Assembly (NCBI GenBank): GCA_022564545.1
Contig: JADFLG010000016.1
Span: 1 to 34,146 of the forward strand
From: Chloroflexota bacterium
Lineage (GTDB): Bacteria; Chloroflexota; Dehalococcoidia; Lucifugimonadales; Lucifugimonadaceae
DNA: 34,146 nucleotides
Direction: 5' to 3'
The notes beneath the pieces were generated by a model. It did no database searches. It saw only the letters and a program-made list of their open reading frames with translations, and was not told the DNA's origin. This document shows positions 1 through 34,146 of the stretch, piece by piece. The stretch's first letter is position 1. Every line of letters begins with the position of its first letter. Made by a program: the position numbers and the translations under genes.

Positions 1-655
1 CAACGCACTTTGCGCGGGCCATCCTGACGTATTCCGAATCGAGCACGTCGAGCATAGCGGGGCGGGTAATCCTCATATAGAACGCGAAGCCACCGGCTGC
101 CAGCGTGATGGTCGGCAACACAAGGTGTTTAACGTCCCAGATGCTGTCGCCCTTCAGAGCTGCCGGGAATATTTGCCAGTGAACCGCAAATAATAGGATC
201 AGGACCAGCCCCAACCAGAACGAGGGGACTGCCTGTCCAAGAAGCGCGAAAAACCTGCCTAGATAGTCCCAGATTGAGCCGCGCTTTACTGCGGATAACA
301 CCCCGAGCGGTATACCGATCAAGAACGAAAGCAGGAACGCCGCCGCGCCCAGACGAATCGTCGATGGAAGTCTCTGCGTCACAACGCGGAAGACAGGCTT
401 TCGGTCGAGAATCGTCTCTCCCATGTCGCCCTTGAGTGTGCGACCAAGCCAGAGTGCGTACTGCACTGGGATCGGGCGGTCCAGTGCGAGCCTCTTGCGA
501 AGGGCCACTTCGCCTTCCGCCGTGAGTCCGTATCCGGAGGTTGCGTAGAGAAGAAGCGGGTCACCGGCGGCGCGCGACAGTATGAAGACTATTGCGGTCG
601 CCACTACGATGCTGACGAGCGAGAAGACGAACCTGCGAATAATAAAACGCCGCAT
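1..655 (-). CDS. Peptide/nickel-type ABC transporter permease, DppB-like, 3' part missing (window edge)
   Basis: Inner-membrane permease subunit of a family-5 (oligopeptide/dipeptide/nickel) ABC importer. Reading the minus strand from ATG at 655 gives 218 codons with no stop before base 1. The start is MRRFIIRRFVFSLVSIVVATAI, with a positively charged N-terminus and a first membrane span at about residues 8-28. The DppB features follow: RAAGDP near residue 29, LDRPIPVQY near 58, and spans near 95-115 and 135-155. AAGGFAFYMRITRPAML, near residue 190, begins the region that contacts the ATPase. AAGGAACGTA just upstream is a reasonable ribosome site. It lies 221 bases downstream of the binding protein on the same strand, in the usual order. 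The last third lies outside the window. Substrate is unknown; peptide, nickel and sugar branches share this architecture. Confidence 0.92.
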   Translation of the reverse strand, partial: MRRFIIRRFVFSLVSIVVATAIVFILSRAAGDPLLLYATSGYGLTAEGEVALRKRLALDRPIPVQYALWLGRTLKGDMGETILDRKPVFRVVTQRLPSTIRLGAAAFLLSFLIGIPLGVLSAVKRGSIWDYLGRFFALLGQAVPSFWLGLVLILLFAVHWQIFPAALKGDSIWDVKHLVLPTITLAAGGFAFYMRITRPAMLDVLDSEYVRMARAKCV

Positions 656-800
656 TACGTTCCTTGAGTCACACGAGAAAACTGCCCATTATCAGAGATC
701 GCTGAGAGTACCATAATTCTGTTCTGAAACGGGGGTGTCAGACCATATACGCCAGCGCGATTCATGCGGTTTTCAGACTGCAAACTCACTTAAATTCGAA

Positions 801-824
801 GAGGCCCGCCAACTGGCGGGCCTC
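801..824 (-). terminator. Strong hairpin after the solute-binding protein gene
   Basis: Perfect 10-bp inverted repeat (GAGGCCCGCC/GGCGGGCCTC) with a 4-base loop, 53 bases beyond the stop codon of the binding protein. On the minus strand it is followed by TTCGAATTT, a moderately T-rich tail. It lies between the binding protein and its permease, so partial termination here could keep the permease transcript less abundant than that of the binding protein. The plus-strand tail (TCCTTATTT) is also T-containing, so it may work both ways. Confidence 0.75.
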
Positions 825-876
825 TCCTTATTTCAAGTCAACTGCCGGTTGCAATTGAACTGCTCAGGACATCGGA

Positions 877-2832
877 CTATTGCAGTTCGAGGTTCCAGAG
901 AGAGTTCAGGTTGCTGGCGGCTGCCAGGTCCATCTTGAAGCTCTTGATCTTCTTGTTGTTGAAGTAGAAAGCGTCCGGGATGGCGACTACACCAGGCTGA
1001 AGGACCTGGTCGTAGACGTATGCGAGGTACTCGTTCGCAGCAATCGTCGCGGTTGCGGAGTCAGGGGCCTCGGCCATTCGCCTGTAAAGGTCAAGGATGA
1101 CTGGGGATTCGAATCCACATGCGAAACCACCACGTGTGAGGGTCGTCTGCACAAGGCCCTTCGGGAAGTGCCACGGGTTCGACTCTCGGCCCTTGTCACA
1201 TGAAGTGATCCAGGGGTGCGTGTTGGACCGGCCAACAACAGTCGGTCGGAACGTCGCGTACGAGAACTTCAGGGAGAAGGTGGTGAGGCCGATGTCCTGC
1301 CAGAAACCGGCAACGGCATCAGCAACTTCACCTGTGATGGAAGCACCACCACCGAGCTCAGGTCCCGCATAGATCGAGATCTCAAAGGCCCAATCGCCGA
1401 GAGGTCCGTCTTTCGGAGCAGAACCGCGCTGGTAGTCAAGTTCCTGCGCCTTGATCAGCGCTATGGCGCCGTCCGGGTCGTAGGGGTACTCGAACTTCGA
1501 GTCCCAGTTCGGGCTGGCTGTTGAGAAGTACTCAACGTGGACCACGCGGCCCAGGCCAGCGACCAGTGTCTCGTTGACGAGTTCGCGGTCGACAGCGATG
1601 GCCAGCGCACGGCGTATGTTTTTCGCCTGCTCCAGGTCGCCTTCACCATGTGACGCGCCGGGCTTGCCAATCCATGGTAGGTCGTGGACAAACGTCGCCT
1701 TTGTCGGAAGTGGTTGACCCTTGTTCGCGCCTCCGGCGTAAACGTCTTCCCAGAGGTTGCCTGAGAAGAAGATGCCGAGCTGAACAGCGCCACCGGCCGT
1801 GGTCTGAGTGAACTCAGTCAGGTCCAGCTTGGCTGCGTCCTTCGGCTCCAGGTGGGCCATGTCGACCTGACCGTTGCGGAGAAGCGACAGCCGGGTCGTG
1901 GGTTCGCTGACCTGAACGATCTGGATGCGTTCGGTCTTGGGTTCGAGTTCCGCCAGCCAGTGTGTGCCAGGCCGGTTGACGATCGTGTACGACTCGTCCC
2001 GGAGCCATTCCTCGACCTGGTAAGGACCGGTTGCCACGATATGGTCGCGGACCCAGTCGATGCCCATCTCGTCGAACGCCCTCTTGGAGAAGACGTTGAA
2101 TGCCTGGCCCGACTGGTTGACGTAGTCGTCTTTCCATGTCGAGTCGTATGCGTTGAAGTTGAACTCGATGGTCTCGTCGTCTATCGCGACCCACTCGCCC
2201 CAGAGACCGGCGAAGTCACCAGCCTGTCCGTGAATGGACTCGGGAGTCGTGATGCTGTTGGCGTCGTTCATCGAGAACGCCACGTCCGCGGCGGTCATGT
2301 CCCCAAAATCGTTGCCGTCAACGATCTGGAACGGCACGCCAGTCTGGATCTTCACAGTCGCCTTCGACAGATCCGGTGAGATCGTAAAGTCATTGGCGAG
2401 CCAGTTGAGAGTGCTGTCATCCGGTGCACGGCGGAACAGGGTCTCACCGATTCCGACGTTTTTCAGACCATCGGGAGACTGGGCCTGTCCCAGACCGTTT
2501 TCACTGCCCAGAGTTGTGCCGCCAACGGCGATAACCGCCGTGCCGGCCGGGGTCTGGGGGTCCGGGGCCTTGATAAGGTCTGCCACTACTTCGGGCGCCA
2601 TTGCGACTGGAGTTGCCGTGACTACGACTTCTACTGTGTCGCCCTTCTCGGTCACGATCACCGTTCGCTCAACGATGACTTCGTCACCTTTGACCTCGAC
2701 CTCGACGATCACGGTTTCTCTGATGATCACCGGCGCTGCCGCTTCATCAGCACCGCCACAAGCGGTTGCGACGACAATTACGCCGCCTACAAGAAGCCCA
2801 ATTAAGAGCTTCAATTTTCCATTAATAAACAA
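877..2832 (-). CDS. ABC transporter substrate-binding lipoprotein, family 5 (DppA/OppA type)
   Basis: Extracytoplasmic binding protein of a peptide-type ABC importer, 651 aa. The start is TTG at 2832 behind a strong Shine-Dalgarno (AGGAGG, 7 bases before). Residues 1-24 form a lipoprotein signal with lipobox ATAC, so Cys25 is the lipidated residue. Residues 36-75 are a low-complexity Val/Glu/Thr linker ending VTATP, a feature I associate with Chloroflexota binding proteins. The rest fits SBP_bac_5: the GIGETLFRR region near 125, ADVAFSMND near 180, VATGPYQVEEW near 265, and NIRRALAIAVDRELV near 405. A DppB-like permease follows on the same strand. The ligand cannot be read from sequence. No frameshift or truncation is seen. 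Confidence 0.93.
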   Translation of the reverse strand: MFINGKLKLLIGLLVGGVIVVATACGGADEAAAPVIIRETVIVEVEVKGDEVIVERTVIVTEKGDTVEVVVTATPVAMAPEVVADLIKAPDPQTPAGTAVIAVGGTTLGSENGLGQAQSPDGLKNVGIGETLFRRAPDDSTLNWLANDFTISPDLSKATVKIQTGVPFQIVDGNDFGDMTAADVAFSMNDANSITTPESIHGQAGDFAGLWGEWVAIDDETIEFNFNAYDSTWKDDYVNQSGQAFNVFSKRAFDEMGIDWVRDHIVATGPYQVEEWLRDESYTIVNRPGTHWLAELEPKTERIQIVQVSEPTTRLSLLRNGQVDMAHLEPKDAAKLDLTEFTQTTAGGAVQLGIFFSGNLWEDVYAGGANKGQPLPTKATFVHDLPWIGKPGASHGEGDLEQAKNIRRALAIAVDRELVNETLVAGLGRVVHVEYFSTASPNWDSKFEYPYDPDGAIALIKAQELDYQRGSAPKDGPLGDWAFEISIYAGPELGGGASITGEVADAVAGFWQDIGLTTFSLKFSYATFRPTVVGRSNTHPWITSCDKGRESNPWHFPKGLVQTTLTRGGFACGFESPVILDLYRRMAEAPDSATATIAANEYLAYVYDQVLQPGVVAIPDAFYFNNKKIKSFKMDLAAASNLNSLWNLELQ

Positions 2833-3027
2833 TCGAATTCCTCCTCAGACGTGCATTGACCCGAATTTTGGGCCTTGTTCGGAGACCAAACTTCAAGGTC
2901 AGATCCCCACGTCCATTGCATGTCCGATAACGCCAACCTGTTAAGGCACACCCGACCGCGTGCACGCGCTAGAGCGTGAACGCACGAGAGGCGCACCCCG
3001 GGAGGTGCATCGAAACTTAGCCGTGAA

Positions 3028-3057
3028 AGTATATGAAGCCTGATTTCAGAGTGTCAA
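3028..3057 (-). promoter_or_regulatory. Sigma70-type promoter for the peptide ABC operon
   Basis: On the minus strand TTGACA (3057-3052) is followed after 18 bases by TATACT (3033-3028): a perfect -35 box and five of six -10 bases. Transcription would start near 3020, about 190 bases before the TTG start of the binding protein. That leader contains an interrupted dyad at about 2959-2987 (CGTGC and ACGC paired with GCGT and GCACG) and a short GCACC/GGTGC hairpin at 2994-3007. No known riboswitch was recognised in it. Confidence 0.65.
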
Positions 3058-3105
3058 CATTCAGGCGGGCCTGCTTGCCATATCGAAACGCCTTTTTCCG
3101 GTCGT

Positions 3106-4092
3106 TTAGCTGACCCTGTGAGGGACGCGGCCATGTAGAAAATCGATGACGTTATCGATCACCATATTTAGAGAAACGTTCAGGGCCTCGCTCGTATTGG
3201 CGGCGATGTGGGGCGTGAGAATCACGTTGGGCAGGCGGGTCAACGGTGAATTCCGGTCGAGCGGTTCGGCATTGAAAACGTCCAGAGCCGCTCCAGCGAT
3301 TGTTTCGTTCGCCAGAGCTTCGGCCAGCGCACGTGAATTCACCAACTGGCCGCGGGCAGTATTGACAAACAGCGCCGTCGGTTTCATACGCGCAAATTCT
3401 GCGGCTCCAAACATCGAGCGTGTCTGGGGCGTAAGTCGTGCATGCAAAGAAATCGCGTCCGAATTTGCAAGCAATTCCGCAAAACTCACCTCGGTCCAAT
3501 TCGAACTCTCACCGCTGGCGACGGTCTCACTCAATGAACTCATCAGGATGCGCATGCCTATGCCCTCAGCAATCCGGGCCAAACGGATTCCGACCGCACC
3601 CGTGCCGACTACTCCCAGGGTCCTCCCGGCCAGTTGCGTGAGTTGCCCCCCCGGCCACTCACCCTCCCTGACCCTCAGGTCCAGTTGCGGGATCTTCCTG
3701 GCAAGGGAAAGCAGAAGGGCCAGTGCGTGTTCTGCAACGGCAACGGTGGCGGCGTTCGGTGTGTTTGTTACCACGATGCCCAGACGCCTGGTGGTTTCGA
3801 GCGCCACATGATCGACGGCGGTGCCCCAGATAGCCACGTGCTTCAAGCCCGGGGAAACCCCTTCGAGGACCGTATTTGTGACCCTGGTGGACGTACGGGC
3901 AACGATCAGCGTGTGAGCGCCCGAAACCCTTTCGATCAGCTCATATGCGCTTCCCGGCCGCCGGGTATGCGACATGATTTCGACGTCCGGCAGCCTGCGC
4001 AGGCGGGCGAGCGCGGCCGAATCGGCGAATACCGGCGGGTCGTCGTCGGGCACTACTACCCGGATCACTTCATCTGTTTGTTCTGAGGTCAA
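3106..4092 (-). CDS. D-2-hydroxyacid dehydrogenase (NAD-dependent)
   Basis: Cytosolic oxidoreductase of the D-isomer-specific 2-hydroxyacid dehydrogenase family (phosphoglycerate dehydrogenase / hydroxypyruvate or glyoxylate reductase group), 328 aa, which is normal length. The Rossmann glycine motif GTGAVG is at 163-168. The three family catalytic positions are intact: Arg247 in NTARGQ, Glu276 in FNAEP and His295 in LTPHIA. The start is TTG at 4092 with only a weak ribosome site. A GTG at residue 9 is an alternative. It is transcribed divergently from the corrinoid cluster with about 330 bases between them. Substrate is not predictable. A glycerate kinase lies at the far end of the window, so hydroxypyruvate/glycerate is possible but is only a guess. 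Confidence 0.9.
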   Translation of the reverse strand: MTSEQTDEVIRVVVPDDDPPVFADSAALARLRRLPDVEIMSHTRRPGSAYELIERVSGAHTLIVARTSTRVTNTVLEGVSPGLKHVAIWGTAVDHVALETTRRLGIVVTNTPNAATVAVAEHALALLLSLARKIPQLDLRVREGEWPGGQLTQLAGRTLGVVGTGAVGIRLARIAEGIGMRILMSSLSETVASGESSNWTEVSFAELLANSDAISLHARLTPQTRSMFGAAEFARMKPTALFVNTARGQLVNSRALAEALANETIAGAALDVFNAEPLDRNSPLTRLPNVILTPHIAANTSEALNVSLNMVIDNVIDFLHGRVPHRVS

Positions 4093-4419
4093 GTCGAAGT
4101 CCGCCGCTCGCTACTTTACTCACGGCCCTTTGGCCTGTTGGCCCGGGAGCCGATGATCGGGGGCCCGGTCTCTTCGTTTAGCGGGTTTACCGATAATCCC
4201 GAGGGCCTGGCTCCTAAAATATGGCTGGCGCAATGCGAGCATATAGGCGAGAGTCGGCTTTCGCCCGGACCGAACACTCATTCAGTGACCCCGATGATAC
4301 GATTGTGAGTCACTTTACTAGTGTGCGGCCTGTGCGTGGCCAATGTTCGGCCGGTACATTGCAAGTAGCCGACCAGCTGGCATAACGATTGTTTTGCGCG
4401 GAGGATGCAGGGGCTGAAT
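4093..4419. other. Divergent intergenic region between dehydrogenase and corrinoid cluster
   Basis: There are 327 bases without a credible gene. It must hold the promoters of both flanking transcripts, but I see no convincing -35/-10 pair. I looked for a cobalamin riboswitch (B12-box-like GCCACTG) and for a SAM riboswitch because of the downstream B12 genes, and saw neither. GC-rich partly palindromic stretches lie at about 4138-4171. Confidence 0.6.
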
Positions 4420-4764
4420 ATGGCGCGCGTTCGCGTAATGTACTGGAAAGAGATCCCCGTTCAGGTCCAGGCCGAGGATGCGAACGGGCGTGTTTCTCGA
4501 CAGCTTGAAGACCGTTTCCAGCAGGCTGCCGACATGGTTGCGATGCAGGACGGCAGCCAGGGGACGGACGAATACCTTGATGGATGGGGATTCGGCCCCT
4601 ACGAAGATGGTGAGGGGACGGCGACCGATGCCGCTGAAGCGGTTGCCGTTCGATTGGAGCATATGCCCGCCAACTTCACTTTAAAGATTATCGATATGCA
4701 CAAAGCTGGGACCAGGGACCCTGTTCCGGGTGCAATCGATCACTGGGCGCTGGACCTGGGTTAA
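4420..4764 (+). CDS. Small PF13769-like ('virulence factor' domain) protein of corrinoid methyltransferase clusters
   Basis: A 114-aa protein with no signal peptide or membrane span. MARVRVMYWKEIPVQVQ at the start, RVSRQLEDRFQQAADMVAM in the middle and GTDEYLDGWGF after it match what I remember of the PF13769 'Virulence_fact' family, whose members often sit beside RACo-type activators and B12 methyltransferases. Biochemical role is unknown and the family name is misleading. ATG at 4420 is preferred over the in-frame ATG at 4405. AGGGG lies 6 bases before 4420, while GGAGG directly abuts 4405. The C-terminus (residues about 88-114, TLKIIDMHKAG onwards) is less typical. It is the first gene of the cluster, 73 bases before the homocysteine methyltransferase. 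Confidence 0.75.
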   Translation: MARVRVMYWKEIPVQVQAEDANGRVSRQLEDRFQQAADMVAMQDGSQGTDEYLDGWGFGPYEDGEGTATDAAEAVAVRLEHMPANFTLKIIDMHKAGTRDPVPGAIDHWALDLG

Positions 4765-4837
4765 GTCTTAGTCTGCGGCATTTGTATCTGACACTATTAA
4801 TAACATGCTTCCATCAACAAAAACCCGGAGAAATCGC

Positions 4838-5749
4838 TTGGCAGCATCTGATCAGCATCCCGGCATTCTCGATCGTCTGGCGGCGGGCGACACGCTAATT
4901 TTCGACGGTGCGACCGGAACGTACTTGCAGCAGCACGGTCTGGAACCCGGTGGCAGCCCCGAACTGATGAACGCCAACGACCCCGATGTGGTCCGGGGGA
5001 TGGCAAAGACCTACTTCGATGCAGGGTCCGACATCGTCCTGACCAACTCGTTCGGCGGCAACAGGTTCATGCTGGCCAAATACGGCGCAGCCGAACGGCT
5101 GTTCGAGCTGAACCGTCTGGCGGCAGAGCACGCCCGCGCCGTGGCTCCTCCCGGCAAATATGTCGCAGGTTCGATCGGGCCAACAGGCGAATTCATCGAG
5201 CCGCTGGGCGATGTGACTGAAGACGAGTTGTACGATACGTTCGCGGAAATGTCGAAGGCATTCGAAGCGGGCGGCGCCGATGCCGTGATGGTCGAGACAC
5301 AACTCGGCCTCGAAGAAGCTGCCATTGCCGTTCGTGCGGCTAAAGAAAATACGGGTCTGGTTGCGATGGCGACGATGGTGTTCGACAAGGGGCCGCGCGG
5401 TTACTTCACTATGTTCGGCGTCACACCGGAACAGGCCGTCGAGGGCTTGCAGGAAGCCGGGGCCGATATTGTCGGGACCAACTGCGGGAGCGGCATCGAA
5501 CGGATGGTGGAGATTGCCACAAGAATGCGAGCGGTGACCGACGGATATCTCGTTGTGCAGTCGAACGCCGGTCTTCCTGAAATACGTCAGGGTGAGATCT
5601 GCTATCCGGAAACGCCCGAGTTCATGGCCGAGCATTACCGCAAACTGGCCGAATTGCCGATAAATATTCTCGGCGGCTGCTGCGGGACGACCGCAGAACA
5701 CATACGTGCGCTCGTACAATCCGTCAAAAGCGAACCAACACTGGTTTAA
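4838..5749 (+). CDS. Homocysteine S-methyltransferase family protein (MetH N-terminal module / BHMT type)
   Basis: Zinc-dependent TIM-barrel enzyme that transfers a methyl group to homocysteine (S-methyl donor side), 303 aa. It corresponds to the stand-alone first module of MetH. FDGATGTYLQQ lies near the start and GSIGPTGEFIEP near residue 110. The three zinc cysteines are present: Cys216 in GTNCGSG and Cys281-Cys282 in GGCCGTT. I take TTG at 4838 as the start because CGGAG lies 7 bases before it. The longer in-frame ATG at 4805 has no ribosome site and would add 11 basic residues. In this cluster it probably accepts methyl groups from the corrinoid protein at 7700-8449 to form methionine. 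Alternatives such as an S-methylmethionine or betaine donor cannot be excluded. Confidence 0.88.
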   Translation: MAASDQHPGILDRLAAGDTLIFDGATGTYLQQHGLEPGGSPELMNANDPDVVRGMAKTYFDAGSDIVLTNSFGGNRFMLAKYGAAERLFELNRLAAEHARAVAPPGKYVAGSIGPTGEFIEPLGDVTEDELYDTFAEMSKAFEAGGADAVMVETQLGLEEAAIAVRAAKENTGLVAMATMVFDKGPRGYFTMFGVTPEQAVEGLQEAGADIVGTNCGSGIERMVEIATRMRAVTDGYLVVQSNAGLPEIRQGEICYPETPEFMAEHYRKLAELPINILGGCCGTTAEHIRALVQSVKSEPTLV

Positions 5750-5771
5750 TTCGCGATTGGAGAGACGATCG

Positions 5772-6443
5772 ATGCCGACGCTGACTGAACAACCCCGTAT
5801 TGCGGAACGGATCAAGGAGCTTGGTCACTGTATCGAGCTCGTTTCGATCGACCCACACTTCCACGATGTGACCATAGGACTGTTCATCAAAGACGGCCTT
5901 ATGACGATCTGGTCGTTCAGTAACCGCGAGGGGATCGCTGGCCGGATCGAGGAGGTAAGGGACCGCTGTACCCGGCTTGGCGATGTAATTGCCGTCGAAG
6001 GGACCACAGACCAACTGAAGTTGACTTCAGATCTGTACCTTGACCGGGCGCTCAGGTTCATGTTCACCTTCGCGGTCGAGAAAGACCCTGCTCGCGAACT
6101 GCCCACCGGCAGGATTACTGCGCCCGATACCAAGACCAAGCTCGTTTTCGTGATAAACGGGGCTGAGGAAAACGGCAAGTATGTCTACACGATCTCAGCC
6201 GAGGGTCGTTCCGATAAAGCGGAGTTGAGGGTGAGGGCAACTGTTGGTGGATTTGTTCGATACTCTGACTGCGAGCGTGTCGACAAGAACAAATTCGCGT
6301 TTCCAGATGGAAAGCGTTACGACAGCTTTGCACGGTTGATCCTGCCGCTCGCCCGCAATGTCAGCGCCGTGGAATCGCAGTTGGCGGCAAGTGAACTTGA
6401 GGGACAAATGACGACTCAGACACTGGGATTTTCGCAAAGCTAG
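5772..6443 (+). CDS. Uncharacterised 223-aa protein of the corrinoid cluster
   Basis: I do not recognise this protein. ATG at 5772, 22 bases after the upstream gene, has GGAGAG about 9 bases before it. The protein is soluble by composition, with no signal peptide or membrane span. The first half (residues about 1-90) has DPHFHDVTIGLFIKDGLMT followed by helix-like IAGRIEEVRDRC. The second half is strand-rich (KTKLVFVINGAEENGKYVYTI, then KAELRVRATVGGFVRY). Two cysteines in the middle (RDRC, YSDC) are too far apart to suggest a metal site. Codon use matches its neighbours and it sits between the homocysteine and UroD-fold methyltransferases, so a role as accessory or substrate-recognition subunit is possible. 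That is inference from position only. Confidence 0.8.
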   Translation: MPTLTEQPRIAERIKELGHCIELVSIDPHFHDVTIGLFIKDGLMTIWSFSNREGIAGRIEEVRDRCTRLGDVIAVEGTTDQLKLTSDLYLDRALRFMFTFAVEKDPARELPTGRITAPDTKTKLVFVINGAEENGKYVYTISAEGRSDKAELRVRATVGGFVRYSDCERVDKNKFAFPDGKRYDSFARLILPLARNVSAVESQLAASELEGQMTTQTLGFSQS

Positions 6444-6506
6444 CCAGACCTGATCAAGATTTACAATACGGTCCCATGCAAGACGGACCAGGCGAAAAAT
6501 AAAAAA

Positions 6507-7550
6507 ATGTCACCCGTAGCCGAAAAAATGAAGCCCCGAGACCGAGTGCTGGCCGCACTCGCGGGCGAACCGGTCGACCGCCCGCCGGTCTGCACCCCGA
6601 CAAACGTTGCGACGGTTGAGTTGATGGACCTGGTCGACTCGCCATTTCCCGACGCTTGCCGCGACGGGGAGCTGAACGCTCGGCTGGCGGCCACTGCTTA
6701 CACCGAGCTCGGGTTCGACACGATCGCACCTTATTTCTCGATCATCCAGGAATCTTCCGCGCTCGGTTGCGACATGCAGTGGGAGCAGAAGGACAACTGG
6801 CCGACCGTCAGAATGTCGAACCCGATCTGGAAGAAAGCGTCCGACGTAAAGATCCCCGCCGGGTTTCTTGAGCACCGGGACACGAAAACGATCACCGATT
6901 CCATAAGCAGTCTGAAGAAGGAATATGGTCGCGAGGTGGTGATAGTCGGGAAGACGATGGGTCCGTGGACCCTGGCCTACCATGTTTTTGGCGTCGAACC
7001 GTTCCTGCTCGGTACCGTTGACGACCCGGACGAAACGATGAAGGCGCTTCATGCCCTGAAGGAAGTAACTATCCTGTACGGTCTGGCGCAAATAGATGCA
7101 GGCGCCGACGTTCTCACCCTGCCCGATCACGCAACCGGCGACCTTGTGAGCAGCGAGTATTACAGGCGGTTCCTGTTGGAGATGCACCAGGAGCTCAGAG
7201 AGGCGTTGCCGGTTCCGATCATGCTGCATATTTGTGGCAGTACGGTCGACCGGATGCCCTACATTGCGCAGACCGGCATGGCCGCGTTCCACTTCGATTC
7301 GAAGAACGACCCGGTCGAAGCTATGGCCGCCGTCGATGGCAAAATCCGGCTGGTCGGGAATATCAACAACCCGACCACGCTGTACGCACGCGGACCTGAA
7401 GAGGTGAGGGCCGAGGTCTACGCGGCCCTCGATGCCGGGGTGCAGTTGATCGCCCCCGAGTGCGCGATTCCGCTCAAGACCAAGCTGGAAAACCTGCTCG
7501 AGATCCCGATTGCGATCGAAGACTGGGTTGCGGAGCGAGGCAAGAACTAG
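6507..7550 (+). CDS. Corrinoid-dependent methyltransferase, uroporphyrinogen decarboxylase family (MtaA/CmuA type)
   Basis: TIM-barrel methyltransferase of 347 aa. MKPRDRVLAALAGEPVDRPPV is the typical beginning of UroD-fold methyltransferases. The MtaA/CmuA zinc motif His-X-Cys...Cys is complete: His241 and Cys243 in LHICGS, and Cys319 in PECAIP. This separates it from true HemE, which lacks the zinc site. Such enzymes move a methyl group between a corrinoid protein and a thiol or other nucleophile. The corrinoid protein lies 149 bases downstream. The direction and small substrate are unknown. It could demethylate a donor or act on a second acceptor. ATG at 6507 is given. ATG at 6528, seven codons later, is a possible start because homologues usually begin MxPRERV. 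Confidence 0.9.
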   Translation: MSPVAEKMKPRDRVLAALAGEPVDRPPVCTPTNVATVELMDLVDSPFPDACRDGELNARLAATAYTELGFDTIAPYFSIIQESSALGCDMQWEQKDNWPTVRMSNPIWKKASDVKIPAGFLEHRDTKTITDSISSLKKEYGREVVIVGKTMGPWTLAYHVFGVEPFLLGTVDDPDETMKALHALKEVTILYGLAQIDAGADVLTLPDHATGDLVSSEYYRRFLLEMHQELREALPVPIMLHICGSTVDRMPYIAQTGMAAFHFDSKNDPVEAMAAVDGKIRLVGNINNPTTLYARGPEEVRAEVYAALDAGVQLIAPECAIPLKTKLENLLEIPIAIEDWVAERGKN

Positions 7551-7599
7551 CTTACGAAAAAACCCCCGTTTTGAACAACAGCTCGTTTTCTGGCGTTTT

Positions 7600-7636
7600 C
7601 CGGCAATCCAATGAGACAATGAATGATTGGCGCCGG
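7600..7636 (+). promoter_or_regulatory. Imperfect intercistronic hairpin before the corrinoid protein gene
   Basis: CCGGC and CCAAT (7600-7612, three-base bulge) pair with ATTGG and GCCGG (7626-7636, one-base bulge) around a 13-base loop. There is no T-run after it, so it is more likely an RNA-processing or stability element than a terminator. It lies in the 149-base gap between the UroD-fold methyltransferase and the corrinoid protein. Confidence 0.4.
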
Positions 7637-7699
7637 TTCTGAAACAGCGTTGTTTTCCAAATTCACAAGACCGTGTGCCCACACGTTTAGAGATAATTA

Positions 7700-8449
7700 A
7701 TGGCGATCACGCATGAAGGCCTGGCACGAGAGTTCGAGTATGTGACCCGACCCGGTGAGCAAAAGCATATTGGTGATGCGATCGACGGGACCGACCCGAT
7801 TATGCAAGAGATGGCGTACCAGTTGATCGTCGGAAACAACACGGACGTCGACCGACTTACCAGAGAGGCACTGGACGACGGCTACACGGCCAACCAGATC
7901 CTCGACGATGGCCTGCTAAACGGCATGGCTATTGTGGGCGTGAAGTTTCGGGACAACATCATTTTCGTACCTGAAGTACTGGTTGCCGCGCGGGCGATGA
8001 AAGCGGGGATGTTCCACATTGAGCCGATTCTGTCGGCCTCCGGGGCGGAGCCCGCGGGTATCGTGATCATGGGCACCGTGAAGGGCGACCTGCACGACAT
8101 TGGCAAGAACCTGTGCATCATGATGCTCCGGGGAGCGGGCTTCGTCGTTCACGACATTGGCGTCGATTCGTCGCCTGAAGATTTCATCGATGCGGTCGAA
8201 GAACACAGCGCCCAGATCGTGGGAATGTCGGCATTGCTGACCACGACGATGCCAAACATGGGCCGGACGATTGCGACCTTCGAAGACATGGGCCTGCGTG
8301 ACGAAGTCCGCATAATGGTGGGTGGTGCGCCCGTAACGCAGGATTTTGCTGACGAGATGGGTGCGGATGCATACGGCGATAATGCCGTTGAAGCTGTCGA
8401 TAAGGCAAAAGAACTCGTCATACTACTGGCAGAATTGAAGTCCAGCTGA
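7700..8449 (+). CDS. Corrinoid (cobalamin-binding) methyl-carrier protein, MtaC/MtbC/MttC type
   Basis: Small B12 carrier protein that shuttles a methyl group between methyltransferases, 249 aa. Residues about 28-115 form the four-helix cap domain, including NQILDDGLLNGMAIVG and FVPEVLVAARAMKAGM. Residues about 120-249 form the Rossmann-like B12 domain. The base-off/His-on motif DxHxxG is intact: Asp130, His132, Gly135 in GDLHDIG. It is followed by SALLTTTMPNM and MVGGAPVT, the usual cofactor-contact loops. ATG at 7700 has only a weak ribosome site. It should be methylated and demethylated by the neighbouring homocysteine and UroD-fold enzymes and rescued from the Co(II) state by the activator at 8975-10633. 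Confidence 0.95.
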   Translation: MAITHEGLAREFEYVTRPGEQKHIGDAIDGTDPIMQEMAYQLIVGNNTDVDRLTREALDDGYTANQILDDGLLNGMAIVGVKFRDNIIFVPEVLVAARAMKAGMFHIEPILSASGAEPAGIVIMGTVKGDLHDIGKNLCIMMLRGAGFVVHDIGVDSSPEDFIDAVEEHSAQIVGMSALLTTTMPNMGRTIATFEDMGLRDEVRIMVGGAPVTQDFADEMGADAYGDNAVEAVDKAKELVILLAELKSS

Positions 8450-8491
8450 CCGGCTGAATTGGCGGCAACTGTTATTTTCGAGGGACGTTCG

Positions 8492-8773
8492 TTGGCTGAA
8501 GGACTGGCCCAAAACGGCAAGGACAGGTTGGACACCGAAAAGGCGCGTGCCAGCCTGGACCGCCTGTACACGATCTATAAGGACATCTCCGCCACCGCTG
8601 ACGAAGTAATGCAGACAAGGTGTCCGTACAAGAACGCCCAGAGCCTGTGCACGGCCAAGTTCGGCTGCCGCAATCAGTTCTTCACAAAAGACCCGACCGC
8701 CCCACCGGCCTGTGCCGGGAGCGATCAAATCGACTATCGTGATGCCTGGGACGCGCAGCCACCCACTCTGTAG
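8492..8773 (+). CDS. Small four-cysteine protein of the corrinoid cluster, function unknown
   Basis: A 93-aa protein. The N-terminal half is helix-like (KARASLDRLYTIYKDISATADEVM). The C-terminal half carries four cysteines with spacing C-x8-C-x5-C-x14-C (RCPYKN, LCTAKFGCRNQ, PPACAG). They are well placed to bind zinc or an iron-sulphur cluster. TTG at 8492 is preferred because GAGGG lies 7 bases before it. An in-frame TTG at 8459 would add 11 residues but has no ribosome site. It sits 42 bases after the corrinoid protein and before the activator, so a role in electron delivery or B12 protein maturation is plausible. I do not recognise a named family. Confidence 0.72.
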   Translation: MAEGLAQNGKDRLDTEKARASLDRLYTIYKDISATADEVMQTRCPYKNAQSLCTAKFGCRNQFFTKDPTAPPACAGSDQIDYRDAWDAQPPTL

Positions 8774-8839
8774 CTATCTCTGAGGGGGGCACCGAGGCGA
8801 GCATGTGTGGTCAATTCCTGCTCTCCGGGGGGTTGGCCA

Positions 8840-8941
8840 GGTTGAGGGGGAATGGTGCCGGCGGTGGAGTAGAAGCTGTCAAAAGCGTCTTGCTCACCGA
8901 TCAACCATTCCCTCACCCCAACTCTCTCCTGACGGAGAGGG
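8840..8941 (-). repeat. Interspersed hairpin repeat, copy 1 (about 102 bp)
   Basis: Read on the minus strand, this starts with a hairpin of 8 pairs including a G-T (8941-8922), then GTTGGGGTGAGGGAATGGT, about 50 variable bases, and ACCATTCCCCCTCAACC at the end. The G-rich and C-rich parts are imperfect inverted copies of each other (8840-8856 against 8904-8919). A second copy of nearly identical length and design lies at 33891-33994. Non-coding, REP- or MITE-like. It fills most of the 201-base gap between the four-cysteine protein and the activator. Confidence 0.7.
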
Positions 8942-8974
8942 AGTTTCGGACGTAGTTTCAAAGGCACCTGAAAT

Positions 8975-10633
8975 TTGAGCCCTGTTTTTCTCAATTCCAA
9001 GCGACTCGATTCGAAAAAAGACGATTCGCTGTTCGACTTTGCCGACTCCCTGTCGATCAGGGTTCCGACGTCGTGCGGCAGGACTGGCGAGTGCCATGAG
9101 TGTATCGTCGAGGTCAGGCGGGGTGCCGACGCGCTTACGCCGCCGACCGATTCCGAGAAATTTCTGCGCGGCAACTACCGGCTGGCGTGCCAGGCACTGG
9201 TGGCCGACCCTTCAGCGGACATTGATTTTTCCGTTCTGCGCAGGCAGCCGCGCATCCTTACATCGGGCACCAGGCGAGATGTTAAGCTCCATCCCGCCTA
9301 CACCCGCGGCGGAAAAGACGGCGAAAACGTCGTGTTCGACGGGCCCGATGGTCCTATCACAATCGATACGTACCGCGGTGCGATATACGGGATAGCTGCC
9401 GACCTGGGCACCACTACGGTTGTACTGAACCTGGTGGACCTGGAGTCGGGCGAAACGGTATACACAGCGTCGTTCGAAAATCCGCAGCGATTTGGCGGCA
9501 GCGACATCATGAACCGCATCACGTACGACGGCGGTCCAGATGCCGGCGAACTGCAGGCCGTGATGGTTTCGTCGATTAACTTCGAGATTGGCGAAATGGT
9601 GCGGGCGCTGAAGATCAGGCGCCGCCAGATCTACGAGATCGTCGCAGTTGGCAACACCACTATGCGCGAGCTCTTTTTCGGCATTGACGTACAGAGCATC
9701 GGGACCCGTCCCTATAAATCCACTATCGAGGACGAGTTCAGAGCACATAAGCGCCCGAATATGTCGCTCTCGACCACCGCCGTAAAACTTGGCCTGAGGA
9801 TTCATCCAAAGGCGACGGTCTACGGCGGCCCGCTGATCGCGTCGCACCTCGGGGCCGATGTTGCGGCCGACCTGCTGGCGCTGGGCATGGAAGACCGAAC
9901 CGAACCGGTGATCCTGATCGATGTCGGCACCAACACCGAGGTCGTGGTCGGCTACAACGAAAGGCTGCTAGCTGCTTCGTGTCCCGCCGGGCCAGCTTTT
10001 GAGGGCGGCCAGGTTACCTACGGCATGCCCGGTTACGACGGCGCTGTAGAGAAGGTCGCGATCGACGACCGGGGCGAGGCGAAGTCGACCGTGATTGGGG
10101 ACGTCGAGCCGATTGGCATCTGTGGCTCGGGGTTGATCGATCTGCTGGCCGAATTAAGACGGACCGGGCTGATGAACGAACTTGGCAGGTTCACCGACGA
10201 TTCTGATGAATACGAGTTTTCAAAGTCCAACAAACTGACTATCTCCAGGGCCGATATCTCTGCGCTGGCGCAGGCGAAGGCGGCCAACTACTGCGGCCAG
10301 GCGATCGTGCTGCGCGAGTACGGGTTGCCGATTGAGAAGTTTGAGAAACTCTATCTGGCCGGCGGGTTTGCCAACTATGTCGATGAGTCCAATGCTATCG
10401 ACATCGGGTTCATCGCAAACATGCCGCTCGACAGGGTGGAAAAGATCGGCAACGCCGCACTCGAGGGCGCAACTATCATGCTCCTGTCGACTCTGAAGCG
10501 GGAAGAGATCGAGAAACTCACCGCGACGATTGAACATATCGAGCTTGAAACAGCACCGGACTTTTTCGACTTCTTCGTCGAAGGCTGCATGTTCAAGCCG
10601 ATGGAAAATGTGTGGCAGGGTGGCCAGGGGTAG
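8975..10633 (+). CDS. Reductive activator of corrinoid-dependent methyltransferases (RACo/RamA-like, DUF4445 ASKHA domain)
   Basis: ATP-dependent activator that reduces inactive Co(II) corrinoid protein to Co(I), 552 aa. The N-terminal 2Fe-2S ferredoxin domain has all four ligands: Cys34, Cys40 and Cys43 in SCGRTGECHEC, and Cys72 in RLACQA. A linker follows, then an actin-like (ASKHA) ATPase with phosphate loops at Asp143 (AADLGTTT) and Asp316 (LIDVGTNTE), then GICGSGLIDLL, and the adenosine-region YLAGGFANYVD near residue 461. It starts at TTG 8975 with AAGG about 10 bases upstream. The ferredoxin domain begins close to the N-terminus and nothing appears missing. A repeat separates it from the gene upstream. 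Its partner is presumably the corrinoid protein at 7700-8449. Confidence 0.95.
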   Translation: MSPVFLNSKRLDSKKDDSLFDFADSLSIRVPTSCGRTGECHECIVEVRRGADALTPPTDSEKFLRGNYRLACQALVADPSADIDFSVLRRQPRILTSGTRRDVKLHPAYTRGGKDGENVVFDGPDGPITIDTYRGAIYGIAADLGTTTVVLNLVDLESGETVYTASFENPQRFGGSDIMNRITYDGGPDAGELQAVMVSSINFEIGEMVRALKIRRRQIYEIVAVGNTTMRELFFGIDVQSIGTRPYKSTIEDEFRAHKRPNMSLSTTAVKLGLRIHPKATVYGGPLIASHLGADVAADLLALGMEDRTEPVILIDVGTNTEVVVGYNERLLAASCPAGPAFEGGQVTYGMPGYDGAVEKVAIDDRGEAKSTVIGDVEPIGICGSGLIDLLAELRRTGLMNELGRFTDDSDEYEFSKSNKLTISRADISALAQAKAANYCGQAIVLREYGLPIEKFEKLYLAGGFANYVDESNAIDIGFIANMPLDRVEKIGNAALEGATIMLLSTLKREEIEKLTATIEHIELETAPDFFDFFVEGCMFKPMENVWQGGQG

Positions 10634-10665
10634 CGTCGCGCCGTTGTCAGTCTGAAAACTGGCGA

Positions 10666-10752
10666 ACCATTGTCATTCTGAACTTGCCTGTCCTGAGTAC
10701 ATCCTGAGCTTGACGCAGGGCCCAGCCGAATGGGATTCAGAATGATAATGAC
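10666..10752. repeat. Imperfect terminal-inverted-repeat element (about 87 bp)
   Basis: ACCATTGTCATTCTGAA (10666-10682) is matched at 14 of 17 positions by the reverse complement of 10736-10752. The interior holds CATCCTGAGCTTGACGCAGG, close to the TCCTGAGCTTGTCGAAGG repeats I know from several bacterial genomes. It is non-coding and fills the gap between the activator and the CtBP-like dehydrogenase. Transcripts through it would fold into a long hairpin. Confidence 0.6.
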
Positions 10753-10830
10753 GGTGTTCCTACGGGTGTCTGCGCCCGCGTCCGAGATGGCAGCACGGTT
10801 AATCCTGAATCGAAGGTATCATTTCGCCCC

Positions 10831-11817
10831 ATGACAGCCAAAGTGCTTATAACCGACTACGTCTGGCCTTCGATCGACCCCGAAAGGGAAGTGTTGGAAG
10901 CTGCAGGCATCGAGACGGTAGTTGCTCCTGACGCCTCTGAGTCCACTCTCGCGGGGTTGGCCCAGAAGGTCGATGCGATCATGTTCTGCTTCGCACAGGT
11001 CACCGGGAACGTCCTTGAAGCTGCGACGAACTGCAAGGTCGCGGCCAGGTATGGGATAGGCGTCGACAACGTGGATATCGGGAAGGCCACGGAACTTGGC
11101 ATCGTAGTGACCAACGTGCCCGACTACTGCATGGACGAGGTGACCGACCACGCGCTGGGCATGATCCTGGCCCTGAACAGGCGACTCATCCCCCACAACC
11201 GTTCGGTTGTATCCGGTGGCTGGGGCGACGTTGTGTTGAACCAGCCAATGCACCGGACCCGTGGCGCGACGCTCGGGATAGTCGGGTTTGGCCGTATCGG
11301 GCGGGCGCTTGCCGCCAAGGCGGTTGGGTTCGGGATGAACATTCTTGCCTATGATCCGCTGATTCAACCGGGCACAGAGGTGGACGGGGCCAGCGCGGTC
11401 TCGCTCGACGAGGTGCTCACACAATCAGACTTCGTATCGCTGCATGTGCCGCTGATGCCTGAAACGCAGCACATGATAGGGGCGCCGGAACTGGCCAAAA
11501 TGAAACCCGGCTCGATCATCGTCAACTGTGCCCGCGGCGGGCTGATCGATGAAGATGCGCTCGCCGCGTCGCTGGCGTCGGGTCATACGGCGGGCGCTGG
11601 TCTCGATGTGGTCGAACCTGCACCGCCGGACCCCGCGAGTCCGCTGCTGAAGCAGGAGAACGTGATTATTACGCCTCACACGGCGTTCTTCTCCCAGGCC
11701 TCGACCCTGGAACTGGAACGGCGAACCGCGCAGGAAGTTATCCGTGTGTTGAACGGCGAGCTGCCCGAGAACCTGATCAACCCGGACGTCCTGGGCACGG
11801 CCCGTTCGGGAATCTAG
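10831..11817 (+). CDS. D-2-hydroxyacid dehydrogenase-like protein, CtBP group, with altered catalytic Glu
   Basis: NAD-binding protein of the D-isomer-specific 2-hydroxyacid dehydrogenase family, 328 aa. The glycine motif GFGRIG is at 152-157, Arg235 in NCARGG and His283 in TPHTAFF. At the position of the family's catalytic glutamate (usually LDVxExEPP) the sequence is LDVVEPAPP. Ala264 therefore replaces Glu, although Glu262 is close by. Activity may be reduced, or the substrate may differ. The N-terminal half (RYGIGVDNVDI, NVPDYCMDEVTDHAL) fits the CtBP-like branch. ATG at 10831 lacks a clear ribosome site, and TATCAT lies exactly 8 bases before it, as in leaderless genes. It is co-directional with the corrinoid cluster but separated from it by a repeat. 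Confidence 0.88.
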   Translation: MTAKVLITDYVWPSIDPEREVLEAAGIETVVAPDASESTLAGLAQKVDAIMFCFAQVTGNVLEAATNCKVAARYGIGVDNVDIGKATELGIVVTNVPDYCMDEVTDHALGMILALNRRLIPHNRSVVSGGWGDVVLNQPMHRTRGATLGIVGFGRIGRALAAKAVGFGMNILAYDPLIQPGTEVDGASAVSLDEVLTQSDFVSLHVPLMPETQHMIGAPELAKMKPGSIIVNCARGGLIDEDALAASLASGHTAGAGLDVVEPAPPDPASPLLKQENVIITPHTAFFSQASTLELERRTAQEVIRVLNGELPENLINPDVLGTARSGI

Positions 11818-11831
11818 TAAAACCGGCAGCT

Positions 11832-14126
11832 CTAACCGAGTATGCTGCGCAGGTCTCTGGCGTGGCCTGAGGCTGCTTCTGCCTCGTTCGCATACGTGTC
11901 GACCGACGAGAACGCTGCACGGGAAGCGGCGTCGGCGAGCCAGTTCAGCAATTCAGTGGTTTGGCCTGCAGTTGCCGGGTCGGCGGTCTGGCCAGAAAGT
12001 TGGCCGTGAGATAGGGCAGTGAACGCGTACTCACGGTAAGACTCGTTCTTCATCCGGCGCCTGAAACCGCTCTTTTCGAGTCGTTTCTCGACTGACACAA
12101 AGGCCTTGATAATCGCCTTGCGGTCGATGTCACTAATTGTCTCGTAGTCGAACCTGACCGGCCTGTCCGATGATCTACTCCTGTAGAAAAACAGGTACCA
12201 GACAAGCATTGCCGCGAATCCCGCGCCGAACAGTGCGAACAGTCCCCAGTTCACGCCGTGTTTCACCGCAAATTCGAAGGCTTTAAGCAATGCGCCAGGC
12301 GTGCGTCCGGCCGCTGCGGCAAGACTGTCGCCAAGCCGACGGTCGAGGAGAGAACTCAGACCTGACGGCGGCGCCTGTTCGATATCGGCGACCGTCGGCA
12401 GGTCGGGTCGCGTCGAGGCATCGAACGGTATCCAACCGGCACTCCGGAAGTAGATTTCTGACCACGCATGGGCGTCTCTGGGCGTGATTTTGCTGGCACC
12501 TGAGAACGTGTTGTACTCGCCAGGCAGATACCCGATCGCAATTCGCGACTGAAGACCGGCTGAGCGGGCCATCAGAGTCAGTGCAGTTGCGAAATCGATA
12601 GCCGACCCCGGCAACTCACCGATCACAAACCGCTTCAGGTCTGTCGATGGCGTCAGCGGCGATTCGGTTTCTGTGTCGTATTCGAGGTTTTGCAGATACG
12701 ACGTTATGGCCGACGCTTTGTCGAAATCGTTCTCAGCACCCTCGGTCAGCGCGGATGTCAGGCGGCGGATTTCCTCAAACCCCGGGGGAATCGTGCCGTA
12801 TTCCTTTTTGATCCATCCAGCCCGGTCTCTCCGCAGGATGTCCGGATCGGTCTCGGGCTGTTCCGACACGACCTGGTACGTCGAACCAGGAGTGAGATCG
12901 ATACGCCCGCGGTTATCGCGTGGAACGGCGATTGCGATCGGTTCGTAGCCGGTGAGCAAGTTGCTTCCCAGATCGTATTGAACGAAATAGGTCTGTAGAT
13001 AGCGCTGACTTTCGTGGGTGTGACCCGCCCGGGCGAACAGCGAACGGAACTGGCGGTCATCGGTTATGGTCGAGTACCAGAGTCCCAGTCCATCATTGGC
13101 CCCGGGATCGAACGTGTCATACACCCTGCCACGCCAGTAACTTGCCACAGGACTGCGGATAAATGCGATCCTGTCCGCACCGCCAAGCTCGTATATCAGT
13201 GGTGCTCCGTGGATTTCGACTGGAACGTCGGATGCTTCACCGAGCAGATCGTTTGCAGTTGCGGGGCCTCCTGTAGTTGCCGGGCCGCTCGGAGCGAAAA
13301 GGTCCGGGTCTATCCTGGCCTGCCCGGACCCCCCGTTTGCCCCTTCATCGACGAGGTTCCGGGCAGTCTCCAGGTCGACCCGCGGCAACGGCGAGTCCTC
13401 GCCGGTCACCGGCAGAAACGCCATGCGTGCGGCTTGCGGGGTCTGCGAGGCGTCCCAGGGCAGGATCAAGAACGACGCGATGGAAGCAATCACCACTGCC
13501 AGCGAGGCCCCCAGCCAGTAAACAGTGCTGCCGAAACGACTATTAAGACCCTTTACCGTTGCGCCGGCGGTCAGATCGACGTACTGCACAGTGGCGAGGA
13601 AGATCACCACGATCGCCATGTATCCGCCAAGCAGCCCAACGAACTCGGTCCCAAACGCCTTCTCTGCCGCAAAGAACATCACAAGGCAACTGAATACGAG
13701 CTGGGTGTAGAGGCCTGCCCGCGTCCGGGCGTCGAAGACTGAAGCTGCACCAGCGATGAGCAGGAAGTTGGCAACCGGAATTCTGTTTCCCTGCAGCGCC
13801 TCGACCAGTTCGAAGCGCATCGTCACCCCCGCAGTGATGATCGACCCGGCAATCATCATTGATATCCAGGGCATCCGCCTGCGAGTTGCCCCCAACGCCA
13901 CCCAGTGCCCTATGAGAGTTGCCGGGATGGTCAAGAGTGGGACAACTGGAGAGACCCCGATCAAGAACAGAGAAAACGATGCCCACACTGTCGCAGCGGC
14001 TACCAGGAATCTGACTCGAAGCGAGAGTTCGGGCCGGTCGTTGAAGATCTTCCGGTACACCCTGCCAACCGTCGACTCGTATCGTCGCAGGACTACTGGC
14101 TGCACGGAGCGCTCGACAGTGGTCAC
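11832..14126 (-). CDS. Transglutaminase-like membrane protein (TgpA family) lacking the catalytic Cys
   Basis: 764 aa. Several membrane spans occupy about residues 35-235 (TgpA N-terminal domain). A large external region follows, then a transglutaminase-like core (about 470-575), a span near 640-660 and a cytoplasmic DUF4129-like tail. In the core His553 (DAHAW) and Asp569 (FDAST) are present. The cysteine position reads GSAIDFA, with Ala509 where GxCxxFA is expected, so a thiol protease/transglutaminase reaction seems impossible. GTG at 14126 overlaps the stop of the DUF58 gene (GTGA), giving translational coupling. It is the third gene of a MoxR-DUF58-transglutaminase unit. Such units are common, and their exact function (envelope or chaperone-type assembly) is unsettled. 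Confidence 0.88.
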   Translation of the reverse strand: MTTVERSVQPVVLRRYESTVGRVYRKIFNDRPELSLRVRFLVAAATVWASFSLFLIGVSPVVPLLTIPATLIGHWVALGATRRRMPWISMMIAGSIITAGVTMRFELVEALQGNRIPVANFLLIAGAASVFDARTRAGLYTQLVFSCLVMFFAAEKAFGTEFVGLLGGYMAIVVIFLATVQYVDLTAGATVKGLNSRFGSTVYWLGASLAVVIASIASFLILPWDASQTPQAARMAFLPVTGEDSPLPRVDLETARNLVDEGANGGSGQARIDPDLFAPSGPATTGGPATANDLLGEASDVPVEIHGAPLIYELGGADRIAFIRSPVASYWRGRVYDTFDPGANDGLGLWYSTITDDRQFRSLFARAGHTHESQRYLQTYFVQYDLGSNLLTGYEPIAIAVPRDNRGRIDLTPGSTYQVVSEQPETDPDILRRDRAGWIKKEYGTIPPGFEEIRRLTSALTEGAENDFDKASAITSYLQNLEYDTETESPLTPSTDLKRFVIGELPGSAIDFATALTLMARSAGLQSRIAIGYLPGEYNTFSGASKITPRDAHAWSEIYFRSAGWIPFDASTRPDLPTVADIEQAPPSGLSSLLDRRLGDSLAAAAGRTPGALLKAFEFAVKHGVNWGLFALFGAGFAAMLVWYLFFYRSRSSDRPVRFDYETISDIDRKAIIKAFVSVEKRLEKSGFRRRMKNESYREYAFTALSHGQLSGQTADPATAGQTTELLNWLADAASRAAFSSVDTYANEAEAASGHARDLRSILG

Positions 14127-15394
14127 GCTGCGTGTTCCTTCGTCCTGGCGCCGGTGGTCGCAGTCTTCGCGGTTGCCACTGCCGCGGTTTTCTCAGCCTG
14201 GTACCCGTCTCCGGCCACGCCCTGCTCCATCGTCTTCATGGCCCTGGTGAGCTCTCCTCGTCGACACGAGATTGCACTCACACCAACTGAGGCGAGTATG
14301 TTGACCGCGTGCTGTGCGTTATCGCCCGGCATGAAGCCCTCAAACACCACGGCGGCGATGTCTGACCCTGATCGGGCCATCGCGGCAAGGGCGGACAGCA
14401 AATCGGAATTGCCCGAGTGAACAAAAGCGATGACCCGCTCACCGACGTTCACTCCTTCAGTCCAGCTGGACGAGGTCCCTGCTGGCTGGTCTTCGATCTG
14501 CGCCAGGTCGGTCATCACGTCCGCCCATGTGGTCCGGGCCTGCCCGCCGTTCGGAGTCACCACTCGCACCGTACCGCCCGATTCGATCAGTGGGGCGGCA
14601 GCGGTGGCGGCCATTCTTACCGCGTAGTCCGAAGGCCGGTCGCCGGGGTCCTGAACAGGGAGGTCGTCAGCGTCGATAACTATTGCTACTGAGCGCTCAG
14701 ACCACGAGTCGAACTCTTTTACGGCCAGCCGGCCGGTCCGGGCAGAATTTCGCCAGTGGATATTCCGGTAGGGGTCACCTGCCACGTATCGGCGCGTACC
14801 CGCAATCTCGCTCCCCGACCGGGACTTGGACATCCCCTCCGATACGCCCAGTGAAGATTCGAGCAACCCGACCCGCGAGATTCGTTCCCAACTCGGATAT
14901 ACCAGCAGCGAATCTTCTGCGGTGAACAACCTTCGCCGGCGGAAGAGCCCGAACAATCCCTTCGCCTCGACAGAGACCGCTGACAGTCTGTGAACCCCTC
15001 TGGTCGTCAACACGGGCCTGGATGTGCCCTGTGAACTCGCCCTGGGGCCGACCCCGACCAGCACTATCGATTCGCCCGACGTTGCCCGTGGTGAATCGAT
15101 GGAATACTCGACGTTCAGTAAAAACCTGGGAATCCACCACCGATTGGTGAGTCGAATGTCGATATCAAGCGACTTGCCTTCCACAGGCCCGGCCAAATTA
15201 ACAAGGGAGTTGAACCGCCTGTTGCGCTGAACAGACAGGCCGTACACCGAAAACCACGGTGTGATTGCCGAAAGGATCACGACGCCCCAGAGGACCGCGT
15301 CTGCAAGGTGCACCCATCCAACGCGGGTGGCACTGGCAATGAAGAAGGCAGCGACGGCGGCCAGGATAAATCCGGCACCTCTCCGCGTAATCAC
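14123..15394 (-). CDS. DUF58 domain protein (MoxR-associated, vWA-like)
   Basis: 423-aa membrane-anchored protein. Two membrane spans lie within residues 5-45 (AGFILAAVAAFFIASATRV, then ADAVLWGVVILSAI). The DUF58 signature GTRRYVAGDPYRNIHWRNSA is near residue 230, with KEFDSW after it. The C-terminal part resembles a von Willebrand A fold (VAIVIDADD near 265). I use GTG at 15394 because GGAAGG lies 6 bases upstream. A longer frame opens at 15520 but would overlap the MoxR gene by 44 bases and add 42 residues of poor, Arg/Thr-rich sequence. It is the middle gene of the MoxR-DUF58-transglutaminase unit and its stop overlaps the next start. Confidence 0.88.
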   Translation of the reverse strand: MITRRGAGFILAAVAAFFIASATRVGWVHLADAVLWGVVILSAITPWFSVYGLSVQRNRRFNSLVNLAGPVEGKSLDIDIRLTNRWWIPRFLLNVEYSIDSPRATSGESIVLVGVGPRASSQGTSRPVLTTRGVHRLSAVSVEAKGLFGLFRRRRLFTAEDSLLVYPSWERISRVGLLESSLGVSEGMSKSRSGSEIAGTRRYVAGDPYRNIHWRNSARTGRLAVKEFDSWSERSVAIVIDADDLPVQDPGDRPSDYAVRMAATAAAPLIESGGTVRVVTPNGGQARTTWADVMTDLAQIEDQPAGTSSSWTEGVNVGERVIAFVHSGNSDLLSALAAMARSGSDIAAVVFEGFMPGDNAQHAVNILASVGVSAISCRRGELTRAMKTMEQGVAGDGYQAEKTAAVATAKTATTGARTKEHAA

Positions 15395-15422
15395 GAAGTG
15401 CCTTCCCCCTGTGGTTGTGGTA

Positions 15423-15446
15423 ATTGCGGTCCGTATTGCGGTCCGT
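15423..15446. repeat. Tandem 12-bp duplication between moxR-like and DUF58 genes
   Basis: ATTGCGGTCCGT occurs twice in a row. It lies in the 82-base gap just upstream of the DUF58 ribosome site and probably reflects a small slippage duplication. Confidence 0.6.
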
Positions 15447-15476
15447 GCGGGATGTTGAGCTTTGCCTTGCGCATGC

Positions 15477-16466
15477 TTACGCCGGCACCTGCGTTTCGTC
15501 GACGGCCGCAAGCACGGCATCGTTCGCTGAAATTTCCGCGGCAGGCTGCATCATGAGCCGATGGGATATCACGTATCCAGCGACCTCCTTCACGTCTTGC
15601 GGTTCGACATACGTGCGACCGTCCATAGCGGCCCAGGCCTGCGAGGCACGTTGCAACGCAGCCCCTCCGCGCGGGCTCAGTCCGTGGCGGACTGTCGGGT
15701 TTGTCCGCGTGTGGCCGGCGAGCTTCACAATGTACTGTCGAATCTTGATATCGACCTCGACTCGCTTGACGATTTCACGCATCTCAACGATCCGTTCGGC
15801 AGTTATTACCGGTCCGGCCTCTGGCATCCCGTGTTGAGATCGGGTAAGGATCTCGATTTCCTGCTCGGTGGTGGGCAGTCCCATGCCCATGGAAATCATG
15901 AACCGGTCTTTCTGGCTGTCGGGCAGCGGGAAAGTACCGTGGCTTTCCGAATTGTTCTGCGTGGCGATCACCATGAACGGCGCCGGCAGTTTCATCACGT
16001 CGCCCTCGATAGACACCTGGTGTTCTGCCATGGCCTCAAGCAGCGCCGACTGCGTCCGGGGCCCGGTTCGGTTTATTTCGTCGGCCAGAACGATATTTGC
16101 AAATATTGGGCCCGCCACGAACTTGAACTTGGAGCTCTTCATATCGAAGATCGTGGTGCCGGTGATATCGGTCGGGAGCAGGTCGGGAGTGAACTGTATT
16201 CTCTTAAAATTGCAATCGATGGCCCCGGCGAGTGTCTTACCGAGCAGGGTCTTTCCAACACCGGGGTTGTCTTCGAGCAGGATGTGCCCTTCCGCGAGCA
16301 GCCCCAGGATCGACAGCAGGACCGTCTTGGACGAAGTGACGACCACGCGGCGTATTTCGTTCGCTATCGTTTCGGCATCGTCGGCAAATTGCCGTGCGAT
16401 CTGGTTTTCGGGCACGCCGACTGTGAAGTCGAGAACTGCGTGATCGCTCGGTACGGTGCTATCCAC
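15477..16466 (-). CDS. MoxR-family AAA+ ATPase
   Basis: Cytosolic AAA+ chaperone-like ATPase of 329 aa, normal for MoxR. Walker A DNPGVGKT is at 66-73, Walker B IVLADE at 125-130 followed by INRTGPRTQSALLEAM, sensor I IATQN ending at Asn171, and GTFPLPDSQKDRF near 178. The C-terminal lid has HGLSPRGGAAL (sensor II) near 265. GTG at 16466 starts the gene, with GGGAAGG about 10 bases upstream. It is the first gene of the MoxR-DUF58-transglutaminase operon and probably remodels or activates its vWA-like partner. The specific substrate is unknown. Confidence 0.94.
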   Translation of the reverse strand: MDSTVPSDHAVLDFTVGVPENQIARQFADDAETIANEIRRVVVTSSKTVLLSILGLLAEGHILLEDNPGVGKTLLGKTLAGAIDCNFKRIQFTPDLLPTDITGTTIFDMKSSKFKFVAGPIFANIVLADEINRTGPRTQSALLEAMAEHQVSIEGDVMKLPAPFMVIATQNNSESHGTFPLPDSQKDRFMISMGMGLPTTEQEIEILTRSQHGMPEAGPVITAERIVEMREIVKRVEVDIKIRQYIVKLAGHTRTNPTVRHGLSPRGGAALQRASQAWAAMDGRTYVEPQDVKEVAGYVISHRLMMQPAAEISANDAVLAAVDETQVPA

Positions 16467-16913
16467 GGGCTACTGGCCTTCCCTGCTGTGCTGCCCGCAG
16501 GTTGCCAACAGTCCATACGCAGTCAATCGCGTTAGGGACACACTTGGGCAGCACGCCCATGCGCGCGTAACCTCGGGGATTAATACCCTGGCGGCAGGGC
16601 GACACGAAGCAGCCCAAACGCAACTCCCGGCCAGAGCGCACTGGTCAGCCACATGAACATCCCACCGCCAGGGCAGTATTTCTAATATCGACGCGCACGA
16701 ACGAATCTGTCGCCCGGTGAACCACACAAGCACGCGAGGGATAAGTCCCCGATTCGATGGGTAAACCGCCCACTGCGTTGCGGTGTTGCCATTACGTGCA
16801 AACCCGTACTTTCTTCGTGGAACCTGCGTAGTGGCGGAGGTCGCAACGGAACTCGCTTTTCGAGAACCCAGGCCGATTATTTTATATATTTGACTTCGGG
16901 AGGAACGACAATC
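16467..16913. other. Intergenic region between divergent moxR-like and isomerase genes
   Basis: 447 bases with no convincing gene. A perfect 9-bp inverted repeat, GTGCTGCCC (16488-16496) and GGGCAGCAC (16546-16554), lies in the presumed leader of the MoxR transcript. Close to the isomerase start the DNA becomes AT-rich (16876-16890, TTATTTTATATATTT), a likely promoter zone, but I cannot define a -35 box. Confidence 0.6.
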
Positions 16914-17750
16914 GTGGGATTCATGCTTGGATATTCGACGTATGCCCTGAAAAACCTCGATCCATTCGAAGCGCTGCAACTCATCAAGGACGTTGGATAT
17001 GAAGCGTTGGAGGTATGTCTGAGCGAAGACTGGCCGACTTCTCCACAGCGGTTTTCAGCCACGCAGCAGGACGATCTCGGGAAACTGGCGCAGGACCTGG
17101 GATTTCCATCTCCGATACTGTTCGGCAACATCGACGTGTGCGCTCCCCAATCCGATCGCATGGCCATGTTTGACCTGACAAAGACCAAGTTCGAAATGGC
17201 TCAACGCCTGCACTTCGATGATTCCCGGGTCCTGGTCACCACCACGCCCGGCCACTCTGCGCCGCCGTGGGATTCGGGAAAAGACCAGATTCGGGATGCA
17301 TTTCTGATCCTGGCCGACATGGCGGCTGAGAACGATGTCGTGGTGGCGATCGAGGCCCACGCCGGGACGGACTTCGAGACTCCGGAAAAGGCCGTCTGGA
17401 TGATGGAGCAGACGGAGCACCCGAACCTGAAACTCGACCTCGACATTTCACATTTTGTTGTCGAGGGCAGCGAGATGGTCCACAGCGTGGAGCTATGCGC
17501 GCCGTACGCGTCGATGGTTCACATCAAGGACGGGGTGAAGGTCGACGGGCGGATCGAGTTCTGCCTGCCGGGCGATGGCGATATCGATATCCCGGGTTTT
17601 CTTTCGGCGCTGAGAGCGAACGGGCTGGAAAATACGCCGGTTTTCGCCGAAGTGAGCGTTCAGCAGTCCCGTGAAGACGATTACGACCCACGGGGCGCTG
17701 CCGAGTTTTGCTACAACGCCCTGAATAGCGCTCGGATGGTGTTGGGGTAG
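16914..17750 (+). CDS. Sugar phosphate isomerase/epimerase family protein (xylose isomerase-like TIM barrel)
   Basis: 278-aa TIM-barrel protein of the AP endonuclease 2 / xylose isomerase-like superfamily. It opens with MLGYSTYALKNLDPFEALQ. Metal-ligand-type residues are spread along the barrel as expected: EVCLSEDW near 32, VAIEAHAGT near 143, LDLDISHF near 178, MVHIKDG near 201, and FAEVSVQ near 244. Members isomerise or epimerise sugars, inositols or hydroxypyruvate. The specific substrate cannot be told. GTG at 16914 is chosen because GGGAGG lies 10 bases before it. ATG at 16923 or TTG at 16890 are alternatives. It is a stand-alone gene between the divergent moxR-like operon and a tRNA gene. 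Confidence 0.85.
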   Translation: MGFMLGYSTYALKNLDPFEALQLIKDVGYEALEVCLSEDWPTSPQRFSATQQDDLGKLAQDLGFPSPILFGNIDVCAPQSDRMAMFDLTKTKFEMAQRLHFDDSRVLVTTTPGHSAPPWDSGKDQIRDAFLILADMAAENDVVVAIEAHAGTDFETPEKAVWMMEQTEHPNLKLDLDISHFVVEGSEMVHSVELCAPYASMVHIKDGVKVDGRIEFCLPGDGDIDIPGFLSALRANGLENTPVFAEVSVQQSREDDYDPRGAAEFCYNALNSARMVLG

Positions 17751-18054
17751 CGGTTTTAGGAGAGGCTGTTCTGCACTGGCTGTTCGAACTGAATAACAGG
17801 CTTACCACAACATCAAGCGGCGAATGCCGGGACTGGCGTCAATCGTCGCCGGTCGATGCCAGTTCGAGATCGCCGTAGACCGCCCGGTTTTTGGCGACCG
17901 GCTTCGTTATTGGTTTTTCAGGGCTTTTTGTTTCGTTGCCGAACCGACCTGCCGGTCGTAGTCTTGAATCAGCGCCCTGTTTAGTCGGTCATCCGGTCGG
18001 TCGCGAGATGGTTCGATTCTCGCTTCGGACGGGCCCGGCGTGCGCCCAATACAT
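17751..18054. other. Gap upstream of tRNA-Thr
   Basis: 304 bases without a gene. GCCGGTCG at 17848 and 17951 and its inverted copy CGACCGGC at 17895-17902 could form hairpins, possibly ending the isomerase transcript. A stretch at 17974-18034 has tRNA-like words (GTTCGATTC) but does not fold as a tRNA. Confidence 0.5.
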
Positions 18055-18129
18055 GCCAACGTAGCTCAGTGGTAGAGCAGCTGTTTCGTAAACAGCAGGT
18101 CGACAGTTCAATCCTGTCCGTTGGCTCCA
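18055..18129 (+). tRNA. tRNA-Thr (anticodon CGT)
   Basis: Complete cloverleaf. The acceptor stem is GCCAACG/CGTTGGC. The D-arm is GCTC/GAGC with the loop AGTGGTA. The anticodon stem GCTGT/ACAGC closes the loop TTCGTAA, with anticodon CGT at 18087-18089, which reads ACG (Thr). The T-arm is GACAG/CTGTC with loop TTCAATC. The discriminator is T and the CCA end is encoded (18127-18129). A terminator hairpin follows within 10 bases. Confidence 0.97.
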
Positions 18130-18138
18130 TATGCGACC

Positions 18139-18177
18139 AATAGAAAGGCCCTTGCTAACTGGCAGGGCCTTTCTATT
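18139..18177. terminator. Bidirectional terminator shared by tRNA-Thr and the aap operon
   Basis: A 14-bp perfect stem (AATAGAAAGGCCCT/AGGGCCTTTCTATT), extended by a further G-C pair step past a bulged T, with a small AT-rich loop. The outer A/T-rich part of the stem provides U-rich tails in both directions. It sits between the tRNA (plus) and the end of the ATPase gene (minus, 18231). Confidence 0.85.
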
Positions 18178-18230
18178 TGCGGCGAAAAGTATGTTTGCCG
18201 GGCAGCCAGTCGCAGTGACACCCTGCCGTC

Positions 18231-18989
18231 CTACAGAATCTGCGAGAGGAACAGCTTGGTGCGGTCTTCCTTCGGGTTCGTGAAGATTTGTTCCGGCGTC
18301 CCCTCCTCGACTACCAGGCCTTCGTCGAAGAACAGGAAGCGGTCTGCCACTTCGCGGGCAAAACCCATTTCGTGGGTCACGATCATCATCGTCATGCCCG
18401 AGTGGGCCAGTTCACCCATCACGTCGAGCACCTCTTTGATCATCTCGGGGTCGAGCGCCGATGTCGGCTCGTCGAACAGCATGATTTTCGGCTTCATCGC
18501 GAGTGCCCGTGCAATAGCGACGCGCTGCTGCTGACCACCGGAAAGCTGAGTCGGGAATTTCTGGGCCTGCTCCGGGATGCCAACACGCTCCAGCAACTCC
18601 ATCGCCTGTTCTTCCGCCTCTTGTTTCGGAACACCGCGCACCTTCTGGGGTGCGAGCGTGATGTTGCGCATTACCGACAGGTGCGGGAACAGGTTGAACT
18701 GCTGGAAGACCATGCCGATTTCCGAGCGGATCTGCTCGAGGTTGCCGACATCGTCGTTAAGTTCGATCCCGTCCACGACGATCCGGCCGCCATCGTGCTC
18801 TTCGAGCCGGTTGATAGTGCGGATGAAGGTCGATTTTCCCGAGCCTGACGGCCCGAAAATGACGACGACCTCCTGTTCGTAAACCCTGGCAGAAATGCCT
18901 TTCAGGGCCTGGAAATCTCCGAACGAGACGGTCACGTCCTCGCAAATAATGATCGGTACTCTTGCATCTATGGAATCGTTATCGGTCAT
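18231..18989 (-). CDS. aapP: General L-amino acid ABC transporter ATP-binding protein
   Basis: Cytosolic ATPase of a polar amino acid importer (GlnQ/AapP class), 252 aa. Walker [10 protein letters not shown] is at 46-54, Q-loop VFQQFN near 96, signature LSGGQQQ at 149-155, Walker B IMLFDE at 169-174, and switch His206 in VTHEMGFA. It is the last gene of the aapJQMP-like operon. ATG at 18989 overlaps the permease stop codon by one base (TGATG), with GGGGAG 5 bases before it. ATG at 18992 is also possible. A much longer open frame continues upstream, but it is only the off-frame shadow of the permease gene, not a fusion. Confidence 0.95.
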
Positions 18990-20179
18990 CATCTCTCCCC
19001 TATACCCAGCACTTTCTCGAAGCGCTGACTGAGTCGCGACATACCCAGTGACCCGCTCCAGAACAGGAGCGCGATGAACAGCAGCGCCTCTTTCTGGCGA
19101 CCTATGAACTCGGTCTGTGAGAAAGCTGCCTCCGCCCCGCCCAGTGCGTCGGTGAAGCCGAGAATTGTGAAAAGTGTCGTGTCCTTCCACAGGGCGATCA
19201 TCTGGCTGATGAGCGCCGGAATTACGGCGCGTATCGCCTGTGGCAGCACGATGAAAAGGGTCACATTGAAAGTGTTCAGGCCAAGCGCGTGCGCCGCCTC
19301 TGACTGGCCCGGATCGACAGACTGCAGTCCGCCCCGCACGATCTCTGCAACATACGCGCCGGTGAACAGGCTGACGATGAACATTGCGCTGATGATCGGG
19401 TCGACCTGGAGCCAATCGGGGAGGAATGCAGGAAGCACGAACCGCGAGATAAACAGCCACGCGACCAGCGGGCCGCCACGTGTCACTTCGATGATCGCAG
19501 TCGAGACGGCCTTGAGGACCGGCAGGGAACTGGCCCTGGCCAGCGCGAGCAGAATGCCAAGCGGCAGCCCGACGCCGATTCCGACGATCGCCAGCAACAC
19601 GTTGAGCAGCAGTCCGCCCCACAGCGCAGGCCTGACGCCCCCGAACGCGGCGATCATGACCACCGTGAACGGAATCAAAACAAGCCATCCGACAATGACG
19701 GCCCGACGCAGTCGCGACCGTAACCGGGGCCGGTCTTCGGCCATCCGGCCTACCCTGTACGCGGCGATCGCGAACAGGGTGGCCCCGCCGAACAGCAGGC
19801 CAACACCGCCGTGGGCCAGGAACCCCAGGATAAAAGCCAGGATGACCCCGAGCCAGACCAGGTCGCGCCGGCTCGCCCGGGCCAGCAGGCCGTACGAGAG
19901 GCCGCCCAGTCCGAACACCAGCCAGAGCGGGGGCCAGACCCGCCACTCTTCACCCTGCGGGTACCGACCCAGGAAAATAAGCCGTTTGTTGACGCTGATG
20001 ATCGTCCAGTCGGCGTCAAAGAATATGAATTTAACCGCGGCGTAGAGCACAAAGAACAGGAAGCTGCCGACGACCACGGTCAGCACGGAGTTTGAGGGAC
20101 TGCTGAACAGGTTCTTGCTCAACCAGCCGCGTGCAGCGCCGGTGTCCGATGAGTGGCGTTTCGTATCGGCGAGCGTCAT
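18989..20179 (-). CDS. aapM: General L-amino acid ABC transporter permease (second, AapM-like)
   Basis: Integral membrane permease of 396 aa. This is the long type expected for AapM, with an N-terminal extension of several spans (about residues 33-55, 82-102, 107-140, 162-180) before the His/Glu/Gln-family core. The ATPase-docking EAA loop is near 280-320 ([34 protein letters not shown]). ATG at 20179 directly follows the stop of the first permease (TAAATG, no gap). It pairs with that permease to form the channel. The order J-Q-M-P and the size of both permeases argue for an Aap-type rather than a Gln/His-type transporter. Confidence 0.93.
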
Positions 20180-21352
20180 TTATCTGCCCGCCAGTTGAAC
20201 ACGCCGGTTGAAGGTATTCATTACGACCGAGATGGCCAGGCTCAGCGAGAGGTAGGTCGCAAAGATCAGCACAAACAGGGGGACCGCGTGGCCTATGTTG
20301 TTGATCATGGTCTTGCCGACCCAGATGATTTCCGGGTAGGCGATCGCGACCGCCAGGCTCGAGTTCTTGGTCAGGTTCAGGTACTGGTTGGTCAGTGGCG
20401 GGATGATGACCCTCAGCGCCTGCGGAAGAATAATCAGCGTCATGCGCTGGTACCCGCTCAGACCCAGGGCCGCCGCCGCCTCGTCCTGGCCCCTCGGCAG
20501 GGCCTGGATGCCGCTGCGCACGATCTCCGCTATGAATGCGCCGGTGTAGATGACGAGTCCGAGCAGGACGGCGGCGAACTCGGGCGATACCTGAAGACCG
20601 CCGATGATGCTCAGAAGACCGACTTCGGAAATTTCAAGGGACGGCGTGTCTGGTTCGAGCGGGGTCCCCGTGAGGAAGAAGGTGACAACGGAAACGACGG
20701 CAAAGAGCGCCAGCGCCCAGGCCGTCGCATGCTGCGTGCCCCCGGCACGTTCCTCCCGGCGGCGCAGCCAGCTGCGCAGGACTATCGCCGCAACGGCACC
20801 GACTACCACGATAATCAACCAGGGCCCGAAATTGCCTCCGGTGCTGACATATGGGAGGGCCAGCGCCCGGTTGGAGAGATAGAAGACATCGAAAACGTTG
20901 ATGGCTTCGGCGATCCTGGGCAGCTGGAGCAGCACGACCGTGTACCAGATGACGATCTGGATCAGCAGTGGTGTGTTGCGAATCGTCTCGACATATACCA
21001 TTGCCACCCGCGAGACGAGCCAGTTGTCCGACAACCTTGCTATGCCAGCCAACACACCCAGGACGGTGGTCATCACGATGCCGATTGCAACGAGACGCAC
21101 TGTGTTGAGGATGCCGACGCCGTATGCGCCCAGCCTGGAATCGTTCGAATCGTAGTTGGTCAGCCACTGGTTCGAAAAGTTGAACCCGGCTGGTCCGGAC
21201 AGAAACCCGTAACCGAGATCGAGGTCGAGTGCCTTGACCACCAGGTAGAACACGATCAACCCGGCGCCCGCGGCAATCGCGGCCTGGATCATGATGCGTC
21301 GCGTTTTTTGCCGCCGCCACAACGGACCTAGAACAGGCAGGATACTTTCCAA
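20180..21352 (-). CDS. aapQ: General L-amino acid ABC transporter permease (first, AapQ-like)
   Basis: 390-aa membrane permease. It has an N-terminal span near 21-46, a periplasmic stretch with GFLSGPAGFNFSNQWL, and a core with RNTPLLIQIVIWYTVVLLQL near 145. The EAA loop is near 285-330 (EIVRSGIQAL, DEAAAALGLSG, IILPQALRVIIPPL). The start is TTG at 21352 with no strong ribosome site. The N-terminal residues LWRRQKTRRIMIQA still look genuine. 131 bases containing a large stem-loop separate it from the binding-protein gene upstream, which probably adjusts expression between them. Confidence 0.93.
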   Translation of the reverse strand: MESILPVLGPLWRRQKTRRIMIQAAIAAGAGLIVFYLVVKALDLDLGYGFLSGPAGFNFSNQWLTNYDSNDSRLGAYGVGILNTVRLVAIGIVMTTVLGVLAGIARLSDNWLVSRVAMVYVETIRNTPLLIQIVIWYTVVLLQLPRIAEAINVFDVFYLSNRALALPYVSTGGNFGPWLIIVVVGAVAAIVLRSWLRRREERAGGTQHATAWALALFAVVSVVTFFLTGTPLEPDTPSLEISEVGLLSIIGGLQVSPEFAAVLLGLVIYTGAFIAEIVRSGIQALPRGQDEAAAALGLSGYQRMTLIILPQALRVIIPPLTNQYLNLTKNSSLAVAIAYPEIIWVGKTMINNIGHAVPLFVLIFATYLSLSLAISVVMNTFNRRVQLAGR

Positions 21353-21404
21353 TCAGCAGACCCGGAAAAACAGAACGTCAAAGGACCCGGGGAGTTGTCA
21401 GCGA

Positions 21405-21459
21405 CGCACCGCGCGGCCGGACCGTCTGTTTATTTGACGGCCCGACCGTGCACGGTGCG
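21405..21459 (-). promoter_or_regulatory. Long intercistronic stem-loop between aapJ and aapQ
   Basis: CGCACCG...GGACCGTC (21405-21426) pairs imperfectly over about 20 positions with GACGGCCCGACC...CGGTGCG (21436-21459) around an AT-rich 9-base loop. No T-run follows on the minus strand, so full termination is unlikely. Such hairpins after binding-protein genes typically protect the upstream mRNA from 3' decay. Confidence 0.65.
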
Positions 21460-21483
21460 CAATGCGCTGTTTACAGCAGGTGA

Positions 21484-22569
21484 CTACCTGATCGGTGGAG
21501 CGTAAATCAATCCACCGTCGAGCCACGATGCGTTGAGACTTCCGGCCCGCTCCAGGCCAATCTTGGCGATGGTGCGGTTGTAGATCTCGTCGTAGTTGCC
21601 GACCTGGCCGATCACGTTCTGCATGAACGTGGGACTCAGGCCAAGGCTTGCGCCAAACCCTGAGACCGCTCCGCCTGCAAAGCTGACACCCAGGAGAGTG
21701 GCAATGTCCTTGTTCGGCGGGTTCGCTGCCATGGCCTGCATGTTGCCTGAGTTCACGCCCAGCTCATCGGCGACCATCGTTCCGTACACGACCCACTGCA
21801 CAAGGTCGAACCACTCGGTGTCGCCATCACGGACCACCGGTCCGAGCGGCTCTTTCGAGAGAGTCACCGGCAGAATGCGGAGTGAATCAGGTCCGCCGGC
21901 ATCGGCCGGGTAGTTCGCCCGCTGGCCGGCAAGGTTGCCCTTGTCAGCCGTCCAGGCGTCACACCGGCCCGCGCCGAACGCGGCAAGGATCTCTGCGTCG
22001 CCATCGAAACTCAGCGCTGTGTGGTTGATGCCCGCCGCACCGAGTCGCGTTGCCAGGTTTACCTCGGTCGTGGTACCACCGGTCACGCAGATCGTCGAGC
22101 CCTCGAGGTCGGCGAGAGTCTGGATAGACGAATCGGCGTTTACGATGATTCCCTGGCCGTCATAAAAAGTCGTCACCGTGAACGACGCGTTCAGGTCGAT
22201 GTCCCGGCTGGACGTCCATGTAGTCGTCCTGATCAGGACGTCGATTTCCGCAGAGGACAACAACTCGAAACGGTCGGCGGCACTTGCCACCACGAATTCG
22301 ACAGAATTTTTATTGTTGAACAGTGCAGCTGCGAGCGCACGCGCGAACTCAATGTCCTGGCCCGCAAAGGTGCCGTCCGGCTCGAGGTTCCCGAAGCCGG
22401 GCTGGCTATCCTTAACGCCGACCTTGATGACCCCGCGGTCGAGCACAGTTTTCAGGGTTTCCCCCTGCGCGGCATCACCGTCACCGTTGTCGTCTGCGGT
22501 GCATGCCGCTGCGATCATCCCGATCGCAAAAAGGGCAAACAGCAGAATAATTAATCGCGAAAAACGCAT
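21484..22569 (-). CDS. aapJ: General L-amino acid-binding lipoprotein (AapJ-like)
   Basis: Extracellular solute-binding protein family 3, 361 aa. ATG at 22569 has GGAG 7 bases upstream. A longer open frame to 22647 has no ribosome site and would bury the signal peptide. Residues 1-22 are a lipoprotein signal, with lipobox IAAAC and Cys23. Mature features include TVLDRGVIKVGVKDSQPGFG near 42, GQDIEFARALAAALF near 70, CVTGGTTTEVNLATRLG near 165, and GRCDAWTADKGNLAGQR near 210, all typical of AapJ/BztA. It is first in the aapJQMP operon and presumably captures several L-amino acids. Confidence 0.94.
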   Translation of the reverse strand: MRFSRLIILLFALFAIGMIAAACTADDNGDGDAAQGETLKTVLDRGVIKVGVKDSQPGFGNLEPDGTFAGQDIEFARALAAALFNNKNSVEFVVASAADRFELLSSAEIDVLIRTTTWTSSRDIDLNASFTVTTFYDGQGIIVNADSSIQTLADLEGSTICVTGGTTTEVNLATRLGAAGINHTALSFDGDAEILAAFGAGRCDAWTADKGNLAGQRANYPADAGGPDSLRILPVTLSKEPLGPVVRDGDTEWFDLVQWVVYGTMVADELGVNSGNMQAMAANPPNKDIATLLGVSFAGGAVSGFGASLGLSPTFMQNVIGQVGNYDEIYNRTIAKIGLERAGSLNASWLDGGLIYAPPIR

Positions 22570-22624
22570 TTGTATACTCCGGTCCTGGTCAGGTCCAGTC
22601 ACCCTGGCCCCTAATTTGGGGCGG

Positions 22625-22666
22625 AGGATATGGCATGTGCACATCATCGGTCAAACAAAATGTTTG
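22625..22666 (-). promoter_or_regulatory. Predicted promoter of the aap operon with an overlapping palindrome
   Basis: On the minus strand TTGACC (22654-22649) and TATCCT (22630-22625) are separated by 18 bases. A perfect palindrome, CAAACA-AAA-TGTTTG (22652-22666), touches the -35 box and could be a repressor or activator site. The predicted leader is about 50 bases. This region lies in the 314-base gap (22570-22883) between aapJ and the PEBP gene, in which I see no other feature. Confidence 0.45.
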
Positions 22667-22883
22667 TTGTTGTTATGCAGTTCGGAGCGAACTCATTTGA
22701 CACTGATCGACTGAACGGTGTGAATTGGGTAATGTTTGCGAAACAGCATGACAACGGTTAAACCCCGCCGATTTACCCGATATGAAATAATTTGCCTCAC
22801 ATTTCGCCAGCCAAGCATCCAGTTCCGCGCCATTGACCTCCTTCGAATCAGGCAACTCCGATACGCGAATATGTCTTCGCTTC

Positions 22884-23450
22884 ATGGTCCCGCTATCGGC
22901 CCTGATCCTCATGACGCTCATTGCAGCCGCGTGTGGCGGCGACACTTCGGAACAGGAGCCGTTCGACCCGCAGAGCTCGGCGCTGGCAACTATCGAGTTT
23001 TCTTCACCAGCGTTCGGTAATGGCGATTCGATCCCGGTGGAGTTCACCTGCGACGGTAACGACTCGTCGCCTCCTCTGCGCTGGTCCGAGCCGCCAGCAG
23101 GGACCAGGGCGCTGGCGGTGGTGGTGGATGACCCCGACGCCCCCGGCCGAATCTTTCGGCACTGGTCTGTCTATAACATTCCGTCCGGTACGCGGTCTCT
23201 CAAGGAATCCAGGCCCACGACGTCTCAACTCGAAAACACGACGCTGCAGGGCAAAAACGACTTCGGAGGAGTCGGGTACGGCGGACCCTGTCCACCCGGA
23301 GGACAGGAGCACGAGTACGTGTTTTTCATCTACGCACTCTCAGAGCCGCTCGAACTCGAAGCCGGAGCGAGTCCTGCCGAGGTGGCGGCCGCGCTGCGCG
23401 GACGCGTGCTCGGCACTGGTTCGTTTTCGGGAATGTACGCTCGCCGGTAG
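22884..23450 (+). CDS. YbhB/YbcL-family PEBP-like lipoprotein
   Basis: 188-aa predicted lipoprotein of the phosphatidylethanolamine-binding protein family (YbhB/YbcL, Raf kinase inhibitor-like). A hydrophobic signal ends in lipobox IAAAC (Cys17). The mature part has the family pocket motifs: CDGNDSSPPLRW, VDDPDAP, HWSVYNIP, GGPCPPGGQEHEYVF, and a final GTGSFSGMYAR. Bacterial members bind small anions, but their physiological role is mostly unknown. ATG at 22884 gives a signal without positive charge. The in-frame TTG at 22833 would add 17 residues including two arginines. Neither has a ribosome site, so the start is uncertain. It is divergent from aapJ. Confidence 0.87.
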   Translation: MVPLSALILMTLIAAACGGDTSEQEPFDPQSSALATIEFSSPAFGNGDSIPVEFTCDGNDSSPPLRWSEPPAGTRALAVVVDDPDAPGRIFRHWSVYNIPSGTRSLKESRPTTSQLENTTLQGKNDFGGVGYGGPCPPGGQEHEYVFFIYALSEPLELEAGASPAEVAAALRGRVLGTGSFSGMYARR

Positions 23451-23556
23451 ACGGTTTGTGGGTTTACCCCACCTCCGGCACACCTTGAGCACACCTAGTA
23501 TCGAACAAATATTTACCGGCCAGGCGAGTATCGGCCCTGGTGTGTCAACGGGACAG

Positions 23557-24012
23557 ATGATGCTACGTCGCTTATTTTTTCTTGCCCTCGCAGCGTTCTC
23601 CGTGGTCGCGGCCGCCTGTTCAGGTGGAGGCAGCGAGATCGAGCCGGCTGATTCTTACGATTCTCTTAAAGCTGCGCTCGAAGCTGCTGGCATGCAGGTC
23701 GACAACCAGGGTGAGAACAATTTTCTATTTTCGGGATTGTTCTCGGTTTCTGGCATCGAGTTGACCGCCAGCGGCGAGCAGATCCTGGCGTTTGAATTCG
23801 CCACGCCTGAAGAAGCGTCCGAGCAGGCTGCCCTTGTTTCCGAAGACGGTTACGGCATCGGCCTGAAGTACGTCAACTGGATCGCCACGCCGCAGTTCTT
23901 CAAGAATGGCAAAATGATCGTCGTGTACGACGGGTCGCAGTCACTGGTGACCAGCACGCTTATCGCCGCGATGGGCGAGCAGTTCGCCGGCGAAAGTCCT
24001 GACGGCGCATAG
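23557..24012 (+). CDS. Small lipoprotein of unknown function
   Basis: 151-aa predicted lipoprotein. MMLRRLFFLALAAFSVVAAAC gives a clean signal with lipobox AAAC (Cys21) and a Ser/Gly-rich tether. The mature domain (about 30-145) begins YDSLKAALEAAGMQV and continues with NFLFSGLFSVSGIEL, LAFEFATPEEASEQAALVS and FFKNGKMIVVYDG. That pattern looks like a small alpha/beta domain binding or sensing something outside the cell. I do not recognise a family. ATG at 23557 is used, with GGGAC just upstream, and ATG at 23560 is equally possible. It follows the PEBP lipoprotein by 106 bases on the same strand. Confidence 0.85.
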   Translation: MMLRRLFFLALAAFSVVAAACSGGGSEIEPADSYDSLKAALEAAGMQVDNQGENNFLFSGLFSVSGIELTASGEQILAFEFATPEEASEQAALVSEDGYGIGLKYVNWIATPQFFKNGKMIVVYDGSQSLVTSTLIAAMGEQFAGESPDGA

Positions 24013-24130
24013 GTCTGTCCGCCGGTAAAGCGTTACTCTTGCCCTGAACCCTGGAGCCATGAGCCCCGGCGGGGCCGGGCCGGTTTGCCTCCGGCTCCGG
24101 CGAGTGCGTTATCCGTACGACAGACCACGA

Positions 24131-24937
24131 TTGCTCAGAAATTCCTTTCTACATCTTCCCGGTTTCAACGTCGATGACGAAGAAGACCTGTGGGCGGCTG
24201 GCGTAAAAGACTGGCCAGGCGCCATGGCGTCCGAACACATTGACGCCAGGGGTAAACAGGCGCTGCGGCGTTCTACCGCGGCCCTCGACAGGCGCGATTC
24301 CGTTTATTTTGGCAAAAAATATCGTCCGGGCGAGCGCTGGCGGCTACTGCCCGATTTCGCCGACGAGACGGCATTCCTCGACATCGAAACGACAGGGCTT
24401 GGCGGCGAAGCGTACATCACCATGTGCGGTGTGCTCGATTCCACCGGGTACAGGGCATACGTGCGCAGCGAAAACCTTGACCAGTTGGCTTCCGATCTGG
24501 GCCAGTACAAGCTGGTCGTAACGTTCAATGGAATTTCGTTCGATGTCCCGTGGCTCCGCAGAGAACTCGGCCCGTTGCTGCAGGATGCGGCGCACGTCGA
24601 CATGATGCACGTCCTGCGCAATGTCGGCTTCCGGGGCGGCCTGAAGAAAATCGAACGGGCAATCGGGCTGGACCGCGGCGACGACCTGTCGATGCTGTCG
24701 GGACGAGACGCCGTCGTGCTCTGGAACATGGCGCAGGAAGGGGAACCACGCGCACTCGAGACGCTGATCAGGTACAACGCCGAGGACGTGGCGTCGCTCC
24801 CGTTGCTCGCTGAGTATGCCTACAGTCAGAATTCCGCAGGGACGCCCATGGCGGTGCCGGGTTTCAGATCTCCTGCCCACTTCGATACTTCTACCCTGCC
24901 CTACGACGGAGCGCTGGTACGTTACCTGCGCGGATGA
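24131..24937 (+). CDS. Ribonuclease H-like 3'-5' exonuclease, YprB type (DEDDy)
   Basis: 268-aa RNase H-like nuclease (PF13482-like). LRNSFLHLPGF at the beginning is the usual N-terminus of this family, which starts by reading 'shape' residues before the nuclease fold. The acidic exonuclease residues are present: Asp84 and Glu86 in LDIETTG, Asp138 in NGISFDVPWL, and Tyr215-x3-Asp219 in YNAEDV, giving a DEDDy arrangement. It should hydrolyse DNA or RNA ends using two metal ions. Actual substrate is unknown. TTG at 24131 is chosen from homology. The open frame begins at ATG 24059 but its first 24 residues are Gly/Arg-rich and unlike the family. No ribosome site decides. Confidence 0.85.
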   Translation: MLRNSFLHLPGFNVDDEEDLWAAGVKDWPGAMASEHIDARGKQALRRSTAALDRRDSVYFGKKYRPGERWRLLPDFADETAFLDIETTGLGGEAYITMCGVLDSTGYRAYVRSENLDQLASDLGQYKLVVTFNGISFDVPWLRRELGPLLQDAAHVDMMHVLRNVGFRGGLKKIERAIGLDRGDDLSMLSGRDAVVLWNMAQEGEPRALETLIRYNAEDVASLPLLAEYAYSQNSAGTPMAVPGFRSPAHFDTSTLPYDGALVRYLRG

Positions 24938-25032
24938 TGCCCTGATTGGGTGCTAGACTTGCTGACCTGTTTATCCTGTTTGTTTCGGGTCGCGTCCGCG
25001 CGGGCGCGACCGGCTATCCACGCCTTCGACCC

Positions 25033-25974
25033 GTGACCAACCAGCGCAACTGGTATGCGCTACAGGCGAGACTCTTGTCGGCACTTCAGCACACCGAACA
25101 CCCAATACTCAATAACACGGTCTTACTTGCCGCATGGGGTGGCTGGCCCGACGCAGCCGAATCGGCAACTCGATCTCTCCGAGAGTTGGTGCGCCAACTC
25201 TCGGCCACCCGCTTTGCTTCTATCGACCCTGAGGAATTTTACGATTTTGCCCAGCAGCGACCGGTGGTCTCGAACGGTCCGGACGGGGCTCGTGAGCTGA
25301 CCTGGCCAAAGAACGAGTTCTTCTACTGGAAGGCCGATGATGGCGGGCACGACCTGCTGATTTTCATCGGCGTGGAACCCAACTTGAAGTGGAGGACCTA
25401 CACCGACCTGATACACCAGGTGGCAAGCGATAGCGATACCAGGTTGTTGGTCACCGTCGGGGCCCTGCTGGACTCCGTTCCCCACACCCGGTCGCCCAGG
25501 GTAACTGGATCTTCCACCAACGAGTTTCTCGGGAAGGGTTTTGAGCACATCAGGTACGCAGTGCCGAACTACGAAGGTCCGTCGGGGCTCACGTCGGTGC
25601 TGATGGACCGTATGGGCCGTGATGATGTGCCTTCCGCCAGTATCTGGGGACACTCCCCTCACTATTTGCAGGTGGCTCAGAACCCCACGCTAACGCATGC
25701 CATCCTTTCTGAACTGCAGCAGTTCATTTCAGCACCGATCGATCTGAGTAAGATCGCCAGGGAGTCCGAAGAATTCGACGAAAATCTGGTGAGGGCGCTT
25801 TCCGATCAGCGGGAAATCGAGGGCTACGTAAAACGGCTGGAGGAACGATACGACTCGGAAGAGGAGTATCGGCAGAGCCCCGAGCCAGCAGCGCTGGTCA
25901 AAGAACTTGAAGACTTTTTACGCCAGCAGCGGACCACGGACGGCCCGGCTGAGGACGGAGAACCCGACGATTGA
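25033..25974 (+). CDS. PAC2 family protein (proteasome assembly chaperone-like)
   Basis: 313-aa protein of the PAC2 superfamily (ATP-grasp-neighbour / proteasome assembly chaperone fold). Typical features are NNTVLLAAWGGWPDAAESAT near residue 25, HDLLIFIGVEPNLKWR near 112, VTVGALLDSVPHTR near 145, GPSGLTSVLMDRM near 185, and SIWGHSPHYLQVAQNP near 207. The C-terminal region (about 240-313) is charged and helix-rich, including VKRLEERYDSEEEYRQS, probably a coiled coil. GTG at 25033 is preferred to the open-frame start at 24946, whose extra residues look non-native. Its stop overlaps the next start (TTGA), implying coupled translation. Bacterial PAC2 proteins have no firm function. Confidence 0.87.
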   Translation: MTNQRNWYALQARLLSALQHTEHPILNNTVLLAAWGGWPDAAESATRSLRELVRQLSATRFASIDPEEFYDFAQQRPVVSNGPDGARELTWPKNEFFYWKADDGGHDLLIFIGVEPNLKWRTYTDLIHQVASDSDTRLLVTVGALLDSVPHTRSPRVTGSSTNEFLGKGFEHIRYAVPNYEGPSGLTSVLMDRMGRDDVPSASIWGHSPHYLQVAQNPTLTHAILSELQQFISAPIDLSKIARESEEFDENLVRALSDQREIEGYVKRLEERYDSEEEYRQSPEPAALVKELEDFLRQQRTTDGPAEDGEPDD

Positions 25975-26741
25975 GCAAGATTTCAGACCGACTGGCGAAA
26001 CTCGGTCAGGTTGAACGAACTGGATTTGGTTTTGCAGCACACGCGACCGGCACGAAAATCCCCGTATTACTGGTTGGCGTCAGGATAGACAGACCGGGCG
26101 ACGCGGACAGTTTGAGCGCCGATCTCTTCATACTGGCGCCAAATTCAGCGGGGGCTGCACAGACCAGTCCCGTCAAGGACGTCGACCTGTGGGGTGTCGC
26201 GGTCTCGGGCGGGTCGGGAGGCGAGATCGACTCGGCAATAAAGGCCGGAGCGGATTTCGTCATCGTTGAAGACGAGTCAGCCCCCGGCGCCGCGTTGAAG
26301 GATGATGAAATTGGAAGGGGTTTCGTGGTTGGAAACGAAGTCACGGACGACCGGGCAAGAGCGATCAACGCAAGTCCGTTCGACTTTCTCGTTCTCGACG
26401 GGCCAAATATTGCGATGCCCCTGAATATCGGAGCGACGCTGGATATCCAGGAGCAGCTTGCACGGTATTCGAGGCATATCTTTCTGAAGCTCGCCGAACT
26501 ACCGGAAAAATTAGACCTGGAAATGCTTCGGGATATGGGCGTTTCCGCCCTGATCTACGACTCGAACTCGGCCGGGAAAGTAGACTTAGCGGGTTTGCGA
26601 GAAACGATCGGTAAATTAGGGCCGAGAAAATTCAAGTCCTCAGCCGGTGCCGTTTTGCCCCGTGGCAGCGGACCCGCGCCTCAACAAGAGGATGATTTTG
26701 ACCACCCTGATGAACCTGATGAAGACGAAGACTGGGAGTAG
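25971..26741 (+). CDS. Uncharacterised protein coupled to PAC2 gene, TIM-barrel-like with acidic tail
   Basis: 256-aa protein that I cannot place in a named family. It starts at TTG 25971, overlapping the PAC2 stop by four bases. Alternating strands and helices suggest a beta/alpha barrel: KIPVLLVGVRI, VDLWGVAVSG, IKAGADFVIVEDES, FDFLVLDGPN, LEMLRDMGVSALIYDS. The last strand is followed by a 'phosphate-loop-like' SNSAGKVDL. The final 30 residues are a disordered acidic tail (DDFDHPDEPDEDEDWE). Translational coupling implies it works together with the PAC2 protein. Confidence 0.8.
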   Translation: MSKISDRLAKLGQVERTGFGFAAHATGTKIPVLLVGVRIDRPGDADSLSADLFILAPNSAGAAQTSPVKDVDLWGVAVSGGSGGEIDSAIKAGADFVIVEDESAPGAALKDDEIGRGFVVGNEVTDDRARAINASPFDFLVLDGPNIAMPLNIGATLDIQEQLARYSRHIFLKLAELPEKLDLEMLRDMGVSALIYDSNSAGKVDLAGLRETIGKLGPRKFKSSAGAVLPRGSGPAPQQEDDFDHPDEPDEDEDWE

Positions 26742-26811
26742 CAGTTATTGAAGCCGGGAACCGGTTTCGAGCGTAAATGCCTGAAACAGGAGACAACGAA
26801 CAGGAATATCT

Positions 26812-27843
26812 ATGCCTAACTACACGATTATCGGACTCGGACGCATAGGCACATCTCTTGGAATGGCCATAAGAAGTCGACAGGGTGGGAAGTCACGCGT
26901 GATCGGATACGATGCCGACAGCAAAACCCAAACCGTTGCACGGCAAATGGGCGCTGTCGATGACGTTGAATGGAACCTGGACAATGCCGTTAAGGATGCC
27001 GACTTAGTGATTGTCGCAACCCCGGCCGGAGCGCTATACGACGTTTTTGAAGCGATCGGACCGTATCTGAAGCAAGGTGCTGTGGTAACCGACACATCGC
27101 CGGCCAAACGCGCCGTCCTCAAATGGGCGGATGAGCTCCTCCCCAGCCATGTCAGTTTCGTAGGCGGCAACCCCCTGACCGGTGCGTCGGTCACCGAGCA
27201 AAAGAATGCGTCCGGTCACATTTTCCACAACGCCAAGTGGGCTGTCGTCGCCCCGCCTGATGCGCCCCAACACGCCATCCGTGCGTTGACCGATTTGATC
27301 GAAGCCGTGGGCTCCAGTCCGGTATTCATGGACTCACACGAGCATGATTCGTTTGCTGCTGCAACCACCGGACTGCCTGCGATTGTCGCAGCGGCTGTCA
27401 TGAACGCGGTAAGCACTTCACCATCATGGTCGGAGATTAGCCGGTTCGTCGGTACCGAGTTCGACCAGGTCACATCGCCCGCGTCGGCTGACCCTGCATC
27501 GTCACAGAGCGCTGCAGCGACAAACTCCGACATGCTCGTCCACTGGATCGATCAACTGATCGAGCGATTTCAGGCTTTGCGAGAAGGTCTGATCGACGAA
27601 GAAGAGCGATTCTCGCCCGATGGCGTGGTGGCTAACTCATTTGTGCAGGCGTGGGAACAGCGCGCACGTCTCGAAGCCGGGATCGCCGACCGTCGTCCCG
27701 TTACCGATGAGCGTTTTACGATCCCAACGGCAGGCGAAGGCATGATGGGCATGTTCTTCGGGAGCCGGGTCGCAAGAGCGATGGGCGGCGGCAAAGAGAA
27801 GAAAAAGGACGCGACGAAATACGATCGTCGCAGAATGCGTTAA
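26812..27843 (+). CDS. Prephenate/arogenate dehydrogenase-like protein, with Asn at the catalytic His position
   Basis: 343-aa NAD(P)-binding protein resembling TyrA. The Rossmann motif GLGRIGTSLG is at 8-17, then DLVIVATPAG near 64 and VVTDTSPAKRAVL near 93. TyrA enzymes carry GGHPMAG with an essential His. Here the sequence is GGNPLTG with Asn120, so prephenate decarboxylation may be lost or altered. The C-terminal half is helical, as in TyrA dimerisation domains, and ends in a Lys/Arg-rich tail (KEKKKDATKYDRRRMR). AGGA lies 6 bases before the ATG. aroA follows after 10 bases, which supports an aromatic-pathway role, yet the missing His leaves real doubt. Confidence 0.82.
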   Translation: MPNYTIIGLGRIGTSLGMAIRSRQGGKSRVIGYDADSKTQTVARQMGAVDDVEWNLDNAVKDADLVIVATPAGALYDVFEAIGPYLKQGAVVTDTSPAKRAVLKWADELLPSHVSFVGGNPLTGASVTEQKNASGHIFHNAKWAVVAPPDAPQHAIRALTDLIEAVGSSPVFMDSHEHDSFAAATTGLPAIVAAAVMNAVSTSPSWSEISRFVGTEFDQVTSPASADPASSQSAAATNSDMLVHWIDQLIERFQALREGLIDEEERFSPDGVVANSFVQAWEQRARLEAGIADRRPVTDERFTIPTAGEGMMGMFFGSRVARAMGGGKEKKKDATKYDRRRMR

Positions 27844-27853
27844 CGGGCCTCGA

Positions 27854-29164
27854 ATGCCAGTCACGATTGCACGGCCGCGTACTCTGCGCGGAGAAATCAT
27901 TGCCCCGGGGGATAAGTCGGTCTCCCATCGGGCGATCATGTTCAACGCCCTGTCGCACACGGGAACTGCGCGGATTACCAATTTTTCGCCCGGCGCCGAC
28001 TGCACTTCGACCGTGGGGATAATGCGCGCCCTCGGGGTCGAGATAACCCGCGAATCCGGACAAAACGGAATGGGTGACAGCCTGACAGTCAAGGGAGTCG
28101 GTCTGAACGGACTGCGGGAGCCGGCCGACATCCTGGACGCTGGTAATAGCGGTACTACAACCCGCCTGATGTCAGGAATACTGGCCGGGCGCGACATCGT
28201 GACCATTCTTACCGGTGACGATTCGCTCAAAACTCGACCGATGGGGCGCGTTGTCGAACCACTCAGAAAGATGGGCGCTAAAATCACAGGCCGGGCGGGC
28301 GGCAACCTGGCCCCTCTGGTATTTCACGGCGGTTCGCTGAAGGGCACGAAGTACGAAATGCCGGTCGCTTCGGCGCAGTTGAAATCCTGTCTGCTGCTGG
28401 CAGGGCTCAGGGCCAACGGCATCACTACCCTCACTCAGCCAGCCGAGTCGAGAGATCACACCGAGCGGATGTTTTCCGCAATGGGCGTGAAACTGGCGAA
28501 ATCCGGACTGGACCTGACCCTGGAGCCGTCCGAGCTCGAAACCGTCGATATCGAGGTCCCCGGCGACATCAGCAGCGCTGCATTCTGGATGGTCGCGGGG
28601 GTATGTCACCCTGACGCTGAACTGCTCATCAGGAACGTCGGGACCAATCCGACTCGGGCGGGTATCATCACGGCACTCCAGCAGATGGGAGCGAATCTCA
28701 CGCTCATCGATGAAAGGGAAGTCGCAGGTGAGCCGGTCGCCGATATTCTCGTTAAATCAAGCCAACTGAAGGCGATCGAACTGTCTGGCGATATCGTGCC
28801 GTTGCTTATCGATGAAATCCCCGTAATAGCGGTGGCAGCAGCCCTTGCGGAAGGCACGACGGTCATTCGTGATGCTGCTGAATTGAGAGTCAAGGAATCG
28901 GACCGGATCCGCGCCAGCATTTCCTGGTTGAAGGGTGCAGGGATTGACGCCGAGGCAACCGATGATGGCATGATCGTGCCCGGCACCGGGTCGATCCGCG
29001 GTGGGCAGTTCCAGAGCTATGACGACCACCGTCTCGCAATGAGCCTTGGTATTGCGGGACTGGTTTCGGACGGGCCGATCACCATACTGGACCCCGAGGT
29101 GGCCGGAATTTCCTACCCGGGCTTCTGGGAATCTATCGAAGGACTTGGCGGGCTGGTTGGATAA
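27854..29164 (+). CDS. aroA: 3-phosphoshikimate 1-carboxyvinyltransferase (EPSP synthase)
   Basis: Sixth step of the shikimate pathway, joining shikimate 3-phosphate and phosphoenolpyruvate. 436 aa, full length. PGDKSVSHR at 18-26 gives the Lys/Ser/Arg substrate site. GNSGTTTR at 97-104 and RPMGRVVEPLRKMGA near 128 follow, then LKSCLLLAGL near 176, LIDEIP near 316, LRVKESDRIR near 343 and DDHRLAMSLG near 391. The GNSGTTxR form resembles Bacillus-type (class II) enzymes rather than E. coli AroA. ATG at 27854 is 10 bases after the TyrA-like gene. A guanylate kinase gene follows by 10 bases, forming a small operon. Confidence 0.96.
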   Translation: MPVTIARPRTLRGEIIAPGDKSVSHRAIMFNALSHTGTARITNFSPGADCTSTVGIMRALGVEITRESGQNGMGDSLTVKGVGLNGLREPADILDAGNSGTTTRLMSGILAGRDIVTILTGDDSLKTRPMGRVVEPLRKMGAKITGRAGGNLAPLVFHGGSLKGTKYEMPVASAQLKSCLLLAGLRANGITTLTQPAESRDHTERMFSAMGVKLAKSGLDLTLEPSELETVDIEVPGDISSAAFWMVAGVCHPDAELLIRNVGTNPTRAGIITALQQMGANLTLIDEREVAGEPVADILVKSSQLKAIELSGDIVPLLIDEIPVIAVAAALAEGTTVIRDAAELRVKESDRIRASISWLKGAGIDAEATDDGMIVPGTGSIRGGQFQSYDDHRLAMSLGIAGLVSDGPITILDPEVAGISYPGFWESIEGLGGLVG

Positions 29165-29174
29165 CGAACCGCGA

Positions 29175-29777
29175 TTGACAAAGAACGCGCTTGTGGTCGT
29201 GATTTCCGGGCCGTCGGGCGTTGGCAAAGACGTGATGATCGACCGCATGATCGAAACGGGTCAGATCGGCTTTCATTTCACAGTTACGGCTACCACGCGG
29301 GCCCCCAGACCTGGAGAGCACGACGGTGTGAACCACCATTTCGTGACGGTCGACGATTTCATCAACATGATTGCGTCCGACGAACTGCTGGAATGGGCGC
29401 AGGTGTACGGCAACTACTACGGTGTGCCGAAAAAACAGGTACGCGATGCGCTGGCGGAGGGCAATCACGTCGTAATGCGGGTCGACGTACAGGGCGCCAA
29501 ACGGCTTCGAGAGCTAATGCCTGAAGCGCTATTAATATTCATCGTTCCACCGTCGCTCGGAGTGCTCCGGAAACACCTTGAGAAACGCGGTGTGAATTCC
29601 GAGACGGAGATGAAAAGACGGCTGTCGGCCGCCACCGAAGAGATCGACAATTCGGACCTTTTCGATTACACGGTCATGAACGAAGAAGACCGGCTGGACG
29701 ACACCGTGGAGAAGGTCGTCGAAATCATCGGCGCTGAGGCGGCGAAGGGTCCGCCACGGAACGTGATCATCAAGTAA
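29175..29777 (+). CDS. gmk: Guanylate kinase
   Basis: Phosphorylates GMP to GDP, 200 aa, normal for bacterial Gmk. The P-loop GPSGVGKD is at 12-19, TTRAPRPGEHDGVNHHFV (GMP-binding region) near 41, VYGNYYGVPK near 76, MRVDVQGAKRLRE near 98, and the lid KRRLSAATEEI near 145. Asp19 takes the place of the usual Ser/Thr after the P-loop lysine. I believe this variant exists in other guanylate kinases but could not check. TTG at 29175 is chosen because the frame extends back into aroA without any ribosome site. It follows aroA by 10 bases and converges with the M20 gene at 29814. Confidence 0.92.
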   Translation: MTKNALVVVISGPSGVGKDVMIDRMIETGQIGFHFTVTATTRAPRPGEHDGVNHHFVTVDDFINMIASDELLEWAQVYGNYYGVPKKQVRDALAEGNHVVMRVDVQGAKRLRELMPEALLIFIVPPSLGVLRKHLEKRGVNSETEMKRRLSAATEEIDNSDLFDYTVMNEEDRLDDTVEKVVEIIGAEAAKGPPRNVIIK

Positions 29778-29813
29778 TGCACCGCTCGGCCAACTTGTAT
29801 TTGCTTACCCCGC

Positions 29814-31163
29814 CTATTTCGGCTCGTACATCGCGGTCGTGAACTGCTCTCGCTGCACTGCGACGTACTGGTCGGCAGACATGGGCGGTTTCGACTTGTC
29901 CAGCAACTCTCTCGCCTTCTGAGCATTGCTGCCGAGCAAGTCCATGATCGTTGCGGCCATCACTTTTGCGGGCGCTATTACCGCACGGTCGTAATCTTCG
30001 ATCAAATAGTCGCGCCCGTGCCCGACACCCGACGCGGAGTTCGCATACGGGTGAATCACCGGCATGATCATGCTCAGGTCGCCCATGTCCGTAGACCCGC
30101 CGTTGGTCTGATCGTCGGACACGACGCTGATCGAATCTCGGCCCAGGATGAGCTCTGCGTTCTGAATGAACAGCTCCTTCATTGCCGGGTCCTGTTGCAG
30201 TGGGTGGTATCCGGCAATCGTTTGTACCTCGACCGAGGCTCCCAGGGCGAGCGCTCCGGCTCTGTAACAGCGAATGATCTGTTCCGCGATAGGTTCAATT
30301 GCCGCGATCGTCCTGGCCCGGACCCGGCCTTCGTAAAGTACCTCGTATGGAACTGCGTTCACCGAGGTCCCACCGTTCGAAACTATCCCGTGGACTCGCA
30401 CAACATCGGACTCACGGAACGTTTCTCGTTGAGTGTTAATTGCCAGGTTCGCCAGCATGGCCGCCTGCAGTGCGTTGACCCCCTGATCGGGCGCACCTCC
30501 GGCATGGGCTGACTTGCCGATGTATCTCACCTGGTGGGAAACGTGGGCGTTGGAAGTGCCACCGATATTGAAAGCCGTATTGCCATTCCCCGCCGCCGAT
30601 GTGTGGACCATCATCGCCATATCTACATCGTCAAAGGTCCCCAATCGGATCATTTCCTGTTTGCCGGACAGGAACTCGATTACGCCATCGGCTTTCAATG
30701 CGAGTCGGTCCCGCACATCAATGAACTCTTCGGCGGGCGTAATGATGAACGCCACATTTCCTGAAAGCGAATTTATTATTTCTGGTGTGCTTAATGCAGT
30801 TGCCACGCCCAGCAATGAGCCAGTTTGGGCGTGATGCCCGCAGGCATGCGCGGCGCCGGTTTCGGCGCTGGCACCGGGGTGGCCGGGCACCTTCAGGGCG
30901 TCGAGTTCCGCAATCACTGCAACCGTCGGGCCGTGACTCGCACCGCGTAACACTGCTTTCATCCCGGTGCGTGCAATTCCTGTTTCCACTGCTAGACCGA
31001 GCGCCTGCAGTCGTCCGAGCACGTATTTCGAGGTCCGATGCTCGTTGAACCCGGTTTCCGGTGTGCTGTACACCGTCTTTGCGGCGGCGATCAGTTGCCG
31101 GCTCGCCCCGTCGATAGACCTTAACGCCAGGGCCCTCAGTTCAGTGTTTTCGGCACGGGTCAT
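29814..31163 (-). CDS. M20 family metallo-amidohydrolase (AbgB/ACY1L2-like), second of a tandem pair
   Basis: 449-aa dizinc peptidase-like amidohydrolase. Metal and catalytic residues are visible: Asp88 in AELDAL, Cys108 and His110 in HACGHH, and Glu145-Glu146 in PAEE. The dimerisation domain has GKSAHAGGAPDQGVNALQAA near 215. GSTDMGDLS near 365 and GVGHGRDYL near 387 supply the last ligands. Relatives cleave N-acyl amino acids or p-aminobenzoyl-glutamate-type amides. Exact substrate is unknown. ATG at 31163 is 5 bases after the stop of the upstream paralogue, and its ribosome site GAGGAG lies over that gene's end, so the two are translated together. Confidence 0.92.
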   Translation of the reverse strand: MTRAENTELRALALRSIDGASRQLIAAAKTVYSTPETGFNEHRTSKYVLGRLQALGLAVETGIARTGMKAVLRGASHGPTVAVIAELDALKVPGHPGASAETGAAHACGHHAQTGSLLGVATALSTPEIINSLSGNVAFIITPAEEFIDVRDRLALKADGVIEFLSGKQEMIRLGTFDDVDMAMMVHTSAAGNGNTAFNIGGTSNAHVSHQVRYIGKSAHAGGAPDQGVNALQAAMLANLAINTQRETFRESDVVRVHGIVSNGGTSVNAVPYEVLYEGRVRARTIAAIEPIAEQIIRCYRAGALALGASVEVQTIAGYHPLQQDPAMKELFIQNAELILGRDSISVVSDDQTNGGSTDMGDLSMIMPVIHPYANSASGVGHGRDYLIEDYDRAVIAPAKVMAATIMDLLGSNAQKARELLDKSKPPMSADQYVAVQREQFTTAMYEPK

Positions 31164-31168
31164 AAGGG

Positions 31169-32494
31169 CTACTCCTCGTAGGTCTTGTCCGACCGAAAAC
31201 CGCGCATCCGGCTGAGGTATTCACCGACCGTCATCGGTGCATTGAACGACCCGGCAATCCGATTTCCCTGTTCGCCGTTGTCGGCAAGCAGGTCGATCAC
31301 CGTCAGCCCCATCGCCTTGCCGGCCTTGATCACTGCAAGTTCGTAGTCGTCGACCATGTAGTCGATGCCGTGACCGTTGCCGCTCGTCGCGTTGGCGGTT
31401 GGCTGGATTGTCGAGACGATCTGGCTGACATCGCCGACGTCGGTGCAACCGGTAGTGTGATTGAGATCGATCACGTTGTCGTCGCCGATGAGCGAGGCTG
31501 CATTGTGCCGGTAAACCTCGATCAGCCGTTCGTCGTACCGGGCTGGCAGGTATCCGGGGTTCGTCTGGATCCGGACAGATGCGCCCGTCGCCAGCGCGCC
31601 TGCTCTCAGGGCGCGGTCTACCTTTTCAGAAGTGCTGAGGATTGCAGGAACGTTTGAAGCCCTGACGTACGTTTCAATCCGCACATCGTCTGGCACAGAG
31701 TTAACTGCTGATCCGCCCCGGGTAATTATCGGATGGACCCTCACTGTGTCCGCGTCACGGAAGGTTTCCCGCTGGGCATGGACCGCTGCCAGCCCGATTT
31801 GAGCGGCGTTGAGGGCGTTCACACCAAGGTGGGGAGACCCACCGGCATGGGCAGCTTTCCCGATGTATTGCACAGTCTTGCCGATCATTCCATTGTTTGA
31901 ACCGCCGATCCCGAATGTCCCGGCCGTCTCACTGCCGGTGTGAGTGAGCATGGCGATATCGACACCCTCGAAGAAGCCGAGCCTGATGAACTCTTGCTTG
32001 CCGCCGAAGAACTCGATTTCGCCGTTCTCCCGCAATGATTCCCGATATTCGAGCTCGATGTACTCCTCGGCCGGCGCCGCCATGAAACTGACCTTGCCGA
32101 CCAGCCCTTTTTTTACTGTTTCATCGAGCAGGCCGACAGCAACCGTCAGCATCGATCCGATCTGGGCATGGTGACCGCAGGCGTGCGCAGCGCCGGTGTC
32201 TGGATCGGCGTGGGAGTGACCCGGTACGATCAGCGAATCAAGCTCGCCCATTACCGCGATGTGTGGCCCCGGCCTGCCGGTGTCGTAGGTCCCAATCACT
32301 CCCGTCTTCGCCACACCGGTCTGCACGTCCAGACCGTTTTCAGTGAACCAATCAGCGACCAGTTTAGACGTTCGGGTCTCTCGAAAACCGCTCTCAGGAT
32401 GATCGAGTATGTCGCGGGCAATGCGTTCGAGTTCGTCCGCCCTGCCGTTGATCGCTTTGTTGAAGGAGCTTTTGAGGTCTAAGCGGTCGGTCAT
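31169..32494 (-). CDS. M20 family metallo-amidohydrolase (AbgB/ACY1L2-like), first of a tandem pair
   Basis: 441-aa paralogue of the next gene. Asp86 in GELDSL, Cys106 and His108 in HACGHH, and Glu143-Glu144 in PAEE are present. KAAHAGGSPHLGVNALNAAQ lies near 209, TGCTDVGDVSQI near 360 and GNGHGIDYMVDDYE near 386. The two genes share most landmarks in the same order, so they arose by tandem duplication and may form a heteromeric enzyme, as AbgA/AbgB do. ATG at 32494 is preferred to TTG at 32521. Neither has a clear ribosome site. It is divergent from glycerate kinase. Confidence 0.92.
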   Translation of the reverse strand: MTDRLDLKSSFNKAINGRADELERIARDILDHPESGFRETRTSKLVADWFTENGLDVQTGVAKTGVIGTYDTGRPGPHIAVMGELDSLIVPGHSHADPDTGAAHACGHHAQIGSMLTVAVGLLDETVKKGLVGKVSFMAAPAEEYIELEYRESLRENGEIEFFGGKQEFIRLGFFEGVDIAMLTHTGSETAGTFGIGGSNNGMIGKTVQYIGKAAHAGGSPHLGVNALNAAQIGLAAVHAQRETFRDADTVRVHPIITRGGSAVNSVPDDVRIETYVRASNVPAILSTSEKVDRALRAGALATGASVRIQTNPGYLPARYDERLIEVYRHNAASLIGDDNVIDLNHTTGCTDVGDVSQIVSTIQPTANATSGNGHGIDYMVDDYELAVIKAGKAMGLTVIDLLADNGEQGNRIAGSFNAPMTVGEYLSRMRGFRSDKTYEE

Positions 32495-32653
32495 TGCGTG
32501 TGATTCGGGGCCGGTTTCCAAGACGGGATTCGCCGTCTGTTCTATCTGGGACTCTGTGAAGCCTGTTCGGCGGCGAGTGTAGCAGTCACTCTCGTCGCGG
32601 GCAGTGTGAACGGGGCCGAATTGAACACGGGAACTCGCTTATACTGGGCGACC

Positions 32654-33796
32654 ATGAAAAAAGTTGTACTGGCCCCCCAGGGGTTCAAAGAGAGCCTGAC
32701 GGGCATGGAGATAGCCGAAGCCATGTCGGCCGGCGTGAAGCGGGTGTGGCCCGAAGCGGAGACGGTGTTGATACCTGTCGCCGACGGTGGTGACGGCACG
32801 TTGCAGGCACTGGTCGACAGCTCGGGCGGCGAGGTTCGGACAGCCAGTGTAGAGGATGCGATCGGTCGCCCGATCGATGCAGATTGGGGTGCGCTGGGGA
32901 ACGGGACTACGGCGGTGATCGAGGTGGCAAACGCCGTCGGCCTGGCGCGGCTGACACTGGAGGAGCGTGATGTCCGCCGCGCCTCGACTTACGGTGTCGG
33001 GCAACTGATCGTCGAAGCCCTTGACGCAGGTTTCACCGAATTCATTATCGCCATCGGGGGCAGCGCCACCAATGACGGCGGTGCAGGCATGGTCCAGGCG
33101 ATGGGTGGCAGGCTGTCCGACCGGGATGGGCATGAATTGCCCAGGGGTGGGATTGCACTGGCTGACCTTGCGAAAATAGATGTTTCGGGTCTGGATTCCC
33201 GTATGGCCGGAGCCGACGTGGTCGTAGCGTGCGACGTGAACAACCCGTTGTGTGGGCCGCTGGGCGCTTCGGCGATATTCGGTCCCCAGAAGGGCGCAAG
33301 TTCCGAGGATGTCAGGGAACTTGATGCGGCGCTCGCAAATTACGCAGAAGTGATTTCAAGAGACCTTCATACAGATGTCGCGGAAATTCCCGGCGCCGGG
33401 GCGTCAGGTGGCCTCGGTGCGGGTCTTATGGGGTTCTTCGACGCACGGTTGCGTCTTGGTGCTGACATCGTCCTGGACGCGGTAAATATCGACAAACACC
33501 TGAAGGGTGCCGACCTGGTAATAGTAGGTGAAGGCCAGTTCGACCGCTCGACTGTGTTCAACAAGTCGCCGGTCGCCGTGGCACAGCGGGCCAAGATCAA
33601 CGGGACGCCAGTCATCGGCGTCGCAGGCTCGCTGGGCGCCGGGTTCCGAGAGGTCCACGAGCATGGCATCGATGCCGTCTTCAGCCTGGTCAACCGCCCG
33701 ATGTCGCTTAAAGCTGCAATGGAAGATACCAGGCGACTGGTCACTATCGCGACAGAAGAGGCATGCAGGGCGATCGAACTTGGCGCACAAACCTGA
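32654..33796 (+). CDS. Glycerate 2-kinase (GarK/GlxK family)
   Basis: ATP-dependent kinase converting D-glycerate to 2-phosphoglycerate, 380 aa, family length. PQGFKESLTG near residue 8 corresponds to PDSFKGSLSA. PVADGGDGT is at 41-49, and IGGSATNDGG near 134-143. VACDVNNPLCGP near 192, GASGGLGAGL near 253 and GEGQFDRST near 295 follow, and VIGVAGSLG near 318 closes the core. ATG at 32654 has no good Shine-Dalgarno. TATACT lies exactly 8 bases before it, suggesting a leaderless or nearly leaderless mRNA. It feeds glycerate, for instance from hydroxypyruvate reduction by one of the two D-2-hydroxyacid dehydrogenases in this window, into glycolysis. That link is inferred. Confidence 0.94.
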   Translation: MKKVVLAPQGFKESLTGMEIAEAMSAGVKRVWPEAETVLIPVADGGDGTLQALVDSSGGEVRTASVEDAIGRPIDADWGALGNGTTAVIEVANAVGLARLTLEERDVRRASTYGVGQLIVEALDAGFTEFIIAIGGSATNDGGAGMVQAMGGRLSDRDGHELPRGGIALADLAKIDVSGLDSRMAGADVVVACDVNNPLCGPLGASAIFGPQKGASSEDVRELDAALANYAEVISRDLHTDVAEIPGAGASGGLGAGLMGFFDARLRLGADIVLDAVNIDKHLKGADLVIVGEGQFDRSTVFNKSPVAVAQRAKINGTPVIGVAGSLGAGFREVHEHGIDAVFSLVNRPMSLKAAMEDTRRLVTIATEEACRAIELGAQT

Positions 33797-33890
33797 TATT
33801 GGTCATGATCTCTACGGAGGATCCAGCCGCGCGCACCTGATTTCCCAACCCCTGGAGACCGTCTCATAAGTGTCGATGGCGTGATTAATT

Positions 33891-33994
33891 CCTTCTCCCA
33901 CGGGGAGAAGGTTAGGTTGAGGGGGAACGCTGTCGACAACGGAGTAGGCGCAAACGAACGATTATTTCCTTCTGAACAACATTCCCCCTCACCC
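33891..33994 (+). repeat. Interspersed hairpin repeat, copy 2 (about 104 bp)
   Basis: A 9-bp hairpin (33891-33899 with 33903-33911, loop ACG) is followed by AGGTTGAGGGGGAA (33914-33927), about 52 variable bases and CATTCCCCCTCACCC (33980-33994). Same design and almost the same length as the inverted copy at 8840-8941. The end abuts the insertion-sequence end at 33995. Confidence 0.7.
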
Positions 33995-34146
33995 TGTACG
34001 ACCGGGCACCCTGGTAACACTTTAGTCCGGGCACCTTGGTAACACCCTGACTGGCGTCTTGATGGTTTTCATTGTCGATTCGTCGAGCAGTCCGATCTCC
34101 AGTGGTCCGTAGTATATGGCCCACAACCGCTCGGAGATCTGCTTCA
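33995..34146 (-). mobile_element. End of an IS481-like insertion sequence (partial, window edge)
   Basis: Two 19-base direct copies, CCGGGCACC[C/T]TGGTAACAC (34002-34020 and 34027-34045, one mismatch), lie at the 3' end of a transposase reading frame. Their reverse complement (GTGTTACC...GTGCCCGG) resembles the TGT-ACC...CCCGG ends I know from IS481-like elements. The outer boundary is placed at TGT 33995, directly after the repeat, but is uncertain. The other end and any target duplication lie outside the window. Confidence 0.6.
34022..34146 (-). CDS. Transposase C-terminus (IS481/integrase-type), partial
   Basis: The minus strand from the window edge reads 41 codons to a TAA at 34024-34022: KQISERLWAIYYGPLEIGLL, then DESTMKTI and VRVLPRCPD. 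The pattern 'W-x-I/V-Y/R-(F/Y)-x-x-L-x-L-G-x-L-D-E' followed by 'VLP' is the usual tail of IS481-like DDE transposases, after the integrase core. The catalytic domain is beyond the window, so intactness cannot be judged. The stop lies between the two direct-repeat copies of the element's end. Confidence 0.65.
   Translation of the reverse strand, partial: KQISERLWAIYYGPLEIGLLDESTMKTIKTPVRVLPRCPD

What the first reader, a model, noticed from the sequence alone, without database searches (positions are those of the whole stretch)
4420..10633. Split corrinoid methyl-transfer system with a homocysteine module but no visible folate or classical donor module
Seven co-directional genes give a homocysteine methyltransferase (zinc Cys216/281/282), a UroD-fold MtaA/CmuA-type methyltransferase (His241-x-Cys243...Cys319), a corrinoid carrier (DxHxxG), a RACo-type ATP/2Fe-2S activator, a PF13769-like protein and two proteins I cannot assign. 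Established: MetH combines homocysteine, folate, B12 and SAM-reactivation modules in one chain, and split MetH versions using a RamA-like activator have been reported (from memory). Here no pterin-binding gene and no MttB/MtgB-type donor enzyme is present. Inference: either a split methionine synthase whose methyl donor enters through the UroD-fold enzyme, or a demethylation pathway that delivers its methyl groups to methionine.
Basis: partly seen in the sequence, partly recalled or inferred. Interest (0 to 1): 0.78.

Follow-up and report, generated by a model that had tools for sequence, protein, structure and literature searches.

The report
Split methionine synthase with extra port
A marine SAR202-type bacterium carries a methionine-making enzyme broken into separate proteins, and it comes with an extra enzyme that probably feeds methyl groups from a sulfur or selenium compound into methionine alongside the usual folate route.

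Summary
'No folate module' is true of the window only. The same assembly has a stand-alone methyl-folate:corrinoid methyltransferase beside an MTHFR on another contig, and 16 of 54 well-covered relatives carry it inside the operon. So it is, in part, an MtgCDE/RamA-type split methionine synthase, a described kind. No MttB/MtgB was found in this genome or in 50 relatives.

The new part is the UroD enzyme: present in 80 of 80 carrier genomes, as conserved as the corrinoid protein, with the His-Cys-Cys zinc motif that a preprint links to S/Se chemistry. In three carriers the stand-alone folate enzyme was not found and a complete MetH is present, yet the whole operon persists. I read it as a corrinoid hub that delivers methyl groups to homocysteine from two inputs: folate, and a methyl-sulfur/selenium compound via UroD (direction and substrate inferred). 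PF13769 ('virulence factor') is fused to the corrinoid protein or RACo elsewhere, so it belongs to the corrinoid machinery. Verdict: new variant of a known kind.

The parts
4420..4764 (+). PF13769 ('Virulence_fact') small protein; component of the corrinoid system
   Evidence: Pfam 44.6 bits; in 47 of 54 covered loci; same domain fused to the corrinoid protein in Gemmatirosa and to RACo in Terrarubrum, and inside the mtg-type cluster of Sinorhizobium pSymB
4805..5749 (+). Homocysteine S-methyltransferase (PF02574), MtgE-like acceptor module; start uncertain (4805 ATG or 4838 TTG)
   Evidence: 211 bits; nearest solved relatives are MetH homocysteine domains, 1q7m E 5.6e-49, against BHMT 1umy 2.6e-19; zinc Cys motifs in 60 of 60 complete relatives, one of which (L090) is only 35% identical
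5772..6443 (+). Orphan family ORF3, 223 aa, predicted two-lobed alpha/beta protein, function unknown
   Evidence: 39 members scanned: three single weak Pfam hits, best E 0.012; best PDB sequence match E 0.15; AlphaFold pLDDT 86.9, no Foldseek match at E<=0.001; in 50 of 54 covered loci
6507..7550 (+). UroD-fold MtaA/CmuA-type (Mlp-like) methyltransferase with His241-Cys243-Cys319 zinc motif; proposed second methyl port
   Evidence: NF004889 252.6 bits over cut-off 244, TIGR01463 234.7 just under 235.4; MtaA structure 4ay7 E 5.1e-50; motif residues in 28 of 28 aligned and 71 of 71 complete relatives; found in 80 of 80 carrier genomes
7700..8449 (+). Corrinoid protein (MtgC-like) with cap and B12-binding domains, DLHDIG
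   Evidence: PF02607 + PF02310; 49% identical over 205 aa to the corrinoid protein of the Sinorhizobium cluster, 37% to the CmuA corrinoid domain
8459..8773 (+). Orphan family ORF6, 104 aa, four invariant Cys (C55, C64, C70, C85); proposed Fe-S or zinc helper of the activator
   Evidence: Alignment of 33 members; only weak Pfam hits, best E 0.0038, best PDB sequence match E 0.25; in 53 of 54 covered loci
8975..10633 (+). RACo/RamA-type ATP-dependent corrinoid activator with 2Fe-2S domain
   Evidence: RACo_C_ter 231 bits, Raco_middle 143, Fer2 32; C-x5-C-x2-C in 64 of 64 relatives longer than 450 aa

Best explanation
The operon encodes a corrinoid methyl-transfer hub that ends in methionine. 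The RACo-type protein, probably helped by the PF13769 protein and the four-cysteine protein, reduces the cobalt of the small corrinoid protein to Co(I). Co(I) is methylated from one of two sources: methyl-folate, through a pterin-binding methyltransferase encoded elsewhere in this genome next to an MTHFR; or a methylated sulfur (possibly selenium) compound, through the UroD-fold His-Cys-Cys enzyme. The zinc homocysteine methyltransferase then takes the methyl group to make methionine. Shown here: gene set, order, domains, motifs, co-occurrence. Inferred: the reactions, the direction and substrate of the UroD enzyme, and the roles of ORF3, ORF6 and PF13769.
For: Domains and motifs. Stand-alone folate enzyme with MTHFR on C29 of the same assembly, in 45 of 50 carriers and in 16 of 54 covered loci; MTHFR/MetF-like genes in 11 of 54 covered loci. 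In 20 of 50 carriers the operon's homocysteine enzyme (same coordinates) is the only PF02574 protein found and no PF01717 (MetE-type) protein is found. MetH and the stand-alone folate enzyme exclude each other: MetH in 3 of the 5 carriers without it, in 0 of the 45 with it (Fisher p 5e-4, relatedness not corrected). In those three the operon, including UroD with HICG/PECA, is intact. UroD in 80 of 80 genomes. Mean pairwise identity over 46 loci: UroD 0.73, corrinoid 0.72, RACo 0.58, homocysteine enzyme 0.57. PMC10418091 (a preprint; Results read) links His-Cys-Cys in this superfamily to S/Se substrates. PF13769 fusions.
Against: No expression, genetic or biochemical data. The assembly of the window also holds a full MetE (766 aa, C17), so methionine need not depend on this operon here; C17 may be a gain or contamination (3.4%). 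Among the 50 carriers, 17 have PF01717 proteins and 14 have weak PF08267 matches, 6 of them over the cut-off, so shorter MetE-type enzymes are possible there. Most carriers are draft MAGs of unknown completeness, so absences are soft. CmuA, a methyl-halide enzyme, has the same H-x-C...C pattern, so the motif does not prove a sulfur substrate. UroD enzymes can also work toward a thiol (MtaA direction). Two carriers showed neither folate enzyme nor MetH (G203, G225). A divergent folate enzyme could have been missed in the three MetH genomes, which were searched with one protein only. No riboswitch was found in window 1-14000 and 18 fetched loci.
Confidence: 0.58

Rival explanations
1. An ordinary folate-only split methionine synthase; the UroD-fold protein is a structural or assembly subunit, or a relic, and carries no methyl group.
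For: Folate enzyme present in 45 of 50 carriers; no UroD gene is annotated in the Sinorhizobium mtg-type stretch and none is named in the P. inhibens passages seen (PMC5764234); UroD is as constrained as the corrinoid protein, as expected of a tight subunit.
Against: Zinc motif residues in 71 of 71 complete copies; UroD kept in the three genomes with MetH and no stand-alone folate enzyme found.
Confidence: 0.2
2. A dedicated salvage or demethylation route: methyl groups of one methyl-sulfur, methyl-selenium or methyl-halide compound go through UroD and the corrinoid protein to homocysteine; the folate enzyme elsewhere serves other purposes.
For: Intact operon with no stand-alone folate enzyme found in three MetH genomes, two of them labelled Entotheonella that may have received it by transfer; one UroD match in 25 of 30 genomes searched.
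Against: In 20 of 50 carriers the operon's homocysteine enzyme is the only one found and no MetE-type or MetH protein was found, so folate methyl groups probably have to pass here; folate enzyme inside the operon in 16 of 54 covered loci.
Confidence: 0.15
3. UroD runs outward: methyl-corrinoid from folate methylates a small thiol or selenide, as MtaA does with coenzyme M.
For: Nearest solved relative is MtaA; an Mlp methylated selenide from methylcobalamin in vitro (PMC10418091).
Against: The three genomes without a stand-alone folate enzyme would then have no evident methyl source for it; a homocysteine acceptor is already linked.
Confidence: 0.05
4. Glycine-betaine or aryl methyl ether demethylation feeding methionine.
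For: Relatedness of the corrinoid protein to MtgC-type proteins.
Against: PF06253 absent from the own genome and 0 of 50 carriers; His-Cys-Cys instead of the substituted site described for O-methyltransferases.
Confidence: 0.02

Closest known systems
Split methionine synthase of Phaeobacter inhibens (PMC5764234, passages seen) / MtgCDE of Ruegeria pomeroyi (PMC12478193: abstract, Results part 1 of 2, Discussion, passages)
   Same: Separate homocysteine, corrinoid and folate modules plus RamA-like activator; PF13769, MTHFR and folate enzyme also in the Sinorhizobium pSymB cluster
   Different: UroD partner in 80 of 80 carriers; no MttB/MtgB found; DUF1638 in only 3 of 50 carriers; two orphan families; mainly Chloroflexota
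Type 1 mlp gene clusters, Kountz and Balskus (PMC10418091, preprint; Introduction, Methods and Results read, Discussion passages)
   Same: UroD MtaA-like protein with His-Cys-Cys, small corrinoid protein, RACo-type activator; proposed methyl-S/Se metabolism returning to methionine
   Different: One UroD instead of at least two; a homocysteine enzyme in the operon; folate enzyme linked in relatives, which their definition excludes; SAR202-type carriers instead of obligate anaerobes
CmuA/CmuB chloromethane pathway
   Same: UroD plus corrinoid domain, CmuB and MetF in one region; H-x-C...C motif
   Different: CmuA is one chain; its UroD part is only 25% identical; no homocysteine enzyme annotated in the stretch seen
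MtaA, methylcobamide:coenzyme M methyltransferase
   Same: Fold and motif alignment, 4ay7 E 5.1e-50
   Different: Below the MtaA equivalog cut-off, 222.9 against 400; homocysteine enzyme in the operon

Membership tests
Split methionine synthase (MtgCDE/RamA type) | Stand-alone homocysteine methyltransferase (PF02574) | tested here: met
   211 bits, 314 aa
Split methionine synthase (MtgCDE/RamA type) | Stand-alone corrinoid protein | tested here: met
   PF02607 + PF02310, 249 aa; 49% identical to the Sinorhizobium homologue
Split methionine synthase (MtgCDE/RamA type) | Stand-alone pterin-binding methyltransferase in the genome | tested here: met
   345 aa, C29 of the same assembly, PF00809 94 bits; 30% identical to the Sinorhizobium enzyme over the aligned part
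Split methionine synthase (MtgCDE/RamA type) | RamA/RACo-type activator | tested here: met
Split methionine synthase (MtgCDE/RamA type) | DUF1638 helper (needed in P. inhibens; not a structural module) | tested here: not met
   found in 3 of 50 carriers; the window's own genome was not searched for it
Split methionine synthase (MtgCDE/RamA type) | Methionine auxotrophy on loss | not testable with these tools
   no genetics
Type 1 mlp gene cluster | At least two MtaA-like proteins | tested here: not met
   one UroD gene in the operon
Type 1 mlp gene cluster | No folate methylase within 20 kb | tested here: not met
   linked in 16 of 54 covered relatives; in the window's assembly it is on another contig
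Type 1 mlp gene cluster | His-Cys-Cys zinc site | tested here: met
MtaA/CmuA family (NF004889, TIGR01463) | Score over curated cut-off | tested here: inconclusive
   NF004889 met (252.6 against 244); TIGR01463 missed by 0.7 bits
MtgB/MttB methylamine or betaine system | PF06253 enzyme | tested here: not met
   0 of 1 own genome, 0 of 50 carriers
Classical MetH | All modules in one chain | tested here: not met
   separate genes; no MetH-length frame among the PF02574 and PF00809 matches of the own genome

The most novel reading that the evidence does not exclude
The conserved heart of the system is a folate-independent methionine synthase: a UroD-fold zinc enzyme takes methyl groups from a common methyl-sulfur (or methyl-selenium) compound and passes them through a corrinoid protein to homocysteine, with a new activation set (PF13769 protein, four-cysteine protein, ORF3). 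The folate enzyme is an add-on that turns the same hub into a replacement for MetH. SAR202-type Chloroflexota carry it, and it has moved to Entotheonella.
Probability: 0.38. Interest if true: 0.78.

Novelty: new variant of a known kind. Interest (0 to 1): 0.55.

Why it matters
SAR202 Chloroflexota are described as ubiquitously distributed in the ocean (PMC10444878, start of abstract in the listing). If the UroD port is real, they can turn methylated sulfur or selenium directly into methionine, which links organic sulfur cycling to protein synthesis through vitamin B12. It would also give the family labelled 'virulence factor' (PF13769) a biochemical home, and name two new candidate proteins of corrinoid activation. 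A cultured carrier of the same genus with a closed genome exists (Candidatus Lucifugimonas marina, L019), so the idea is testable.

Tried and rejected
Rejected: no folate module in the organism; an MttB-type donor; a chance set of genes; O-demethylase reading (zinc motif); ORF3 as a recognisable DUF1638 and ORF6 as the 112-aa hypothetical of Sinorhizobium (no meaningful tblastn match; fold-level kinship not tested). The in-frame TAG reported in two folate-enzyme hits is at the end of the gene in L070; for L086 I read the wrong frame and did not repeat it.

Biases: the 80 loci are the best 80 of 331 relatives; the 50 genomes were picked from these 80 for complete operons (one, L064, lacks RACo in the locus), near-duplicates dropped, so folate enzyme, MttB, MetE, MetH and DUF1638 were not tested in the other 30. 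The 54 'covered' loci are those with >6 kb left and >3 kb right of the corrinoid gene. The tree uses 69 UroD proteins and a midpoint root.
Full report
What is there. Seven genes on the + strand, 4420-10633, with gaps of 9 to 201 bases: PF13769 protein, homocysteine S-methyltransferase (PF02574), ORF3 (no family), UroD (PF01208), corrinoid protein (PF02607 + PF02310), ORF6 (no family) and a RACo-type activator. A D-2-hydroxyacid dehydrogenase gene follows at 10831-11817; another lies upstream on the other strand at 3106-4092.

Where it lives. The closest loci come from records named Dehalococcoidia, Chloroflexi or SAR202. The same-genus genome (G190) has its hit at the coordinates of the closed genome of Candidatus Lucifugimonas marina (L019), so the window belongs to that genus by the tool's grouping. 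A search of GTDB genomes with the corrinoid protein found 331 relatives; the best 80 were kept. Of these, 54 have enough flank. All seven genes stand in the same order in 45 of 54: 30 without a folate enzyme in the locus, 11 with it upstream, 4 with it between UroD and the corrinoid gene. Single genes: ORF6 53, ORF3 50, UroD 50, homocysteine enzyme 49, RACo 48, PF13769 47 of 54. In four covered loci (L057, L079, L081, L089) UroD is not beside the corrinoid gene, but it is elsewhere in those genomes; all 30 genomes searched have it, and the 50 others have it in the locus, so 80 of 80, some only as fragments at contig ends.

The folate module. The assembly of the window has a stand-alone 345-aa pterin-binding methyltransferase on contig C29, directly downstream of a 536-aa MTHFR with the PF12225 C-terminal domain. 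Of 14 such loci that I fetched outside the operon, 11 have a clear MTHFR/MetF-like neighbour, one a partial match, two none. Among 50 carriers chosen for complete operons, 45 have a stand-alone relative of the folate enzyme, 3 match only inside a MetH-sized frame and 2 have none. In 16 of the 54 covered loci it sits in the operon (in one of them RACo is not in the locus), and in 11 of 54 an MTHFR/MetF-like gene does too. This makes a split, folate-linked methionine synthase, as reported for Phaeobacter inhibens (PMC5764234, passages) and extended as MtgBCDE in Ruegeria (PMC12478193: abstract, Results part 1 of 2, Discussion). A stretch of Sinorhizobium meliloti pSymB holds bmt, a trimethylamine methyltransferase-family gene, corrinoid protein, DUF1638, a PF13769 protein, MTHFR pieces, folate enzyme and an ASKHA activator.

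Is it the methionine synthase? In 20 of 50 carriers the operon's enzyme (I compared the coordinates of all 20) is the only PF02574 protein found, and no PF01717 (MetE-type) protein is found. Over the 50, PF01717 matches occur in 17. The N-terminal MetE domain PF08267 gives only partial matches in 14 of 50, six over the cut-off, in frames of 255 to 475 aa, not the length of MetE. Most of these genomes are drafts, so absences are soft. The window's own assembly is different: it has a 766-aa MetE on C17 and a 673-aa homocysteine enzyme/MTHFR fusion on C50. The fetched stretch of C17 has similar G+C (0.577 against 0.587), so I cannot say whether it is a contaminant.

The UroD enzyme. It scores above the cut-off of NF004889 and 0.7 bits under that of TIGR01463; the MtaA structure is its nearest solved relative. 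Its H-x-C...C motif is invariant in 28 aligned proteins and its residues are present in 71 of 71 complete ones (one copy has TECA in place of PECA and keeps the Cys). PMC10418091 (preprint; Results read) states that His-Cys-Cys marks S-methyltransferases in this superfamily and that in O-methyltransferases the Cys ligands are replaced. CmuA, which acts on chloromethane, also shows the pattern, so methyl halides are not excluded. Over 46 loci with all six families measured, UroD (0.73) and corrinoid protein (0.72) are the most conserved, against RACo 0.58, homocysteine enzyme 0.57, and ORF3 and PF13769 0.47. In 15 loci that hold a folate enzyme, that enzyme averages 0.55 against UroD 0.76. An enzyme for an occasional side substrate would not be expected to behave so (inference).

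A natural test. Three of the 50 carriers (L068 and L095, labelled Entotheonella; L075) gave no stand-alone folate enzyme but have a complete five-domain MetH. None of the 45 with the stand-alone enzyme has a PF02574 frame longer than 701 aa. The exclusion suggests that stand-alone folate enzyme plus operon replaces MetH. Yet all three keep the whole operon, with the zinc motifs of UroD and homocysteine enzyme intact. On the UroD tree (midpoint root) the three fall in two places, within the branch that holds all loci with the folate enzyme in the operon; one origin is not ruled out. The Entotheonella pair lies among Chloroflexota, which suggests transfer. The numbers are small, the genomes related, and the folate enzyme was sought with one protein only, so this is a pointer, not proof. 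It is the best evidence that UroD-corrinoid-homocysteine works without folate.

Helpers. PF13769 is fused to the corrinoid protein in Gemmatirosa kalamazoonensis (22.9 bits, just under the cut-off of 25) and to a RACo in Terrarubrum flagellatum (91.2 bits). It therefore belongs to corrinoid chemistry in these bacteria. Gemmatirosa pairs its fused protein with RACo, a homocysteine enzyme and a distant UroD that lacks the H-x-C motif by eye. ORF6 has four invariant cysteines. ORF3 gives a confident model (pLDDT 86.9) without a clear match among solved structures. DUF1638, which Price et al. found necessary in P. inhibens, is in only 3 of 50 carriers; ORF3 and ORF6 may stand in for it (inference).

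Mechanism, with status. Shown by sequence: the modules, their motifs and their co-occurrence. Following from established families (recalled): zinc-bound homocysteine takes a methyl group from methyl-corrinoid, RACo/RamA reactivates Co(II). Inferred: UroD methylates Co(I) from a methyl-sulfur or methyl-selenium compound; helpers act in activation. The cultivation paper on SAR202 (PMC10444878, passages) says the isolation medium was amended with vitamins and amino acids, and the word methionine does not occur in its main text, so prototrophy is unknown.

Verdict. Half of the finding is a known kind (split methionine synthase); the missing folate gene is a matter of gene location. The ever-present UroD port, its persistence where no stand-alone folate enzyme was found, and the two orphan partners make a new variant.

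Noticed in passing
L112:8182-10464 and L113:7986-8957: PF13769 ('Virulence factor') is fused to a RACo activator in Terrarubrum and to a corrinoid protein in Gemmatirosa; the Pfam name looks misleading for this branch.
   Followed up: partly
L068, L095: Entotheonella-labelled chromosomes carry an operon whose UroD lies among Chloroflexota on the tree, which suggests lateral transfer.
   Followed up: partly
L109:3878-6178 (contig C17 of the window's assembly): A complete 766-aa MetE in this assembly; no full-length MetE N-terminal domain was found in the 50 carrier genomes searched. Gain or contamination.
   Followed up: no
window 3106-4092 (-) and 10831-11817 (+): Two D-2-hydroxyacid dehydrogenase genes flank the operon; relatives of the downstream one lie near it in 34 of 54 covered loci.
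   Followed up: no
L090:2-1985; genome of L081 (G268 C67:42198-44279): Two UroD genes in tandem; the genome of L090 (G274) also has a UroD-like stretch with two in-frame TGA.
   Followed up: no
L113:10821-12032: A 403-aa protein without Pfam family between RACo and the homocysteine enzyme in Gemmatirosa.
   Followed up: no
L110:3555-5576 and the 637-701 aa frames: Many carriers also have a second, longer homocysteine methyltransferase; in the window's assembly it is fused to an MTHFR-like part. Its role beside this operon is unclear.
   Followed up: no
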